Shown here piece after piece: positions 1 through 64,000 of a DNA stretch of 64,000 bases. Source of the DNA: Verrucomicrobium sp. GAS474 (GTDB lineage Bacteria > Verrucomicrobiota > Verrucomicrobiia > Methylacidiphilales > GAS474). Below the pieces are notes generated by a model. That model saw nothing but the letters and a program-made list of their open reading frames with translations, was not told the origin of the DNA and made no database searches. How positions within the stretch are numbered: the first letter of the stretch is position 1; each line of letters opens with the position of its first letter. The stretch spans positions 1,798,001 through 1,862,000 of the forward strand of contig NZ_LT629781.1 in assembly GCF_900105685.1 (NCBI RefSeq). The letters run 5' to 3'. The position numbers and the translations under genes were made by a program.

Positions 1-215
1 GTCTTCAGCTGGAGGTTGGCGGCGGCCTTGTCGAGGGCCTCGACGGCGATGCCGGTCAGCTTGCCGGTGTTGGGGTCCTTGATGACGCCGGGGGGCGAGG
101 CGAGGTAGCCGACGCGGATCGTCCCGCTCCTCATCACCTTGTCGTAGGTGCTTTCGGGGGCGGCGAAGGCGAGGAAGGGGAGAAGGAGGAGGGCGAGAAG
201 GGGAAGGGACTTCAT
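1..215 (-). CDS. Periplasmic solute-binding protein, family 3 (partial)
   Basis: Only the first 71 codons are inside the window; the gene runs off the left edge. The protein opens with a basic, leucine-rich signal peptide (MKSLPLLALLLLPFLAFA) and then reads SGTIRVGYLASPPGVIKDP..GKLTGIAVEALDKAA. This is the usual N-terminus of family 3 binding proteins for amino acids and similar small solutes. Its ATG shares one base with the stop of the upstream gene (TGATG), so the two are probably translationally coupled and belong to the operon that starts at 4067. A binding protein behind a ZorA/ZorB-like pair is unexpected. Whether transporter or effector domains follow cannot be seen. The family call is fairly safe; the ligand is unknown. 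Confidence 0.75.
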   Translation of the reverse strand, partial: MKSLPLLALLLLPFLAFAAPESTYDKVMRSGTIRVGYLASPPGVIKDPNTGKLTGIAVEALDKAAANLQLK

Positions 216-1234
216 CAATCGAGCTGGTTGATCCGGTCGGGCCGGTCTTCCTCGGGCTCGTGCCAGGAGTGGTCGGCCTCGCCGGGGCGGCCGGGGGTGT
301 TGCCGAAGAAGTGGGCGTTGAGGCGGCGGATGGGGGAGGGGGCGGTCTTGCCCTGCCAGGGGTCGAGGACGAAGCAGTAGATTTCCTTCCGGAGGTCGGG
401 GAAGAGGAGGTCGACGCCGGTCGGGGCGGTGGCGGAGGGGGCGAGGCTCCAGTCGACGAAGGCGGAGAGGGTCCCCTCGGCGACGGCGACGGGGTTCTCG
501 GCGAGGCGCTCGATCGCCTTGACGTAGGCGGCGCGGCCGAGGCCCCGGGTCAGGAGGGGGCCGGTGATCCCCATCTCGGCGAGGAAGTCCCGCGCCGATT
601 GCTTCGTCGAGAGGAGGATGGTCTGGGCGATCTTCTTCGGGGCGAGCTCGACGGAGAAGAGCTCGTGGTCGAAGTCCTGCTGCCGCCAGAACTCGAGGTC
701 GGTGAAGGTCTTTTGGAGGAGGGTCTTGCGGAGGAGCTTCGCGATCCACTCGATCCCCTCGCGGGAGGGGTCGAAGTCGGCGAGGTAGATCGGGATGAGG
801 CGGCGGTGGTCGCGGGAGAACTTCGCCCGCTCCAGCCGCTGCCGGTAGCGGATCTGGAAGCGGGAGTGGAGGAGGAGGGGCTGGGGGGACTCGTACCAGA
901 GGACCTGCCAGACGGCGCTCCAGTCGAGCTCGCCGATCTCCTCCCAGTGGTTGGTCTCGGCGGCGGCGAAGAACCGCTCGGCGAGGGCGGCGCGGTCGGC
1001 GGCGGGGAGGGGCTCCGGGAGGGTGATCGAGCCGACGTCGCGGAGGAGGGCGGTCCCGGCCTGGACGGTGCGGGGCGTGCCGAGGGAGAAACGCTGGCGC
1101 TGGAGGTTCTTCGTCTGGAAGGCGATCCGCTCCCGGAGGGTGCCGGGGAGGTTGCGGGGGATCGAATCGGGCAAGGCGCTGCCCGTCTTGCTTTTCTCCG
1201 GCTCCTGGGGCTGGGGCGTCGCCTTGGGACTCAT
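215..1234 (-). CDS. Unidentified third protein of the ZorAB-like operon
   Basis: A 339-residue soluble protein with no signal peptide or membrane segment. The N-terminal 35 residues are polar and low-complexity. Residues about 90-270 look mostly helical and rich in Trp, Arg and Glu. The gene starts 13 bp after the ZorB-like gene and overlaps the next gene by one base, so it is co-transcribed with both. Its position matches zorC in Zorya systems. The segment LDPWQGK..PIRRLNAHFFGN near residues 293-313 recalls, from memory, the region that precedes the core of EH-signature proteins such as ZorC. The protein stops soon after it, so any EH core is missing or the resemblance is accidental. No enzymatic motif was recognised. 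It could be a cytoplasmic partner or effector of the channel. Confidence 0.7.
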   Translation of the reverse strand: MSPKATPQPQEPEKSKTGSALPDSIPRNLPGTLRERIAFQTKNLQRQRFSLGTPRTVQAGTALLRDVGSITLPEPLPAADRAALAERFFAAAETNHWEEIGELDWSAVWQVLWYESPQPLLLHSRFQIRYRQRLERAKFSRDHRRLIPIYLADFDPSREGIEWIAKLLRKTLLQKTFTDLEFWRQQDFDHELFSVELAPKKIAQTILLSTKQSARDFLAEMGITGPLLTRGLGRAAYVKAIERLAENPVAVAEGTLSAFVDWSLAPSATAPTGVDLLFPDLRKEIYCFVLDPWQGKTAPSPIRRLNAHFFGNTPGRPGEADHSWHEPEEDRPDRINQLD

Positions 1235-1247
1235 GATCGGAGTGGAA

Positions 1248-2354
1248 TCAGGGGTTGCCCGTGGCGCCGTTGCCGGAGGGGAGGGACGCGGTGGTGGCGC
1301 TCCCGTTGCCGGTCTCGATCGCGCCCTGGGGCGGGAGGGGCGGGGCGGCGGGCCCGCTCCCGCCGGGGCTGCCGGGATTGGCGCTGCCGCCGGTGCCGCC
1401 GGAGGCGGACGGGGCGGCGGGGGAGCCGGGGAGGGAGATGGGGGGCATGGCGAAGAACTTCGGCGCGGCGAGGACGAAGCGGATGTCGATGCGGCGATTG
1501 AGCTTGCGGCCGTCCTCGGCGTTGTTGTCGCCGATGGGGCGGTATTCGCCGTAGCCGCTGATGCCGAGGAGCGATTGGTCGTGGCTGCTGAGGAGCTTCC
1601 CGAGGTCGGGCTCGGTGGCGATGATGGTGCGGTAGGTGGTGAGGGCGCGGGCGGTGGAGAGGTACCAGTTGTCGGGGAACTCCGGGGTGTGGATCGGCTG
1701 GTTGTCGGTGTGGCCCTCGATGTAGATCGAGTCGAGGCGGGAGGTGACGGGGGAGTTCTGGAGGATGGTCTTGATGATCGTCGAGACCTGCCGGATGACG
1801 TCCTCGCCCTTCGGCTTCAGGACGGCCTGGCCGACGTCGAAGAGGAGCTCGTTCGGGAGGTGGAGGACGCCCCGCTCCTCGTCGACCTGGATGACGATGT
1901 TCTTCTTGGCGGCCTCGGACTGGATCTTGCGGAGGAGCTCGGCGCGGATGCGGTCGGAGTTCGTGAGGATATCCTGGGCGGTGCGGAGCTGCCGGATGCT
2001 CTCCTGCGAGGCGGCGAGCTTCTCCTGGATCGCGGTGAGCTGCTGCTGCGCCGTGGTGATCTGGCCCTGGGCGATGACGATCTGCTGCTGGGCGAGGAGG
2101 TTCTCCTGGCGGGTCTTCTCGAGCTTGGCGACCTCCTCCTGGAGGGCGACCTGCTTCGCGTTCAGGGTCTCGTTGATTCCCTTGAGGTCGCTGTTCTGGA
2201 GCTGGAAGACGCTCATCCGCAGGGCGAAGAACGTGAAGAGGATGAGGAAGATGAAGAGGAGCCCGACCATGAGGTCGCTCAACGAGATGAAGTAGTTCTC
2301 CTCCTCGGCGTCGAGGTGGGAGGGACGGATCCTCTGGTTGAAGCGGGACTGCAT
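1248..2354 (-). CDS. ZorB/MotB-like stator protein with OmpA domain
   Basis: A 368-residue inner-membrane protein. A short cytoplasmic N-terminus leads into one transmembrane helix at about residues 23-46 beginning SLSDLMVGLLFIF. The acidic residue D27 sits where MotB/ZorB stators carry their proton-binding aspartate. A Gln-rich coiled coil follows (about 50-130). An OmpA/MotB peptidoglycan-binding domain covers about 155-295, with GHTDNQ at 214-219 and NRRIDIR at 286-292. The last 65 residues are rich in Gly, Pro, Ala and Ser. The gene lies 36 bp downstream of the ZorA-like gene. Together they should form a proton-driven membrane motor anchored to the cell wall. The SDLMxGLLFIF pattern suits ZorB-type defence stators better than flagellar MotB, and no flagellar genes are nearby. 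Confidence 0.85.
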   Translation of the reverse strand: MQSRFNQRIRPSHLDAEEENYFISLSDLMVGLLFIFLILFTFFALRMSVFQLQNSDLKGINETLNAKQVALQEEVAKLEKTRQENLLAQQQIVIAQGQITTAQQQLTAIQEKLAASQESIRQLRTAQDILTNSDRIRAELLRKIQSEAAKKNIVIQVDEERGVLHLPNELLFDVGQAVLKPKGEDVIRQVSTIIKTILQNSPVTSRLDSIYIEGHTDNQPIHTPEFPDNWYLSTARALTTYRTIIATEPDLGKLLSSHDQSLLGISGYGEYRPIGDNNAEDGRKLNRRIDIRFVLAAPKFFAMPPISLPGSPAAPSASGGTGGSANPGSPGGSGPAAPPLPPQGAIETGNGSATTASLPSGNGATGNP

Positions 2355-2390
2355 GATCGTGGGCTGAAGGGGGCCTCAGCGATGCCTCGG

Positions 2391-4067
2391 TTAGCGGTGC
2401 TTGGCCGCCTCGATCTTTTCCAGCGTGGAGTTGAGTTCGACGATGGAGGCACCGAGGGCCTGGGTCGACTTGCCGAGGCTCTGGTCGAGCTGGCGGATGA
2501 AGCTGTCGACCATGTCGTGATAGCGGCTGAAGCCGTTGCCGAGCTGCTCGACCATCCCCTTGAGATCGTCGTCGACCTTCTCGAAGCGTTCCCGGTAGTT
2601 GTCCCAGATGGCGCGGGTCTGCGAGGTGGTGTCGCTGAGCGATTGGCTGAAGGAGGAGAGCTGCTTCAGCGCCTGGACGGTCGCCTCGTTGCTCTCCTGG
2701 ATCCGCTTCGACATGGTGAAGAGGTCCTGCGAGGCGGCGGTGAGGGGGGTGCTGGCGTTGGCGAGTTGCTCCGTCGTGGTACGGAAGTCGGCCAGGAGGG
2801 TTCGGAGGCCGTCGACGGTGCCGCCGAAGAGCTCCAGGTTCGTCTTCATCTTCGACTCCATCGTCGAGAAGCTCTCCGTGAGGGCGACGATCTTCCCGGT
2901 GAGGGGGTTCAGCGAGCCCTCGAGCTGCTGGGCGGTGTTCTTGAAGCTCTGCTCGACGCGGCCCGCGCCGTCGGCCATCCGCTCGTAGACGTGGGTGGAG
3001 GCCTTCGTCATCTCCTCGTCGAAGCGTTTCGCCGAGTCGGAGAGCATCGCGCCCATCCCCTCGACCGAGGCGCGGGTCGACTCGAGGCCCCGGATGAGGA
3101 CGGCGATCTCTTCCGTCGCCGCGCCGACCAGCTGGGAGCGGAACTCCTTCACCATCGACTGGACGGCCTCGCGGGAGATGTCGGTGATCCGGTTCGCGAC
3201 CGCCTCGACCTTCTCGGCGAGGGGATCGACGAGGCGGATGAGGCTGAAGGCGAGCTTCGTCTCGATCCCCTTGCTGATCTCGTCGGGGAGGCGCTTCAGG
3301 ACTTCGGTCTGCTTCGCCGTCTCGTCGGCGCGCTCGGCGAGGAGCATCTCGGGGGAGACGCAGGGGATCAGCTCGTTCAGGGAGCGGCAGAACGCGCCGG
3401 TCTGGAGGGAGAAGTCGTGGAAGATCTCGCGGATCTGCCAGGAGAAGAGCATCGAGCTGCCGAGGCCGGCGATCGAGTTGATGAACTTGAAGGAGGCGGC
3501 GGAGAGGAGGTTCTGGAGGATGCCGACGAGTTTGTCCGGTTCCTGGTCCATCGCCATGCTGGCGACGTAGAGGGCGGCGACGAGGCCGAAGAAGGTGCAG
3601 AGAAGGCCGATGCCGAGGAGGTAGCCGGGGAAGGCGACGTAGAAGCGGAGGTTGACCCCGGCGTGGTTCAGCAGGTTCTCGTTGAAGTAGTATTCCGACT
3701 CCCGCGTGCGGCGGATCGGCTTCCCGTGGCCGGGCGGGACGAGGTGGTCCCAGAAGTTCTGCCACTCGGGCCCCAGGAGGGGGTTCTTGCGGAGCTCCTC
3801 GTACAGGGCGTCGGCGTTCTCGGTGAACTCCTCCGGGGAGTCGAAACGCTTGATCGTCCCCTTCGCCCGGGCAAGGGCCATCGAGGCCTCATGGACGAGG
3901 CGGAACCGGAGCCACGCCCACATGCCGACGGCAAAGAGGAAAATGCCGGTGGCGAGGCACCACGTCACCTCGGGCCGGATGAAAAAGGAGAGGAATCGTT
4001 CCAGCGCGCCGCTGCGGACGGGCTCGACCTGGGCCAGAAATCCGGCGATGTCGCAGTGAAATGACAT
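2391..4067 (-). CDS. ZorA/MotA-like proton channel with long coiled-coil tail
   Basis: A 558-residue membrane protein of the MotA/TolQ/ExbB superfamily. Transmembrane segments lie at about residues 34-54, 143-170 (GIGLLCTFFGLVAAL) and 187-212 (FKFINSIAGLGSSMLFS). A soluble loop separates the first two. From about residue 250 to the end the protein is a long predicted coiled coil. ZorA of Zorya defence systems has this layout: a short channel core plus a long cytoplasmic tail thought to relay a signal to effectors. TolQ and ExbB lack such a tail. It is the first gene of the operon (ZorA-like, ZorB-like, unknown, binding protein). The upstream region is AT-rich and shared with the divergent sulfate-binding gene. 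A defensive role is inferred; no helicase (ZorD) or nuclease (ZorE) is visible. Confidence 0.8.
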   Translation of the reverse strand: MSFHCDIAGFLAQVEPVRSGALERFLSFFIRPEVTWCLATGIFLFAVGMWAWLRFRLVHEASMALARAKGTIKRFDSPEEFTENADALYEELRKNPLLGPEWQNFWDHLVPPGHGKPIRRTRESEYYFNENLLNHAGVNLRFYVAFPGYLLGIGLLCTFFGLVAALYVASMAMDQEPDKLVGILQNLLSAASFKFINSIAGLGSSMLFSWQIREIFHDFSLQTGAFCRSLNELIPCVSPEMLLAERADETAKQTEVLKRLPDEISKGIETKLAFSLIRLVDPLAEKVEAVANRITDISREAVQSMVKEFRSQLVGAATEEIAVLIRGLESTRASVEGMGAMLSDSAKRFDEEMTKASTHVYERMADGAGRVEQSFKNTAQQLEGSLNPLTGKIVALTESFSTMESKMKTNLELFGGTVDGLRTLLADFRTTTEQLANASTPLTAASQDLFTMSKRIQESNEATVQALKQLSSFSQSLSDTTSQTRAIWDNYRERFEKVDDDLKGMVEQLGNGFSRYHDMVDSFIRQLDQSLGKSTQALGASIVELNSTLEKIEAAKHR

Positions 4068-4167
4068 TGAAGGACTTGTATAGGCGATTATTTACGTAGG
4101 AAAAGAAAAAAGTATTTCCTGGCCGGAAGCGAATCTCCAAAAAGTGAAAATAAGAATATGTTTCCTA

Positions 4168-4195
4168 TTGACTTTATAGACCTATAGAATAGTAT
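4168..4195 (+). promoter_or_regulatory. Putative sigma-70 promoter of the sulfate-binding genes
   Basis: TTGACT at 4168-4173 and TAGTAT at 4190-4195 are separated by 16 bp, in an AT-rich 200-bp divergent region. The predicted start would leave a leader of about 70 nt before the ATG at 4271. The oppositely oriented ZorA-like operon must have its promoter in the same region, but no clear -10/-35 pair was picked for it. Confidence 0.45.
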
Positions 4196-4270
4196 CGGTT
4201 TTAGAACGCAGAAAATCGGACCCTGCCCCTTCGTCATTTTGTAGAAACCACCCCCTCCACCCCAACCTCC

Positions 4271-5314
4271 ATGAAAACGACCTCCACCTCATTGATTCGC
4301 CTCTTCACCGGGGCTCTTCTCGCGACGAGCCTCGTGGCTTCCTCGGCCTTCGCCAAGGACGTCACCCTCCTCAACGTCTCCTACGACCCGACCCGGGAGC
4401 TCTACCAGGACATCAACAAGGCCTTCATCAAGAAATGGGCTGAGACGGGCGACACCCTCACGATCAACCAATCCCACGGCGGCTCCGGCAAGCAGGCCCG
4501 CGCCGTCCTCGACGGCCTCGAGGCCGACGTCGTGACCCTCGCCCTCGCCGGGGACATCGACGTCCTCGCCGACAAGGGCCACCTGATCCATCCCGATTGG
4601 CAGAAGGTCCTCGCGAACAACAGCTCCCCCTACACCTCGACCATCGTCTTCCTCGTCCGCAAGGGGAACCCGAAGGGGATCAAGGATTGGGACGATCTCA
4701 TCAAGCCCGGCGTCCAGGTCATCACGCCGAACCCGAAGACCAGCGGCGGCGCCCGCTGGAACTTCCTCGCCGCGTGGGGCTACGCGCAGAAGAAGAACGG
4801 CAGCGAGAGCGAGGCGAAGAAGTTCGTCGCCGACCTCTTCAAGAACGTCCCCGTCCTCGACTCGGGCGCCCGCGGCGCGACCCTCACCTTCACCCAGCGC
4901 GGCATCGGCGACGTCCTCATCGCGTGGGAGAACGAGGCCTACCTCTCGCTGAAGGAATTCGGTCCCGACAAGTTCGAGATCGTCACCCCCTCGATCAGCA
5001 TCCTGGCCGAGCCCCCCGTCGCCGTCGTCGACGCGAACGTCGACAAGCACGGCACCCGCGCCGTCGCCGCCGCCTACCTCCGCTACCTCTACACCGCCGA
5101 GGCGCAGGACATCATCGGGAAGAATTACTACCGTCCCCGCCTCGAGGCGGCCAAGGCGAAGTATGCCTCCCAGTTCGGCTCGGTGAAGCTCTTCACCATC
5201 GACGAGGCCTTCGGCGGCTGGAAGAAGGCGCAGCCCCGCTTCTTCAACGACGGCGGCGTCTTCGACGAGATCTACAAGCCGACCGCCGCGAACACGGCTC
5301 CCGCGGCGAAGTAA
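4271..5314 (+). CDS. Sulfate ABC transporter substrate-binding protein, copy 1
   Basis: A 347-residue periplasmic protein with a signal peptide (about 1-28, ending ASSAFA). The mature part has the sulfate/thiosulfate-binding (Sbp/CysP) signature: [17 protein letters not shown] near the N-terminus, [14 protein letters not shown], then [19 protein letters not shown], and ENEAYLSL in the second lobe. Length is normal for the family. It would capture sulfate for an ABC importer, but no CysT/W/A genes lie in the window. The closely similar gene at 5422 follows in the same direction, so this is a tandem duplication. An intrinsic terminator lies between the two copies, so the second may be expressed separately. 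No Shine-Dalgarno is visible before the ATG. Confidence 0.93.
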
Positions 5315-5343
5315 TCGGACGGGCCGACCGCCGCTGACCATCG

Positions 5344-5400
5344 GGCCGGGTCTTTGGGTTGACCGAAAACAATCCAAGGCCCGGCCTTTCCCTTTTTCCC
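5344..5400 (+). terminator. Intrinsic terminator between the two sulfate-binding genes
   Basis: A GC-rich stem of about 13 bp pairs GGCCGGGTCT..GG at 5344-5357 with CCAAGGCCCGGCC at 5374-5386, with one bulged base and one G-U pair. It is followed by the T-rich run TTTCCCTTTTT. The loop is about 16 nt. Confidence 0.7.
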
Positions 5401-5421
5401 CATTTCCTTTATTCCCTGATC

Positions 5422-6462
5422 ATGAAACCGACCCATCGAGCCCTCTTTTCCCTCCTTGCCGGAATCCTCCTGGCGGCGACCCTCCCGGCCTCCCCCGCCA
5501 CGGCGAAGGACCTCTCCCTCCTTAACGTCTCCTACGACCCGACCCGGGAGCTCTACCAGGAGATCAACAAGAAGTTCATCCAGAAGTGGGCCGAGACGGG
5601 CGACACCCTCACGATCAACCAGTCCCACGGCGGCTCCGGCAAGCAGGCCCGCGCCGTCCTCGACGGCCTCGAGGCCGACGTGGTGACCCTCGCCCTCGCC
5701 GACGACATCGACCGGCTCGCGAAGTCGAAGCTCCTCTCCCCCGACTGGCAGAAGGTCCTTCCCGGCAACAGCTCCCCCTACACCTCGACCATCGTCTTCC
5801 TCGTCCGCAAGGGGAACCCGAAGGGGATCAAGGATTGGGACGACATCGCGAAGCCCGGCGTCGACGTCGTCACCCCGAACCCGAAGACCGGCGGCTCCTC
5901 GCGCTGGGTCTTCCTCGCCGCCTGGGGCTACCAGCTCCGGAAATCGGGCAGCGACGCCGACGCGCAGGACTTCGTGACGAGGCTCTACAAGAACGTCGCC
6001 GTCCTCGACTCCGGCGCCCGCGGGTCGACCATCACCTTCGCCCAGCGCGGCATCGGCGACGTCCTCATCACCTGGGAGAACGAGGCCTACCTCTCGCTGA
6101 AGGAATTCGGCGCCGACAAGTTCGAAATCGTGAACCCCTCGGTCAGCATCCTCGCGGAGCCCTCCGTCGCCGTCGTCGACGCCAACGTCGACAAGCACGG
6201 CACCCGCGCCGCCGCCGCCGCCTACCTCCGCTACCTCTACACCCCCGAGGCCCAGGACATCATCGGGAAGAACTACTACCGCCCCCGCGATCCGGCGGCC
6301 AAGGCGAAGTACGCCGGGCAGTTCGCGAAGATCAACCTCTTCACGATCGACGACGTCTTCGGCGGCTGGCCCAAGGCCCAGAAGCGGTTCTTCGTCGACG
6401 GCGCGGTCTTCGACCAGATATACAAGCCCACCGGCAACGCGGCCGCCCCGGCGGCCAGGTAG
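5422..6462 (+). CDS. Sulfate ABC transporter substrate-binding protein, copy 2
   Basis: A 346-residue paralogue of the preceding gene. It has its own signal peptide (ending ASPATA) and the same sulfate-binding motifs ([49 protein letters not shown]). Long stretches are identical in protein and nearly identical in DNA, so the duplication is recent or kept similar by gene conversion. Differences cluster in the signal peptide, around residues 93-100 and at the C-terminus. The ATG at 5422 was chosen because it begins the signal peptide; the frame is open further upstream without coding character. Two binding proteins of one type without a transporter suggest that they share an importer encoded elsewhere, perhaps with different affinity or expression. 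Confidence 0.92.
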
Positions 6463-6482
6463 CCCTTTCGCTCTTTGGGGAT

Positions 6483-6517
6483 GCCGCGCGGGGAGTTCTT
6501 TCCTCTCCCCGCGCGGC
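6483..6517 (+). terminator. Strong hairpin after sulfate-binding copy 2
   Basis: A perfect 13-bp inverted repeat (GCCGCGCGGGGAG at 6483-6495 and CTCCCCGCGCGGC at 6505-6517) with a 9-nt pyrimidine-rich loop, just downstream of the stop codon. There is no clear T-tract, so it may stabilise the 3' end as much as terminate. Confidence 0.6.
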
Positions 6518-6592
6518 GGGGCTTCCCCTCTCCTTCCCCTCTGTCTATCCATCCATCCTCCCGCCTGCTTGAACTATCCACCCACCCCCTCC

Positions 6593-7477
6593 ATGCACGC
6601 CCCGAACCTCCACCTCCTGCCCCGCATCGACTTCCCGACCGGCGAGACCGCCGACGCCGTCGAGTCCCTCCTCCGGCCCTTCCATCTCGTCGCCTCCGCC
6701 TCCGACGACGTGATCTCCGGGACCGTCGGCCGCTTCCGCGTCACCGACCGGAACGGCATCCCCGGGAAGGAATACTCCCTCCCCCGCTTCATCGTCACCG
6801 GCCCCGAGGGCGGCGACCGGCCCATCCGCATCGGCATCTTCGGCGGCCTCCACGGCGACGAGCCCGAGAGCATCCTCGGCCTCCTTCCCTTCTTCCGCAG
6901 CATCGTCGCCGATCCCGAGCTCATCCGCGGCTACGTCCTCTTCCTCTATCCCCTCGTCAACCCCACCGGCTACGAGCGCGGCACCCGCGCCTCCGCCACC
7001 GGCAAGGACCTCAACCGCGAATTCTGGAGCGGCTCCGAGGAGCCCGAGGTCTTCCTCATCGAACAGGAACTGATCGACCACCGTTTCGACGGCATCGTCT
7101 CCCTCCATGCCGACTCCGACAGCCGCGGCGTCTACGGCTACGCCCGGGGCGCGACGCTGAGCGCCGAGATCCTCGCCCCCGCCCTCCGCGCCGCCGCCGA
7201 GGCCCTCCCCCACGATCCCTCCCCCGTCATCGACGGCTGGCCCGCCCGCGACGGCATCATCACCGAAGGGTATGAAGGCATCCTCTCCGCGCCCGACGCC
7301 TCGCACCACGCCACCGGCCGGGAACAGGCCTTCGCCCGCGGCCCCCAGCCCTTCGAGATCGTCTTCGAGACCCCGCAACAGGCCCCCGTCACCCAGCAAG
7401 TCGAGGCCACCCGCCTGGCGCTTCTCTCCATCCTCGATAATTACCGGACGTTCATCGCGTTCTCGCAGAATCTGTAA
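6593..7477 (+). CDS. M14-type zinc carboxypeptidase / AstE-AspA-like hydrolase
   Basis: A 294-residue cytoplasmic protein with the zinc-hydrolase pattern of the M14 and succinylglutamate desuccinylase/aspartoacylase families. GGLHGDEPE at about 84-92 supplies zinc ligands H87 and E90. NPTGYERGTR followed by KDLNREFW at about 123-145 is the substrate-binding region. SLHADSDSRG supplies the third ligand H172. A glutamate-containing C-terminal segment (EIVFETP) fits the catalytic position. It probably removes an acyl group or amino acid from a small substrate, or trims a peptide; the substrate cannot be read from sequence. The ATG at 6593 was preferred over an upstream TTG. The gene stands alone between two hairpins or intergenic regions, with no obvious pathway partners. 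Confidence 0.8.
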   Translation: MHAPNLHLLPRIDFPTGETADAVESLLRPFHLVASASDDVISGTVGRFRVTDRNGIPGKEYSLPRFIVTGPEGGDRPIRIGIFGGLHGDEPESILGLLPFFRSIVADPELIRGYVLFLYPLVNPTGYERGTRASATGKDLNREFWSGSEEPEVFLIEQELIDHRFDGIVSLHADSDSRGVYGYARGATLSAEILAPALRAAAEALPHDPSPVIDGWPARDGIITEGYEGILSAPDASHHATGREQAFARGPQPFEIVFETPQQAPVTQQVEATRLALLSILDNYRTFIAFSQNL

Positions 7478-7613
7478 GGAGGCTCTCGCACCCTTGCATT
7501 TCGCACCCGCACGGCGCGTTTATACCCAAGAGCATTCCGCCCGATTTTTCTGAAGGCGAAGGAGTTAAAAGCGGAGTCTCTTCCTCCGGCACGATCCCTG
7601 CGGCTCCCAATCC

Positions 7614-7913
7614 ATGCCCCAAGGTTCCAAAGTCAAATACACCGCCAAGCAGAAGCGCCAGGCCGAGCACATCGAGAAGAGCTACGAGAAGCGCGGCACC
7701 TCGAAGAAGACCGCCGAGAAGCGGGCCTGGCAAACCGTCAACAAGCAGAGCGGCGGCGGGGAGAAAGGCGGCACCGGCAGCCGCACCCCCGCCAAGGCGA
7801 AGAAGGCGAGCCGCCAGGAATCAGGCCGCCGCGCCGCCGCCTCGCGCAAGACCGGCACCCGCACCGTGCAGAAGAAGGCCCCCCGCAAGCGCGCCTCCGC
7901 CGCCGCGAAGTAA
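7614..7913 (+). CDS. Small basic protein of the plasmid-stabilization-like family
   Basis: A 99-residue, very Lys/Arg-rich protein. The first 50 residues (KVKYTAKQKRQAEHIEKSYE, then TAEKRAWQTVNKQSGGG) match a widespread small family often annotated as plasmid stabilization protein, whose function is not established. The last 45 residues are an Ala/Lys/Arg/Ser tail like histone H1 tails, suggesting DNA or RNA binding. The gene stands alone, with a divergent tRNA-Leu promoter-like segment just downstream. Nothing indicates a toxin partner, so the database name should not be taken literally. Confidence 0.75.
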   Translation: MPQGSKVKYTAKQKRQAEHIEKSYEKRGTSKKTAEKRAWQTVNKQSGGGEKGGTGSRTPAKAKKASRQESGRRAAASRKTGTRTVQKKAPRKRASAAAK

Positions 7914-7959
7914 GCGGACCGGACCTTTCCGTTCCTCCTCTCGTGCGCTCCCATTTTCC

Positions 7960-7989
7960 TTGCCGGATAGGAAATACCGGGAGTAATAT
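7960..7989 (+). promoter_or_regulatory. Promoter-like element duplicated from the tRNA-Leu locus
   Basis: TTGCCG at 7960-7965 and TAATAT at 7984-7989 are separated by 18 bp. The same arrangement, with nearly the same spacer and flanks, occurs at 54598-54627 upstream of the intact tRNA-Leu. Conservation of both boxes and of the spacing between the copies supports a real promoter. Confidence 0.5.
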
Positions 7990-8046
7990 CGCCCTCCCTC
8001 GACCCGGGCAGGAAGGCCTCGTCCCCGTCGACGGTTTCAGAGTGAC

Positions 8047-8087
8047 GCGACGTGGCGGGCGCGCTAGTTTCAGGTTTTTACTAGCTC
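8047..8087 (+). pseudogene. Broken tRNA-Leu(CAG) fragment (5' half)
   Basis: GCGACGTGGCG followed by GCGCTAGTTTCAGGT repeats the 5' end and anticodon arm of the intact tRNA-Leu at 54771. About ten bases of the D-arm are missing and extra T residues follow the anticodon loop. After that the similarity stops; no variable arm, T-arm or 3' acceptor strand was found. It cannot form a functional tRNA. Together with the duplicated upstream promoter it marks a dead copy of the tRNA-Leu locus. Confidence 0.65.
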
Positions 8088-8542
8088 ATTATCAGCGATT
8101 TGCGTTGCTTGCTCGGCGTTGCGTTTCAAAGAGGTTCGATCGCTTCCCGTTGCATGGCGTTGCACTGAACAACGCCATTTTGCACTTTTTTCGGCTGTGA
8201 CCGTGACCAAGCCCGTGACAGGACGGCATCCCTTCCCCGCTGATGGTGTGCCGCCTTATTTGGGGCGGCAAAATCAACGTCATTGACGATGGCGGGGATC
8301 TTCAAATCCCCACACCGAAATCGCGCGTATCCAATCCACTGCGAAGCCCTATGAAGGGAACCCCGTCTGGAATGCGATGCCCCGTCCCCATGCTGGCTCG
8401 GCATCATCGCATTCTTAGGAGAAGGCTCGCTCCGTGCCAGGAAAACGCATGAGCTATGTTGCGAGGTCATTTCCGATCGTGACGATGCGTCGTTGTCGGG
8501 TCTTGGTATTGGTATTGGCTCCTGTCACTTCGATTTGGCGTC
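8088..8542. other. Gene-free stretch with several hairpins; possible structured RNA
   Basis: No convincing coding region is seen; the short open frames on both strands lack coding character. Four self-complementary elements occur in a row: ATGGCGTTG/CAACGCCAT at 8154-8178 with a T-rich downstream run, TGCCGCC/GGCGGCA at 8249-8270, GGGGAT/ATCCCC at 8294-8311, and a bulged 12-bp stem at 8370-8414. Base composition is less GC-rich than the flanking genes. It could be a non-coding RNA driven from the promoter at 7960, or remnants of an insertion that destroyed the tRNA. It matches none of tmRNA, SRP RNA, RNase P or 6S RNA as far as could be judged. Confidence 0.3.
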
Positions 8543-9265
8543 CTACAGTTTGAGGCGTTCGTGTTTCAGGCTGGCGATCTCTTTCTTGTATTTTTCGATG
8601 CGGTCAAGGAAGGCGGCGCTGGGAACGAGGGGGGTGGAAGGGGGTTGGCCCATCTCGTAGGTATGGAGTGCGACGCCGTCGTCGTAGGCGAGGGGGAGTT
8701 TGGTCTTTACGTCGATCCACGCTTTGAGTGCGGGGTGGGCTTCGATGGCGCGGCGGCCTGTCGAAGGGGAAATGGGTGAGTCGGCGACGGCGGCTTGGGC
8801 GAAGACGTAGGCCGGCGAGCCGTTATAGGTTTCTGTGCCGACGTACGAGGCGGCGTTGATCCAGGAGAACTCGGGAAAGGCCGAGGTCGACATGGTGGCG
8901 AAGGAGGCGCGGAGGGAGTCGCTCTCCTCCATCACGTAGATCTCGCCGCTATTCGGTTGGGTGAAGAGGGTGAGGCTTTGGTAGCGCCATTCCTCGGTGG
9001 TGACGCCGTCGCTCCACGTCTTGACGATCCGCATCGCCGAGGGGGTGCGGGAGAGTTTCGATTCTTTGAGGAAGTGGACGGTCGCGGGGAGGGACGGCGC
9101 GTCCGGGGCGGGCGGACGGGGCGCGTGGACGATCTTCCAGGAGAACGAGGCGGGCGGGTCCTCGACATAGGGCGGCACGGGGGCGGAATCGGGCGCCGCG
9201 CCGGCGAGTTCCTGCGCGGGGAGGGCCGTTGGAAAAAGAAGGAGGAGGAGAAGAATTCTATTCAT
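8543..9265 (-). CDS. Secreted protein at the end of Verru_Chthon cassette 1
   Basis: A 240-residue protein with a clear signal peptide (MNRILLLLLLFPTALPA, then QE). The rest is a compact mixed sequence with repeated Trp/Tyr positions and a Lys/Glu-rich helical C-terminus. Motifs such as WSDGVTTEEWRYQSL and YVGTETYNGSPAYVFAQ suggest a beta-rich fold like periplasmic proteins of the LolA/outer-membrane-carrier type, but no family could be named. It overlaps the last eight bases of the cassette A gene, so it is the fifth gene of that operon. It probably helps assemble, anchor or fold the pilin-like structure. Its function is unknown. Confidence 0.8.
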   Translation of the reverse strand: MNRILLLLLLFPTALPAQELAGAAPDSAPVPPYVEDPPASFSWKIVHAPRPPAPDAPSLPATVHFLKESKLSRTPSAMRIVKTWSDGVTTEEWRYQSLTLFTQPNSGEIYVMEESDSLRASFATMSTSAFPEFSWINAASYVGTETYNGSPAYVFAQAAVADSPISPSTGRRAIEAHPALKAWIDVKTKLPLAYDDGVALHTYEMGQPPSTPLVPSAAFLDRIEKYKKEIASLKHERLKL

Positions 9266-12200
9266 GGACGAGCTCTATGTTCTGGGAAATGATTTTCCCC
9301 GTGTAACGGTCGATGGAGAGATGGAGCCAGTAGCGGCGTTCGCCTTCGACGAGGAATTGGTTCAGATTCCCGGCTGTGGCGGGATAACGGCCGGTCTGGG
9401 CGACGAGGTCGATAAGGAGGTTCCAGGTGCGGGTGTTCGCGACGTCGGCGAGGGCCCGGACGGCGGTCTCGCGGCGGGCTTTGATGATCCCGTCGGTGGC
9501 GGTGGTGTAGGAAATCCCGGAGGCCCACCGGGTGACGAGCTCCGAGGGGTTCGCGAGGGGGGTGATGGAACTGAGGGCGACGAGCTTCGCGGCGATCGCC
9601 TGGGCGTCGGCGGTGCCGAGGGAGGTGGAGGGCGTGGCGGCCTCCTCTTTGATCGCTCCGTTGAGGAGGGCCTGGAGGACGGGGATCTGGCGGGTGTTCG
9701 GGTCGAGGCGGCCGGCCTCGATCGGGACGGGGGGGGAGGGGCGGACGGTGAAGAGATCGAGGAGGGCGGCATCGGCGCTGGTGGAGTGGAAGAAATCGAT
9801 GTTTTTCCACGGGGCTCCGCGCGAGGCATACCCCATGTCGGCGACGGAACGGAAGGGGCGGTTGAGGACGACGGGGCGGCTGTGAAGGATGTTCGCGTTG
9901 TCGTTGGCCATCGGGTAGCCGCCGTCGGCGAGTGTTCCGTCGGCATAGCCGCCGATGCCGGGGCGAAGGACGCCGTCGGGATCGGTGTAGCGGGTGTAGG
10001 AGCCTGTGACGTTGTCGGCGAGGGAACCGGGGTAGAAGGTGGCCGGGGTCAGTGGCTGCGGGCCGCCGTAGGTCCAGCCCGCAGGGGCGGGGATCTTGGT
10101 GCCGGAGTGGGAATAGAGGGCGTTGAGGCTTGCCGTGGGGCGGGGGGTGACCCAGGGGATGCCCGACGGGTCGGCGTTGTTGATCGAGCCGAGCGCGCCG
10201 AAGCGGTCGGAGCGCGGGTCGGAGCGGATATTGAAGTAGCCGTGGGGGGCCGGATCGGAGTTGAAGTACTTGTCGTAGCAATAGTGGCCGAGGTTCCCGT
10301 AGATGTTTTTGATCTGGTCGTATGTGATCCATGAGGTTCCGTTCTGGTACTGAAGCGAGTGGGCGACGCGCGAGGCGCTGATCTTGTCGACGGCCTGCTG
10401 GTAAGTGTCGGCGGCGTTCGTGTCCGGGCATTGGCCGATCCAGACGCCGAGGTTGCCGGGCGTATCCCCGACGAGGTTGTTCCCTGCCGCGGTGCCGCCC
10501 GTGGGCTGGGTGAGGAGAACGGGGAGCTTGAAATTGCTGTTGGATGCGCTGGAGGAGAAGTAGACGCCGTCGGCGGTGCTGAGGCTCGTCGAGGGCGTCG
10601 TCCAGACGACGGTGGGGGAGGTGGTGTTGACGACGAAGGAGACGTAGATGTTCGCGCCGGAGGTGACGCGGACGATATAACGGAACTGGGTGGGCCCGGC
10701 GGTGGGCGCGTTGGCCGTGTTCTGGGGGTTCCAGATCTGGGGCTGGTACCAGAAGCTCGGTGCTGTCGCTAGGTTGTTCCGGTGGACGAGGTTGAAGATG
10801 CCGATGAGGTAGGGGAGGGACTCGACGCCGTAGATCTCCTGGCTGTTCAGCGAGATGACGGTGGGGAAGGAATCGGTGTCGTACTGGTCGATGAGGTTCG
10901 CGCCGATCTGGATGATCTGGTTGTAGACGTAGTAGTCGTAGGCGTTGATGTTGTCGTTGAAAGAATTGTCGAAGGTCTGCCCGAGGGAACCGAGGAGGAT
11001 GCCCGCCTGGAGGAGCTCGAAGAAGTCGGGCTCGCGGCCGGCGTCGGCGACCTCGGAGAGGCGGAGGATTTTCGTGGTGTTCCCGTGGTTGTAGACCCAC
11101 GTGGCCCCCGCCGTGGAGCGGGTGAGGCCGAAGTATTTGTAGATGTCGCCGGTCGTGCTGGAGATGGCGCTGTTGTTGTTGCCGAAGAGGGCGAGGCGGG
11201 AGAGGGGGAAGCGGTATTTCACGAGCGGCTCGCCGATCTGCGCCTGGGTGCCGTCGCTGTCCCGCACAAAAGTCTTCGTGACGCGCGTGGCGAGGATGCC
11301 GGGGTTGAAGAGGTCGTCCAGGCCTTGTCCCGCGTAACCGGCCTGGACTTTGGCCCGGGAGGAGGAGGGCGTCCACGTGGGGCTGTTGACGGCCCGGATC
11401 GAGGTGCCGAGGTAGCGCAGGGAGTTCTGCAGGCTGGCAGAGGAGGAGGAGCTTCCCTGGCCGAGGCCGTCGACGAGGAAGTGGATGAGGTTCTGGCGGC
11501 TGACGAATAGGCGATCGGTGGACCCGGTCGGGGAGAGGGTGGCAGCGGGAGGGGAGAGGAAGCCCGAGGTGTTGGTCGAGACGAGGGTGAAGTAGTTGGT
11601 CTGGCCGGTGGCGGCGGTGTCGACGCTCAGATTGGGGAAGGAGCCCTGGGCGTTGAGGCTGGCGGCATTGCGCCAGGCGACGAGGGCGTTCACCTGGGCC
11701 TGGGTGAGGCCGATCTGGGTGAGGTCGGCGAAGGATTCGGCGGTTTTGAAGCTGGCGATGCCGCCGGTGCCATTCGGCGCGGATGCGGAGGGATAGCCCG
11801 CGACGTTCGCGTCGAGGAGGCCGCCCTCGTTGTAGACCGTGTAGGCGTAACGGCCGACGACGGAGGAGGAACTTCCGGCAACGCTCTCGTCCAAGGCATT
11901 GGTGCCGCCCCCCTTCGAGGTGACCAAGGCGGGGCTCCACGCGGTCGGATTTCGACCGGTGCGGTCGACAAGAATCCAATCCGGAGCGGTGAAGTTGGCG
12001 ATGGGGGAGAGATCGGTCGAGGAATTCAGGTTCGCCTTGGTGAGGAGGAGGGGCTTGTTCCAGCGCGAGCGGGTGACGGAGCGGCCGTTGAGGGAGGTCG
12101 TGGTGCTCGGCGCGGCCGCGGCGCGCACGGGACCGCCGGGATAGAAGGCGAGGCCGGAAGCGCTCCGCTTGAGGAGGTTCTCGACGCCTGCCCCCCCGGA

Positions 12201-12503
12201 GGAGCCGACGAGGGTGGGAACGACGTTGGCGGCGCCGTTCGGGATATAAAGGGTGGTCTGGCCGACGGTCGAGGCCGTCGAGTTCGCGAGGATTTCCTGC
12301 CGCACGTCGCCGACGACGATGTTCAGGGCACCCCGGGCGAGGATTTCGGCCGACGTGTCGTTGGCGCTGCTCTGCGAGACCTGATGCTGGAGCTGGCTTT
12401 GCGAGAGGAAGGCGACGACGACGGAGACGATGAGGGCGACGAAGGCGAGGACGACGACGAGGGCCGCCCCGCTTCGGGACTGGGAGGACGGGAGGCGGTT
12501 CAT
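9258..12503 (-). CDS. Verru_Chthon cassette protein A, cassette 1
   Basis: A 1081-residue protein with one N-terminal pilin-like hydrophobic helix (about residues 12-36, SGAALVVVLAFVALIVSVVVAFLS) preceded by a short basic leader. It lacks the Glu5 of ordinary pilins, as do GspK and PilX-like minor pseudopilins. The large exported remainder is rich in Ser, Thr, Asn and Tyr. The C-terminus carries RTWNLLIDLVAQTGRY and VEGERRYWLHLSIDRYTGKI, the segment also found as an orphan fragment at 46852. In the Verru_Chthon cassette protein A is the largest component and may sit at the tip of a pseudopilus. It follows gene C by seven bases and overlaps the secreted-protein gene. The structure's role (secretion, adhesion or other) is not known. 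Confidence 0.88.
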   Translation of the reverse strand: MNRLPSSQSRSGAALVVVLAFVALIVSVVVAFLSQSQLQHQVSQSSANDTSAEILARGALNIVVGDVRQEILANSTASTVGQTTLYIPNGAANVVPTLVGSSGGAGVENLLKRSASGLAFYPGGPVRAAAAPSTTTSLNGRSVTRSRWNKPLLLTKANLNSSTDLSPIANFTAPDWILVDRTGRNPTAWSPALVTSKGGGTNALDESVAGSSSSVVGRYAYTVYNEGGLLDANVAGYPSASAPNGTGGIASFKTAESFADLTQIGLTQAQVNALVAWRNAASLNAQGSFPNLSVDTAATGQTNYFTLVSTNTSGFLSPPAATLSPTGSTDRLFVSRQNLIHFLVDGLGQGSSSSSASLQNSLRYLGTSIRAVNSPTWTPSSSRAKVQAGYAGQGLDDLFNPGILATRVTKTFVRDSDGTQAQIGEPLVKYRFPLSRLALFGNNNSAISSTTGDIYKYFGLTRSTAGATWVYNHGNTTKILRLSEVADAGREPDFFELLQAGILLGSLGQTFDNSFNDNINAYDYYVYNQIIQIGANLIDQYDTDSFPTVISLNSQEIYGVESLPYLIGIFNLVHRNNLATAPSFWYQPQIWNPQNTANAPTAGPTQFRYIVRVTSGANIYVSFVVNTTSPTVVWTTPSTSLSTADGVYFSSSASNSNFKLPVLLTQPTGGTAAGNNLVGDTPGNLGVWIGQCPDTNAADTYQQAVDKISASRVAHSLQYQNGTSWITYDQIKNIYGNLGHYCYDKYFNSDPAPHGYFNIRSDPRSDRFGALGSINNADPSGIPWVTPRPTASLNALYSHSGTKIPAPAGWTYGGPQPLTPATFYPGSLADNVTGSYTRYTDPDGVLRPGIGGYADGTLADGGYPMANDNANILHSRPVVLNRPFRSVADMGYASRGAPWKNIDFFHSTSADAALLDLFTVRPSPPVPIEAGRLDPNTRQIPVLQALLNGAIKEEAATPSTSLGTADAQAIAAKLVALSSITPLANPSELVTRWASGISYTTATDGIIKARRETAVRALADVANTRTWNLLIDLVAQTGRYPATAGNLNQFLVEGERRYWLHLSIDRYTGKIISQNIELVHE

Positions 12504-12510
12504 ACGCGGT

Positions 12511-13575
12511 TCAGGGGGCGTTCAGATAGAGGTAGCGTTGGTATACGTGGATCGCGGCGGCGATCTGGGAGGGCAGGGAGGAGGAGAGCGTCGGGCCGGA
12601 GAGGATCTGGAGCCATTTCGTCCCCGGGAGGATGGCGGGCGAGGACTGGAGGTCGGATTGTGCGGTCTTCGGAAAGAGGGCGGCGGCGGCGTCGAGGTTC
12701 CGGCCCGAGGAGGCGAGGGCGCGGCGGTTCGCCGTGTCGAGGGTGGCGATCGTGACGACGACGGCCGTGACGTCCTGCCAGCCGACGGCCCGCCAGACGG
12801 CGGGCGCGACGGCGTTGACGCAGATATAGCCCTGCTTCCCGTTGCCGTCGTACCAGCGGGAGCCGATCTGGTAGGTCGGCGCGCCGTTCTGCGGCGAGGG
12901 CGGCGCGGCGGCGGCGGTATAGAATGTGCCGGAGAGCCAGGTCGATGGCGCGAAGGTGAGGATCGGGACGGTCGAGTAGGTGCCGTCGCGGAGCTGGTAG
13001 CAGAGCTCGAACCGGAAGACGTCGGCGGCGAGGACGTGGAAGCGGGAATCGGAGGAACCGGAGGCGGTGACGGCGTCGGCGGAGAGGCGCGTCGAGGCGA
13101 CGGGGGCGCTCGTGACCGCGCCCGTCGGGTAGGTGAGGAAGCGCAGGCCCTCCTGCATCGCGCCGTCCCATTGCAGGGCGGCACCGTAACGTTCGAGCTG
13201 GTTGTAGGAGGCGCTCCCCGAGGTCGCATTGATCCGGTAGCCGACGAGGGAGACGTTGCTCGGCGTCGAGGAGCCGGAGGGGTAGCCCGGGGTCTCGGAA
13301 TAAAAGAAGATCCGGTCGTTGAGGGATGACTTGTCGACGAAGAAATCGACATCGGGCGACTGGATGACCTGGGCGAGGTCCCGGTCGAGCGTGGTGATGG
13401 CGAGGCGCGCCTGGCCTTCCGAGTCGAGCCGGTTCTGGGCGGTGCGACTCGCCGAGGAGGAGGCGTTCATGACGGAGACCATGAGGAGCATCAGGATCGA
13501 GAGGACCGCGACGGCGACGAGGATCTCGGTGAGGGTGAATCCCCTTCCTCCGGAAGTGGCTGGCCTGGGTAGCAT
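12511..13575 (-). CDS. Verru_Chthon cassette protein C, cassette 1
   Basis: A 354-residue pilin-like protein. The leader ends GRG before FTLTEILVAVAVLSILMLLMV, a textbook type IV prepilin/pseudopilin cleavage site with Glu at +5 and a long hydrophobic helix. The helix is followed by an amphipathic part (QNRLDSEGQARLAITTLDRDLAQ) as in GspJ-like minor pseudopilins. The exported domain is variable and beta-rich. The ATG at 13575 is preferred: it begins the prepilin leader and lies five bases after the stop of gene B. It should be cleaved by a prepilin peptidase and co-assemble with A, B and D. Confidence 0.88.
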   Translation of the reverse strand: MLPRPATSGGRGFTLTEILVAVAVLSILMLLMVSVMNASSSASRTAQNRLDSEGQARLAITTLDRDLAQVIQSPDVDFFVDKSSLNDRIFFYSETPGYPSGSSTPSNVSLVGYRINATSGSASYNQLERYGAALQWDGAMQEGLRFLTYPTGAVTSAPVASTRLSADAVTASGSSDSRFHVLAADVFRFELCYQLRDGTYSTVPILTFAPSTWLSGTFYTAAAAPPSPQNGAPTYQIGSRWYDGNGKQGYICVNAVAPAVWRAVGWQDVTAVVVTIATLDTANRRALASSGRNLDAAAALFPKTAQSDLQSSPAILPGTKWLQILSGPTLSSSLPSQIAAAIHVYQRYLYLNAP

Positions 13576-13580
13576 GGGGA

Positions 13581-14078
13581 TCAGTAGAGGCTCAGGGCCG
13601 TGAGGACCTGGAAATTGCCGACGTGCCGGGAGGGCCATTGGCCTGCGGTCGGGTTGGCCGAGGCGGGCCAGGTGACGAGGATGCTCATCGGGGCCGGGGC
13701 GCTCGCCGACGGGCGCTCGCCGAAGCTGACGTCGACGCGGTAGCGCGCCTGGTTCACGTTGGCCTTGAGCGTGCCGTCCTCGGCGAAGAAGAGGGTCTTG
13801 TCCGGCTGTGCCGAGGCGGTGGTCCCGCTGGGCAGGGCGATCTTGTAGAGGGGGCTCCGCGTCGACGCGGAGGTGTTCCCGATCCCGCTCCAGAGGTCGG
13901 CGACGACGGCGCGGGCCAGACCGGCGGCGACGCTCTGCTCGACGGTATCGGTGTTCGTTTTCATGCCGACGACGAGGAGGCCGAAGATCGAGATGAGGCA
14001 GAAGCTGCAGATCCCCATCGCGACGACCACCTCGATGAGGGAGAAGCCTCGGGAGCGGGGAAAAGGATTTATGGACAC
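13581..14078 (-). CDS. Verru_Chthon cassette protein B, cassette 1
   Basis: A 165-residue pseudopilin of the GspI-like type. The leader MSINPFPRSRG precedes FSLIEVVVAMGICSFCLISI, with Glu at +5 of the mature protein. The remaining 120 residues form a small exported domain. It lies between D (14 bp upstream) and C (5 bp downstream) in a tight operon. Similar size, motif and neighbours to the copy at 45326 confirm the cassette assignment. Confidence 0.87.
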   Translation of the reverse strand: MSINPFPRSRGFSLIEVVVAMGICSFCLISIFGLLVVGMKTNTDTVEQSVAAGLARAVVADLWSGIGNTSASTRSPLYKIALPSGTTASAQPDKTLFFAEDGTLKANVNQARYRVDVSFGERPSASAPAPMSILVTWPASANPTAGQWPSRHVGNFQVLTALSLY

Positions 14079-14092
14079 GTTCTTCGCCTGGC

Positions 14093-14833
14093 TTACTTGC
14101 TGGGACGGAAGACCTGGATCGAGCCGGTGATCCCGTCGATCTGGAAGCCGGCGCAGTTCGCCAGCACGGTCGCGGCCTGGTTCCCCCGGGCGGGTTCGAG
14201 GCCGAACTGGATGTAGGGGCGGACGGCGGCGACGCCCGAGAGGGAGGTAACGACGGAGGCCGCCCCGGCGGGGCTGAACTGGATCACGCTGTCGAAGATG
14301 CAGACGCGCTGGGCGGAGCCGACCGGCCCGGCGAAGGGCGTGGTGGGGGGGGAGGAGAGATCGATGTTTGAACCGTCGGAGGCATCCATCGAGCCGAGGG
14401 CGGCGTGGATCACCGCGCCGTCCCGGACGAGGTGGACGCCGTCGAAGGAACGAAGCGGGCCGACGGCGGCGAGGTTCGAGGAGTCCCAGTCGCCGTTCTG
14501 GTAGCCGTTGGTCCCGTCGCGCGAGGCGGCGACCTGGACGTAGATGCGTCCGATGCCCGAGACTCGGGTCCCGGTGTCGGTCCGCGTGGCGTCGGCCTCG
14601 AAGAGGCCGACGTAGACGTAGGTGTTGTTCGCCATCGCGTGGGTGCGGGCCTGTTCGAGGAGGCTCGCGATGTCGGAGGAAGCGACGCTCAGGGCGCGCG
14701 CCCGCTGGATCGAGAGGAGGCCGGGAAGGACGATGGCCGCCAGGAGGCCGACAATCGCCAAAACGGTGAGCAGCTCGACCAGCGAAAAGCCGCGGCGCGG
14801 AGAGGAGGCACGGAAGCGGAGGACGGGAGACAT
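14093..14833 (-). CDS. Verru_Chthon cassette protein D, cassette 1
   Basis: A 246-residue pseudopilin of the GspG/GspH type. The leader MSPVLRFRASSPRRG precedes FSLVELLTVLAIVGLLAAIV. The downstream helix (SDIASLLEQARTHAMANNTYVYV) is the GspH-like segment typical of cassette D. As first gene of the operon it sets the order D-B-C-A-secreted protein. The 180-bp upstream region is AT-rich compared with the genes and must hold the promoter. A possible -35 (TTGACC, minus strand, near 14982) was seen without a convincing -10. The preceding operon (15014-20349) reads in the same direction, so read-through is possible. Confidence 0.87.
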   Translation of the reverse strand: MSPVLRFRASSPRRGFSLVELLTVLAIVGLLAAIVLPGLLSIQRARALSVASSDIASLLEQARTHAMANNTYVYVGLFEADATRTDTGTRVSGIGRIYVQVAASRDGTNGYQNGDWDSSNLAAVGPLRSFDGVHLVRDGAVIHAALGSMDASDGSNIDLSSPPTTPFAGPVGSAQRVCIFDSVIQFSPAGAASVVTSLSGVAAVRPYIQFGLEPARGNQAATVLANCAGFQIDGITGSIQVFRPSK

Positions 14834-15013
14834 AGGCTTCGTAGTGGCGTCATTCTATCCGAATACGCCTCTGTCCTGTTAATCATGATGCTGTCTTACC
14901 CTAGCAAAATAACGACATTTTTCCCCTAGGCATGCTAGTGATTTCACCTGAGGAAAGAATAGAAAATCTCGTAATCCGTTGATGGTCAATTTCTTGTGAT
15001 ATCGGAGGCGCGA

Positions 15014-16486
15014 TCAGAGACGGCCCCGCCGTGCTTCCAGGACGGCGCGGATTTCACTCATCCGTTCCCGGCTCAGGGGATAGAGCCGGATAAAGAGAAA
15101 GCTGATCGCCCAGAAGACGATGGGGACGAAAATGTAGAGCCAGAACATCCGGTCGAGGACGGGGCGGGGTTGCGAGGCGGCCTTGGCGTCGAAGTGGGTG
15201 AGGGCGAGGAGGAGGCCGCCGATGCCGGTGCCGCAGGCGAGGGCCGCCTTGACGAAGCAAGAGTAGAAGGCGTTCAGCGCGCCCTCGCGGCGGCGCGCGG
15301 TGTGGAGCTCGTCGTGGTCGGCCACGTCGGCCTTCATCGAGGGCAGGTAGAGCCAGAGCGCTCCGATGGTGCCGGACTCGAAGACGCCGGGCACGATCTG
15401 CAGGTAGGGCATGTCGGCCCGCATGCAGAAGAGGTTCAGCAAGTGGCCGAACATGCTGAAACCGATCATCGACGCGACCATCGTCCGCTTGTCGTGCCGT
15501 TCGCCGAGCCAGGTCCAGAGAGGAAGCATGAGAATGCCGGTGACGAAGACCGCCGTCGATTTCCATCCGGCGATGACCGAGGCCAGGGCGATGTCTCCGC
15601 CCGTGAGGCAGTAGATGTTCACGTACCCGCCGAGAACGGCGATGGAGGTGTAGCCGAGGACGACGAAGAACGAGATGGCGATGAGCATGCGGAGCGAGCG
15701 GCACTGGGCCGATTCGCGGATACTGGCCCAGAATGGATCGTGGGCCTGGGAGCGGGCCTCCCGCTCGTAGTAGCGCTCCTTCACGAAGAGGGCGGGCAGA
15801 AGCCCCACGGCGGTGATGACGAGGCCGAAGATCCAACTTGAGGCGCGGATGCCGTGGACGATGTCGGGCCGTCCCGTGGCGAAATCGGCGAACCAGCGGC
15901 TTGAGGCGAAGGCCATCGCCCAGCCCGTGCCGAGGCCGAAGATCTTCCCGAAGAAGGTGATCCACGCGGTGAGGTTCGTCCGCTCGTCGTAACTCGGCGT
16001 CAGTTCGAGCTGAAGGCCGTAGTAAGGCATGGCCCAGGAGGAGAAGGAGAGGAAGAAGGCCATTCCGGCGAGGGAGAGGTAGACGCCGTCCCGCAGGGGC
16101 GAGACGCCGACGGGGATGTGCCAGATGGCGATGAAGGAGGCTCCGGTGAGGATCGCCCCGACGAACATGAAGGGCCGCCGCCGTCCCCAACGCGTGCGGG
16201 TGTTGTCCGAGAGGTTCCCCATGACGGGGTCGATCATGGCGTTCCAGACCTGGAGGATGACGAGGACGGTGCTCAGTAGGACCGGATCGAGCCCGAGCCC
16301 GATATTGAAATAGGGCATCCAAAAGAGGCTCGTGAGCAGCCCCATGGCGATCGAATCGACGCCGAATCCGGCTCCGAACATCGCCTTTTGGAAGAGCGGG
16401 ATCCGATCCCCGGGAGAGACAATGGGCGGGGAGGCGGCGGCGGTGGCGGAATCGTTCAAGGTGTGGGGGGCGGTGTCACATTTCAT
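15014..16486 (-). CDS. GPH-family sugar:cation symporter (MelB-like)
   Basis: A 490-residue integral membrane protein with about 12 hydrophobic segments. The loop after the second helix reads VWNAMIDPVMGNLSDNTRTR and continues WGRRRPF, the signature of the glycoside-pentoside-hexuronide:cation symporter family. It should import a sugar or small oligosaccharide with sodium or protons. It is the last gene of an operon with a rhamnosidase (16519) and an apiosidase-like hydrolase (19030), so rhamnose, apiose or a rhamno-oligosaccharide is the likely cargo. Start: ATG at 16486, 32 bp after the rhamnosidase stop. Confidence 0.9.
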   Translation of the reverse strand: MKCDTAPHTLNDSATAAASPPIVSPGDRIPLFQKAMFGAGFGVDSIAMGLLTSLFWMPYFNIGLGLDPVLLSTVLVILQVWNAMIDPVMGNLSDNTRTRWGRRRPFMFVGAILTGASFIAIWHIPVGVSPLRDGVYLSLAGMAFFLSFSSWAMPYYGLQLELTPSYDERTNLTAWITFFGKIFGLGTGWAMAFASSRWFADFATGRPDIVHGIRASSWIFGLVITAVGLLPALFVKERYYEREARSQAHDPFWASIRESAQCRSLRMLIAISFFVVLGYTSIAVLGGYVNIYCLTGGDIALASVIAGWKSTAVFVTGILMLPLWTWLGERHDKRTMVASMIGFSMFGHLLNLFCMRADMPYLQIVPGVFESGTIGALWLYLPSMKADVADHDELHTARRREGALNAFYSCFVKAALACGTGIGGLLLALTHFDAKAASQPRPVLDRMFWLYIFVPIVFWAISFLFIRLYPLSRERMSEIRAVLEARRGRL

Positions 16487-16518
16487 GGGGGAAGAGGGCC
16501 GGAGTCAAGGAGCAGGGA

Positions 16519-18945
16519 TCAGGAATGGGGGGCGGCGGTGCGCGCTGAAGCTGCGTCTTTCCGCGCCTCGCGAGGGAGCGCGATCGTCCAGCGCGAGGTC
16601 CCGCGAGCCGTCCCGGCGGGAAGGCCGGGGAGCCGGACCTCGGCTTCGATGCCCGGCGGGAGGCGAAGCTCGACGGAGATGCCGACGGCCTCACGGATCC
16701 AACGTGCTTCGAGAATCCCGAGGGGCGTGGGGATGCGGATTTCACACGACGCGCCAAAAAAAAGGGGGGCGAAGCGGACTGCCTTCCAGCCCGAGGCCGT
16801 CTGGACGATGCCCCCGAGGATCTGTTCCAGGTGGTAGAGGGGATGAGCCGACCAGGCATGGGAGAAGCTCTCGTCACCCCGGCGCGGGGCGAAGTTTTCC
16901 CACGTCGTCCCGTAGTCGCCCATCGCGGCCCAGTGCTTCGCGATGTAGCGGAGGACGTCGTCGCCGTGGCCCCGCTCATGGAGCGCCGTGAAGACGTAGG
17001 TGATCCAGTAGGCCGATGGGGCCGATTTGAAGGCCTTTTCCTCGCGGAGGAAGGGAAGGAGGACGTTATCGATGATCGCGTGTGGCGAGGTCTCCCGCAG
17101 CCCGGAGAGGAGGGCGAGGGTCTGCGAGTGGATCGAGGACTCGGCGACGACGCGTCCCTTCTCATCGAGGCCGTCGCGGATGAGGCCGTCGGCGCCGACG
17201 AGTCGGGCAAGGGCCGCCCGCAGTGCGGCGGCGCGGGACGTACGGGCCGCAGCGAGCGCCGCGTCGCCCCGGATGACGTGCATCGCCGCGATTTTCTCCA
17301 AGGCGGTGAGGAACCAGAAATTGAGAAGGGTGGGGCAGCCCTCGCGGTGGATGTCGGTCCAGTCCAGGAAGAGCCAGTATCGGGGGTCGTGGCGGACGAG
17401 GCCAGAGGCGGGATCGGTCGCTTCCTCGAAGAAGGCGACGATCCGGTCGATCGTCTCCTGGTGGGCCTCGAAGGGTTCGAGGGAGCCGGTCTGCCAGTAG
17501 TAGTCCCAGAGGGTGAGGATCCAAATGAGGGAGAAGTCGGGAAGGATGCAGTTGTGGGCCATCGTCGGCGCATGGCCGTAAGTGAGGCCGTTCGGCGTCA
17601 TCTGCGAGGCGATCTGGCCGATCCCCCGGCGCAGGAGGCGGACGTCGCCGGAGAGGTGGAAGGTGTTCCAGGCCTGAACGCGGGCATCGCCCCACCATTG
17701 GGCCTGTTCGCGCCAGGGGGTGTCGACGTAGGCGTCCATGCTGCAGCATTGCTGCGTCCGCACGCAGGCGTTCCAGATCCCGTTCAGGAGAGGGTCGCTA
17801 CTGTTGAAGCGCCCTGCGACGTCGAGCGGATAGAGCTTGCTCACGAGCGACGCCCGGACGCGGAACGGCGTCTCGGAATCGCGGACCACGAGGATCATGT
17901 AGCGAAAGCCGAAGGGGTGATGGAAGGTATGAGTGTTCACGCCGGGACGGCAGACGAGACGGTGGCTGAAGGCCATTCGGGAATGGGCCTCGGGGGTGAA
18001 GTCGAGGGAGAGTGTCCCGGGGTCGATCGTCTCGCCGTGGAGGGTGTCGATGGTTTCGCCGCCGCGGGCGTCGGAGAGATAGAGCGAGAGGGAGCCGACG
18101 ACGGTGTGGCCGAAGTCGATGAGGACGCGGCGGAAGCGGCCTTGGCCTGAAGGGGGAAGGACGAAGTCTCCCGCGTCGGCAAAGGCGATGACGTCCTCTC
18201 CGGCGAGGGGCTCGTGGGAGAGGCCTTCGACATTGATGCCGAGGGAAACATTCCGCAACTGGGCCGAATCGGCGACGGAGCGCCCGTCGCGGAGGCCGAG
18301 GACGGCGCGCGGGAGGACCGTCTCCTCGCGCAGCAGGGGGATGCCCCGTTCCTCGAGGTGATTCCACGGCATCGAATTCCAGTGGGTCGTTGCGGTTTTT
18401 TCCGTCCAGCCTGAGTCGTCAAAATCGGGCTCCATCCAGGCAGGATCCTCGACCCGGAGGTCGATGTGCTCCTGGCAGAAGAGCTGGAGGCTGACGGGGG
18501 TCGCGGCGGGATTCACGCCGGTCTGGCGGCGGCATTTCCACGATGTGTCGGTGCCCAGGAAGACGCTTCCCGCGCGGCCTGCGGCGAGGAGCCCGGCGTA
18601 GCCCTCGGTGAGGTACTGGAAGTTGCTGAAGCCGGGATTGTGGGCGCGCACGGCGAGGACGTTCCGGCCCGGGCACAGGAGCGGGGCGATCTCGACCTCG
18701 TCGAAGGGCCAACTTTTCTGGAAGCCCCGCGCGGGCCCGGCGCAGACGTAGTTTCCGTTCACATAAAGCCGGTAGGATTGGTCGGCCGTGATGCGGAAGG
18801 GGACGCTTGAGGGGACCTCGGCGAGGTCGAACGTCTTGCGGAAGAGGGCGTAACTGTTGTGGATGTCCCAATGGATGTTCCCGGGCCAGATCCACCACGA
18901 TTTGCCGAAGATTTCCTGGTGGTCCTGCGTGCGGGTCTGGTTCAT
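16519..18945 (-). CDS. GH78-type alpha-L-rhamnosidase
   Basis: An 808-residue protein without an evident signal peptide. The N-terminal part is the beta-sandwich typical of these enzymes (FRITADQSYRLYVNGNYVCAGPARG at about 53-77). The (alpha/alpha)6 catalytic domain follows, with DAYVDTPWREQAQWWGDAR, the usual region of the general acid in GH78, then HAPTMAHNCILPDFSLIW. A C-terminal beta-domain closes the protein. It removes terminal L-rhamnose from pectic or flavonoid glycans. The ATG at 18945 was chosen over an upstream GTG at 18963. Neighbours are a GH140-like enzyme upstream and a sugar symporter downstream. The lack of a signal peptide and the symporter suggest that imported oligosaccharides are cut inside the cell. 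Confidence 0.85.
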   Translation of the reverse strand: MNQTRTQDHQEIFGKSWWIWPGNIHWDIHNSYALFRKTFDLAEVPSSVPFRITADQSYRLYVNGNYVCAGPARGFQKSWPFDEVEIAPLLCPGRNVLAVRAHNPGFSNFQYLTEGYAGLLAAGRAGSVFLGTDTSWKCRRQTGVNPAATPVSLQLFCQEHIDLRVEDPAWMEPDFDDSGWTEKTATTHWNSMPWNHLEERGIPLLREETVLPRAVLGLRDGRSVADSAQLRNVSLGINVEGLSHEPLAGEDVIAFADAGDFVLPPSGQGRFRRVLIDFGHTVVGSLSLYLSDARGGETIDTLHGETIDPGTLSLDFTPEAHSRMAFSHRLVCRPGVNTHTFHHPFGFRYMILVVRDSETPFRVRASLVSKLYPLDVAGRFNSSDPLLNGIWNACVRTQQCCSMDAYVDTPWREQAQWWGDARVQAWNTFHLSGDVRLLRRGIGQIASQMTPNGLTYGHAPTMAHNCILPDFSLIWILTLWDYYWQTGSLEPFEAHQETIDRIVAFFEEATDPASGLVRHDPRYWLFLDWTDIHREGCPTLLNFWFLTALEKIAAMHVIRGDAALAAARTSRAAALRAALARLVGADGLIRDGLDEKGRVVAESSIHSQTLALLSGLRETSPHAIIDNVLLPFLREEKAFKSAPSAYWITYVFTALHERGHGDDVLRYIAKHWAAMGDYGTTWENFAPRRGDESFSHAWSAHPLYHLEQILGGIVQTASGWKAVRFAPLFFGASCEIRIPTPLGILEARWIREAVGISVELRLPPGIEAEVRLPGLPAGTARGTSRWTIALPREARKDAASARTAAPHS

Positions 18946-19029
18946 GGGAAGAGGGGGCTCCACTTCGGGCTAGGATCACTCCGATCCCGTCTTCGCCGTT
19001 AGGCCGGAGCGCGCTTTTTTTCTGACATT

Positions 19030-20349
19030 CTAAGACATCGAGCCCGGCGGCAGGGCTCCCTTGGCCGCGTCGTCGAGGACGAGAACCCAATCGTCCTCTT
19101 CCGTGGCGGGGAAGAGGAGGCCTCCCTCTCTCTCGACGTTCTCGAATGTGCCGTCGTAGGAAGTTTCCCCGGTACGTGGATCGAAGCGCCAAGCCCGGAA
19201 ACGGCGAATGGGGATCGCGCCGGTCCGTAGCCGGAGGGGGCCGCCGAAGGGTGCATAGGCGACGACTCCGGACGAGGAGGCCGGGACCGCCGCAAGGTTC
19301 GGGATCTCGGCCATTTCAGGGTGGGGAACGAGGGGGAGAAACGCGCGCGAGGCGAGAAGGCGGCGAAGGTGGCCGATCTGAGTTGCGCCCGGGCGGAACA
19401 GGGCCTCGCGCCATGAGGAGCGCGGAGCATAGACCGGCTCGAGGCCGCGCCCCGGCTCCCACATCTGCCAGACGGAGTGGTGTCCGTAGGTGTGGCCGAA
19501 TGCGCCGGAGATGAGATTCCAATAGGCCGCGCGGCGGATGTCGGTGTCGTTCGCGTAGGGCTTTGCGGTGTCGAGGTCGATGGGGATCTCCTCGTAGACC
19601 GGCTCGCCGTCGATCACCGGTTTCGCGGGGAGGCGGCGATAGTCGGCAAGGGTCTTTTCGTAGCGGCCTGGGTAGCCGACGGCGTGGCCGTTCTGGCGGC
19701 AGTTGAAGTCGAGCCACGGCGCGTCGTGGAAGTAGGCCGAGGAGCCGTCGTCGCCGCGTGTGTGGAACGTCATCAGGTGGGTACCGCGATCGCCTCGGCG
19801 CAGGCCGCATGCCATCCGTTCGACGATTTCGATCTCGGCGGCGCACGAGGGGACACGGTCGCCGCCCAGGATCCAGGCGAGCCCGGCCTCCCTGTAGCGG
19901 GTTCCGATCCACTCCCCGTAGGCCTCGGCGGTGACAGCGTCGAAGAACCCTTTTCCCTCGGGCCGCTGCTGCCAATAGCTCCCCCACGTTGGAAGGAGGC
20001 CGACGCGGAGGCCGAGTTCGTTGGCCCGCGCGACGACGGCGTCGATGTGGGCCCAGTACGGTTCGTTCGGGCGGAGCGGATCGCCTGCGACAAAGGGGAG
20101 GTCGCCCCGGGCATTCGGCGTGTCGGGGCCGCCAAGTTCGGAGAGAGCGACGGCCTGGACGAGGGTGAATCCCTGTGCGGCGCGCGTTTTCAGATAGAAG
20201 CCAGCTTCGTCGTCGGTCAGGCGGTGGAAAAGCTCCCACGCCGTGTCCCCGATCCAGAGATAGGGCCGCCCGTCCTCCTGAGCGAGGAAACGCCCCGAGG
20301 GATCGACGGAGAGCTTGGCAAGGGCGTCGGAGGCAGGCGGAAAGGGCAT
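19030..20349 (-). CDS. Apiosidase-like glycoside hydrolase (DUF4038/GH140-like)
   Basis: A 439-residue protein with the DUF4038 TIM-barrel pattern: RPYLWIGDTAWELFHRLT near residue 24, then a barrel with QAVALSELGGPDTPN, GLLPTWGSYW and ILGGDR. PVIDGEPVYE near 235 carries a likely catalytic Glu, and the C-terminal beta-domain resembles the companion domain of these enzymes. GH140 members remove apiose side chains from rhamnogalacturonan II. It is the first gene of the minus-strand operon with the rhamnosidase and symporter, which fits RG-II or apiose-containing pectin breakdown. No signal peptide is seen. The ATG at 20349 was chosen over a GTG 15 bases upstream. Confidence 0.78.
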   Translation of the reverse strand: MPFPPASDALAKLSVDPSGRFLAQEDGRPYLWIGDTAWELFHRLTDDEAGFYLKTRAAQGFTLVQAVALSELGGPDTPNARGDLPFVAGDPLRPNEPYWAHIDAVVARANELGLRVGLLPTWGSYWQQRPEGKGFFDAVTAEAYGEWIGTRYREAGLAWILGGDRVPSCAAEIEIVERMACGLRRGDRGTHLMTFHTRGDDGSSAYFHDAPWLDFNCRQNGHAVGYPGRYEKTLADYRRLPAKPVIDGEPVYEEIPIDLDTAKPYANDTDIRRAAYWNLISGAFGHTYGHHSVWQMWEPGRGLEPVYAPRSSWREALFRPGATQIGHLRRLLASRAFLPLVPHPEMAEIPNLAAVPASSSGVVAYAPFGGPLRLRTGAIPIRRFRAWRFDPRTGETSYDGTFENVEREGGLLFPATEEDDWVLVLDDAAKGALPPGSMS

Positions 20350-20484
20350 CGGATGGAGATACACCCGTCGTTTCGGCGCTGCGACGGAAAAGCTGCCGAT
20401 ATCAAACGGAGGCTAGCGGAAAGCGGGCTAAAGGCTAACGCGGACGATGCGGGCAATGATAACTTTTGCCATCAACCGAACCCT

Positions 20485-21273
20485 ATGAAAGCAATCAAGC
20501 CCTCTCAACGAATCCTCCTTGCGATCGTCTCCCTTGCCGCGTTGCTCTCGCTCTCGGCGTCCTGGGCGGAGGCGGCGACGACGACCTACTTCATCGATTT
20601 CAACGGCGTTACGACGACCACAAGCTCGGGCAACCCGAACGGCTACACTTGGAACAATATCAGCTCGAGCGCCCTCGCTGCGCTCTCCGATTCGACGGGG
20701 CTCCTCAGCGCCGCCAGTATCCAGATGGTCGGCAGTTGGGGGGCAGGGGCAGGCAACGGGACGCCAACGACCCTGGGTATGACGGGGGCGGCGGCGACGG
20801 CCTTCGGAGGGGCGCAGTATACGGCCGCGAACAATCTCTACTACACCGGGGCCGCGACCGGAACGGGCGGAACGTCGAGCACCTACATCACCTTCACAAA
20901 TCTCATTCCGACTGACACCTACACGTTCACGATCTTCGCCTCCCGCAACGGCGGTGGCAATCGGGACGGCCTCTACACGCTTGTCGGCGGGACGACCGCC
21001 ACGGGGACGCTCGACGCGAGCCCGAACGGCTCGGTGAACACGGCTAATATTCTGACCCTCACCGTGACGCCGACGGCTGCGGGGGTCATCACGCTCTACG
21101 ATTCCCTCGCCTCCGATAACACCGCGACCTTCGCCTACATCAATGCGCTGCGCATCGACGCCACGGCGGTCGCCGTGCCGGAGCCCGCCACCACGGCCCT
21201 CCTCGGCTTCGGTGCGATCGCTTTCCTTGGTATGAGGCAACTTCGGCGTCGCTTCGTCGCGGTGAACGGCTAA
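20485..21273 (+). CDS. PEP-CTERM sorting domain protein
   Basis: A 262-residue secreted protein. Signal peptide about 1-30 (LLAIVSLAALLSLSASWAEA). The middle is a low-complexity, Thr/Gly/Ala-rich beta-type domain (TTTYFIDFNGVTTTT... GNRDGLYTLVGG). The C-terminus is a standard PEP-CTERM signal: VPEP at about 234, then a hydrophobic helix (TALLGFGAIAFLGM) and an arginine cluster (RQLRRRF). Exosortase should process it; no exosortase gene is in the window. It is the first gene of a plus-strand operon with a small secreted protein, a GH5-like hydrolase and an AraC regulator. It may be a surface or matrix protein made when the polysaccharide is present. Confidence 0.88.
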   Translation: MKAIKPSQRILLAIVSLAALLSLSASWAEAATTTYFIDFNGVTTTTSSGNPNGYTWNNISSSALAALSDSTGLLSAASIQMVGSWGAGAGNGTPTTLGMTGAAATAFGGAQYTAANNLYYTGAATGTGGTSSTYITFTNLIPTDTYTFTIFASRNGGGNRDGLYTLVGGTTATGTLDASPNGSVNTANILTLTVTPTAAGVITLYDSLASDNTATFAYINALRIDATAVAVPEPATTALLGFGAIAFLGMRQLRRRFVAVNG

Positions 21274-21304
21274 GATGGCCGTGCCCGCTTTCTCCTTCCG
21301 AACC

Positions 21305-21862
21305 ATGAGTTCCTCTGCCCTCCTTTGCTTCGCCCTCCTTGCGGCGTTCTCCCTCCTTCTCACCCCTCTTCGCGCCGAGGAGGGAGGCCAGCCGCTGGCC
21401 CTCTTCTATCCTGTCGAGGAGCCCTATCTCGGGGGCTTCGCCACCTACGGGACGACGAAGATGGAGGAGGCCGAGGCGAAGAACGCCGTCACCTTCTCGA
21501 GCGAGCCGGGAAAGATCGCCGGCTTCGTCCGCTGGTTCGCGAAGCACGTTCCTCTCCCCGTCCCTACGGTGAAAGGATGGAAGGGAGGTAACGTCCGGCT
21601 CCAGATCGAGGAAGTCGACGGCAGCGGTCCGACGCCGGTCACTCTGGCGTGGCGCGGGAACGTTGATCCTGCCGAGCTCGGTCCCGTGACCGAGGCGAAC
21701 GTGACCATCGAGAGTACGACGAAGGCTGTGCTGCTGCCGCTCCCCGATGTCGATGGCCTCGCCGTCGAGAACATCACCGGCCTGCTCATCAAATTCCCCT
21801 CTGGCGGGAAGTTCGTCATCCATCGCATCGAGATCGTCTCCGCTTCGGGAGAGGCAAAGTAG
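21305..21862 (+). CDS. Secreted protein of the GH5 operon, unknown function
   Basis: A 185-residue protein with a signal peptide (ALLCFALLAAFSLLLTPLRA, then EEG). The mature part resembles the N-terminal segment of the GH5-like protein encoded next: both share the order signal, FY/LP start, F/V..S..PG/SGEAA, RWF..H, then VPLPDVDGLAVENITGLLIKFPSG versus LPAWIEGQDVSALYLAFPEG. It looks like a free-standing copy of that beta-sandwich, possibly carbohydrate-binding. The ATG at 21305 begins the signal peptide; an in-frame ATG at 21275 is also possible. It is separated by one base from the next gene. Confidence 0.75.
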   Translation: MSSSALLCFALLAAFSLLLTPLRAEEGGQPLALFYPVEEPYLGGFATYGTTKMEEAEAKNAVTFSSEPGKIAGFVRWFAKHVPLPVPTVKGWKGGNVRLQIEEVDGSGPTPVTLAWRGNVDPAELGPVTEANVTIESTTKAVLLPLPDVDGLAVENITGLLIKFPSGGKFVIHRIEIVSASGEAK

Positions 21863-21863
21863 C

Positions 21864-24440
21864 ATGTCCTCCGGTCTTCTTTCCCGCGCCGCCGTCGCCG
21901 CGTTGGTCGTTCCGTCCCTTCTGGCGCTCCTTCCCGCCTTCGCGGAGGACCTCGTCTCGGTCCGCGAGGTGATTCTTCCCCTCGCGTCGGCCACCCGTCC
22001 CGGTGATGTCGTCGCCTACGGCCAGAGTACGGTGAAGAAAGAGGGCGACATCGTCGTCCTCTCCGCTTCCTCAGGCGAGGCGGCTCTCGCCCGCTGGTTC
22101 CCGAACCATCTCCGGCTCAAGGGAGCCGATTTCCCCGATTCCGGCCTCCGCCTTCTCGTCGAGACCGAGGGGGGGGACGGCCTCGCCGTGAACGCGGCTT
22201 GGCGCTCGGGCGACAGCGCCCTCGGGACGAAGGTGTCGGGAACGCTGAAGGCCTCGTCCGAGGGCAGGGCCTCGGCCCTCCTCCCCCTCCCCGCGTGGAT
22301 CGAGGGACAGGACGTCTCGGCGCTCTACCTCGCCTTTCCCGAAGGGAAGGAAGTCCACATCCGCAAGGCGGCCATCGTCTCCCCCGTCGATCTCCTCCTC
22401 GACGTTGCCGCCCAGCAGGACCCGTGGAAAAAGGAGCCTCTCGCCTTCTCGGGCCGGGGCGCGACGCCGGGTGCCGAGGTTCGCATCGCGGTCCGGCCCG
22501 ACGCCGGCAATGCCTTCGGTTCGACGCTCGACGTCGCGGCCACCGCCGGGGCTGATGGAGCCTTCACGGTGGCGCGGGAGAACGGCGATCTCGTGCCCGG
22601 CGACTACGTCGCCACCGTCGTCGAGGCGAAGGCCCCGGCGAAGAAAGCCTTCCCTGTCCATTTCTTCGTCTTCCCCGCCCTGGCCGACGCGCCGCTCCCT
22701 GCCGTGCGGGCCGAGGGGACCCAGCTGATCGCCGACGGGAAGTCCTTCGGCTTCGTCGGGGTGAACTACTCCGCCTTCCTCCTCGATTTCCCCCGGAAGG
22801 CCGATTACCGGGAGATCGTCCGCCACCTCGTCGAGATGAAGTCGTGGGGCGTGCGCGTCGCCCGAGTCCCGCTCAACATGAGCCTCATCCAGCCTGCCGA
22901 GGGCCTCTTCCCCGACGATCCGAGGTGGGCCGACGCGATGAAGGTCCACCAGCTCGATCCCGAGTTCGTTCGGGCGATCGACTACTACGTGAAGGTGGCA
23001 GGGCAGATGGGGATCTACACCGTCCTCGACTGGCACGGCTTCCCGACCGAGCCCTATGACTACCACGCAGGCGGCCAGCCCTCCGACCTCGGGACGAAGA
23101 AGCCCGGGGCCGCCATTGCGTGGCTCGCCCCCTCGGCGACCGAGACTATCGAGCTCGACGACGCGAATCCGCGCCACCGGAAAGCGATCCTCACGGCCCA
23201 CACATGGCTCGCCTCGCACTTCAAGGGGAATCCGAACATCCTCTCGATCGAGGTTCCCTACAACGAGCCGCACAACCTCTTCATGGCAACCGAGGCAAAC
23301 TGGCGGAAGCTGACCGCCCAGGCCATCGAGGCCGTGAAGCTCGGCGATCCCGATCGCCTCACCTTCACCATGCCCTCGGCCTACGGGCACGACAACCTGA
23401 GCGCCTCGGCCACATGGCTCCCGCCCGACCGCGCGTCGGGTGTCGCCCCCCACTTCTACCTCGCCAACGGCCCCGTCCCGACGCGTCCCGACGCGGCCCA
23501 GTCGAAGCAACCCTACCTGGCGCGGAACGCGGCGATGTCCTTCGGTTACGCCCAGGCCTCCGTCTTCATGCCTTTCTCCGGGATCGAGTGCCCGATCTAC
23601 AACGGCGAGTCGGGCGAGTACGGGAACGCGGACTTCCTCCCGACGGAGAAATTTCCCGATCGCGCCGAATGGGTGATCGAAGCACAGATGGTCCAGGCCT
23701 ACGCCGCCGGATGGAGCGGCGTCCTCGAGTGGACGCTCTGGCTTGATAAGGGGGACTTCATGCCCTATCGGGCCCTCTATGCCCACGTCTTCAAGCGCTA
23801 CGCCCCCGTCTTCGCCTCGGGGACGCTCGACCGCTCCAAGGCCGAGGTCGCCTTCGTCCAGAGCCCCGGCGCGGTGCCACCGCAGAACGGGATGAACTAC
23901 GCCTGCGTCCCCTTCGCGAAGCTCGTCCTCGCCCTCCACCTCCCCGGTGTCCACTACTTCACCGACGCCCAGCTCCTCTACCGTTTCCGGGCGAGCGTGC
24001 CGACGGGGCTAGAACAGGTCGTCGAGGGCGGTTCCCTTTCCCGCTACAAAGCGATCGTGGCCGATCGACGCAATCTCGACCCCCGCGCCATCGAGCTCAT
24101 CACCGCCAGCAAGGTTCCCGTCCTCTGGGCTGACGATGCTGAGAAGGTCACCGCGGCGCAACTCGCCACCTTCCTCGAAAAGAGCGGCGCGCGGGCCGAC
24201 GCGAAGACTCCGGAAGGGCTCCAGATCGTCGAGGGGCCGCAGTATCTTCTGGTCTATAACCGGGCCGACAAGGAAACGAAGGATCGGGCCTACCCCCTCG
24301 TCCGTCGCTCCGGGACCTTCGTGCTCCTCGACGAGGCGGGCAAGGCTGTCTTCAAGGGCAATGCCGCCGCGTTGGCCCGGGACGGGGTCGATGTGGCCCT
24401 CCCGCGCTGGACGGCGTCGATCTACCGGATCGCCGACTAA
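21864..24440 (+). CDS. Secreted GH5-like glycoside hydrolase
   Basis: An 858-residue protein with a signal peptide (ending LPAFA). Residues about 25-170 are a beta-sandwich like the protein encoded just upstream, and about 180-280 a second beta-domain. A TIM barrel covers about 285-640. SIEVPYNEPHN gives the acid/base candidate E468 (NEP motif), and YNGESGEYG gives nucleophile candidates E582/E585. Helices near FVGVNYSAFLLDFPR and VARVPLNM match GH5/clan A. The last 200 residues resemble a beta-galactosidase trimer-like or accessory domain. The substrate is probably a beta-glycan (mannan, glucan or similar). It is third in the operon PEP-CTERM, small protein, GH5, AraC. Confidence 0.83.
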   Translation: MSSGLLSRAAVAALVVPSLLALLPAFAEDLVSVREVILPLASATRPGDVVAYGQSTVKKEGDIVVLSASSGEAALARWFPNHLRLKGADFPDSGLRLLVETEGGDGLAVNAAWRSGDSALGTKVSGTLKASSEGRASALLPLPAWIEGQDVSALYLAFPEGKEVHIRKAAIVSPVDLLLDVAAQQDPWKKEPLAFSGRGATPGAEVRIAVRPDAGNAFGSTLDVAATAGADGAFTVARENGDLVPGDYVATVVEAKAPAKKAFPVHFFVFPALADAPLPAVRAEGTQLIADGKSFGFVGVNYSAFLLDFPRKADYREIVRHLVEMKSWGVRVARVPLNMSLIQPAEGLFPDDPRWADAMKVHQLDPEFVRAIDYYVKVAGQMGIYTVLDWHGFPTEPYDYHAGGQPSDLGTKKPGAAIAWLAPSATETIELDDANPRHRKAILTAHTWLASHFKGNPNILSIEVPYNEPHNLFMATEANWRKLTAQAIEAVKLGDPDRLTFTMPSAYGHDNLSASATWLPPDRASGVAPHFYLANGPVPTRPDAAQSKQPYLARNAAMSFGYAQASVFMPFSGIECPIYNGESGEYGNADFLPTEKFPDRAEWVIEAQMVQAYAAGWSGVLEWTLWLDKGDFMPYRALYAHVFKRYAPVFASGTLDRSKAEVAFVQSPGAVPPQNGMNYACVPFAKLVLALHLPGVHYFTDAQLLYRFRASVPTGLEQVVEGGSLSRYKAIVADRRNLDPRAIELITASKVPVLWADDAEKVTAAQLATFLEKSGARADAKTPEGLQIVEGPQYLLVYNRADKETKDRAYPLVRRSGTFVLLDEAGKAVFKGNAAALARDGVDVALPRWTASIYRIAD

Positions 24441-24493
24441 GGGCTCTTTTGCGTCTCGCCATGATGCCTTCAGCGTGGCAGAAAGGGAGGGGT

Positions 24494-25510
24494 ATGTCTT
24501 TTCGGATGATCGAAACCGCCGATCTGCGGCATCTGCAATGGAAGCAGGACTTCAAGGCCGACATGTTGATCGTGGCATACCACTTCCCCGACCACGATCC
24601 CGAGGAGCTCCCGCACGATCACGACTTCGTCGAGCTCCAGATCTGTGTCGGCGGGAAGGGCCGACAACAGACTGCCGCGGACGATTTCGTATTCAGCCGC
24701 GGGAAAGCGATGGTCATCAGTCCCGGGGCTTGGCACCGCCACTACGACAACAAACGGATGGACGTCTACGTCTGCTGCTTCGAGGCGAAGCTGCTGATGC
24801 ACGAGCTCCTTTGGACCCTCGACGATCCGATCCTCAATCTCCTCCTCTGGCAGCGTTTCGCGAACAAGGGGGGCGGCCTTTCCGTCCTCACGCTCGACGA
24901 CGCGCTGCTGGAGAAATGCATCCCGGCGCTCGACGCGCTTGTCGCTCTCGGCGAAAATCACGACCCTTCCGAAAAGGCGATGCGCCTGGGAAACCTCATC
25001 GTGATCCTGGCCCATCTCGCCAAGGGGAAGCTCGAGAGGGAGGTGAAGCCGACCGTGCCCGCCATCCACGTCGCCGTGCGGCGGTGCCTGTCCCTCATGG
25101 AGGAGCATCTCGCCGAGCCCTGGACCGCCGAGGGGCTCTCGGAAAAACTCAACATCAACGTCTCCTATCTCGGACGACTCTTCAAGTCGATGCTCGGCGT
25201 CTCTCCGATGGCCTACCTCTCCCACATGCGGATGGAGCGGGCGGCCAGGCTCCTGAGCCAGACCGATCGCCGCATTTCCGAAGTGGCGAGCGATGTCGGT
25301 TGGCCCGACCCGAATTATTTCGCCCGGCGTTTCCGGCTCTACTTCGGCATCTCGGCGAGCGAGTATCGCGCCAGGCAGATACGCCATGCCGCCGAGGCGA
25401 AGGCCAACCCCGACGACGTCCTCTTCGGCTGGTCTGTTCCCGAAGCCGTCTCCCGCCTCGATGGAGGAAAAGGCAAGGCAGTCCGCGTCCGCGGCCCCAT
25501 CGAGGCCTGA
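24494..25510 (+). CDS. AraC-family transcriptional regulator
   Basis: A 338-residue regulator. The N-terminal half is a cupin-type sensor domain (ELPHDHDFVELQICVGGKG near residues 36-55). The C-terminal half holds the two helix-turn-helix units of AraC proteins (WTAEGLSEKLNINVSYLGRLFK and ISEVASDVGWPDPNYFARRFRLYFG, at about 215-295). The ATG at 24494 is supported by GGGAGGGG five bases upstream; in-frame upstream starts lack this. It follows the GH5 gene and probably senses a sugar and controls the operon, and perhaps the converging SGNH hydrolase gene. Confidence 0.9.
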   Translation: MSFRMIETADLRHLQWKQDFKADMLIVAYHFPDHDPEELPHDHDFVELQICVGGKGRQQTAADDFVFSRGKAMVISPGAWHRHYDNKRMDVYVCCFEAKLLMHELLWTLDDPILNLLLWQRFANKGGGLSVLTLDDALLEKCIPALDALVALGENHDPSEKAMRLGNLIVILAHLAKGKLEREVKPTVPAIHVAVRRCLSLMEEHLAEPWTAEGLSEKLNINVSYLGRLFKSMLGVSPMAYLSHMRMERAARLLSQTDRRISEVASDVGWPDPNYFARRFRLYFGISASEYRARQIRHAAEAKANPDDVLFGWSVPEAVSRLDGGKGKAVRVRGPIEA

Positions 25511-25519
25511 GGAGGCCTT

Positions 25520-26485
25520 TTACGGTGTCGCTTCGGCCAGACGGCCTTGTTTGGCCTCCTCGGTCACGGCTTCGTGAGCCAGCTCCCGAAGCCGCGCGCC
25601 GTCTTCCGGGGGCAGCTCGGAGGGGGCGAAGGTGTTTGCCCGCACGTCCTCGCCGAAGAGCGTCTCGAAGAACGTTGCTCCGGCGAGGTATTTCCCCGCC
25701 GTATTGCAGTGCTTCGGATCGAGGCGGAAGACTTTCTTGGTGCCGTCCCGCTCCCACGACCAGCCGACGTTGATCGTGCCGGGTTGCGCCGGGAGGGAAT
25801 CCTCAACCGGGTTCTTGTAGTCGAAGGCGGGATCGGGGAAGACGAACGTCCAGTGCGGATCGTGGCGCGCCTTCTGGAAGGCGCTCCCCACGGGGATCAG
25901 CGGAAGCTTGTTCCGGGCCGCGAGATCGTGGTAGGCCGAGGCGAGGCCCTCGAACATGGCTTGCTGGGTGAACCCGCTGCCCGCGAAGCCGGGAAAATCC
26001 TCGCGATAGGCCCACGTCTCGAAGACCACGATGCGGGCCCGGGGCGCATCCTTGTGGATGGCGGCGATCAGCTCGGAGGCATAAGGCTCGTAGCTTTCCG
26101 GCTTGAAGCTGAGCGCGCTTGCCTGCTGGAGCGTGACGACATCCCAGGCGTCGGACCGGAGCGCCTCGGGCAGGCTCATTTTTTCGCGGCCCGGCGAATT
26201 GAAATTCGTGTAGGGCCTTCCCTTCGGGTCGTTGGGATCGGCTTTGTAGGCGCGCAGGTAGGACGCGTGCTCTTCGAGGGAGCAGTTCGAGAGATTCGCC
26301 GGAAAGACGACGACGCGTTTCCCCGCCGCCTCGGCCAGCCGGGGCAGATATTCGGTAGCGTTCCACGCGAAGCTGTTTCCCAGGGTAAGGATCTTGAGTG
26401 TTTCCGGAGCACTGCCGGTTTCTTGGGCAGGGCATTCGATTCGGACGAGGAATAGGAAGAGAACGGCGAGATGGAGTCGTTTCAT
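25520..26485 (-). CDS. Secreted SGNH/GDSL-type hydrolase
   Basis: A 321-residue protein with a signal peptide (MKRLHLAVLFLFLVRIECPA). LKILTLGNSFAWNATEYLP at about 30-48 has the nucleophile serine of the SGNH fold (GNSF). NAHLD-type blocks are absent, but DPKHCNTAGKYLAGATFFE near 270 supplies the C-terminal Asp/His pair. LQQASAL and an Asn-containing middle block fit oxyanion-hole regions. It probably removes acetyl or other ester groups from a polysaccharide. It converges with the AraC gene (9 bp apart) and is divergent from the GH38 gene across the 38-bp inverted repeat. Confidence 0.8.
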   Translation of the reverse strand: MKRLHLAVLFLFLVRIECPAQETGSAPETLKILTLGNSFAWNATEYLPRLAEAAGKRVVVFPANLSNCSLEEHASYLRAYKADPNDPKGRPYTNFNSPGREKMSLPEALRSDAWDVVTLQQASALSFKPESYEPYASELIAAIHKDAPRARIVVFETWAYREDFPGFAGSGFTQQAMFEGLASAYHDLAARNKLPLIPVGSAFQKARHDPHWTFVFPDPAFDYKNPVEDSLPAQPGTINVGWSWERDGTKKVFRLDPKHCNTAGKYLAGATFFETLFGEDVRANTFAPSELPPEDGARLRELAHEAVTEEAKQGRLAEATP

Positions 26486-26526
26486 GTCGAAATTACAAGC
26501 CGTCCGTTCTATCCCGGCTGGGTGCC

Positions 26527-26737
26527 GGAGCGTTACGCCAGGGCGGTATTTTCCCTAGGATGAACCCGACATCTTTGATGTGCTGGCGCGATCATCTTTG
26601 TCTTGGTCTTGGCCTGCCCGAGCGGGGTGGCGGCGACTCCCTGGGCTTCCGCCGTTCACCACCGTCCGATGGGAGGACGATGACGCGCAAGATATCGATT
26701 TCATCCTAGGGAAAATACCGCCCTGGCGTAACGCTCC
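26527..26737. repeat. 38-bp perfect inverted repeat, 211-bp palindromic element
   Basis: The 38 bases at 26527-26564 are the exact reverse complement of 26700-26737, with a 135-bp spacer. The spacer arms also show weaker complementarity next to the repeats. The element lies between the divergent SGNH hydrolase and GH38 genes. No target duplication was recognised at its borders and there is no transposase, so it may be a MITE-like insertion, a large cruciform, or mirrored control sites for the two divergent promoters. No second copy was noticed in the window. Confidence 0.85.
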
Positions 26738-26792
26738 CGAGGTCGGCCCGGTAGGATGGAAGCCTTTCATTTTCCGACCTGATTTTCCAATT

Positions 26793-29306
26793 ATGCAAAT
26801 CCATCTGATTTCCAACGCGCATCTCGATCCTGTCTGGCTGTGGGATTGGAGGGAGGGGCTCAATGAAGGGCTCATCACCGTGAGGACGATCCTCGACTTG
26901 ATGGACGAGGACAAAGACCTGACGTTCATTCGCGGCGAGTCCTTGATCTACGAGCACATCGAGGAAACCGATCCGGCGACTTTCCGCCGCATTGCCCGTT
27001 ATGTGAAGGCGGGCCGTTGGGACGTGGTCGGTGGGACCTATATCCAGCCCGACACGAACCTCGCCGGGGCCGAGACGCTGGCGCGGCATTTCACGCGTGG
27101 CCTCCGCTACTTTGAGTCGCGCTTCGGAGTGCGGCCGACGGTGGCGTGGCAGGCCGATTCCTTCGGCCACACGGCGGGCCTGCCCGAGATCTTCGCCGCC
27201 GCCGGAATCGATTCCTTCGCCTTCACCCGTCCCGACGACAAGGTGCTGAAGCTGGAGGAGCCCGCCTTCTGGTGGGAGGGCGCCGGTGGGGCCCGTATTC
27301 TCGCCTATCGGCCGTTGGTCGGCTGGTACGGGTCCGAACACGACGAGATGCCTCGCCGCCTCGACAGCCTCCTCGCCGCCGCCAAGACCAGCCGTATCGA
27401 GAACGCGGCTTGCTTCTACGGCCTCGGGAACCACGGCGGCGGCCCTTGCCGTCGCCAGCTTGCCGACATCCGCGCGTGGGCGAAGGCCCATCCCGAAGTG
27501 CAGGTGTTCCATTCCGGCCTCCACCGCTTCTTCGGAGCATTGCGGCAAGAGATCCAGGGCAGGAAGCTGGTGCTGCCGACGCGGCGCGGAGAGCTGAACT
27601 ACTGTCTGCGAGGCTGTTACTCGTCGGTCGCGAAGCTGAAGTTCCCTTACCGGCGGGCCGAGAGCCTCCTCAACCGCGCGGAAAAGACCGATTCCGTGAT
27701 CGCCGCCCTCGCGCGACGGTCGGGTGCCGATCTTTCCCGGGCCTGGGACGGGGTGCTCTTCAATTCATTCCATGACATCCTTCCCGGATCGAGCATCGAA
27801 CGGGCCATGGACGACCAGATCGCCTGGATTGGCGGCGTGCTTCACGAAAGTCAGCGGGTCGAACTTCGGGCTCTCAACGGACTGACGGCCCGCGTCGACA
27901 CTCGGGTCGCGGCTCCCGCCGAGGGACATCCTTCCGGCGTGGCCTTCCTGGCATGGAACCCCCATCCCTGGCCGTTTGTCGGCCACGTCGAGGCCGAGGC
28001 CTGTCTCGATTACCGACCGATTTTCCCCTACCAGAATCGGGCCGCAGAGGTCCCCCTCCAGGTGCTGGGTCACAATGGGGCGGCGGTCTCTTTTCAGGAG
28101 GTGACGACGGAAAACCGGAGCATCGTCGACCTGCCGTGGCGGAAGCGGGTCGTCGTTCCGGTCACCCTTCCGGCCTTCGGATGGAACGTCCTCGAAATGG
28201 GATGGGTCGAAGGGAAGCGCCGCCTCGCCAAAACGCCCGAGTCGGGCAAGGCGCGCGGCGAAACCACGCCAGGCCGGGCCGCCATCGATAACGGAATCTA
28301 CAGGTTGGAGGCTGCGATGGGTGCCCGCACGATCCGGCTTCTCCACAAGGGGAAGGAGGTCTTCGCGCGCGGGGGCTTCGCGGCCTCGGTGTTCGACGAT
28401 GTCTGGGGCTCTTGGGGCGGAATGAGGGAAGAGGCCGAGTCGATTCATTTGGATCAGGTTCGGGAAGAGTGGGAGGTGACCGGCCTCGAACTGCTTGAAT
28501 CGGGCCCGGAGCGGGCTCTTTTATGGATCTGTCTCTCCGGAGCGCGTTCCCGCATCGAGCTTTCGTGCTCCCTCTACCGTGGGGACGAGAAGGTCGATGT
28601 CTCTGCCCGGGTGCTTTGGAACGAGAGGTCCGCTCGCCTCAAGCTCCTCTTCCCGGTCGGCGACACCGCCGAATTCGAGGTACCCGGCGCCTCGGTCGTC
28701 CGCGGTCCGAGCGGCGAAGTGCCGGGAGGGCGCTGGTTCCGCGTGCCGGAAAAGGGTGGGGAGGGGTTCGGCTTCGTGAGTGACGCGCTTTACAATTTCG
28801 ACGGCCTGGATGGGCGGATCGGCGCGACAGTCGTTCGCGCCAGCCGCTATGCGGACGACGTCCCGACGCCGGCCTCGGACAAGCCCTGGCTTCCTGCCGT
28901 CGATGCGGGCGAATTGAAGTTCCGCTTCGTGCTGGCATCCGGCCGTGCCGACTTGCCCCGCCTCTCCCGAGAGCTGGAGCAACCTCCCTTGGTCACGATC
29001 GCGCCTCCGGGGAAGGGGACACTGCACCGGAAGGGGTCACTTGCCGCGCTTCATCCCTCCTCGCTCGATCTCTTGGCTCTCAAGCGTGCGGAAGACGGAA
29101 AAGGTTTCGTTCTGCGAGTGCAGGCCCGCGCCGGAAGGAGCGTTGAGGCCCGCCTTGAGTGGCTCGGGGAGAAGATCGCCCTCGGCCCTATCGCCGGGGG
29201 AGGGATCGCAACCTTCCTCCTGATTCGGGGAGCGAAAGGCTGGAAAGCGGCGAACGTCGATATTGCCGAGCGTCCTGCCAAACGCTCCGCCAGCAGACGC
29301 CGTTGA
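26793..29306 (+). CDS. GH38 alpha-mannosidase
   Basis: An 837-residue protein without a signal peptide. NAHLDPVWLWDWREG at 8-22 provides the zinc ligands H10 and D12. WQADSFGHTAGLPEI contains the catalytic nucleophile D122 and zinc-binding His of GH38. FNSFHDILPGSSIE near 327-340 is the conserved middle-domain His/Asp motif. The C-terminal 450 residues form the beta-domains of the family. It hydrolyses alpha-mannosides, probably intracellular oligosaccharides. The ATG at 26793 starts exactly at the family N-terminus; the frame is open upstream into the inverted repeat without coding character. Confidence 0.92.
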   Translation: MQIHLISNAHLDPVWLWDWREGLNEGLITVRTILDLMDEDKDLTFIRGESLIYEHIEETDPATFRRIARYVKAGRWDVVGGTYIQPDTNLAGAETLARHFTRGLRYFESRFGVRPTVAWQADSFGHTAGLPEIFAAAGIDSFAFTRPDDKVLKLEEPAFWWEGAGGARILAYRPLVGWYGSEHDEMPRRLDSLLAAAKTSRIENAACFYGLGNHGGGPCRRQLADIRAWAKAHPEVQVFHSGLHRFFGALRQEIQGRKLVLPTRRGELNYCLRGCYSSVAKLKFPYRRAESLLNRAEKTDSVIAALARRSGADLSRAWDGVLFNSFHDILPGSSIERAMDDQIAWIGGVLHESQRVELRALNGLTARVDTRVAAPAEGHPSGVAFLAWNPHPWPFVGHVEAEACLDYRPIFPYQNRAAEVPLQVLGHNGAAVSFQEVTTENRSIVDLPWRKRVVVPVTLPAFGWNVLEMGWVEGKRRLAKTPESGKARGETTPGRAAIDNGIYRLEAAMGARTIRLLHKGKEVFARGGFAASVFDDVWGSWGGMREEAESIHLDQVREEWEVTGLELLESGPERALLWICLSGARSRIELSCSLYRGDEKVDVSARVLWNERSARLKLLFPVGDTAEFEVPGASVVRGPSGEVPGGRWFRVPEKGGEGFGFVSDALYNFDGLDGRIGATVVRASRYADDVPTPASDKPWLPAVDAGELKFRFVLASGRADLPRLSRELEQPPLVTIAPPGKGTLHRKGSLAALHPSSLDLLALKRAEDGKGFVLRVQARAGRSVEARLEWLGEKIALGPIAGGGIATFLLIRGAKGWKAANVDIAERPAKRSASRRR

Positions 29307-29515
29307 CGATGGCGTCGAAAAGGATCCTTCGCAGATTCTGCGGCTCCACCTTTGCAGAAATCTCGGAATCTTCCAAACCTGCGTTGGATCGGACCGGGGG
29401 GCAATTCCTAGTGGCCTCGGCACTTGGCGTTGCTTGTCCGGTTTCCATTTCCGGAAGGGTGGGCCAAGATTTCAGAAGAGCCTTCAGCTTCTCTTTGGCC
29501 TAATTTTATGGGAGA

Positions 29516-31477
29516 TCAGGCGCGCTCGTCGAGGTTCTGGTGGTCCTTGACCGTGCCGTCGTCGAGGTGGTTGGCGCGTTCGCCGTGGAGGCGGAAGAAG
29601 AACCGCCGGATGCCTCGGATGCCGCCCCAGGTGAACCAGATGCCGGTGACGCAGGTCAGGAAGACGGGGAGGCCGATGCCAACGACATGCCAAAAGGAGG
29701 CCCATGCCGCGACGGGCCACGGCGCGAGGTAGTTCCACGTCGTCCCCGCCAGGAAGATCCCGGCCAGCATCAGTCCCCAGCCGAAGAGAAGCCCGGCGAT
29801 CCACTTGTCCCCCTTGGAAAAAGTCTCGTCGATCCCGATCAGCCGCCCGAGCCAGGGCTTCTTTCCCGGCACCGGCACGGGAACCAGCGCGGGGTCGGCG
29901 GGCTTCGCGTAGGCGCCGCGATGGAGGAGGCGGTCCATGTTGAAGTCTTCCCGATGGGTGAGAAGGGAGACGGTGACGTAGAGGAAGATCGCGATGCCCG
30001 TGACGCCGAGGGAGATCTCGATCCCGTTGAGCGGGAAGCGGGGATTCAGCTGCCGGGCGACGATCCCGAGGACGGAGAGGGTCGATCCCGCGAGCAGGGC
30101 GACCCAGGCACCCTCCGGTGTCCCTTTCTTCCAATAGAGTCCCCCGATGATCGCCGCGCCGACGCCACCGACGTAGATCGCCGTCGTCACAGCCCACCAC
30201 ATGATGATGTAGTCGATCTGCCGGTAGAACGCCCCGAAGAGGAAAGCAAAAAGGGCAACGCCCGCGATCGAGCAGCGGAGGGCGAAGAGGTGCTGCCTCG
30301 GGCCGAACGGTTTTTTCCGTAACGGAACGAGGACGTCCTGGACAAAAATGCCACCCCACGAATGGAGATGAGTCGCATCACCCCCGAAGACACCCATGAG
30401 GAGAACGGCGCAGAGGACGCCTTTCACGCCGAACGGCAGCAGGTGGGAGACGGCGATCGGCACGGTCATCTGCCCCTGGACCTTCGGATCGGCGATCTTG
30501 CCGATCTCCCCCGCGACTTCGGCGGCACCGCCCGCGAAATCGGGATGGGCGAGGAAGGTCATCGCGCAGATGCCGAGGAGGGTGACGACGGCCCCCTTTC
30601 CCATGCTTCGCCAGCTGCCCAGCACCGTTCCCATCCGCGCCTCGTGGGGGCTGAGAGCCGCCCCCTGGTAGCCCGCCGCATTCTGCCAAGCCATCGTCCC
30701 GTAGACGCTGACGACGAGGCCCATGAAGACGTAGCCGACGTTGAAATCCTTGATCCCGCCGGCGTCGAAGGGGTTGAGGAAGGAATGGGCGGGCGGCTGT
30801 CTTTCCAAGACTGCGATGATCTGCGACCAGTCAAAAAGCGTGAGCAGCGCCGCGATGATGATCAGGTAGAAAAGCTGGGAGATCATCCCCTCGAGGCAAT
30901 TGATGATCATCACGGTGACCAGGCCGCCGGTCAGGGCGACGAAGAGCGCCATCGAGAGGAAGAGTCCCATGAGGAGGACGTAGGTCGGGACGGCGGTTCC
31001 GAATAGGGCCACATGCTCGGGAAAGCCGAGAAAATAGGCGAGGCACCGCGCCCCAACGGCGGGGATGATCCCGAAGTTGAGGATGCCCGCGAAGAAGCCG
31101 AGAAAGCCGGTAAAGAGGCGGAACGATTTACTGTACCGGAGCTCGAAGAACTGGGCCAGCGTCATTGCCCGGGTCTCCCGAAAGCGGTAGTTGACGAACC
31201 CCGAGATCCCGACCGCAAAGCTGATCGGCCACGCGATCCAGGCCCACCACCCGAGGACGAACCCGGCGTGGGAGATCACCTCGAAACCGGCTACGAACAT
31301 GACGGCACCGGCTTGAAGTTCCCCCTGCGCGATCGAGAGGAGGTACCGGTCGGCCAGACGCCCGCCCGACATGAAGTCGGCGACGCTGCGGACATGCCGT
31401 CGGCAGTAGAGGCCGACCGCCAAGACGAGGAGGACCGGTGCGAAGGTGATGATCCAATCGAGCGTGCTCAAACTCAA
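29516..31477 (-). CDS. SSS-family sodium:solute symporter
   Basis: A 653-residue membrane protein with about 14 hydrophobic segments in the LeuT-fold pattern of the sodium:solute symporter family (RSVADFMSGGRLADRYLLSIA early; SWGGIFVQDVLVPLRKK in the middle). The chosen start is TTG at 31477, which overlaps the stop of the esterase gene upstream (TTGA); the first helix follows at once. The last 100 residues add extra helices as in sugar-transporting members. It is fourth in the operon AraC, GH28, esterase, symporter and probably imports galacturonate or another pectin-derived sugar. Confidence 0.85.
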   Translation of the reverse strand: MSLSTLDWIITFAPVLLVLAVGLYCRRHVRSVADFMSGGRLADRYLLSIAQGELQAGAVMFVAGFEVISHAGFVLGWWAWIAWPISFAVGISGFVNYRFRETRAMTLAQFFELRYSKSFRLFTGFLGFFAGILNFGIIPAVGARCLAYFLGFPEHVALFGTAVPTYVLLMGLFLSMALFVALTGGLVTVMIINCLEGMISQLFYLIIIAALLTLFDWSQIIAVLERQPPAHSFLNPFDAGGIKDFNVGYVFMGLVVSVYGTMAWQNAAGYQGAALSPHEARMGTVLGSWRSMGKGAVVTLLGICAMTFLAHPDFAGGAAEVAGEIGKIADPKVQGQMTVPIAVSHLLPFGVKGVLCAVLLMGVFGGDATHLHSWGGIFVQDVLVPLRKKPFGPRQHLFALRCSIAGVALFAFLFGAFYRQIDYIIMWWAVTTAIYVGGVGAAIIGGLYWKKGTPEGAWVALLAGSTLSVLGIVARQLNPRFPLNGIEISLGVTGIAIFLYVTVSLLTHREDFNMDRLLHRGAYAKPADPALVPVPVPGKKPWLGRLIGIDETFSKGDKWIAGLLFGWGLMLAGIFLAGTTWNYLAPWPVAAWASFWHVVGIGLPVFLTCVTGIWFTWGGIRGIRRFFFRLHGERANHLDDGTVKDHQNLDERA

Positions 31478-33345
31478 GGAAGGTAGGTGGGACGGGAGTA
31501 TTGGCCGGAGGCGATCTGCGCCGCAGAGACGTCGAGGCGGCGGAAACGGAGATAGAACCCCCAAGCCAGGCCGTGGTTGAGGTCCATCGCCACGGTCAGC
31601 TCATGGAGGCCGGGGGCGAGGACGATTTCTTTTCTCCCTTTGTCGGGGAAGCATGGGTTGATCCCAGCGAGGTCGCCGAACGCCGGCGCGTCCCCGATCC
31701 AGAGCCGGAACGGCCCGTCATAGCCCGCCAGGATCTCGAGCCGCATCAACTCGGGAAGATCCATCCGGGAAGCGAAGTAGGCCTGCCCGCTCCTTCCCTG
31801 CCAGAGGACGTGTTCGTTGACGAAGCCGCCCGTCCCGCCTTCGTATCGCCGGATGTTTTCTCCGCCCACCTGGGGGCGGGCGATCCTGCCGAGCGGCAGT
31901 TCGGACGAAACGATCCCGCTGGTCCGCCACTCCGTGATGAAGGGAAGGTAGGCGGCGGGGCGCCCGAAAGGAAGCGGCCCGAAGACGGGGAGCGCCATGT
32001 TCCGCTCGTCGGTCAGGTTGCACGCGGGACGTTTCCCGTAGCCGTAGGAGAGACGAAGGCCGGGTGGGGCGTCGGCGGGAATGTGGACGCGGGCCGTGTT
32101 GCCGCGCAGCGATGTCCGGTAGGCGCCGGGGCATTCGTTCCCGTCGGAGGCGACGAGGGTGAAGCCCGACGGTTCTCCCAACGCACGGAGGCCGCCGGGG
32201 ACGTTCTCGAACGTGACGTCGATGACCCGGGAAAACGATTCCCGCAGGAGACGCGGTTCCCCGATCGAGCGGAGACGGGGTGGAAGCGGCTCCCGGCGGT
32301 TGCCGAGCGCAAGGCGGTCCGCGGCCCGTGCGAGGCGGTCGCCGAGCTTGGCGACACCGTCGGCCCCAATATGAATCGTATCGTCCAGTGGAAGGTCGAT
32401 GGCCGCGACGACCTCGAGAGCAGTGATCTTCCCGGGCAGAAGGCGTTGCTGCTCCTGCACCCCGTTCCACGCGGCGGCCTCAGCAGGAGTATGAGGACGG
32501 ATGTGGCGGCCCAACTGGACGATGATCCACGGCAGGCGCGGCTGGCGCAGATCGCGACGGGTCGCTGCGACGAGCTTCCGCATCCGCCCTGTATAAAGCG
32601 GTTCGTCTACCGGGTTGGCATCGCTCTCGCCCTGATACCAAAGGAGGCCGGAGAAAATCGGCCCGGCCGCCTTCGCCGAGAGGAGGAAGGAGCCGTAGAG
32701 GGAGATCCCTTTCCCGTTCTTCCGGAACGGCTCCCACTGCTGCATCGAGGTGCCGCCGTGGGCGGTGCAGACGAGACCTTGCGGCACGCCGGTCCTTCGC
32801 AACATCTCGCGTGCGAAGTGGAGCGCGGGTCCGACGCCTTTCGACTCTTTCCGGCGAAGCGCCTCGCCCTGGGCGGGGGTGCATTGCGCGGCGCAATGGC
32901 AGGAGTCGGGAGACTCGGCCTTCACGTGGAGCGGCTCCTCGGCGAGGCGCCACTCGCGGCGCATCGAGAAGGCCCGGATACGGGGATCGGGCAGGGCGGC
33001 GCCGGAGCGGTTGGCGCTTCCCTCCATGTTGCTCTGCCCGGCAAGGAGCCAGAGATCGCCGACAAAGAGCGAGGCGATGCGCGCCGTTTCCTTCCCCGTG
33101 CGAAGCTCGAGGCGGTAGGGACCGCCTGCCGGAATCTCCGGGAGGCACGCCGAGAAGTTCCCTTTTGCCGCCCGTCCCACCACGCGGTTCCTCCAGCCCG
33201 CAAGGGTTTGGTGCCCCTCGAAGAGCGTCGCAGTGACACGGGAAGGGGTGGAGGAAGTCGTGATCCCCTTCAGAACGACCGTCGCCCCCCGCTTCCCCCT
33301 GCGCTGGAGGACCTGCCCCTCCGAAAGTCCGGTTTCGATACGCAT
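31474..33345 (-). CDS. Sialate O-acetylesterase family protein
   Basis: A 623-residue protein without a clear signal peptide. The N-terminal beta-domain is followed by GDLWLLAGQSNMEGS, with catalytic Ser105 in the GQSNM motif. GLLWYQGESDA and DDTIHIGADG near 235 and 320 supply the other conserved blocks of the SASA family. A C-terminal domain of about 200 residues (LPLGRIARPQVGG..) may bind carbohydrate. In plant-polysaccharide operons such enzymes deacetylate pectin or hemicellulose rather than sialic acid. It follows GH28 by 7 bp and overlaps the symporter start. Confidence 0.86.
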   Translation of the reverse strand: MRIETGLSEGQVLQRRGKRGATVVLKGITTSSTPSRVTATLFEGHQTLAGWRNRVVGRAAKGNFSACLPEIPAGGPYRLELRTGKETARIASLFVGDLWLLAGQSNMEGSANRSGAALPDPRIRAFSMRREWRLAEEPLHVKAESPDSCHCAAQCTPAQGEALRRKESKGVGPALHFAREMLRRTGVPQGLVCTAHGGTSMQQWEPFRKNGKGISLYGSFLLSAKAAGPIFSGLLWYQGESDANPVDEPLYTGRMRKLVAATRRDLRQPRLPWIIVQLGRHIRPHTPAEAAAWNGVQEQQRLLPGKITALEVVAAIDLPLDDTIHIGADGVAKLGDRLARAADRLALGNRREPLPPRLRSIGEPRLLRESFSRVIDVTFENVPGGLRALGEPSGFTLVASDGNECPGAYRTSLRGNTARVHIPADAPPGLRLSYGYGKRPACNLTDERNMALPVFGPLPFGRPAAYLPFITEWRTSGIVSSELPLGRIARPQVGGENIRRYEGGTGGFVNEHVLWQGRSGQAYFASRMDLPELMRLEILAGYDGPFRLWIGDAPAFGDLAGINPCFPDKGRKEIVLAPGLHELTVAMDLNHGLAWGFYLRFRRLDVSAAQIASGQYSRPTYLP

Positions 33346-33352
33346 GATCGGA

Positions 33353-34762
33353 TCAGGCGGTAGTGAGAACCTCGTTGCCCTCGAATCGGCACCCCTTCAC
33401 CTCGAACCCTTCGACATCATCCTGGACGAGGCCGGGACGAACATCCTCCCCCTCGAGCCGCGCCCGCACATCGCGGAAGACGATGTCGCTGGCGTGACGG
33501 AGGTAAAAGCCCCAGGCGGGAAGCTCGCCGAACTGGTCATACTCGGGATAGTCGGCCCGACTCTCGGGCACCTCGTTGCCGGGAGTCAGGATCGACTCGG
33601 GGGCGTGGAGACCGCCTCGGTAGAGCAGGCGGATATTGCTGAGCGTGATTGCCTCGATCTTCGCGTCGGGGAGGCCGACGATCGCGCTGGGCAGGGGATT
33701 CAGCCGAGGTTCGTGCCGGGGGGCGCGGAATGGATAGCCGGCGTCGGCATCGAACCCGGTGACCTCGGCGACGACATTGGAGATCGTCACCTGCCGGAGG
33801 GCCCCGACGTTCCGGTGGGCGGCGTTGCGGCGGCTCCGGTCGCCGAGGCGGAGGTAGATCGCGTTCCCGACGTTGCGCATGGTGACGTTCGAGACGGCGA
33901 CCTGCTCGAGCGTCCCGCCGTCGACGACCTGGAGGGTGATGCCGGAACGGGCGGTGTCGAAGATCACCACGTTCGAGATCGAAATGTTGCGGAAGCCCTG
34001 GCTCGAGGCGGTGCCGCACTTGATCCCGCTGGCGCTGCTCCGGACGACGCAGTCGGAGATGACGACATCCTCGACGGGGAGGTGCGTCGACTTGAGGCAG
34101 ATGCCATCGTCGGCGGCGTTGATGTGACAGCCCCGAATCACGACCTCGCGGGAGTCGCACAGGTCGAGGCCGTCGTTGTTCCACGCGGAGATTCCCTCGA
34201 CCCGGAGATTTTCTAGCCGCAGATCGACGCACCGGGAATAGCTCTGCATCCAGGAGGCCCCCTCCTCGAGGGTCAGACCGGAAACCTCGCAACGGCGGCA
34301 CTCGACGAGATTGATGAGAAGGGGGCGGTATTTTTCGTCGATCTTTTTCTGGGGGCCGACCGGGGGATAGTGGTGGGCAAAAGCCTCGCAAAGGCGGGAG
34401 CCGTTGCCGTTCAGTGTCCCCCGGCCCGTGATCACGACACCATCTAGGCCGTGGCCCAGGAGGAGGGAATACCAGCAGGCGGAATCCTGGCCCTCGACCG
34501 GGACGCCGGTCTCGGGAATGCGCTGATAGGCCTCTCTCTCGAGGCTTCCGATAAGCACGGCACCATACCCGAGCTCGAACTGGATGTGGCTTCGCAGATG
34601 GATCGTCCCGGAGAGATAGCGGCCCGGCGGAAAGAGGACGGTGCCCCGCGCCCGATGGGCCGCCTCGACGGCGGCCTGGATCGCGGCGGTGTCGTGCGTC
34701 GCGCCGTCGGCCTTGGCGCCGAAGTCCTGGGGAGTGAAGACGAAAGAGGAGGGGGAGGGCAT
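33353..34762 (-). CDS. GH28-like polygalacturonase/rhamnogalacturonase (atypical active site)
   Basis: A 469-residue right-handed beta-helix protein. FVFTPQDFGAKADGATHDTAAIQ opens the fold in the usual way. NND at 195-197 and ADD at 217-219 match the first two GH28 acidic motifs. The classical GHG and RIK motifs are absent; in their place is SSASGIKCGTAS at about 242-253, a variant known from a bacterial GH28-like clade. It probably acts on galacturonan or rhamnogalacturonan ends. No signal peptide is seen. The ATG at 34762 lies 11 bp after the AraC stop. Second gene of the pectin operon. Confidence 0.83.
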   Translation of the reverse strand: MPSPSSFVFTPQDFGAKADGATHDTAAIQAAVEAAHRARGTVLFPPGRYLSGTIHLRSHIQFELGYGAVLIGSLEREAYQRIPETGVPVEGQDSACWYSLLLGHGLDGVVITGRGTLNGNGSRLCEAFAHHYPPVGPQKKIDEKYRPLLINLVECRRCEVSGLTLEEGASWMQSYSRCVDLRLENLRVEGISAWNNDGLDLCDSREVVIRGCHINAADDGICLKSTHLPVEDVVISDCVVRSSASGIKCGTASSQGFRNISISNVVIFDTARSGITLQVVDGGTLEQVAVSNVTMRNVGNAIYLRLGDRSRRNAAHRNVGALRQVTISNVVAEVTGFDADAGYPFRAPRHEPRLNPLPSAIVGLPDAKIEAITLSNIRLLYRGGLHAPESILTPGNEVPESRADYPEYDQFGELPAWGFYLRHASDIVFRDVRARLEGEDVRPGLVQDDVEGFEVKGCRFEGNEVLTTA

Positions 34763-34773
34763 GAGAAGGCCGA

Positions 34774-35580
34774 TTAGGAAAGGGAGAGGGGCTTGCGCCC
34801 CCGGTTCGACTTCCCTTTCCAGGCGCTCGGGGAGACGCGGAAGCGGCGCTTGAACGCGCGGGAGAGGATCGCCCCGTTCTGGTAGCCGCATTCCACGGCG
34901 ACCTCCTCGAGCTTCACGTCGTGGAGCATCATTAAATTCTTCGCCCGGGTGAGGCGGATATTCTCGAAGACCTGCTGGGGATTTGATTGCAGCACCTGCC
35001 GGAAGAGGCGGCGCAGGTGGACGGAGGAGATCGCAAGGGCGGCGCTGACCTGATCGAGGGTCCACCCCTCGTTGAGGTGCTCGGAGAAGATCGTCATCGC
35101 CTTCTCGACGGTGGTGCCGGGGAGCTTCCTCTCCTCGAACGGGGTGAGATGGGCCAATTCGCCGATGAGGATCGCGAGATCGAGGCCGAGGCGCGACCAG
35201 CGGAGCGAGGTGAGGACGCCGGGGCGGAGCCACTCGGGCTCCGCCTGCCGGTGGAGCTCCTGGAGGCGGGCGCAGTTTTCCGAGGTAAGGTCGAGGGCGA
35301 TCCAGCCGTGCCGCTTCACCCAATCGCCGATCGGGGCCGCCAGGTGGTCGAGGTGGAAGACGACGATCTCGGCGCTCCGTCCCTTGTCCCCGAGCCAGGA
35401 ATGGCGCAAGCCGGGAGGGATCACCCAGAGGGTCCGCCCGCGCGCGGTTTCGATCTTGTTGTCGAGGGAGAGGCGGATCTTGCCGCTGGTCACCGACATC
35501 AATTCCCACGATTCCCTGGGCCACGGTTTCTGGGGGGCGCGATCGTAACTCCGTTCTCCGGAGGCAAGGTAGGTGAGCAT
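34774..35580 (-). CDS. AraC-family regulator of the GH28 operon
   Basis: A 268-residue protein. The N-terminal cupin-like domain (GKIRLSLDNKIETARGRTLWVIPPG) is followed by two C-terminal helix-turn-helix units (WTLDQVSAALAISSVHLRRLFRQ and LEEVAVECGYQNGAILSRAFKRRF). It leads a four-gene operon and is likely its autoregulated, sugar-responsive activator. The 126-bp upstream region contains TCTAT/ATAGA arms around 5 bp at about 35582-35596, a possible operator. Confidence 0.9.
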   Translation of the reverse strand: MLTYLASGERSYDRAPQKPWPRESWELMSVTSGKIRLSLDNKIETARGRTLWVIPPGLRHSWLGDKGRSAEIVVFHLDHLAAPIGDWVKRHGWIALDLTSENCARLQELHRQAEPEWLRPGVLTSLRWSRLGLDLAILIGELAHLTPFEERKLPGTTVEKAMTIFSEHLNEGWTLDQVSAALAISSVHLRRLFRQVLQSNPQQVFENIRLTRAKNLMMLHDVKLEEVAVECGYQNGAILSRAFKRRFRVSPSAWKGKSNRGRKPLSLS

Positions 35581-35706
35581 TCTATTAGTGATAGATTTAG
35601 CGAATCAACGATACCGCAAAATAGGCGGTTCCGTCGATCCAATGATCGATATGGGTAAATAAGTGATCGCCCGGGCGATGGGAGAGAGAGGACGGGGAAT
35701 GATAGG

Positions 35707-36564
35707 ATGAAGGGGCCCTCTCCTCCTCGGACCATGCACGATTCCCTGCTTCACGCCGGCATCCCCTCTCCTCTCCCCTCCTCCCTCCGCGCCCGCGACG
35801 TCGTCGAGGCAATCCTGCGGGAGCTCCCCCCTCTTCCCTCTGCCACCTGCGACCGCTTCCAGGCGGGCGATCCCGCGTGGCTCGTGACCGGGGTCGCGGT
35901 CACCTTCATGGCGACTCGCGCCGTGCTTGAAAGAGCAGTCGCACTCGGCGCGAACCTCGTCATCACCCACGAGCCGACCTTTTACAATCATCACGACGAG
36001 ACCGAATGGATCGGGGACGATCCGGTCTACCGGAGCAAGGCCTCCTTCCTCCGGGAACACGAGTTGATCCTCTGGCGCTGTCACGACGGCCCCCACCTTC
36101 GCCGTCCTGACCTGATCGTGGAGGGGATGTCGCGCCGGTTCGGGTGGACACTCGCCGCCGGGGAGGACTTCGTCTGCGATATCCCGCCCCGCTCCCTCAG
36201 GGCTCTCGCCGCCACGTGCCGCCAGATTCTCCGCTGCGGACCGATCCGCGTCGCGGGGGAATTGGAGATGCTGTGCCGCCGCGTCGCCCTCCTTCCCGGC
36301 GCGTGGGGCGGACGGAAGCAGATCGCTTTCCTTCGCCGCGACGATGTCGATGTCGTCCTCTGCGGGGAGAGTCCCGAGTGGGAAACTTGCGAATACGTCC
36401 GGGACGCTCCGGCGGCGGAACGGGCGAAGGGACTGATCGTCCTCGGCCACGCGAACAGCGAGGAGCCCGGCATGGAACGGACCGTTGAGTGGATGCGCGC
36501 CCTCCTTCCGGCCTCGCTTCCAGTCTTTCATCTCCCCGCGGGCGACCCTTTCCGGACGGTCTAG
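35707..36564 (+). CDS. Nif3-like dinuclear metal-centre protein
   Basis: A 285-residue protein of the NIF3/YqfO-DUF34 family. LVITHEPTFYNHHDE at about 84-98 and LGHANSEEPGMERTVEW at about 253-269 are the two metal-binding blocks, one from each half, which bring together a di-metal site in the hexameric ring. Family members have been linked to GTP cyclohydrolase-like folds, but a general reaction is not established. The ATG at 35707 is used; an in-frame ATG nine codons later is possible. It stands alone between operons. Confidence 0.85.
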   Translation: MKGPSPPRTMHDSLLHAGIPSPLPSSLRARDVVEAILRELPPLPSATCDRFQAGDPAWLVTGVAVTFMATRAVLERAVALGANLVITHEPTFYNHHDETEWIGDDPVYRSKASFLREHELILWRCHDGPHLRRPDLIVEGMSRRFGWTLAAGEDFVCDIPPRSLRALAATCRQILRCGPIRVAGELEMLCRRVALLPGAWGGRKQIAFLRRDDVDVVLCGESPEWETCEYVRDAPAAERAKGLIVLGHANSEEPGMERTVEWMRALLPASLPVFHLPAGDPFRTV

Positions 36565-36592
36565 CTCCGTCCGGAAAAGGGCCCGTCCTCCG

Positions 36593-37210
36593 TTAGGAGG
36601 CGGGGACGATCGTGATTTTGATCGGGAACTGGGTGTCGTTCGGGTGGGCCTTGAGGTCGTATAAGAATTGGAAGCTGTAGGAGTTGCTGTTGAAGAGGCG
36701 GTTGTCCTGGAGGCCGTACCAGTTCGTCGGCACCTCGATGATCCAGCCGTCCTTCGTCGGCGCGGTGACGGAAAACTTCGAGATCGCCGAACCCTGCTCG
36801 ATGAACTGGCTCCCCTTGTCGACGGGGAAATCCTTCGGCGGGTTGGCGCCGAAGGCGTACTTGCCCCCGTTGTTGAAGGAGAGCGGGACGCCGAGTTGGA
36901 ACTTGAAGCCGCGCGCGTTCGCCGGGAGGTTCGAGAAGACGAAGATCACCTCATCCCCCTGCACCTTGCATTCGACCTTCGCCCCCGACGGGTAGACTGC
37001 CGTCCCGATATCGTTGGCGACGTCGAAGGCGGGCTGCTCGTTCCCCTTGTCGAGCTGGAGCGCGGGGGCCGAAATGACGAACTTGCCGGCAGTGCCGGCG
37101 TCGAACTCGATCCCCTTCGGGACGAGGACCGGTCCAGCGGCGAGCTTTCCCGCCAGGCAGACGAGAAGGAGGGGAATCAGGGAGAGATGAGTCAATCGGG
37201 ATGTTTTCAT
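36593..37210 (-). CDS. Secreted protein homologous to the agarase-like enzyme's N-terminus
   Basis: A 205-residue protein with a signal peptide (about 1-24, ending KLAA). The whole mature part aligns with residues about 30-200 of the next upstream protein (37241-40066): FDAGTAGKF, NEQPAF, a FKFQLGVPLSFNNGGKY block, SQFIEQG and YGLQDNRLFNSNSY each have close counterparts there. It is probably an independent beta-sandwich, perhaps a carbohydrate-binding or adaptor module. It is the last gene of the cassette 2 operon, 30 bp after its paralogue. Confidence 0.8.
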   Translation of the reverse strand: MKTSRLTHLSLIPLLLVCLAGKLAAGPVLVPKGIEFDAGTAGKFVISAPALQLDKGNEQPAFDVANDIGTAVYPSGAKVECKVQGDEVIFVFSNLPANARGFKFQLGVPLSFNNGGKYAFGANPPKDFPVDKGSQFIEQGSAISKFSVTAPTKDGWIIEVPTNWYGLQDNRLFNSNSYSFQFLYDLKAHPNDTQFPIKITIVPAS

Positions 37211-37240
37211 GGCGGATGATTTGGATTTGGTGTTTGTTAT

Positions 37241-40066
37241 TCAGTTTTCAATGATGCGGGCCCGGCCCCAGGCGCCGCGGTCGCTCGAGTTCTTCGCGTT
37301 TCCGTTCCACATCAGTTGATGCCGGCGGGCGAGGCCGTCGTCGCTGTTGTCCAGGCCGATGTCGAAGAGAAATTCGGTACCCGCCTTCGGCTCGACGCCG
37401 AGGACGCTCCACGGGATCGCCGCCTCAAGGGTGTAACCGTCGCCGGTCACGCTCTTGACGGTTAGCATCCGGATGGCCGCGCCGAGTTCCGGGTTGTCGA
37501 CGACCCACGCCTTCGGCGTGGCCGCCGCGCCGAGGAGGACTTGGCGGTCGCTGAAGATCATGCTACCTCCCTGGTCGGGGCTCTTCGACCCGACGAAGAG
37601 CTCGAAGCCGTCGCCGTTGTAGAGAGCCTTCGCCTCGCGCTCGTTCTTCAGCGGGGTGGCGTCCTTCACCTCGGCGAGGAAGTAGAGGTTCTTCTCGTCC
37701 CAGCAGAGGCGGAAGTCGGCGCGGAGGTCGGGATTGGGGGGGCCGTTCACCTGGTTCTTCGGGGTAAGAGGCTCGGCCGGACGGCCCGGCCAATGGCTGG
37801 TCGTCCCGTCGAGCTCGAGGCCCGGAAGCGCCTTCGGGATCGTCGCGACCTTGCCCGATCCGCCCGGCTTCCCGGCGGCGAAGCGCGGGTCGTCGAAGGC
37901 GAACGGCTTTTCCCTGCCCAGCATCACGGGGTAGATCCGGTCGTTGGTCTCCTTCACCTGAGGGATGAAGTCGGCATAGGGCCGATCGGTCACGTCGACG
38001 AGGCCGCTGTTGTTCCCCTCGCCGTTGAATCCCTCGAAGAAGCGGCCGGTGATCGACTGGTCGCCGTAGATGAACCACTGGGAGCCGACGACGAAGGGAA
38101 GCGAGGCCGATTGCTCGATGTAGTTCCGGTAGGCGAGGCCGCGATCCTTTTGATTCGCCACCTCCTTGCCGCCGTTCAGGCCCATCTCGCTCGAGCCGTA
38201 GTACCACTCGCTGAGGATGATCGGCTTGTCGCCGCTCCATTCGTGGACCCGCTTCAGGAAGTAGGACTCGATGCCGTAGGTATAATAATTGACGGTGACG
38301 ACGTCGAAGTACTTCGAGGCGGTACGGACCACCAGCTCGTTGCCCGCCGTTCCCGGCGTCCAGCGGCTACCGAGGAGAAGGTGGTTCGGGTCGTGCTTGC
38401 GGAACGTCCGCGAGATCATTTCGTAGTAGGTGTCGAGGTAGACCTTGAGGTAGTCCCGCATGTCAACCTCGGCGGCGTCGGTCCGGATGAAGAGCGGGGC
38501 GTCGGGTAGATCGTCCCACGAGGCGAAGGAGGTCGCGGGATTCCAGGCCGCGTTGAACTTCCCGATGTCGCCGTACTTCGCCTGCAGCATCGCGACGAGC
38601 TTCACCTTCGCCGCGACGCCGCTCTTGTAGGTCGGCACGAGCTTCGGGATGTTCTCGAAGTGCTGCTCGTTACCGAAGGAGTAGCCGATGAGGAGTGGAT
38701 CGGTGACGAAGGGATCGACCTTCGCCGTGAAGGCCTTGTCGAGCGCCTCCTCGTTTCCCGGCGCGAAGGGGTCCATGACGAAGCTCGCGCCGAGGCGGTC
38801 GGGGAGCGACTTGATCGCATTGCCGTTCACGGGAAGGCTCCCTGTGTAGGGGAACTGGAGTTCCTTCATCTTCGCCGACTGGAGGGAGAAGGCGCCGGCC
38901 GAGTTGAAGCCCCAGGCGCGGAGCCGTTCGACGACCTGGCCCGTCCACTCCTCGAAGGTGTAGGGGCGGCCGAACTTCCGGATCCAGTTCGCGATGAAGA
39001 AGGAGAACGCGCCGGGCGTGCCGGGGCGCCAGGCCGTGGCGAAGTCGCCGCCCGCCTCGGGGACCCACTCGTAGATCTTCTCGCGGCCCCGGACCGTCGT
39101 GAAGTCGTCGGTGTTCGCGATGCCGCAGACGCCGAGCTGGTAGAAGGCGTTGCCGTCGGGGTCGACGAGGAATTGCCGCTCCCCGGCGGTGCCGACGTGG
39201 AAGAAGCCGGTCTTCGTCAAATGGAACTCGACCCCGCTTCCGGCCAGGCCGCCGAAGACGTCGCGCGGGGGGCCGCCCGGGGCGGGAAGAGCCGCCTTCT
39301 GCTTCTCGACATCGTCCTTCAATTCCTGCTCGTCCTTCACCTTGCCCGGGTAGTCCTTGCGGGCCGATTGGCCGAACCGGTCGACGAGGAAGACGCGCGG
39401 CCCGGCGGGGACGGCGGGAGAGGGCGACGCAGCAGCGGCAGCGGCGGGCGCGGCCCCCGCGTCGAGGGTCCGGACCGAGAAGGCGAAGTAGCCCTCGGCC
39501 TTCCCGCCGGTGTCGACCTGGCAGATGAAGACGTACGATTGCGAGCTGAAAATCCGGTTGTCCTGCAGCCCCGAATAACCGCCCGGCATCTCGACGGCGA
39601 AGCCGTTTCCGAGGGGATCGGCGAGGCGGAAGGAATTGGCGTTGCCACTCTCGACGAACTGGGCGCCCTGCTCGGCGGGGATCGGCTTGAGCGGGGCGCC
39701 GTTGAAAGAGTAGGTTCCGCCCTGGTTGAACTTCAACGGGATCTTTAGGTTGAATTTGAAGGCCTTTGAGGGTGCCCCCTGCGTGTAGTGGAAGGTGATC
39801 TTGCCCGTCGCCTTGTCGACCTTCATGTCAAGGAGGACTCCCGAGGCATAGGTCGCCCGGCCGCCATCGCCCGAGGGGGCGAAGGAGGGTTGCTCGTTCG
39901 GCCCCTCTTTCTTCAGCAGGCCTGGAGCACCGAGGGTGAACTGGCCCGCGCTCCCCGCGTCGACGAGGATGCCCTGGTCGTTGACGCCGACGGTGACCGG
40001 ATCGGCGAGGAGGGGGACAGAGGGAATGAAGGCGGCGAGGAGGGCGATGGCGAGGCGGGTTTTCAT
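37241..40066 (-). CDS. Large secreted agarase-like glycoside hydrolase with CBM9-like domain
   Basis: A 941-residue secreted enzyme. Signal peptide about 1-21. Residues about 25-200 form a domain shared with the small protein encoded next. An Ala/Pro/Ser linker follows (about 205-225). The TIM barrel covers about 270-690, opening TKTGFFHVGTAGERQFLVDP, the start typical of GH50/agarase-like enzymes. YSFGNEQHFENIP contains the acid/base candidate and ILSEWYYGSSEMG the nucleophile candidate. The last 200 residues (CWDEKNLYFLAEVKD, DGFELFVGSK) are a CBM9-like sugar-binding domain. The substrate may be agar, porphyran or a related beta-glycan. It lies 22 bp after the cassette D gene, so it is co-transcribed with a pilin-like cassette. 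Confidence 0.82.
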   Translation of the reverse strand: MKTRLAIALLAAFIPSVPLLADPVTVGVNDQGILVDAGSAGQFTLGAPGLLKKEGPNEQPSFAPSGDGGRATYASGVLLDMKVDKATGKITFHYTQGAPSKAFKFNLKIPLKFNQGGTYSFNGAPLKPIPAEQGAQFVESGNANSFRLADPLGNGFAVEMPGGYSGLQDNRIFSSQSYVFICQVDTGGKAEGYFAFSVRTLDAGAAPAAAAAASPSPAVPAGPRVFLVDRFGQSARKDYPGKVKDEQELKDDVEKQKAALPAPGGPPRDVFGGLAGSGVEFHLTKTGFFHVGTAGERQFLVDPDGNAFYQLGVCGIANTDDFTTVRGREKIYEWVPEAGGDFATAWRPGTPGAFSFFIANWIRKFGRPYTFEEWTGQVVERLRAWGFNSAGAFSLQSAKMKELQFPYTGSLPVNGNAIKSLPDRLGASFVMDPFAPGNEEALDKAFTAKVDPFVTDPLLIGYSFGNEQHFENIPKLVPTYKSGVAAKVKLVAMLQAKYGDIGKFNAAWNPATSFASWDDLPDAPLFIRTDAAEVDMRDYLKVYLDTYYEMISRTFRKHDPNHLLLGSRWTPGTAGNELVVRTASKYFDVVTVNYYTYGIESYFLKRVHEWSGDKPIILSEWYYGSSEMGLNGGKEVANQKDRGLAYRNYIEQSASLPFVVGSQWFIYGDQSITGRFFEGFNGEGNNSGLVDVTDRPYADFIPQVKETNDRIYPVMLGREKPFAFDDPRFAAGKPGGSGKVATIPKALPGLELDGTTSHWPGRPAEPLTPKNQVNGPPNPDLRADFRLCWDEKNLYFLAEVKDATPLKNEREAKALYNGDGFELFVGSKSPDQGGSMIFSDRQVLLGAAATPKAWVVDNPELGAAIRMLTVKSVTGDGYTLEAAIPWSVLGVEPKAGTEFLFDIGLDNSDDGLARRHQLMWNGNAKNSSDRGAWGRARIIEN

Positions 40067-40088
40067 AGGTGGAGTGGCAATGCGAGAA

Positions 40089-40709
40089 TCAGGGGTGAAA
40101 GAGCCGGATAGTCCCGTTGCCGGGGACGATCTGAATGGTTGCGTAGTTCCCGCCGTCGTGGAGCGGCTTGTCTCGCTCCATGACGAGGGTGACGAAGCTT
40201 TCCGCCGAGGCGAGGTCGGTGCCGCCGCCGGGAAGGAACTGGAAGGCGACCTGCCGGTAGTTCATTCCGTAGTAGGGGAGGGCCGTGTCGGTCGCCCCCG
40301 GCGGGGAGGCGGCGCGGGAGACGAGGAGCCCTCCTTCGGGAGCGGACGTGGCGAAGACGGCGGGCTCGTCGAAGGCGACCAGCTTGCCGAGGGGGACGGC
40401 GTCGCTTTCTTCGATGACGAAGAGGCGGAAGGCGCGGAAGACGGCAGGCCCGTCGGTCGGCTTCGTGCCGTACTCGGGGAGCTTGTAGAAACGGACCTCG
40501 ACGGGAAGACCCCGGGTCTGGCTTGTCTGGCGGGCGAGGTTGCACTGGTCGATGACCTGGCGTCCGGCGGCGTTGAATTTCGAGACCCGAACCATCCGAA
40601 GGAAGGAGGGGAGCGACATTCCGGCGAGCAGCCCCATGATGACGAGGACGACGAGGATCTCGACGAGGGTGAAGCCTCCGGCGCGGCGATGGGAAGCGGC
40701 GGCGATCAT
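40089..40709 (-). CDS. Verru_Chthon cassette protein D, cassette 2
   Basis: A 206-residue pseudopilin. The leader MIAAASHRRAGG precedes FTLVEILVVLVIMGLLAGM, with Glu at +5, then a helical stretch (RQVIDQCNLARQTSQTRG) as in GspH-like proteins. It is last in the pilin block (B-C-A-D) and overlaps the end of gene A by four bases. In cassette 1 the D gene is first instead, so the gene order differs. Confidence 0.86.
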   Translation of the reverse strand: MIAAASHRRAGGFTLVEILVVLVIMGLLAGMSLPSFLRMVRVSKFNAAGRQVIDQCNLARQTSQTRGLPVEVRFYKLPEYGTKPTDGPAVFRAFRLFVIEESDAVPLGKLVAFDEPAVFATSAPEGGLLVSRAASPPGATDTALPYYGMNYRQVAFQFLPGGGTDLASAESFVTLVMERDKPLHDGGNYATIQIVPGNGTIRLFHP

Positions 40710-43700
40710 GGCGCGAATTTCTTCACCGCGACGACGCGCGTCTTGTAGAACTGGCTGAGCGGGGTGGTCACCGTCAGGTCGGCATAATCGGGAAGGGCCT
40801 TGGTCGCGGGATCGACATAGCGTTCCACCGTTTCACTCCCGCGATATTCCCCGACGACGAGGTCTCGCCCGTCGCTCCATGTCGTGGGATCGCTCCCCGT
40901 CCGTTTCTGCAGAACTTGGACCCGGGCGTGGACGGTGTAGGTGTTCGACTTCGTCGTGAGACGGGGATAGATCGTCGCGTAGGGCCGCTCCCGGCTGTTG
41001 TCCCCGGTGAGGCGGTGGCTCTTCCAGTAGGTTTCCATCGTGTCGTAACGCCCTCCCTGCGGGACAATCTGGATGTCGCAGATCTCGCTCGCGGACCTAA
41101 AGAGGTCGTTCGCCGCGAAGCGTTGCTCGAACCCCTTGAGCGTCTCGTCGGGATCCACGTCGTAGCGGACGGTGACGTTCTGGGACCCGTTCCCCTGGAG
41201 CTTGTATTGGGAGACGTTGCCATCGGAGATCGCGATCACCTTCTCCCCCTCCAGCACCGCGCGGACGCCGGTATCCCGCCGCAGGTAGGTGAAGGGAACG
41301 ATCTGGTAATTCATGTTGATGCGGCCCGCCGCCGAGAAGGGCTCGCTGATTGCGTAGGGCTCGACGACGGGCATCGTGAAGAGGTCGAGGAGGAGGTGAT
41401 CCTTCGGAGCGGCGAGGCCGGGATGGCCGAGCGGGCCGGGCCGGAATTCGAGGGTCTGCCACGGCAGGCCCGCCCAGACGCCCGTCGGCAGGGAGCCGAA
41501 CATGACCGCGGAAGGCATCATCCGATTGGGGGAGAAGAGGGTCGTGTTGACGTTGACGTTGCCCGTCACGTAATAGGGGGGGGAGGAGCTGTCTCCCTCG
41601 TCGGGCCGGTTGATGTAGGGGCCGTCGGCACGGTAGGCGACGCCGTTGTCCCAGTCGGCCTGGAGGTCGGCCGCAGTGGCGGCCCCGTTCTTGCCGAGGG
41701 CGACGCCCGAGGTGAAGTTGTCGGGAACGGTCGAGGAATCGCGGGGGAAGGCGCTGTTCATTCCCGGATTGTTGCCGATGGCGGGATTCAGCTCGTAGCC
41801 GCTGAGATAGACTGCCGCATAGCTGGCGTAGGAGAGGGGAAGGAGGCGCCCCCCGGTCGCGTGGTAATAGGGCGTGTTGTTGCCGTTGCGCAGGTTATGG
41901 GCGTAGGCAGTCGTAGAGTCGGCATACGCGCTGTGCGGCGCGAACAGTTTTGAATAATCGGCGTCGCTCGCCAGGAGTGTCTTCCTCGGCGAGACGAGGC
42001 GGAGGTCGCCGACCGCCGGAACAATGGAACGGACGACATCGGCGCTGGTGATCCACGAGACCAAGACGGCGTTCCCGGTGCCCTGGAAGCGCGAGGTGCT
42101 CGAGGAGAGGTTCCGGTAGATGATCGTGCCGTTCTCCCCCGCCAGGTGGGGGACGGGGAGCGTCCCGGAGGGGAAGGCGAGCTGCAGCGACTGACAGACG
42201 GTGGTCCCGTCGGGCGCGAGGATTTCGACGGTGACCGTCCCGCCCGAAAAGACAAAGGTGGGAGCGGGCGCGATGTCGGCGCTGGCACCGGGCGGACGCG
42301 GGTGGAGCATGTTGATCGCGTTGCTCAGGAAGGTCGGCGTGTATTGTCCGTAAGCGGCCTCCATCGCCCCGACCGATCCGCCGTAGCCGTTGTCGCCCCA
42401 GATCGTGTAACCGTTGCTCGGCTTCATATCGATCTTCCCGGTGTTCGTTTGCGTGAACATCCCCACGGGTGGTGTTGCCGCGCCGGTCGAGTCGACCCCC
42501 GTCCAGCGGAAGGTGTCGAGGCCCGAGATCCTGTACGAGAAGTTCGGGCAGAGGTAGGGGTGGCCGAGCGAGGGATCGTAGAACTGCGGGATAAGGAAGG
42601 CCCGCACGGCGATCTGGTCGCTCCGGGGCGGGACGGCGGTCTGTCCGGTCTTCGTCGCGTCGGTGTCGCGCGCGCCGACGAAGACGATCGTCGCCCCCTG
42701 CAGGGTGGGGAAGCGGCCGAACCCCCGCGTCGCTGTCTGGGTGTCCTCGATCGGGACGACTTGCCCTTGCCCGGCCTTGTTCGCCCCGCCGACGAGCGAC
42801 GGCGCGAAGGGGATCGCCGCCGTCGGGTCGAGGAGGTTGGTCGATCGGATGTAGTCGAAGATCTCGGTGAGGATCTGGTTGCGGTCCTTGGTCCCGTACT
42901 TCGTCTCGAAGTTCCCGCCGAAGCCGGGGATCTCCCGCGAGGTCAGCCCCCGCAGGTATTCGAGGAGAGCCCGGTTCCGTCCGAGGCCCGTGCTCGCCTT
43001 TGCGGCAGGAAGGTCGGACGTCGGGCTCTGGGGGTTGCTCCGCTGGAAATAGAAGAGGTTGCCCCCGATCGTCGAGCAGAAGGCGATGAGGCGATCGAAA
43101 GCCGAGGTGTGTGTGGCGTCGAGATTTAGGTATTCGGGCCAGATCGAGACCCGGGGAAGGTTGAAGAGGTTGACTTCGGGCGACCGACTCGAGGCGGTGA
43201 GGAAAAAGCGGAAGCGCGGGAGGGTGTCCTGGTTGAGGACGGTGCTGTTGTTGGTCCCCCTCTCCCCGCCTGTCACGGCGGGCTTGAAGAGGAGCTCGTC
43301 GACGTCGGCGTAGAGGCGGTCGAAATCGGGAGTGATCGTGGCGCTCGCCGTCGTCGTCCCTTCCATCGAAGTCCCGGTTCCGCCCTTCACTCGAGGGGCC
43401 AGCGCGTAGATCTCCTCCTGGCTCAGGGTCGGGAAGACGGTCCGGAGCGATGTCGTTGCAGGATGTCCAGGATAGCGCTGATACTCATGCTGGGCGGGTT
43501 GGTATTTCCCAAGGTTGCCGTCCTCGAGGCTGCTCGTCGTAGGCGTGTCCCAGTAGGTCCCCGAGGCGGCGGTGTTGATGTTCACCTTGCAGCTCTCGTC
43601 GTCGGTCCAGAAAGCGACGCGGCCGACGATCGGATTCGATGACGATGCCCCGGATATCTTTGCCTGAGTTCCCCCGCTTCCCGTGGCGGGGGCGGCGATG

Positions 43701-44335
43701 GTGCCGTCGGCGAGGACGTAGAGCCACTTCACCGGCATCGGCGCCACGTTGGCCGAAGCACCCGAGGCCGTCGGCGCCCCGGTGACCGAGAACCCCTTCA
43801 CTGTCGGGCTCTGGTAGGCGAGCGATCCCCCGCCGGCCGCCGTCAGGCCGTTGCCGTCGATGATCGGATAGAGCGTTTTCCCCCCGATTTTCATCGGGGC
43901 GTTGAGGTCGGTGAAGAGGGCCGTCCTCGCGCTCCAGTCGAGCGGCACGGCCTCGGCGGTCGCCGTGGGAACGAAGGCCCCTGTCCCGATCATCTTGTCC
44001 CACGAGTAGAGCTTGAAGTACTGGCCTGCCGCGCCGGTCGCCGAATAGGTTCGGATCATCCCGGGTTGGGAGGCCCAAGCCACGGCCTTCCCGGCGGTGT
44101 CGACTCCCTTCGTCGCGGCGGTGATCTGGGCGATGGCGAGGTTGAAAGCCGACTGAGCGAGGAGCCCCGCCGCGCCACCGTCGGCGTACCGTTTCGACGA
44201 GTTCCTCTCGCTCGAGATGCTGGCGAGGAAGGCGATGGCGAGGGAGGCCGTCAGCACCAAACACGAGAGGACGAGGAGGAGCGCCACGCCGCGCCGCGGC
44301 CGGACCCTCTCCGGAGCCGGGATTAAAGCCCCCAC
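40706..44335 (-). CDS. Verru_Chthon cassette protein A, cassette 2
   Basis: A 1209-residue exported protein. After a basic leader (PERVRPRRG) comes VALLLVLSCLVLTASLAIAFLA, a GspK/PilX-like hydrophobic helix without Glu5. The rest is Ser/Thr/Asn/Gly-rich and resembles cassette 1 protein A in general layout. Shared landmarks include TDRLF/DRLY blocks, Phe-Asp-Tyr IF segments and a region near FRSVADMGY/FRSASEICDIQ. The C-terminus differs from cassette 1 and lacks the VEGERRYW block. It starts at GTG 44335, 13 bases inside gene C. Probably the large tip or minor component of the structure. Confidence 0.87.
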   Translation of the reverse strand: MGALIPAPERVRPRRGVALLLVLSCLVLTASLAIAFLASISSERNSSKRYADGGAAGLLAQSAFNLAIAQITAATKGVDTAGKAVAWASQPGMIRTYSATGAAGQYFKLYSWDKMIGTGAFVPTATAEAVPLDWSARTALFTDLNAPMKIGGKTLYPIIDGNGLTAAGGGSLAYQSPTVKGFSVTGAPTASGASANVAPMPVKWLYVLADGTIAAPATGSGGTQAKISGASSSNPIVGRVAFWTDDESCKVNINTAASGTYWDTPTTSSLEDGNLGKYQPAQHEYQRYPGHPATTSLRTVFPTLSQEEIYALAPRVKGGTGTSMEGTTTASATITPDFDRLYADVDELLFKPAVTGGERGTNNSTVLNQDTLPRFRFFLTASSRSPEVNLFNLPRVSIWPEYLNLDATHTSAFDRLIAFCSTIGGNLFYFQRSNPQSPTSDLPAAKASTGLGRNRALLEYLRGLTSREIPGFGGNFETKYGTKDRNQILTEIFDYIRSTNLLDPTAAIPFAPSLVGGANKAGQGQVVPIEDTQTATRGFGRFPTLQGATIVFVGARDTDATKTGQTAVPPRSDQIAVRAFLIPQFYDPSLGHPYLCPNFSYRISGLDTFRWTGVDSTGAATPPVGMFTQTNTGKIDMKPSNGYTIWGDNGYGGSVGAMEAAYGQYTPTFLSNAINMLHPRPPGASADIAPAPTFVFSGGTVTVEILAPDGTTVCQSLQLAFPSGTLPVPHLAGENGTIIYRNLSSSTSRFQGTGNAVLVSWITSADVVRSIVPAVGDLRLVSPRKTLLASDADYSKLFAPHSAYADSTTAYAHNLRNGNNTPYYHATGGRLLPLSYASYAAVYLSGYELNPAIGNNPGMNSAFPRDSSTVPDNFTSGVALGKNGAATAADLQADWDNGVAYRADGPYINRPDEGDSSSPPYYVTGNVNVNTTLFSPNRMMPSAVMFGSLPTGVWAGLPWQTLEFRPGPLGHPGLAAPKDHLLLDLFTMPVVEPYAISEPFSAAGRINMNYQIVPFTYLRRDTGVRAVLEGEKVIAISDGNVSQYKLQGNGSQNVTVRYDVDPDETLKGFEQRFAANDLFRSASEICDIQIVPQGGRYDTMETYWKSHRLTGDNSRERPYATIYPRLTTKSNTYTVHARVQVLQKRTGSDPTTWSDGRDLVVGEYRGSETVERYVDPATKALPDYADLTVTTPLSQFYKTRVVAVKKFAP

Positions 44336-45300
44336 TTGGCTCCTTTCATGACCACCGTGGTGCGGTAGACGCGGTAGGAGAGATGCCGCCCGGAGAGCGT
44401 CGCCCCGATCTGCTTCAGGTCGTTTTCGAGGAGGGAGGCAGTCTTGAACAGATTGGCCGTGCCGAGGTCGGGAGCGCCTTCGGTGTTCCCGAGGTGGAGG
44501 GCCGAGGTCTCGTCGATGGCGACAAGGATGAGGTCGACCAGCGGCGGCAACTGGTTTTCGTTCGGTTTCTGGGTCGAGTTGGCCGCAGTGGCCGAGGTCG
44601 CTCGGGAATCGTATTCGTAGTCGGGGGCGAGGACGATGCCGCCGGTATCGGTCGAGGCGGCGCGGGGGAGAATCACGAGGGCGATCACGTTCTCAGCAAG
44701 CGGATGTGAAGGCGGCGAGGACGATGCGAGCGGAGTGGTGAACCAGAGGCGGCCCGCCCCCAGCGCGGGATCGTAAATGGCGAGCTGTTGCGCGGGCTGG
44801 AGGAATTGCATCAGCCGGAACCGCCGAAGCGGCGGTGCGGTGTTCGGCAGCGAGGCGAGGAAGGAGGGGCGCTCCGGGTCGGCCCCGTATTGGACGTAGT
44901 AGCCGCACCCGTTGAGAAGGCCGCCGAGGTTTTGATAGGCGGTCTTGTCGGTCGAGCCGAGTGGCACCTGGAAGAAAACCGCGTGAGTGATTTGGCCGGG
45001 AACGAGCGCCTTTCCGGAGATGAAGTGGAGATCCGATTTCCTGAGGTACCGAGTCGGAGCTGTGGCGCTGTCGTAGTCGTAATACGCGTTGAGCGTCGCC
45101 TGGCCGAGCTGGGAGGAGATCGTGTCGAAGGCGGCGCGGGCAGCCTGGAATCCCTCGATCTTCGATGTGGAATGCTTCCACGTCGTCGAGATCAGGGAAC
45201 TGATTTGGAGGACAAGGACGAGGATCACCGAGAGGATCACCACGGCGGCGAGAAGCTCGAGGATCGTAAAGGCGGCAGCGGCGCGGCGCGCGTCTTTCAT
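44323..45300 (-). CDS. Verru_Chthon cassette protein C, cassette 2
   Basis: A 325-residue pseudopilin. The mature start would be FTILELLAAVVILSVILVLV with Glu at +5. The residue before the cut is Ala (RRAAAA), not the usual Gly, which prepilin peptidases tolerate less well. The helix continues into KIEGFQAARAAFDTISSQLGQATLN, as in GspJ-like proteins. It lies 25 bp after gene B and overlaps gene A by 13 bases. Confidence 0.86.
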   Translation of the reverse strand: MKDARRAAAAFTILELLAAVVILSVILVLVLQISSLISTTWKHSTSKIEGFQAARAAFDTISSQLGQATLNAYYDYDSATAPTRYLRKSDLHFISGKALVPGQITHAVFFQVPLGSTDKTAYQNLGGLLNGCGYYVQYGADPERPSFLASLPNTAPPLRRFRLMQFLQPAQQLAIYDPALGAGRLWFTTPLASSSPPSHPLAENVIALVILPRAASTDTGGIVLAPDYEYDSRATSATAANSTQKPNENQLPPLVDLILVAIDETSALHLGNTEGAPDLGTANLFKTASLLENDLKQIGATLSGRHLSYRVYRTTVVMKGAKWGL

Positions 45301-45325
45301 CGGGATCGGTTCCGGATCTTGCGCG

Positions 45326-45775
45326 TCACTGCCGGGGGATCAGGATCGAGTAGCGGGCGGGCGCAGCGGAAAGCTTGCGGCTCTGGATGGTGATGGCGAC
45401 GGTCGTCCCCGCGTCGGAGGCAAGGTCGGCGACGCTGGCGGAGCGGGTCTCAATCTGGGCGGTGAACTGTCGGACGGGATCGGAGGCGGCGACCTCGGTC
45501 CCCTGCTCGTCGTAGTAATGGGTCGAGGCGGCGAGGGCGGTGTAGTCCGACTGGACGAGGTCGTTGATGAGTCCCTGGGCGATCTGGGTCTGGACCGTGA
45601 TGTTGATCGTGTCGCGCAGAGTCGTCAGCCCCATCGGGATCATCCCGAGGACGCCGACCAGCGCGAAGCTGACCACGCCAAGCGCCAACGCTGTTTCGAT
45701 CAGAGTGAATCCCCCCCGCCGCCTGCCATCGACTCCTTTGTGCTCGACGGCCTTCACACGCCTGCCGCGCCTCAT
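45326..45775 (-). CDS. Verru_Chthon cassette protein B, cassette 2
   Basis: A 149-residue pseudopilin of the GspI-like type. The basic leader ends RRRGG before FTLIETALALGVVSFALVGV, with Glu at +5. The sequence after the helix (MIPMGLTTLRDTINITVQTQIAQGLINDL) parallels cassette 1 protein B (LLVVGMKTNTDTVEQSVAAGLARAV). It overlaps the stop of the PEP-CTERM gene by four bases (ATGA), showing that the PEP-CTERM protein belongs to the same operon. Confidence 0.86.
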   Translation of the reverse strand: MRRGRRVKAVEHKGVDGRRRGGFTLIETALALGVVSFALVGVLGMIPMGLTTLRDTINITVQTQIAQGLINDLVQSDYTALAASTHYYDEQGTEVAASDPVRQFTAQIETRSASVADLASDAGTTVAITIQSRKLSAAPARYSILIPRQ

Positions 45776-46722
45776 GCGATCTCCTGGTGCCGGGGCCGGG
45801 CGGAGCGGCGGGCCGCCGCCGCGCAGGCGAAGGCAAGGACGCCGAACCCGGCCAGCGCGAGGGGCGAAGGTTCGGGAACGGCGCTGAGGGTTGCGACGTT
45901 GGCCTGCACCTGGGTGGCAGTGAGCACGGTCGAATAGAGTGCCAGTTCGTCGATGGTGACGGCGGAGGCGGCGAGGTTGGCCGCCGTGGTGCTGCCGCGG
46001 ACGTCGGCCGCGGCGACGAAGAAGGAATTTCCGAGGGCCGAGAAGGTGTCGGCCGAAGTGAGCTTGTTCGTCACGCTGCCCAGCGTTTGGGCGACGCCGT
46101 TGACGTAGACCGTGACGGGGGTGGAAGAGGTGAGATCGAACGTGAAGGTCAGGTCGACGAAGTTGCCGCTGTAAAGGGCGGCGTTCGTGAACGTGGCCGA
46201 GAAGGTGTCGGCCAGAGTGTCGGCCCGGATGAAAATACGGGTCGTCCCCGCCGAGAGCGTGCCGCTCGAATTGCTGTTCAAGGTGATCGAAAAGGCATCG
46301 TTGGTCGCATTCTGCGTCTCGCCGAGCAGAACCCCCAAGGCGCTGCTGTTTGTACTCAGAAGGAACGCGATCGTCGACGACCCCAGCGACGACCCAAAAC
46401 TGTTCGCTCCCGTAAGACTCGCGTATTGGCTGTTGGCGTTGAAATAGGTCGCCGTGTCGCTGCCGCCGCCGTAACCGGTCGTACCGAGTGTCGGCGAGCC
46501 GAAGTAGGCCCCGTTGTGTGCGTTGCCCGACGAATCGGTAAGGATCGAGCCGCTGTCAGTGAAATGATAGAGCGCGTAGGGATTGTTCGCCGCCAATGCC
46601 GCCTCGTAGGCGGTCGGCGCAGCCTGGGTCGCATTCATGGTGAGCCAGAGCACTCCCATCCCCATCATGCCGAGGAGCCGAACCGGTGAAGTCATATTAT
46701 TCATCAGTCGCGTTGTCGTCAT
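45772..46722 (-). CDS. LamG-type PEP-CTERM protein leading cassette 2
   Basis: A 316-residue secreted protein. The N-terminus carries a signal peptide (VRLLGMMGMGVLWLTMNATQA). The body is a concanavalin-A/LamG-like beta-sandwich: ALYHFTDSG..LTDSSGNAHNGAY near the start, DLTFTFDLTSSTPVTVYVNG in the middle, and VTIDELALYSTVLTATQVQA at the end. The C-terminus is a PEP-CTERM signal: VPEPSPLALAGFGVLAFACA followed by RRSARPR. The ATG at 46722 was chosen; AGGAGG lies 12 bases upstream. It may be a glycan-binding surface protein delivered with the pilin-like system. Confidence 0.86.
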   Translation of the reverse strand: MTTTRLMNNMTSPVRLLGMMGMGVLWLTMNATQAAPTAYEAALAANNPYALYHFTDSGSILTDSSGNAHNGAYFGSPTLGTTGYGGGSDTATYFNANSQYASLTGANSFGSSLGSSTIAFLLSTNSSALGVLLGETQNATNDAFSITLNSNSSGTLSAGTTRIFIRADTLADTFSATFTNAALYSGNFVDLTFTFDLTSSTPVTVYVNGVAQTLGSVTNKLTSADTFSALGNSFFVAAADVRGSTTAANLAASAVTIDELALYSTVLTATQVQANVATLSAVPEPSPLALAGFGVLAFACAAAARRSARPRHQEIA

Positions 46723-46851
46723 GCAAATATTCAACCTCCTTGCGGTCGACACGGCTATAGCCCTGCCGATCGCCTATTTATCTTTTTCGATCACATCCTT
46801 CCGCATTCCTTATCAGTGTAGAAGGGGTCGGATATATCTTTTTGCCTATTT

Positions 46852-47076
46852 AAAATCGAAAGGGAGGACGTTGTTCGTTCGCTTGTCGAATCGGCTAAGA
46901 CGAGGACGTGGAACCTGCTCGTCGATATCGTTGCTCGATCGGAACACTACTCGCCGGGGACTACGGCGGCGGAGAATTGCGTCGTCGAAGGGGAGCGCCG
47001 CTATTGGTTCCATTTGGCGATTGATCGCTACAGTGGGGAAATCGTCGATCGGCAACTCGAAGGGGTAACGGAATAA
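46852..47076 (+). pseudogene. Orphan C-terminal fragment of a Verru_Chthon protein A
   Basis: An open frame of 74 codons without a start codon ends in TAA at 47074-47076. Its translation matches the very C-terminus of cassette 1 protein A. RTWNLLVDIVARSEHYSPGT aligns with RTWNLLIDLVAQTGRYPATA, and VEGERRYWFHLAIDRYSGEI with VEGERRYWLHLSIDRYTGKI. The similarity starts abruptly near 46852. It lies on the opposite strand from both cassettes, beside cassette 2, whose own protein A lacks this ending. It is best read as the remnant of a third cassette A gene cut off by rearrangement. Confidence 0.8.
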
Positions 47077-47248
47077 GAATAGTTTTATGGCCTGCTTCGT
47101 ACTCCTTAAGGAGATCGATTTTAATCTGAGGATCTGAAAGATCGGGGTCATTTGTGGTTCTGGCGCGGTGTCCCGTTGTCGGCGCAGCGTGGAAGGCGGC
47201 GAGCGGTTTGCGTTCGGCTTTTTCTTGGGAACTCGCTATCGAGAGTCC

Positions 47249-48118
47249 ATGGGGGAAGGTTTTTCATTGGACGGGAAGTCGATGCAGGCGGTCTATGTCT
47301 TGTGGGACGAGCTCGGGGCGTTTCCGGCGGGGGAGTCCGATGCGGCTTTGAGTCATCTCTTTGACTGGCTGGCGAAAGGGATTGGGGCCGATAACGTCAT
47401 CTGGATCGGTGCGGTGCGGCTCTTGCGCGGTGCGGCGGCGAAGGACGATCCCTTCGGGGGATGGCGTTTGCGGACCCGGCAGACGATGCATCCGGATAAT
47501 CCCGAATATCGGAAGCTCATCGCCTCCTACTACGATATCGAGCATTACAGGAAAGGAGGAGGCTCCCGGATTGAAGGCCGGAGCCGGGTCAGGGCCCTCC
47601 TCCATAGCGGCATGACGGGCCGCACGATGTTTGCTCAGGCAGGTCACTTTCGGGTTCATCGGTTGCGGGACGGCTGGATCGATTACGCTGCCTTTGCAAA
47701 GACCGAGCACTACGACGTCTATTATCGCCGACAGGGGATTGCCGATCGGATGCATGCGGGCTTCCCTCTCAATGTCGACGCGGAATCGATCTTTATGATT
47801 GATCGATACAAGGCCGGACGCGTCTCCCGCAAAGCCTTCACCGATCGGGAGAAGGCACTTGTCGAGATGGTGCTGCGGGGCGTTCGCGAACTCCATCGGC
47901 GTCTGTTCCTTGAACGCGGTCTCCTTATGGGGGAGGTTCCCCTGACGCTGCTGCAACAGCGGGTTCTTCGGGGGCTCCTGACGAAGATGACGGAGAAGGA
48001 ACTGGCCCGGGAAATGGGTCAGCAACCCCGGACGCTGCACAAGTACGTCACCTCTCTCTACGCCCGCTTCGGCGTCCAGAGCCGGGCAGGACTGATGGCG
48101 ATGTGGTTGGGTCGTTAG
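47249..48118 (+). CDS. LuxR-type transcriptional regulator
   Basis: A 289-residue protein. The C-terminal 65 residues (LTLLQQRVLRGLLTKMTEKE, then LAREMGQQPRTLHKYVTSLYARFGVQSR) form the LuxR/GerE helix-turn-helix. The N-terminal 200 residues match no sensor domain recognised here; an aromatic-rich stretch (GWIDYAAFAKTEHYDVYYRRQG) could be a ligand- or partner-binding domain. No phospho-acceptor receiver domain is present. The ATG at 47249 was chosen; 47282 and upstream alternatives remain possible. The two-partner secretion genes start 157 bp downstream in the same direction, so it may control them. Confidence 0.8.
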   Translation: MGEGFSLDGKSMQAVYVLWDELGAFPAGESDAALSHLFDWLAKGIGADNVIWIGAVRLLRGAAAKDDPFGGWRLRTRQTMHPDNPEYRKLIASYYDIEHYRKGGGSRIEGRSRVRALLHSGMTGRTMFAQAGHFRVHRLRDGWIDYAAFAKTEHYDVYYRRQGIADRMHAGFPLNVDAESIFMIDRYKAGRVSRKAFTDREKALVEMVLRGVRELHRRLFLERGLLMGEVPLTLLQQRVLRGLLTKMTEKELAREMGQQPRTLHKYVTSLYARFGVQSRAGLMAMWLGR

Positions 48119-48239
48119 CGTTTCTTTAGGCTATCCTATGGGGTCTTGTGGACTTCTTTCAACGCCCCGGGAAGTCTTGCCATCCGGTGCCTCTATTTAG
48201 CGTCATTCCCCTCTTTTCCGCCGCTCGCTACGATCCTTT

Positions 48240-48258
48240 CGCGACTGAAGTTGTCGCG
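48240..48258. promoter_or_regulatory. Inverted repeat before the TpsA gene
   Basis: CGCGAC and GTCGCG flank a 7-base loop, ending 17 bases before the TpsA start codon. AAGGGGA, 4-10 bases upstream of the ATG, is a plausible ribosome site. The repeat could be an operator or a leader hairpin affecting translation. Confidence 0.3.
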
Positions 48259-48275
48259 TAACAAAAAGGGGATTC

Positions 48276-51200
48276 ATGAAAGCAATGGGCCGTCGCCGGG
48301 GGAAAGTTTCGTTTCAAAACGCCGTACTGCGTGGCCTCGCGCCCGCCTTGCTGCTGGGCCTCTGGCCTGTCGCCCTGCTGGCGAACCCCACCGGCGGAAC
48401 GGTTGTCTCCGGCTCGGCTACGATCGCGACGAACGGCAATACGCTCAACGTCAACACGGGGAGCAGCCAGACGATCATCGACTGGAGCCACTTCGGGATC
48501 GACGCCGGGGAAATCACCAACATCAACCAGCCGAACAGCGGTAGCACCACGCTGAACCGCGTCATCGGCGGCAACGTCTCTGCCATCTACGGCACGCTGA
48601 ACTCCAACGGCAACGTTATCCTCATCAACCCGAACGGCGTCCTCATCGGCGCGGGCGGCGTGGTCAACACCCAGAGCTTCACCGCCTCCACCCTCGACCT
48701 CTCGAACAGCGACTTCTTGAACGGGGTCCAGCACTTCACCGGCACCAGCACCGCCAGCGTCGTCAACTTGGGGCAGATCACCGCCAACGGGGGCGACATC
48801 TTCCTGATAGCCCAGCACGTCAGCAACGGCGGGAGCCTCACCGCCCGCAACGGCACTGTCGGCCTTGCCGCCGGAACCGATGTCACGATCCAAGCCGGCG
48901 GGACGGGCAACCAGCGCCTCTCCGTCGCCCTCGACAGCGCCACCGTCGCCCGCAACAGCACCGGAGTGGACAATCAGGGAACCATCGACGCAGTGAAGGC
49001 CGAGTTGGTCGCCAACGGGAACATCTACAGTCTCGCCGTCAACAACGGCGGAATCATCCGAGCCACCGGCAGCGGCAACGTGGGCGGCCAAGTCTGGCTC
49101 CTCGGCCATGGCGGCACGGTGAAGAACACCGGCACGATTACGGCAAAGAACGCCGACGGCCGGGGCGGGAAAATCGAGACCAGCGGCGATGTCGTCTCGG
49201 TCGCGGGCATGGTCCAGACGGGTGCGGGCGGCCAATGGCTGATCGACCCGCTTACCCTCGACAATAGCACCGACATCGCCGTCGCCACCCTCCAGGGCCA
49301 GCTCGAATCGGGCGATGTGCAGGAACAGGCGACTTCCTCGATCACCCTCAACGAGAGCCTCTCCTGGTCGGGCACCGGGACGTTGACCCTCCAAAGCGGC
49401 ACCATCGACCTCAACGGCGCGATCACCGCCGGGAGCGGCGGATTGACTCTCACTGCGGCGGGCACGATCACCGCCTCGGCTGCGATCAGCGTCGGGAAGT
49501 TCACCCTCACTTCCGGGAACTGGGTGCAGAACGGCTCCTCGCTCCCTTCCTTCTACGCGCGCGACTTCACGCTCAGTGGCGGCACCTTTCTCCGCGTCCT
49601 CGGCGGCGACGGCTCTTCCTCCACGCCCTATCTCTTGGGCGACGTCTACGGGTTGCAGGGAGTGAAAGGGTTCCTCTCCTCGGACTTCACCCTTGCCAAC
49701 GACATCGACGCGAGCGGGACGACGGCCTGGAACGGCGGTTCCGGGTTCGCTCCGATCGGATCGAGCTATCCCGGATACGGCGGGACCTTCAACGGGGCCG
49801 GCCACATCGTCGACGGGCTGACCATTCAGAGGACCGGCACGAACGATGTCGCCCTCTTCGGCCTTTCCCTTGGGGTCATTGAGAATGTCGGGCTGACCAA
49901 CGTTGTGATCAACGGAAACGGTTACGTGGGCGGATTGGTGGGGGCCAATGGGGGGACGGTGACGGGCAGCTACACCACGGGGGTGATATCGGGCGTGCTC
50001 TATGTCGGCGGCCTCGTCGGGTACAACACCGGCACGATCACGAACAGCCACTCCGATGCCAGCGTGGGTGGCTACCAGAATGTGGGCGGCTTGGCGGGGT
50101 ATAACGCCAACCTCATCGACCTCTCCTACGCCACCGGAAACGCGACGGGAACGCTCCAGATCGGCGGCCTTGCCGGGTGGGACACCGGAACGATCCGGCG
50201 GAGTTACGCGACGGGGTACGTCCGCGCCACGAGCACGCTGGCCGGTGGTCTGGTCGGTTATCTCGATGCCGGGGGCCTGGTCCAATATAGTTATGCGACG
50301 GGGGCGGTCTACGGCTTCTCCAGCGCCGGCGGTCTGGTGGGGGAGATCTATGCGGGCGCCTTGATCGACGGGTGCTATGCGACGGGGGCCGTCGACTCTT
50401 ACTACAACGCGGGAGGCTTGGTGGCGGTGGCGCAGGGAGGCGCAATCCAAGGCAGCTACGCCACGGGCGTGGTGACTTCCTCTTCGGGCTGGAATGCCGA
50501 ATTCTTGTGCCAGGGATATGTTGGGATTGCGAACAGCTATTGGGCCACCGACACGGGGAGCCCGAACGGGTTCTGGACGACATCGGGCTTCGTGAACGAT
50601 TCCTCCGGCCTGACCCTGGCCCAATTGACCGACGCCGCCAATTTCCAGCCGCTCAGCGGAAACTGGGATTTCACCGCCGGCACGGGCGTCTGGGGGGTCA
50701 AAGGGTACACCGATACGGGGTTGATCAACGGCGGCCTTCCCTACTTCCAATGGCAGTATCCGACGATCGCCCTCACGGCGTCGAACCAGACCGCGGTCTA
50801 CGGCCAGTCCCAGTCCGCAAACCTCTCAGCGGTCTTGGGGACGACGTATACTGTCGCGGGGCTCGGCACCGCGAACCTCTCCGATTACCTCTCCGGCACC
50901 CCCACGCTTTCCAAGGTCGGCAGCAATAGCACCGTCGGTACGACGAACGTCCTGACGATCGCCGGCACGCCGACGGCGGGCCACGCCGTCGAGTATGTCG
51001 CCGGAACGCAAAGCTTCAGCCCGGCCCCCCTCGAAATCACGGTCTCCTCCCAGAGCAAGACGTACGGAACCAACCAGGCGCTGAATGGAACCGATTACAC
51101 CATCACCGCCGGGCAGCTTTACAACAGCGATTCCCTCATCAACATCAGCCTCTCCAGCAGCGGGGCGACGGCGACGGCGAACGTCGGCACCTATGCGATC

Positions 51201-52487
51201 ACGGCGGGGAATCCGCTCGGCTACGGATTGGGCAATTACCAGATCACCTACATCGACGGCGTCGATACGGTGACCCCCGCCTCGTTGGTCGTCGTGGCGG
51301 GCAACGGCTCGAAAACGTACGGAACGGCGCAGACGCTCTCCGGGTACAACCTCTACGGGCAGCTTTACAATGGAGACAGCCTCACTGCCGTGACGCTCTC
51401 CAGCGCAGGATCGTCCGCGACGGCGAACGCCGGAACCTACGCGATCACGGCGGGCGCCGCGACCGGATCGGGCCTCGGCAACTATCAGATCGCCTACGTC
51501 GACGGAGTCGACACCGTGAATCCCGCCCCCTTGACGATCGAGGCGGGAAGCGCGACCAAGACCTACGGCACGGCCCAGACCTTGAGCGGGTACGGAATCA
51601 CAAGCGGGTCCCTCTACAATGGGGACACCCTTTCCTCCGTGACGCTCTCCAGCGGTGGAACGGCGGCGACGGCGAGCGTCGGGGCCTACGCGGTTACGGC
51701 GAGCAACGCGACCGGATCGGGTCTCGGCAACTATCAGATCACCTATGTCGACGGAGTCGATACGGTTAACCCGGCCACGGTGATGCTGACCGTGGGGAAC
51801 GCGACCAGCACGTACGGAAGCGCGCCGGGTATCTCGAACATCCAGATCGGAGCGTCCGGCCTCGTCAACGGCGAAACCGTGGCCGACCTCGGTTTCGTGA
51901 CGACGACCTCGGTCACCGCATCGACCCATGTCGGCACCTACTCCTTCACCACCTCGGCGGGCAATTCCAACTACAACTACATCTACGCCACCGGCAACGC
52001 CGGGACGTGGACGGTGACCGCCGCGCCGCTTACCATCACGGCGGGCAACATCACCCTCACTACGGGAAGCTCGCTTCCCGCCCTCGGCGTGAGCTACGGC
52101 GGCCTCGTCAACGGCGACACTTCCGCGGTGGTGAGCGGATTGACGGTGACCACTTCGGGAACCGGCGCTTCGGCGGGCAAGTATGCCATCATCCCGGGGA
52201 ACGGAACGGCTTCCGATTACCTCATCACCTTTGTCGACGGCTTCCTCACGGTGAACTCCCCCGTGGTGGAGCTAGGCTCCGGTCCCAGCGCCCAGCTTCC
52301 GAACGGGGAGACCGTCACGATCCCCAGCGCGGCCTTCAGCCCGAAGATATCGATCCCGAACACGGCTTCTTTCGCGGGCGTCGGTGCCCGTGGGGGAGTG
52401 TTCTCTCCCTTCGGCGGCGGCGTCTCTTCGGTCGGTCGTATGGGGGCGAGGGCTTCCTCCAGTGGTGTGGCCTACATCGACCAATAA
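48276..52487 (+). CDS. TpsA-type exoprotein with haemagglutinin, GLUG and MBG repeats
   Basis: A 1403-residue secreted protein. A long basic signal peptide (about 1-36, ending ALLA) precedes the haemagglutination-activity/TPS domain (about 37-190), with NTGSSQTIIDWSHFGI, INQPNSGSTTLNRVIGG and ILINPNGVLIGAGGVVNT as hallmarks. GLUG-type repeats (VGGLVG.N.G.I..SYATG) lie at about 549-740. Six MBG-like repeats of about 84 residues (TKTYGTAQTL, LYNGDSL, YQITYVDGVDTV) fill about 830-1340. The C-terminus has no clear membrane anchor. The partner TpsB gene starts 12 bp downstream. The protein should cross the outer membrane through TpsB and form a beta-helical fibre at the surface or be released. Likely roles are adhesion to surfaces or polysaccharide. 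Confidence 0.92.
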   Translation: MKAMGRRRGKVSFQNAVLRGLAPALLLGLWPVALLANPTGGTVVSGSATIATNGNTLNVNTGSSQTIIDWSHFGIDAGEITNINQPNSGSTTLNRVIGGNVSAIYGTLNSNGNVILINPNGVLIGAGGVVNTQSFTASTLDLSNSDFLNGVQHFTGTSTASVVNLGQITANGGDIFLIAQHVSNGGSLTARNGTVGLAAGTDVTIQAGGTGNQRLSVALDSATVARNSTGVDNQGTIDAVKAELVANGNIYSLAVNNGGIIRATGSGNVGGQVWLLGHGGTVKNTGTITAKNADGRGGKIETSGDVVSVAGMVQTGAGGQWLIDPLTLDNSTDIAVATLQGQLESGDVQEQATSSITLNESLSWSGTGTLTLQSGTIDLNGAITAGSGGLTLTAAGTITASAAISVGKFTLTSGNWVQNGSSLPSFYARDFTLSGGTFLRVLGGDGSSSTPYLLGDVYGLQGVKGFLSSDFTLANDIDASGTTAWNGGSGFAPIGSSYPGYGGTFNGAGHIVDGLTIQRTGTNDVALFGLSLGVIENVGLTNVVINGNGYVGGLVGANGGTVTGSYTTGVISGVLYVGGLVGYNTGTITNSHSDASVGGYQNVGGLAGYNANLIDLSYATGNATGTLQIGGLAGWDTGTIRRSYATGYVRATSTLAGGLVGYLDAGGLVQYSYATGAVYGFSSAGGLVGEIYAGALIDGCYATGAVDSYYNAGGLVAVAQGGAIQGSYATGVVTSSSGWNAEFLCQGYVGIANSYWATDTGSPNGFWTTSGFVNDSSGLTLAQLTDAANFQPLSGNWDFTAGTGVWGVKGYTDTGLINGGLPYFQWQYPTIALTASNQTAVYGQSQSANLSAVLGTTYTVAGLGTANLSDYLSGTPTLSKVGSNSTVGTTNVLTIAGTPTAGHAVEYVAGTQSFSPAPLEITVSSQSKTYGTNQALNGTDYTITAGQLYNSDSLINISLSSSGATATANVGTYAITAGNPLGYGLGNYQITYIDGVDTVTPASLVVVAGNGSKTYGTAQTLSGYNLYGQLYNGDSLTAVTLSSAGSSATANAGTYAITAGAATGSGLGNYQIAYVDGVDTVNPAPLTIEAGSATKTYGTAQTLSGYGITSGSLYNGDTLSSVTLSSGGTAATASVGAYAVTASNATGSGLGNYQITYVDGVDTVNPATVMLTVGNATSTYGSAPGISNIQIGASGLVNGETVADLGFVTTTSVTASTHVGTYSFTTSAGNSNYNYIYATGNAGTWTVTAAPLTITAGNITLTTGSSLPALGVSYGGLVNGDTSAVVSGLTVTTSGTGASAGKYAIIPGNGTASDYLITFVDGFLTVNSPVVELGSGPSAQLPNGETVTIPSAAFSPKISIPNTASFAGVGARGGVFSPFGGGVSSVGRMGARASSSGVAYIDQ
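51033..52260 (+). repeat. Tandem MBG-domain repeats inside TpsA
   Basis: Five units of roughly 240-255 bp begin near 51033, 51286, 51532, 51782 and 52033, with a more distant unit near 50765. Units two and three are the most alike in DNA (CGACGGAGTCGA..CACCGTG and CTACAATGGGGACA type blocks recur). Such repeats can expand or contract by recombination and change fibre length. Confidence 0.8.
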
Positions 52488-52499
52488 CCTCCATCATCG

Positions 52500-54230
52500 A
52501 TGCTTTTTCTCCTTCGTTTTTTCCTCTTCCTCCTTCTCGGAATCGCCGCCCTCCCCGCCCAAGATCTCGAAAAAATCCTCCCGAAACAGTTGCCTGCGAA
52601 CCCGCCCGCCCAGGCCCCGGAAACCCCCGAAATCCCTGAAGGCCCTGGCGGCAGGGAAAAGATCATCGAAAAAGTCCGCGCCTTGGTCTTCGTCTCCAGA
52701 GAGGCGCAGATCAGGAAAGACGGCCTCCCCGCCTTCGACGGCGTCCGCGTTGGCCCAGGGTTGCCCTACCTCGACGCCCCCGCCTTCCGGTTGAAGGCTG
52801 AAGCCTTCCTCGGACGACCCCTCACCGCCGACACTCTCAACCAAATTACCCGCGCCGTCGTCGCGCAGTACGTCGCCAACGACCATCCCGTCGTCGATGC
52901 CGCCGTCCCGGAGCAAAACATCGGCAATGGCATCATTCAGGTCACGGTTATCGAGGGACGCATCCACGAAGTTCGCGCCAAGGGGAACAACTGGTTCGGG
53001 AGCGAGGTCCTCGTCAACGAACTCGGCATGCGCCGGGGCGACTCCATCCCCCAGAGCGTCCTCGTCTCCCGCCTCAATTGGATGAACCAAAATCCCTTTC
53101 GCGACATCAGCGCCCAATTTGCGCGCGGCCCCGAAGTCGGCACCACCGACCTTATTCTCAAGACACAAGACCGCTTTCCTGCCCGGTTCTACGCGGGCTA
53201 CGACAACAGCGGCAACTACACCACAGGGCAAGACCGCTGGAACTACGGCTTCAACTACGGAAACTTCCTCGGATTAGACCAGCAGTTGAACTATCAGTAC
53301 ACTACCAGCAGCGACTGGACTCGCTTCAACGCCCATGCCGGAAGCTACGTCATCCCGCTCCCCTGGCACCACACCGTCACCTTCTTCGGCGGCTATATCA
53401 CGACCTTAGGGCATCCCTCCGGCACCACCCTGAACGGCACCAGTTGGCAGGCGAGCGGAAGGTACACCGCCGGGCTTCCCACCCTCGGCGAATTCACTCA
53501 AAGCCTCACCGGGGGCTACGACTTCAAGCAATCGAACAACAACCTCGAATTCGGCGGCCTCTCCGTTTTCAACACCACCACCGATGTCTCCCAGTTCGTC
53601 GTCGGCTACAACGCCGGGTACGGCGACGACTGGGGCACCACCAGCCTCGGCCTCACCGCCTACCTGAGCCCCGGCGACATGACCGATAACAACACGAACC
53701 GGGCTTTCACGGCGACCCGGAGCAAGGCCGACAGCGAATACATCTACGGCCAGGTGAACCTCAACCGCGTCACGAAGCTCCCGTGGAACTTCTCCTGGGT
53801 CGTGAAGGGAGCCTATCAGGCATCGAGCGGAAACCTCCTCGGCAGCGAGCAGTTCGGCCTCGGCGGCGACGGCACCGTACGCGGCTACCAGGAGCGCGAA
53901 GCCAACGGCGACCAGGGTTGGCTCGCCAGCACGGAGCTGCGGCTGCCCCCGTTTAGTTTGAGCCAGTTCTTCGCGCCGAAGTTCGGGACGAACATCGCCA
54001 ACGACCCATTGCAGTTCCTCGTCTTTAGCGACTACGGTTGGACGCGCAACGTCGACCTCCTCCCCGGCGAGGATCCGAACATCTACCTCTGGAGCGTGGG
54101 CCCTGGCTTCCGCTACACGCTCGGCAAATACGTCACCGCGAAGCTCGACTACGGCTGGCAACTCACCGACACCGGCCTCCGGGACCCCGAGGCTTCCCGC
54201 GGAGAGCTTTCGGTGACGATCAGCTATTGA
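52500..54230 (+). CDS. TpsB-type outer-membrane transporter (ShlB/FhaC family)
   Basis: A 576-residue outer-membrane protein. Signal peptide about 1-20 (FFLFLLLGIAALPA). A Pro-rich periplasmic stretch (about 28-50) is followed by a POTRA domain (about 75-155, with LGRPLTADTLNQITRAVVAQY and IQVTVIEGRIHEV) and a second POTRA-like segment to about 235. The 16-strand barrel follows and ends in aromatic SVTISY. GTVRGYQ near residue 458 is the VRGY motif of the lid loop. It should export the TpsA protein encoded 12 bp upstream. TPS pairs are best known from Proteobacteria; here both genes share the local base composition. Confidence 0.92.
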   Translation: MLFLLRFFLFLLLGIAALPAQDLEKILPKQLPANPPAQAPETPEIPEGPGGREKIIEKVRALVFVSREAQIRKDGLPAFDGVRVGPGLPYLDAPAFRLKAEAFLGRPLTADTLNQITRAVVAQYVANDHPVVDAAVPEQNIGNGIIQVTVIEGRIHEVRAKGNNWFGSEVLVNELGMRRGDSIPQSVLVSRLNWMNQNPFRDISAQFARGPEVGTTDLILKTQDRFPARFYAGYDNSGNYTTGQDRWNYGFNYGNFLGLDQQLNYQYTTSSDWTRFNAHAGSYVIPLPWHHTVTFFGGYITTLGHPSGTTLNGTSWQASGRYTAGLPTLGEFTQSLTGGYDFKQSNNNLEFGGLSVFNTTTDVSQFVVGYNAGYGDDWGTTSLGLTAYLSPGDMTDNNTNRAFTATRSKADSEYIYGQVNLNRVTKLPWNFSWVVKGAYQASSGNLLGSEQFGLGGDGTVRGYQEREANGDQGWLASTELRLPPFSLSQFFAPKFGTNIANDPLQFLVFSDYGWTRNVDLLPGEDPNIYLWSVGPGFRYTLGKYVTAKLDYGWQLTDTGLRDPEASRGELSVTISY

Positions 54231-54245
54231 GAGCCTGCAGACGGA

Positions 54246-54521
54246 CTACTTGACGTGTCCGGAGACGAGTTTGGTCATCTCGAACATGGTCACCGTCTTC
54301 TTGCCGTTGAAGACCTTCTTGAGTGCCTCGTCGGCGTTGATGTTGGTCTTCTTCTTCGGGTCCTGAAGATTGTTCTTCTTGATGTATTCCCACAGCTTCT
54401 TGGTCAACTCCGTGCGGGGCAGGGGCTTCGCGCCGACGACGGCGGCCAGGGCCTCATCGGGAGTCACGGGTTTGAGGAAAGCAGCGTTGGTTTTAGCGGG
54501 CTTGGTGGTCTTGGTTGCCAT
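54246..54521 (-). CDS. SWIB/MDM2-domain protein
   Basis: A 91-residue protein that is essentially one SWIB domain: FLKPVTPDEALAAVVGAKPL, LTKKLWEYIKKNNLQDPKKK and EALKKVFNGKKTVTMFEMTK at about 14-88. A short Lys/Thr-rich tail precedes it. Bacterial SWIB proteins are found in Chlamydiae, Verrucomicrobia and others, sometimes fused to topoisomerase; they are presumed chromatin or DNA-associated. The gene converges with TpsB (15 bp apart) and is divergent from the tRNA-Leu promoter. ATG at 54521. Confidence 0.9.
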   Translation of the reverse strand: MATKTTKPAKTNAAFLKPVTPDEALAAVVGAKPLPRTELTKKLWEYIKKNNLQDPKKKTNINADEALKKVFNGKKTVTMFEMTKLVSGHVK

Positions 54522-54597
54522 CGACAAAGCTTAAGTGAGTCGCCCAACAACGCAAGAGGGACAAAACCGCTCCCCGTCGCGCGATCCCCATTTTTCC

Positions 54598-54627
54598 TTG
54601 CCCGATACGAAAAAGCGGGAGTAATAT
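54598..54627 (+). promoter_or_regulatory. Putative promoter upstream of tRNA-Leu
   Basis: TTGCCC at 54598-54603 and TAATAT at 54622-54627 with an 18-bp spacer. The same two boxes, spacing and much of the flanks recur at 7960-7989 before the broken tRNA copy. The distance to the mature tRNA is about 145 nt, so a long 5' leader would be removed by RNase P. Confidence 0.5.
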
Positions 54628-54770
54628 CCCCCTCCGCGACGAGGCAGAAGTCCCCGAACTTTTGTTTTGCCCCGTCTCTTTGCTGTTTTTTCCATCGACC
54701 ATGGATCAGCCGTAGAACGAGACCGTGACAAAATGAGGGTTCCCGTCTGTAAGTCGTTGGTTGAGTTATT

Positions 54771-54851
54771 GCGATCGTGGCGAAATGGCAGACGCGCTAG
54801 TTTCAGGTACTAGTGCCGAAAGGCATGCCGGTTCGAGTCCGGCCGATCGCA
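54771..54851 (+). tRNA. tRNA-Leu (anticodon CAG)
   Basis: Acceptor strands GCGATCG (54771-54777) and CGATCGC (54844-54850) pair fully, followed by discriminator A. The anticodon stem CTAGT/ACTAG encloses TTCAGGT, giving anticodon CAG at 54804-54806. A long variable arm (TGCC-GAAA-GGCA) marks a class II tRNA, and the T-arm is GCCGG-TTCGAGT-CCGGC. The 3' CCA is not encoded. A T-rich run (CTCTTTTTC) follows. It reads CUG codons, a major leucine codon in this GC-rich genome. Confidence 0.95.
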
Positions 54852-55094
54852 CTCTTTTTCTCCGTCAGGCATTTGCGGCATGAGCCGTAACGGTTCGAGC
54901 GCGCTGAAGCGGACGAATGCAGGGCTGCATGACAGAAAGTTGACAAGCCCTGCCGAACGACGCTGACGCGTTCACATCGTTGATCCCAGAGCGGAGATCA
55001 ACTTGGGAGCGGCAAAGGTTTCACGGACGGGCGCACACCGTCAACGTCTATAGTGGAACCACCTTAAATCATTGGTCTGAGGTTGATTTTGATC
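54852..55094 (+). other. Non-coding leader of the islet with paired segments
   Basis: No gene is seen in these 243 bases. GCAGGGCT at 54919-54926 can pair with AGCCCTGC at 54946-54953, and GTTGATC at 54979-54985 with GATCAAC at 54996-55002. These may be an RNA leader for the following gene or chance structures. No confident promoter was picked. Confidence 0.35.
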
Positions 55095-55598
55095 ATGAAA
55101 AAAATCATTTGCTGGATGGTTTTGATGAGCATGGGACTAGTTGCTCATACCTTTGCTGACGACAGCGTTTCAAAAGCGGATTTCGCGGATTCTTATCGGA
55201 AAGACCCAGTATTTAGATTTTTATCTACTATATACACGCTTTCATTAATGGTTGCTGAAGCGAAGCCTGGGGATCCGATAAATTCGCCTGAAAATCGCCG
55301 AACCGGTGGGTTGCTTGCAATAGTGAAGGGAGATGAGGGAAAGGTGACGGAATTTATGTCCGCCCCGAGTAATTCGGGCCTTTTAAGTGTGACGAAACCT
55401 TTGTTGGAAAAATTAAAATCAAAATCCTTTCAAGATCGAAAGGAAAAAATCATTCAAGGATATGGTAAAGACGACCCTGCTGGCCTGAAAAAAATGGCCG
55501 AGTTATATGGCGAACTATTGCCGCAAGGAGGTGTGGATCATTACTTTGACGCTTATTTTGAATTGAGATTTCCTGGGCATGATCGGAGTAGGTTTTAG
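55095..55598 (+). CDS. Secreted hypothetical protein of the tRNA-Leu islet
   Basis: A 167-residue protein starting MKKIICWMVLMSMGLVAHTFA, a clear signal peptide, then DDSVSKADF. The mature part is helical and Lys/Glu-rich, with no recognised motif or membrane segment. Its codons are markedly more AT-rich (for example AAAAAAATC, TTTTTATCTACTATATAC) than those of its neighbours, which indicates recent acquisition. It is the only gene between the intact tRNA-Leu and the 27-bp repeat. Its function is unknown. Confidence 0.7.
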   Translation: MKKIICWMVLMSMGLVAHTFADDSVSKADFADSYRKDPVFRFLSTIYTLSLMVAEAKPGDPINSPENRRTGGLLAIVKGDEGKVTEFMSAPSNSGLLSVTKPLLEKLKSKSFQDRKEKIIQGYGKDDPAGLKKMAELYGELLPQGGVDHYFDAYFELRFPGHDRSRF

Positions 55599-55968
55599 TC
55601 TTAGGAAGTATTTAAGACTTTAGCTCCGCGATAGTCGGTATCGGGCTGAGCGTTGTGAAGTGCGATTCCGGGGTGTGCTTCCGTACGGGCAAGAGTTTTG
55701 AGTCTTTCTATGATGATCGCTATGCAAATTCCTGAGGAGAGGGATGAGTGGTGATTGGGGGGGGCAGTAGCTATTCAGACACTAGTGGGGCAATCCACAT
55801 CGGTTCGAGTCCGGCCGATCGCACTCTCCTCTTTCAATCAAAGAGTTACGGCAAGCGGCCGTGCCCCCTTCGGGCGCCAAATGTGTCGGAAAAGCGTGCG
55901 GCATGGCAAAATATAGGCCCTCGTGTTTCAAATGACCCCGGGTCGTTGTATTGGGCGGGCCGGGTCCC
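55599..55968. other. Intergenic stretch with the tRNA pseudogene
   Basis: Between the islet gene and the stressosome promoter no coding region is convincing. It contains the decayed tRNA-Leu copy (55751-55823) and a GC-rich hairpin-like segment (GGCCGTGCCCCCTTCGGGCGCC region near 55857). Short open frames here lack coding character. Confidence 0.5.
55751..55823 (+). pseudogene. Decayed tRNA-Leu(CAG) copy
   Basis: GTGATTG at 55751-55757 can still pair with CGATCGC at 55816-55822, using two G-U pairs that arise from C-to-T changes of the intact GCGATCG. The T-arm and 3' strand are identical to the functional gene. The D-arm is replaced by a G run, and the anticodon arm (CTATTCAGACACTAG) no longer forms a 5-bp stem with a 7-base loop. 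At 73 nt it is shorter than the intact 81-nt gene and has lost the variable arm. It is not expected to function. Confidence 0.7.
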
Positions 55969-55996
55969 TTGACACGGGGCCGGGGTGGACTAGCCT
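55969..55996 (+). promoter_or_regulatory. Putative promoter of the stressosome operon
   Basis: TTGACA at 55969-55974 and TAGCCT at 55991-55996 are separated by 16 bp. Transcription would begin about 55-56003-56005, only a few bases before the RsbR ATG at 56009, so the mRNA may be leaderless. No Shine-Dalgarno is present before this ATG, which agrees. Confidence 0.45.
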
Positions 55997-56008
55997 TCTA
56001 GCCTAAAT

Positions 56009-56872
56009 ATGCCCTCTTCCAATCGTCTTGTTGAACTGATCGGTAAACACCAGAAAACCTTGCTCGAGGGCTGGGTGGCTGAACAGCTCAAGGCCATTTC
56101 GAAGCAGGGCGTCCTCCGGCCCGAGGAACTGCGCGACCAATGCGCCGAGTTCCTGACGAGCCTGATTGCCAGTCTGAAGAAGGGGAAGGACGGCGGCTTC
56201 GACAGCGCCACCTTCGACGACGTGAAGGAAGGCGTCGCCTCGATTTCCCGTTCCCGGGCGCTTCAAGGCTTTTCCCCGACGGAGACGGCCCTCTTCATCT
56301 TCTCCCTCAAGAAGCCGCTCTTCGCCCTACTCCAGACGAACCTGACCGGCAGCCCCGAGGCGCTGGTCGAGGAAACGCTCTCGATCTCGACGCTGCTCGA
56401 CCAGGTCGGCCTCTATTCGACCGAGGTCTTCCAGAAGACCCGCGAGGAGGTGATCCTCCGGCAGAACCAGGAGCTCCTCGAACTCTCGACCCCCGTCGTG
56501 AAGCTCTGGGACGGCGTCCTGGCGCTCCCCCTCATCGGGACCCTCGACAGCGCCCGGACCCAGGTGGTGATGGAGTCCCTGCTCCAGAAGATCGTCGAGA
56601 CCTCGGCCGACGTGGCGATCATCGACATCACCGGCGTCCCGACGGTCGACACCCTCGTGGCCCAGCACCTCCTGAAGACCGTCACGGCGGCCCGCCTGAT
56701 GGGGGCCGAGTGCATCCTCAGCGGCATCCGCCCGCAGATCGCCCAGACGATCGTCCACCTCGGGATCAACCTCGGCGACGTCATCACGAAGGCGAGCCTC
56801 GCCGAGGCCCTGAAGGTCGCGATCGACCGCTCCGGCCTCGTGGTGGTGAAGAAATCCTCGATCAAGGCCTGA
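56009..56872 (+). CDS. rsbR: RsbR-type stressosome sensor/scaffold protein
   Basis: A 287-residue cytoplasmic protein. Residues about 1-150 form an all-helical RsbRD-like sensor domain (LEGWVAEQLKAI, GFSPTETALFIFSLKKPLF), and a linker helix (VILRQNQELLELSTPVVKLW) leads into a STAS domain (about 165-280; VAIIDITGVPTVDTLVAQHL). S181 and T215 are spaced by 34 residues, like the two RsbT-phosphorylated threonines T171 and T205 of Bacillus RsbRA. The first is Ser here. It should form the stressosome core with RsbS and hold RsbT until stress. First gene of a seven-gene operon. The signal sensed by the N-domain is unknown. Confidence 0.9.
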   Translation: MPSSNRLVELIGKHQKTLLEGWVAEQLKAISKQGVLRPEELRDQCAEFLTSLIASLKKGKDGGFDSATFDDVKEGVASISRSRALQGFSPTETALFIFSLKKPLFALLQTNLTGSPEALVEETLSISTLLDQVGLYSTEVFQKTREEVILRQNQELLELSTPVVKLWDGVLALPLIGTLDSARTQVVMESLLQKIVETSADVAIIDITGVPTVDTLVAQHLLKTVTAARLMGAECILSGIRPQIAQTIVHLGINLGDVITKASLAEALKVAIDRSGLVVVKKSSIKA

Positions 56873-56873
56873 G

Positions 56874-57263
56874 ATGGAACGGATCCCCATTCTGCGGATG
56901 GGAGACTTCCTCCTGGTCACGATCCAGGTGGATATGTACGACCAGCTGGCGATGACTCTCCAGGACGACCTGACGAGCCTGATCAGCAAGACCTCGGCGC
57001 GCGGGGTGCTGATCGACATTTCCTCCCTGGAGATGGTCGACTCCTTCATCGGGCGCATGCTGGCCAACATCTCCTCGATGTCCCGCGTCCTCGACGCCCA
57101 GACCGTCGTCGTCGGGATGCAGCCCGCCGTGGCGATCACCCTCGTCGAGCTCGGCATGTCCCTGGCCGGGGTGAAGACCGCCCTCAACGTCGAGAAGGGG
57201 ATGATGCTTCTTCGCGGCTCGTCGGAGAGCTGGTCGTCGGGAGAGGACAGTGCCGGCGATTAA
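56874..57263 (+). CDS. rsbS: RsbS-type STAS protein
   Basis: A 129-residue single STAS domain. ISSLEMVDSFIGRMLANISS contains S57, the equivalent of Bacillus RsbS Ser59 that RsbT phosphorylates. VVVGMQPAVAITLVELGMSL and ALNVEKGM are further family landmarks. It starts one base after the RsbR stop and overlaps the RsbT gene by 14 bases, so stoichiometry may be set by translational coupling. It forms the stressosome core with RsbR. Confidence 0.93.
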   Translation: MERIPILRMGDFLLVTIQVDMYDQLAMTLQDDLTSLISKTSARGVLIDISSLEMVDSFIGRMLANISSMSRVLDAQTVVVGMQPAVAITLVELGMSLAGVKTALNVEKGMMLLRGSSESWSSGEDSAGD

Positions 57264-57654
57264 GACCGCCACGCATCCGCTGCGGACCGAGGTCGATATC
57301 GTCCAGGCCCGCCATCTGGTGCGGAAATGGGCGGCCGAACTCGCCTTCAGCCTCGTCGACCAGACGAAGATCGTGACGGCGGCCAGCGAGCTGGCGCGGA
57401 ACACCATCGTCTACGGCAAGGGCGGGGAGATGCGCATCACTTCCCTCGAGAACGGGGCGCGCAAGGGGCTCGAGCTGGTCTTCGCCGACCAGGGCCCGGG
57501 CATCGCCGACATGAAGCTGGCGCTCCAGGACGGCTACACGACGGGCTCCGGCCTCGGCCTCGGATTGAGCGGGGCCAAGCGGCTCTCCAACGAATTCGAC
57601 ATCGTCTCCAAGGTGGGCGAGGGGACGACGGTGATGATCCGGCGTTGGAAATAG
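57250..57654 (+). CDS. rsbT: RsbT-type serine kinase
   Basis: A 134-residue GHKL-fold kinase. The N-box (KIVTAASELARNTIVYG), G1 (FADQGPGIADM) and G2 (GSGLGLGLSGAKRL) blocks are intact. In Bacillus RsbT phosphorylates RsbS and RsbR, leaves the stressosome and activates the phosphatase RsbU. No RsbU, RsbV, RsbW or sigma-B gene is in the window, so its target here must differ or lie elsewhere. GTG start at 57250; no suitable ATG exists at the family N-terminus. Confidence 0.92.
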   Translation: MPAIKTATHPLRTEVDIVQARHLVRKWAAELAFSLVDQTKIVTAASELARNTIVYGKGGEMRITSLENGARKGLELVFADQGPGIADMKLALQDGYTTGSGLGLGLSGAKRLSNEFDIVSKVGEGTTVMIRRWK

Positions 57655-57664
57655 GGTCAGAGCC

Positions 57665-58702
57665 ATGAACACGTCCCTCTCCATCCCCGTCACGGAATCG
57701 AGCCAGGTCGGGGAGGCGCGGCGGCGCGCCCACGGCCTGGCCCAGCAGGCGGGCCTCGGCGAGGCGGCCCTGGGCACCCTCGGCATCATCGTCACCGAGC
57801 TGGGGACGAACCTGTACAAGCATGCCGCCCGGGGGGAGATCGTCATCCGCCGGCTCGGCTCCGCCTCCGCCGAGGATGCGGACGGCGGCGGGATCGAGGT
57901 CCTCTCCGTCGACCGGGGGCCGGGCATGGGGGAGGTCGCCCGCTGCATGGCCGACGGGTTCTCGACCACCGGGACGACCGGGAACGGGCTCGGCTCGATC
58001 CGGCGGCTCTCCTCGGTCTTCGACCTCCATTCCTGCGCCCAGGGGACGGTGATCGTCTCGCAATTGTGGGGCAAGGGCCGCCCGGACGCGCCCCGGCGCC
58101 GCCTGGAGGTCGGGGCCGTCTGCCTCCCGTGCGCCGGGGAGACCGCCTCCGGGGACGCCTGGACCTCGACCAACGCCGGGGCCCTGCAGACGCTCCTCGT
58201 CGCCGACGGCCTCGGGCACGGGGTCTATGCCGCCGAGGCGGCCGACCAGGCCGTCGCCCTCTTCGAGGAAAGCCAGGCCGAGGGGAGCCAGAGCGGCGAA
58301 TCGCCTTCCCCGCAGTTCCTTCTCCGGCGCCTCCACGGGGGGCTCCGCTCCACCCGGGGCGCCGCCGTCCTGATCCTTCAGGCCGACCTCCGCGTCGGCA
58401 AGATCAACTGCTGCGGCATCGGCAACGTCTCGGCCAGCGTCGTCATCGGCTCGGCGAGCCGGAGCGTCGTCTCCCTGAACGGCACCGTCGGCCACGTCGC
58501 CTCCCGCTTCCAGGAATTTTTCTACGAGTGGGACAAGGCCGGCCTGCTGGTCATGCACACCGACGGCCTCCAGACGAAATGGAAGCTCGACAGCTATCCC
58601 GGCCTCCAGATGCGCCATCCGAGCGTCGTCGCCGGGGTCCTCTATCGCGATTTTACGCGGGGCCGGGATGATGTTACCGTCCTGGTCGCCAGGGAAATCT
58701 AG
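57665..58702 (+). CDS. RsbX-like PP2C phosphatase fused to a GHKL ATPase domain
   Basis: A 345-residue two-domain protein. Residues about 1-130 are a GHKL-type domain (LGIIVTELGTNLYKHA as N-box; VDRGPGMGEV as G1; TGNGLGSIRRL as G2), like RsbW/RsbT kinases. Residues about 145-345 are a SpoIIE/RsbX-type PP2C phosphatase (LLVADGLGHGVYAAEAA, VMHTDGLQTKW, RDDVTVLVA supply the metal-binding aspartates). It probably removes phosphates from RsbS and RsbR to reset the stressosome, while the attached domain may act as kinase or regulator. It lies 10 bp after RsbT. Confidence 0.88.
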   Translation: MNTSLSIPVTESSQVGEARRRAHGLAQQAGLGEAALGTLGIIVTELGTNLYKHAARGEIVIRRLGSASAEDADGGGIEVLSVDRGPGMGEVARCMADGFSTTGTTGNGLGSIRRLSSVFDLHSCAQGTVIVSQLWGKGRPDAPRRRLEVGAVCLPCAGETASGDAWTSTNAGALQTLLVADGLGHGVYAAEAADQAVALFEESQAEGSQSGESPSPQFLLRRLHGGLRSTRGAAVLILQADLRVGKINCCGIGNVSASVVIGSASRSVVSLNGTVGHVASRFQEFFYEWDKAGLLVMHTDGLQTKWKLDSYPGLQMRHPSVVAGVLYRDFTRGRDDVTVLVAREI

Positions 58703-58732
58703 AAGCCCGAGATTTCAGGAAATTTTACCGTC

Positions 58733-60901
58733 GTGAAGATCCCGCTTCTCACCGTCCAGATCCATTACGAACGGGACGTCGTCCTCTCCCGCCAGCGCGC
58801 CCGGCAGCTCGCGGGCCTGCTCGGCTTCGAGCACCAGGACCGGGTCCGCATCGCCACGACCATCTCCGAGCTGGCCCGCAACGTCTTCCAGTACGCGAAG
58901 CGTGGGAAGATCGAGTTCGCCTGCGACACCGGGACCGGCGCGATGGAGGTCGTCATCTCCGACCAGGGGCCGGGGATCGCCAACCTGAAGGAGATCCTGC
59001 GGGGGGAATATGTCTCCGAGACCGGCATGGGCGTCGGCCTCGCCGGAGCCAAGCGGCTGATGGACGAGTTCCACATCGAGACCGCCGTCGGCAAGGGGAC
59101 GACGATCACCATCTCGAAGTCCCCCGGCCGGGGGGTCCCCCTGACGCCGAAGAGGGTCGAGGAGATCGTCTCCGAGCTGGCGACGAACAAGACCGAGGAC
59201 CCCTTCCAGGAAATCCAGCGGCAGAACCAGGAGCTCCTCGCGACGATGGAGGAACTGCAGAAGCAGCAGTCCGAACTGAACCAGCTCAACCGCGAACTCG
59301 AGGACACGAACCGCGGCGTCATGGCGCTCTACGCCGAGCTCGACGAGAAGGCCGATTACCTGCGCCGGGCCTCGGAGATCAAGTCCCGCTTCCTCTCGAA
59401 CATGACCCACGAGTTCCGGACTCCCCTGAACTCGATCCTCGGCCTTTCCCGGATGCTCCTCGACCGGACCGACGGCGAGCTGACCTTCGACCAGGAAAAG
59501 CAGGTCTTCTTCATCCGCCGCGCCGCCTCCGACCTCTCCGAGCTCGTCAACGACCTCCTCGACCTCTCCAAGGTCGAGGCGGGGAAGATCGTCATCCGCC
59601 CCTCCGAGTTCGAGATCAAGGACATGTTCGGCGCCCTGCGCGGCATGCTCCGGCCCCTGCTGGCGCACAACTCGTCGATCAGCCTCGTCTTCGACGAGGC
59701 CGAGGGCTTCCCGCCCCTCTTCACCGACGAGAGCAAGGTCTCCCAGATCCTCCGCAACTTCATCTCCAACGCGATCAAGTTCACCGAAAAGGGGGAAGTC
59801 CGCATCAGCGCCGCCCTCCGGCCCGACAACACGATCCACCTTTCCGTCCGGGACACCGGCATCGGCATCGCGAACGGCGACCTCCTCACGATCTTCGAGG
59901 AGTTCACCCAGATCGAAGGCCCCCACCAGAAGAAGTTCAAGGGAACCGGCCTCGGCCTCTCCCTCTCGAAGAAGCTGGCCGAGGTCCTCGGCGGCTCCGT
60001 CAGCGTGGAGAGCGAGCTCGGCGTCGGCTCGACCTTCTCCGTCACCCTTCCCCTCCAATACGGCGGGGAGGTCGATGCGGCCTACCTTTCCGGGTTCCAG
60101 CGCCAGCTCGACCCGCACCGGACCCCCGTCCTCGTCGTCGACGACAATCCCGAGACCCTCTTCATCTACGAGAGCTACCTCAAGAACACCCCCTTCCAGG
60201 CGATCCCCGTCCGCTCGATCCGGGCGGCGCGCGAGGCGCTGGAGGCGGTCCGCCCGATCGCGATCTTCCTCGACGTCCTCCTCGGCCACGAGAGCTCGTG
60301 GGCCTTCCTCGCCGAATTGAAGCGGGACAAGCGGACACGGGAGATCCCGGTCTGCGTCGTCACCGTCGTCGAGAACGAGGCCAAGGCGCGGCAGGAGGGG
60401 GCCGATGCCTTCCACCTGAAGCCGATCGACCGGGAGTGGCTCCTCTCCCAGCTCCATTCCCGCGTCCGGCCCCAGCGCCTCCTTCTGATCGACGACGACG
60501 AGGTCTCCCGCTACCTCTTCCGGAGCCTCCTCTCGGCCACCCCGTTCCAGATGATCGAGGCCGTGGGCGGCCGCGAGGGGATCGAGACGGCGCTGGAGGA
60601 GCGGCCCGACGTCATCTTCCTCGACCTCGACATGCCGGGGATGAACGGCTTCGAGACCCGGCGGAAACTCCAGGAGGATTCCCGCACCCGGCACATCCCG
60701 ATCGTCTTCTACACGGCCAACCTCCAGGCCGACGACAAGCTCGAGGAGTTCGAGGGCGTCGTCGGCATCCTCTCGAAGGATCTCTCGTCCCGCGAGGTCG
60801 CCCAGGCGAAACTCATGACGCTGATGGGCGAGATCAAGGCCAGGATCGAAGCGAAGGTCGGCGCCGCCTCCTCATCCTCCGCCGAACCCTCCCTTCCATG
60901 A
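58733..60901 (+). CDS. Hybrid histidine kinase with an N-terminal RsbT-like domain
   Basis: A 722-residue cytoplasmic protein with no membrane segment. Residues about 1-130 form an RsbT-like GHKL domain (TISELARNVFQYA, SDQGPGIANL, ETGMGVGLAGAKRLMDEF). A coiled coil follows (about 140-215). HisKA has H226 in SNMTHEFRTPLNSILG, and the HATPase domain is at about 330-450 (NFISNAIKFTEKGEV, GTGLGLSLSKKLAE). REC1 has D514 (FLDVLLG) and REC2 D631 (FLDLDMPGMNG). It starts at GTG, 30 bp after the phosphatase gene. The RsbT-like part could dock to the RsbR/RsbS stressosome, so stress would set the histidine kinase directly. Confidence 0.9.
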   Translation: MKIPLLTVQIHYERDVVLSRQRARQLAGLLGFEHQDRVRIATTISELARNVFQYAKRGKIEFACDTGTGAMEVVISDQGPGIANLKEILRGEYVSETGMGVGLAGAKRLMDEFHIETAVGKGTTITISKSPGRGVPLTPKRVEEIVSELATNKTEDPFQEIQRQNQELLATMEELQKQQSELNQLNRELEDTNRGVMALYAELDEKADYLRRASEIKSRFLSNMTHEFRTPLNSILGLSRMLLDRTDGELTFDQEKQVFFIRRAASDLSELVNDLLDLSKVEAGKIVIRPSEFEIKDMFGALRGMLRPLLAHNSSISLVFDEAEGFPPLFTDESKVSQILRNFISNAIKFTEKGEVRISAALRPDNTIHLSVRDTGIGIANGDLLTIFEEFTQIEGPHQKKFKGTGLGLSLSKKLAEVLGGSVSVESELGVGSTFSVTLPLQYGGEVDAAYLSGFQRQLDPHRTPVLVVDDNPETLFIYESYLKNTPFQAIPVRSIRAAREALEAVRPIAIFLDVLLGHESSWAFLAELKRDKRTREIPVCVVTVVENEAKARQEGADAFHLKPIDREWLLSQLHSRVRPQRLLLIDDDEVSRYLFRSLLSATPFQMIEAVGGREGIETALEERPDVIFLDLDMPGMNGFETRRKLQEDSRTRHIPIVFYTANLQADDKLEEFEGVVGILSKDLSSREVAQAKLMTLMGEIKARIEAKVGAASSSSAEPSLP

Positions 60902-62418
60902 GCTTCCCCGGCAATCCCATCCTCATCATCGACGACAACGAGGAGAACCGTTACGCCTTCAGCCGTTACCTGAAGGGCAGCGGCTTCCAGGTCTGGACCG
61001 CCCAGACCGGCGAGGAGGGGCGCGCCCTGGCGCAGCGGCGTCCGTCGCTCATCATGCTCGACATCCAGCTCCCCGACATCACGGGATACGAGCTCTGCCG
61101 GGCCCTGAAGGCCGACCCCGCCACCGCCTCGATCCCGATCCTCCACACCTCGGCGACCTTCACCGAGAGCGGCGACCGCACCTACGGCCTGGAGGGTGGG
61201 GCCGACGGCTACCTGATCCAGCCGATCGATTCCCACGAGCTCGTCGCCACCGTCCGTTCCCTCCTCCGCATCCGCACGGCCGAGCTCGCTGCGAAGGCGC
61301 TGGCCGCCCAGTGGCAGACGACCTTCGACGCGATCAGCGACGGCGTCTGCATCCTCGACGCCGACGACGAGGTGGAGAAATACAACGCCTCCTTCGCCGC
61401 CCTCTTCTCGGGCCTCGGCGCGCTCCTCCGGCCGGGAACCTCGTTCGACCTCCTCGTCGGCAAGCTGGCGACGGAGCCGCCCACGCTCGACTGGCCCGCT
61501 CGGTGGCCCGAGGAAATCCTCATCCGGAACCGGTGGCACCGGCTGACCGTCAACGCCGTCCTCGACGACGAGGAGGAGCGGATCGGAAGCGTCTGCGTCT
61601 TCTCCGACATCCATTCGATCCGGGAGGCCGAGATCAAGCTCCAGAACGCGAACCAGGACCTCGAGGCCCGCGTGGCGGAGCGGACCGCCTCCCTCCGCGA
61701 GGCGATCCACCAGATGGAGCAGTTTTCCTACACCGTCTCCCACGATCTCCGCGCCCCTCTCCGCGCGATGCAGGGGTACAGCAGCGCCCTGCTGGAGGAT
61801 TATGCCGGGGAGCTGAACGAGGAGGCCCGGCATCATCTCGAAAAGATCGCGAGCAACGCCGCCCGCCTCGACAAGATGATCATCGACGTCCTGACCTTCA
61901 CCCGGATCTCGCGCGAATCGCCGATCCTGACCGAGGTCTCCCTCCTGCGGACGGTGCAGGACGTCCTCGAGCACTATCCCGGACTGAAGCCGCCGCAGGC
62001 CCACGTCGAGGTCGTGGTCGACGCCGGGCACCTCGTACAGGCCAACGAATCGGGGCTGGTCCAGGCCCTCTCCAACCTGCTGGGCAACGCCGCGAAGTTC
62101 GTCGCGCCCGGCGTGACGCCCCGCATCCGGGTCCATTCCGAGCGGCACGGCGAGATGATCCGGCTCTCGATCGACGACAACGGCATCGGCATCGCCCCCC
62201 CCTACCAGGTGCGGCTCTTCGGGATGTTCGAGCGGGTCCTCCCGAAAGCCCATTACGAGGGGACCGGCGTCGGCCTCGCCATCACCCGCAAGGTCATCGA
62301 GCGGATGGGAGGGAAAGTCGGCATGGAATCGGACGGCGAGCACGGCAGCCGGTTCTGGATCGAGCTGGCCGCGGGGATCGAAAACCGGAAAGGGGAAAAG
62401 AACGGGGGAGGCGCATGA
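60898..62418 (+). CDS. Receiver-PAS-histidine kinase (phytochrome-like kinase core)
   Basis: A 506-residue soluble protein. The N-terminal receiver domain (about 5-125) has D55 in MLDIQLPD. A PAS domain (about 140-250; TTFDAISDGVCILDADDEVEKYN) and coiled coil follow. HisKA has H282 in YTVSHDLRAPLRAMQGYS, the type seen in phytochrome kinases, and the HATPase is at about 375-495 (NLLGNAAKFV, DDNGIGIAP, GTGVGLAITRKV). Its ATG overlaps the previous stop (ATGA). It can take phosphate from the hybrid kinase and pass it on to the response regulator encoded next. Confidence 0.9.
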   Translation: MSFPGNPILIIDDNEENRYAFSRYLKGSGFQVWTAQTGEEGRALAQRRPSLIMLDIQLPDITGYELCRALKADPATASIPILHTSATFTESGDRTYGLEGGADGYLIQPIDSHELVATVRSLLRIRTAELAAKALAAQWQTTFDAISDGVCILDADDEVEKYNASFAALFSGLGALLRPGTSFDLLVGKLATEPPTLDWPARWPEEILIRNRWHRLTVNAVLDDEEERIGSVCVFSDIHSIREAEIKLQNANQDLEARVAERTASLREAIHQMEQFSYTVSHDLRAPLRAMQGYSSALLEDYAGELNEEARHHLEKIASNAARLDKMIIDVLTFTRISRESPILTEVSLLRTVQDVLEHYPGLKPPQAHVEVVVDAGHLVQANESGLVQALSNLLGNAAKFVAPGVTPRIRVHSERHGEMIRLSIDDNGIGIAPPYQVRLFGMFERVLPKAHYEGTGVGLAITRKVIERMGGKVGMESDGEHGSRFWIELAAGIENRKGEKNGGGA

Positions 62419-62840
62419 GCGAGGCTCCTTCCGCTTCCCACGCGAACGCCAAAACGGTTCTCCTCGTGGAGGACAACGAGGACGATATCTTCCTCATGCG
62501 GCGTCTTTTCAAGAAGGAGGCCATCGAGGTGCCCCTTCAGGTCGTCACCGACGGGAAGCAGGCATTGGAGTATCTCTCCGGCACCGGCCCCTATCGCGAC
62601 CGCAGCCGCCATCCGCTGCCCGGATTCCTGTTCCTCGACTTGAAATTTCCCTACCTGCAGGGCTTCGAGATCCTCGCCTGGATCCGGGACCAGCCCCATC
62701 TGAACGGGATTCCCGTCGCGATCCTCACCTCCTCGGTCGAGGATCGGGATCGGGGAAGGGCCGCCGAGTTCGGCGTCTCCTACCTGGTCAAGCCGCCGAC
62801 GCCCGAAATGGTCGCTGAGGCGCTCCGCTTCCTCGCCTAG
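62415..62840 (+). CDS. Rcp1-like single-domain response regulator
   Basis: A 141-residue receiver domain without an output domain. VLLVEDNEDDIFLMRRLFKK supplies the acidic pocket, FLFLDLKFPYLQGFE the phospho-acceptor D75, and LTSS..YLVKPPT the conserved Thr/Ser and Lys. The extended loop before the acceptor (YRDRSRHPLPG) is typical of regulators partnered with phytochrome-like kinases such as Rcp1. It starts with ATGA overlap on the kinase stop, with GGGGGAGG upstream. It is the final gene of the operon and hands the signal to an unseen target. Confidence 0.92.
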   Translation: MSEAPSASHANAKTVLLVEDNEDDIFLMRRLFKKEAIEVPLQVVTDGKQALEYLSGTGPYRDRSRHPLPGFLFLDLKFPYLQGFEILAWIRDQPHLNGIPVAILTSSVEDRDRGRAAEFGVSYLVKPPTPEMVAEALRFLA

Positions 62841-62854
62841 GCTTTGGGGGGAAG

Positions 62855-62908
62855 GGAAAAAGAAAAAGAGTTGGCGGGACGGGTGACCCCCCGGAACACC
62901 CGCCCCGC
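62855..62908 (-). terminator. Intrinsic terminator of the dps gene
   Basis: GCGGGACGGGTG at 62874-62885 and CACCCGCCCCGC at 62897-62908 form a 12-bp stem with one mismatch and an 11-base loop. Read on the minus strand it is followed by a T-rich run (CTCTTTTTCTTTTT, 62858-62871). It may also stop the plus-strand operon. Confidence 0.65.
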
Positions 62909-62924
62909 ACTCTTCACCGGCGGG

Positions 62925-63419
62925 TTACTCGCTCTTTTTGTAAAGATGCGCCTCGATGAACCAGAGGTTCTTGTCGGCGGCGCGGGAGACCTCGGTGAAG
63001 ATGTCGGCGGCGTCCTTGTCGCCCAGCTCGTCCGTTTCGTCGATCGCCTTGCGGGCGGCGTTCGCGAAGGTGGCCAGGGCGTTCGTCAGGGCCTTGAGGT
63101 GGCGGGTCGAGTCGTGGATGCCCACGGGATACTCGGCGAGGCGGGTCTTCGCCTGGATGTGCTGGATCGTCCCCTCGGCGGTGCCGCCGAGCTGCGCGAT
63201 CCGTTCGGCGAGGAGGTCGGCGCCGTTCTCGACGTCTTCCTCGATCTTGTCGAGGAGCTCGTGGACGGCGATGAAGTCATGGCCGCGGACGTTCCAATGG
63301 GCCTGCTTGATCTGGAGCTGGAGGTCGAGGGTGTCGGCCAGGGACTGGTTGATCAGGTTGACGACCTTTCGACGGACGCTTTCCTTGAGATTGACGTGGG
63401 AGGTGATGAGTTGAGTCAT
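62925..63419 (-). CDS. dps: Dps-family DNA-binding ferritin
   Basis: A 164-residue protein of normal Dps length. IKQAHWNVRGHDFIAVHELLD gives ferroxidase residues H41 and H53, and GADLLAERIAQLGG gives D68 and E72. Dps dodecamers store iron, use peroxide and protect DNA in stress and starvation. The start at 63419 has AGGAAAGC just upstream of the ATG. The gene converges with the stressosome operon, which fits a shared stress theme, although common control is not shown. Confidence 0.94.
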   Translation of the reverse strand: MTQLITSHVNLKESVRRKVVNLINQSLADTLDLQLQIKQAHWNVRGHDFIAVHELLDKIEEDVENGADLLAERIAQLGGTAEGTIQHIQAKTRLAEYPVGIHDSTRHLKALTNALATFANAARKAIDETDELGDKDAADIFTEVSRAADKNLWFIEAHLYKKSE

Positions 63420-63687
63420 GCTTTCCTGGGAGCTAGGCCGATGCCGCCGTCCCGTGCTTCCGTTGCAACTCTTTGGCGGGGAAATGATTTTAAGAAAGGG
63501 CCGGGAGGGAGCGCGGAACGGCGAAGGGTCGCAAAATGCAGGACTGCACCCGGAGAGCAGGCAATTGGCACGATCGGAAAAAGGAGCCGGAAAAACCGGA
63601 AAAGACGGAACCGATTTGCGTGGAGGATCTAAGGACGTCCGGAAGGACGGGGCCACGCGCTGGCATCGCCCGTGCGTCTCTCCTTCC

Positions 63688-63801
63688 ATGAAGCCTCAAC
63701 ACAAATCGATCAGCGGCCGGATTCCCCTCATTCTTCTTTGGCTGGTCGGCGTGCCGATCCCGATCCTCGTCATCATCTTCCTCTTCCGCGGCTGCTCGTA
63801 A
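63688..63801 (+). CDS. Tiny single-pass membrane protein
   Basis: A 37-residue peptide: a basic start (MKPQHKSISGR) and one hydrophobic helix (IPLILLWLVGVPIPILVIIF), ending FRGCS. Such small proteins are often stress-related or membrane regulators, but none was identified. It lies between dps and the dehydrogenase gene, about 270 bp from dps. The upstream region 63420-63687 holds no other gene. No ribosome site is evident, so the call is tentative. Confidence 0.45.
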   Translation: MKPQHKSISGRIPLILLWLVGVPIPILVIIFLFRGCS

Positions 63802-63809
63802 GCGGCGGG

Positions 63810-64000
63810 TCAGGTCTTGCGCGCTTCCCACACCTCGGCGTTGACGAGACGCGAGGGGCGGCGTCCGGAGAGGGCGGCGGTGAGCTCGACGATGCCTTCG
63901 TCGGCCATCGCCCGCCGCGTCTCATGGGTCGAGGTTCCCATGTGGGGGGAGAGGACGACGTTCGCCATCGTCATGAGCGGGGAGTCGGCAGGGAGCGGTT
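63810..64000 (-). CDS. D-2-hydroxyacid dehydrogenase, C-terminal end (partial)
   Basis: Only the last 63 codons are in the window; the gene begins beyond the right edge. ANVVLSPHMGTSTHETRRAM contains the catalytic His of the D-isomer-specific 2-hydroxyacid dehydrogenase family, followed by LTAALSGRRPSRLVNAEVW, the usual C-terminus. Closest in style are glyoxylate/hydroxypyruvate and 2-ketogluconate reductases. The precise substrate cannot be read from this part. Confidence 0.85.
   Translation of the reverse strand, partial: PLPADSPLMTMANVVLSPHMGTSTHETRRAMADEGIVELTAALSGRRPSRLVNAEVWEARKT

Follow-up and report, generated by a model that had tools for sequence, protein, structure and literature searches.

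The apparent operon at positions 36593-46722 of the window (the whole 64,000-nt stretch of DNA analysed here) from Verrucomicrobium sp. GAS474 (phylum Verrucomicrobiota; genome 3.76 Mb, one contig) is, on balance, probably a glycan-degradation locus with its own pilus-tip gene set, the tips of different loci being interchangeable on a shared core. All of the evidence comes from sequence and predicted structure. How Verrucomicrobiota unite their enzymes with large polysaccharides is poorly understood, and this reading would give a multi-copy four-gene set of unassigned function a testable role, as tips suited to particular substrates or cargoes and mounted on a common pilus or secretion core.

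The apparent seven-gene operon

Seven open reading frames on the minus strand between 36593 and 46722 are confirmed, with support from a codon-usage gene caller, and their coordinates bear out the sequence-only reading of seven same-strand genes joined by overlaps or gaps of at most 30 bp. From the head of the operon (LamG/PEP-CTERM, B, C, A, D, GH50-type hydrolase, small secreted protein) the junctions are, in order, an overlap of ~4 bp, a gap of 25 bp, overlaps of 13 and 4 bp, and gaps of 22 and 30 bp. The exact start of A, on which the 13-bp C/A overlap depends, is uncertain; for the head gene, an alternative upstream GTG at 46752 is likewise open. The features are as follows, with coordinates given as positions within the window.

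45772..46722, minus strand: secreted LamG-like protein, C terminus of PEP-CTERM type, at the operon head (Laminin_G_3, PEP-CTERM and partial NF038129 matches)
45326..45775, minus strand: cassette protein B (TIGR02598; 62 bits, cut-off 51.4), predicted GspI/PilV-type minor pilin
44323..45300, minus strand: cassette protein C (TIGR02599; 312 bits, cut-off 256.5), predicted GspJ/PilW-type minor pilin
40706..44335, minus strand: cassette protein A (TIGR02600; 1001 bits, cut-off 332), 1209 aa, predicted GspK/PilX-type minor pilin with a very large insertion
40089..40709, minus strand: cassette protein D (TIGR02596; 107 bits, cut-off 70), predicted GspH/FimU-type minor pilin
37241..40066, minus strand: secreted GH50-type hydrolase with a C-terminal CBM9 (6xj9/4bq2, E 3e-48; CBM9_1, 64.5 bits)
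36593..37210, minus strand: small secreted protein, super-sandwich (42% identity to the hydrolase N-terminal domain)
47168..48118, plus strand: predicted LuxR/GerE-type regulator, divergent, on the promoter side of the operon (GerE 24.3 bits, cut-off 23.5)
33353..34762, minus strand: GH28 polygalacturonase-like gene downstream of the operon (Glyco_hydro_28, 59.5 bits)

The genes for A, B, C and D are adjacent and each product scores above its NCBIfam cut-off, which places the set within the Verru_Chthon cassette (TIGR02596, TIGR02598, TIGR02599 and TIGR02600), whose family names carry no function. A literature search by cassette name, with subscription journals outside its reach, found no paper using Verru_Chthon. 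The gene set itself had already been described; what is added here is the tip-complex reading, the linkage to carbohydrate genes locus by locus and a GH50-specific clade of A.

No sigma-70-like promoters were found inside the operon region (0, compared with 0.9 in shuffled sequences) by a scan that is poorly suited to a G+C-rich genome, a result that would fit a single transcript without amounting to proof. The divergent LuxR-type regulator gene adjoins a gene for a 1,403-aa protein (48276-52487, plus strand) with a filamentous-haemagglutinin-type adhesin-like start and repeated modules.

The head protein, which had been described as a lectin, contains a LamG-like domain (Laminin_G_3, 28.6 bits; cut-off 27.6), a PEP-CTERM motif that falls just short of its cut-off (19.8 bits; cut-off 20.7) and a partial match to NF038129. 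The domain assignment stands as a likeness, and a glycan-binding role may be inferred from it.

Resemblance of the cassette proteins to tip minor pilins

The cassette looks like a set of the minor (pseudo)pilins that make up and prime pilus tips, with D, B, C and A as the putative counterparts of GspH/FimU, GspI/PilV, GspJ/PilW and GspK/PilX. Loss of the glutamate at mature position 5 (Glu5) marks the tip proteins GspK and PilX of T2SS pseudopili and type IV pili (PMC7541494). Among the homologues recovered from 80 loci fetched from other genomes, Glu5 is present in B (38/39), C (59/62) and D (53/53), but in only one of the 70 A proteins. The cassette therefore shows the pattern of a T2SS tip set, that is, prepilin-type N termini with Glu5 in the counterparts of H, I and J and not in that of K. 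This pattern, together with the GspK profile, supports the pseudopilus interpretation put forward from the sequence alone.

The focal A matches the GspK model at E 4e-4, with a score of 19.9 bits that is under the curated cut-off of 130; the canonical GspK of the same genome likewise falls under this equivalog cut-off (85 bits versus 130). In hhalign comparisons A and GspK align at the N terminus over the first ~60 residues (prob 82-88; 88 for the focal A). The likeness is limited to these ~60 residues in A of type 1 (the TIGR02600 type), and an additional match near the C terminus (prob 54) is seen in A of type 2, a second cassette type of this genome. Searched over 60 genomes, the GspK model returned, among the matches listed, canonical GspK and mainly long A-type N termini. 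D aligns with the GspH of the genome (hhalign prob 96) and, in a PDB profile search, with type IV pilins over the N-terminal helix only. The profiles do not separate pseudopilin classes for B and C, and their equation with GspI and GspJ is mainly positional. For B, C and A of either type, profile searches of the PDB gave nothing useful.

The AF2 model of the A protein (pLDDT 83.6, pTM 0.87) has an N-terminal helix at model residues 6-65. Comparison of this 1200-residue model with PDB folds found nothing significant (best Foldseek E 0.03; VIA Z <=4.7) and no known carbohydrate-binding fold. Because large models hide single domains, the null result is no argument against a relationship to GspK.

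Cassette copies and core machinery

The genome contains seven type-1 cassettes and 11 type-2 cassettes, the latter found with a profile of their own, giving a total of at least 18 from candidates that were partly scored. The two types are homologous in B, C and D (hhalign prob 98-99) and, over the N terminus, in A (prob 96). Most type-2 sets run D-B-C-A, which is the gspH-I-J-K order, and the focal set runs B-C-A-D.

Canonical T2SS genes (GspE/F and G-H-I-J-K-L-M..D) are present in the genome, with the core genes at G000:C1 2087758-2099938, away from the focal operon. A T4P-type core is also present, with PilB/C/T/M-Q-like genes that include two PilB-like and two PilT-like genes. About 40 of the 48 N-methylation (prepilin) sites in the genome lie in cassettes and four in the T2SS operon. 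The cassettes resemble additional tip sets that lack their own core.

A second cassette in the window, of type 2 (9258-14833, minus strand), comprises A (9258-12503), C (12511-13575), B (13581-14018) and D (14093-14833); near it are genes for a sugar MFS transporter (15014-16486), a GH78-type alpha-L-rhamnosidase (16519-18945) and a PEP-CTERM protein (20485-21273). Elsewhere, a few kilobases that contain the gene for a large secreted protein separate a type-2 B-C-A set from a second gene for a GspD-type secretin (G000:C1 1114469-1125723; L087, L141), and an orphan gene for a D-type pilin, unaccompanied by B, C or A, adjoins a GH1-like beta-glucosidase gene (L245:7047-7883, equivalent to G000:C1 893046-893882).

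Carbohydrate genes around the cassettes

Almost all of the cassettes lie in or beside carbohydrate loci. Two genes on each side of 18 cassettes (72 proteins) were compared with 79 genes from 20 random places, an approximate measure of enrichment as some of the surveyed neighbours are short or distant ORFs. The 72 neighbours include five sugar MFS transporters and five LacI-type sensor domains, as well as GH2, GH5, GH1, GH35, CBM9, heparinase-like, LamG, PATR and PEP-CTERM proteins. None of these carbohydrate families occurs among the 25 listed for the 79 random genes. Further hydrolases near cassettes belong to GH42, GH78, GH106, GH92, GH2 and GH5 or are lyase-like, and some cassettes have no nearby hydrolase. 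Each of the four GH50 genes in the genome has a cassette no more than 3 kb away (expected 0.23, p ~5e-5), where the p-value, like that for PEP-CTERM proximity, treats paralogues as independent.

The hydrolase and the small secreted protein

The hydrolase consists of an N-terminal super-sandwich domain, a GH50 catalytic domain and a CBM9 at the C terminus (CBM9_1, 64.5 bits). Its membership of GH50 follows from the homology of the catalytic domain to the solved agarases 6xj9 and 4bq2 (E 3e-48) and from the two clan GH-A glutamates, for which the residues are as in Aga50D (PMC11079163): Glu467 (after Asn466) and Glu620 are invariant across the four paralogues, and the acid/base position is also visible in the aligned 4bq2/4bq4 pair. 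Compared with Aga50D and its relatives, with which it shares these features, the focal hydrolase has the super-sandwich domain and the CBM9 in addition.

The earlier label 'agarase-like' is sound as a statement of GH50 homology, and does not imply the substrate. Most characterized GH50 enzymes are agarases, but beta-1,3-glucanases and a beta-galactosidase are also members of the family (PMC11079163). GH28 polygalacturonase-like genes are found near GH50 in the window and in L060, L148 and L192, so a pectin-related galactan would be as plausible a substrate as agar.

The small secreted protein, noted previously only as such, can be described more closely as a free-standing copy of the N-terminal domain of the hydrolase (42% identity to residues 17-187). 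Its AF2 model (pLDDT 89) aligns in VIA with 5wzr (Z 12.6, r.m.s.d. of 3.4, 181 aligned) and with the aldose 1-epimerase 3nre (Z 11.7, r.m.s.d. of 3.5, 178 aligned), and Foldseek assigns it the super-sandwich fold of galactose mutarotases and of the non-catalytic domains of GH2, GH31 and GH129-type enzymes. No PEP-CTERM motif was found in either the hydrolase or the small protein.

Pairing of GH50 hydrolases with A

In relatives, GH50-CBM9 genes have a cassette within ~10 kb in five of the eight loci with enough context, in several families. The gene caller, trained on the GAS474 genome, overlooked some genes in other genomes. No cassette was found within ~10 kb in L121 and L122, and L125 has a lone pilin-like gene only. 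Strains LR76 and SCN18 also have the components of the focal operon (B-C-A-D, the small protein, a PEP-CTERM or PATR protein and GH50), in a different order. A general link between GH50 and cassettes was considered and rejected: one (L135) of the ~10 other GH50-like loci in relatives has a cassette, and the link is restricted to those GH50-CBM9 enzymes that also carry a super-sandwich domain.

The focal order of all seven genes was found nowhere else. Its parts are rearranged in L120, L123, L143, L148 and L192, and GH50 can be upstream or downstream, or on the opposite strand, so that the seven genes are not a conserved unit and the proposal of a single machine encoded by one operon is not supported. 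One half of the refuting condition set by the sequence-only reading was the lack of any conserved cassette-hydrolase link beyond this operon, and it did not refute the reading: in our survey the link is strong within the genome, appears again in further genera and families and, for GH50, is lineage-specific. As a whole, that interpretation is partly supported.

The tree built from 84 A proteins places all 10 GH50-adjacent ones in a single 13-member clade (SH-aLRT 98). The GH50 label changes three times on the tree, compared with 9.4 times when shuffled (0/5000), and the clustering holds after dropping near copies or own-genome paralogues (0/5000 and 4/5000, with six rows left in the 4/5000 test). 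The 80 loci are the nearest matches to the A proteins of the GAS474 genome, some of which are themselves GH50-linked; the GH50 clade is therefore over-sampled, which does not by itself create clustering. Several genomes represented in the GH50 clade carry other A paralogues, without GH50, that fall outside it, and species kinship therefore does not explain the pairing. As judged from this tree, the pairing of A with GH50 is lineage-specific. Co-inheritance of A lineages with hydrolase families would offer a route to predicting the substrates of other cassettes.

In L147 (strain LW23), the gene for an A protein of the GH50 clade is surrounded by housekeeping-like genes, and no B, C or D was called alongside; this is possibly a decayed or relocated cassette.

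Proposed mechanism and alternatives

In the mechanism that we propose, induction of a locus would lead to the assembly of its tip set on a shared T2SS/T4P core, and the large A protein would presumably give the tip its specificity for that locus. That specificity could be for the Sec-exported products of adjacent genes, the hydrolase and the binding proteins (export), or for the polysaccharide itself (capture). Of the two, we lean slightly towards T2SS export of the adjacent hydrolase rather than a T4P that captures polysaccharide. A broader generalization, 'one pilus tip per polysaccharide', is put forward tentatively: dozens of GspHIJK-like tips, each co-inherited with a hydrolase lineage and its locus, would be mounted on one shared secretion/pilus core, where they would export cognate enzymes or seize cognate glycans and so fill the role of SusC/D in Bacteroidota.

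That each cassette is a pseudopilus tip of a cargo-specific T2SS, recognizing the hydrolases and binding proteins that its locus exports through Sec and pushing them out, is a possibility to be held with reserve. The GspK-type A, the gspH-I-J-K order in type-2 sets, the canonical T2SS in the genome and the second GspD gene near a type-2 cassette are all consistent with it. GspD is found in 20 of the 25 genomes with type-1 cassettes, compared with 14 of the 34 without (Fisher p 0.004, uncorrected for kinship). In another member of the Verrucomicrobiota, a PulG-like pseudopilin is reported to be over-expressed on alginate, and T2SS export of alginases was proposed (PMC13274419). However, a strict dependence of the cassettes on a T2SS is unsupported, as five cassette-bearing genomes (G001, G016, G021, G039 and G045) have no strong GspD match, including one of the same genus that is 95% complete (G001), and many small genomes have GspD but no type-1 cassettes. 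T2SSs with one tip already secrete numerous cargoes, which also counts against this possibility.

The same gene sets could instead encode the tips of retractile type IV pili, each binding one polysaccharide and pulling it towards the surface or into the periplasm, an explanation that we consider doubtful. The necessary type of core is present, with its two PilB-like and two PilT-like genes, and the operon encodes LamG-like and super-sandwich domains of carbohydrate type. Precedents come from Myxococcus xanthus, in which three minor-pilin/PilY1 sets serve one T4P machine and different substrate recognition has been suggested (PMC7541494), and from Planctomycetes of the same superphylum, in which gold-labelled dextran was seen on pili-like fibres (PMC5394234). 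Against capture, no PilY1-like adhesin is named in the annotation of the cassette neighbours, the profile likeness of A, in comparisons made with GspK, is to that protein, and A has no known carbohydrate-binding fold by Foldseek and VIA.

Block copying or transfer of whole loci could bring cassettes and hydrolases together with no functional tie between them. The loci do duplicate, and a single genome holds paralogues of both GH50 and the cassette, but the hydrolase families vary between cassettes and the GH50-A pairing is kept at ~44-52% identity of A despite rearranged order and strand, making this explanation unlikely. Least probable is that the cassette serves a PEP-CTERM/exosortase pathway of surface display to which the hydrolase is linked indirectly: the genome has one exosortase (131 bits) and 15 of the 26 PEP-CTERM sites cluster within 10 kb of a cassette (expected 2.9), but the other 11 are farther off and the hydrolase and small protein have no PEP-CTERM motif.

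Comparison with known systems

Interchangeable tips on a shared core, the reading that we prefer, have a parallel in the FimU-PilV-PilW-PilX/PilY1 clusters of M. xanthus, where several four-pilin tip sets likewise serve one pilus machine and differing tip recognition has been suggested (PMC7541494). There are three sets in M. xanthus, all of which include PilY1 and are described without a tie to sugar loci (PMC7541494), whereas GAS474 has many sets accompanied by carbohydrate genes and no annotated PilY1. Verruconatronum alginivorum, also of the Verrucomicrobiota, shares the link to polysaccharide, with 67 copies of PulG-like pseudopilins in its genome and one induced on alginate; these are PulG-like proteins rather than four-gene tip cassettes, and no pairing with hydrolase lineages is noted in the available portion of the report (PMC13274419). 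None of the M. xanthus, alginate and dextran precedents demonstrates the system proposed for GAS474. The polysaccharide-utilization loci of Bacteroidota (SusC/SusD) serve as a working analogy, with one surface apparatus per glycan locus together with a regulator, transporter and hydrolases, and no homology is claimed.

With the T2SS GspH-I-J-K set the cassette shares four prepilin-like proteins, an A that lacks Glu5, the likeness of A to GspK and of D to GspH and, in type 2, the H-I-J-K gene order. It differs in the size of A, ~1,200 aa compared with 328 aa for the GspK of the same genome. In addition, the cassette lacks core genes, is present in at least 18 sets per genome, runs B-C-A-D in the focal operon and has an A that scores under the GspK cut-off.

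A third, shorter class of A-like proteins, with open frames of ~880-930 aa, was observed at G010:C11, G010:C20, G010:C32, G020:C12 and G020:C31. Their match to TIGR02600 covers the N terminus and a more internal part, and they may form a bridge from A to canonical GspK.
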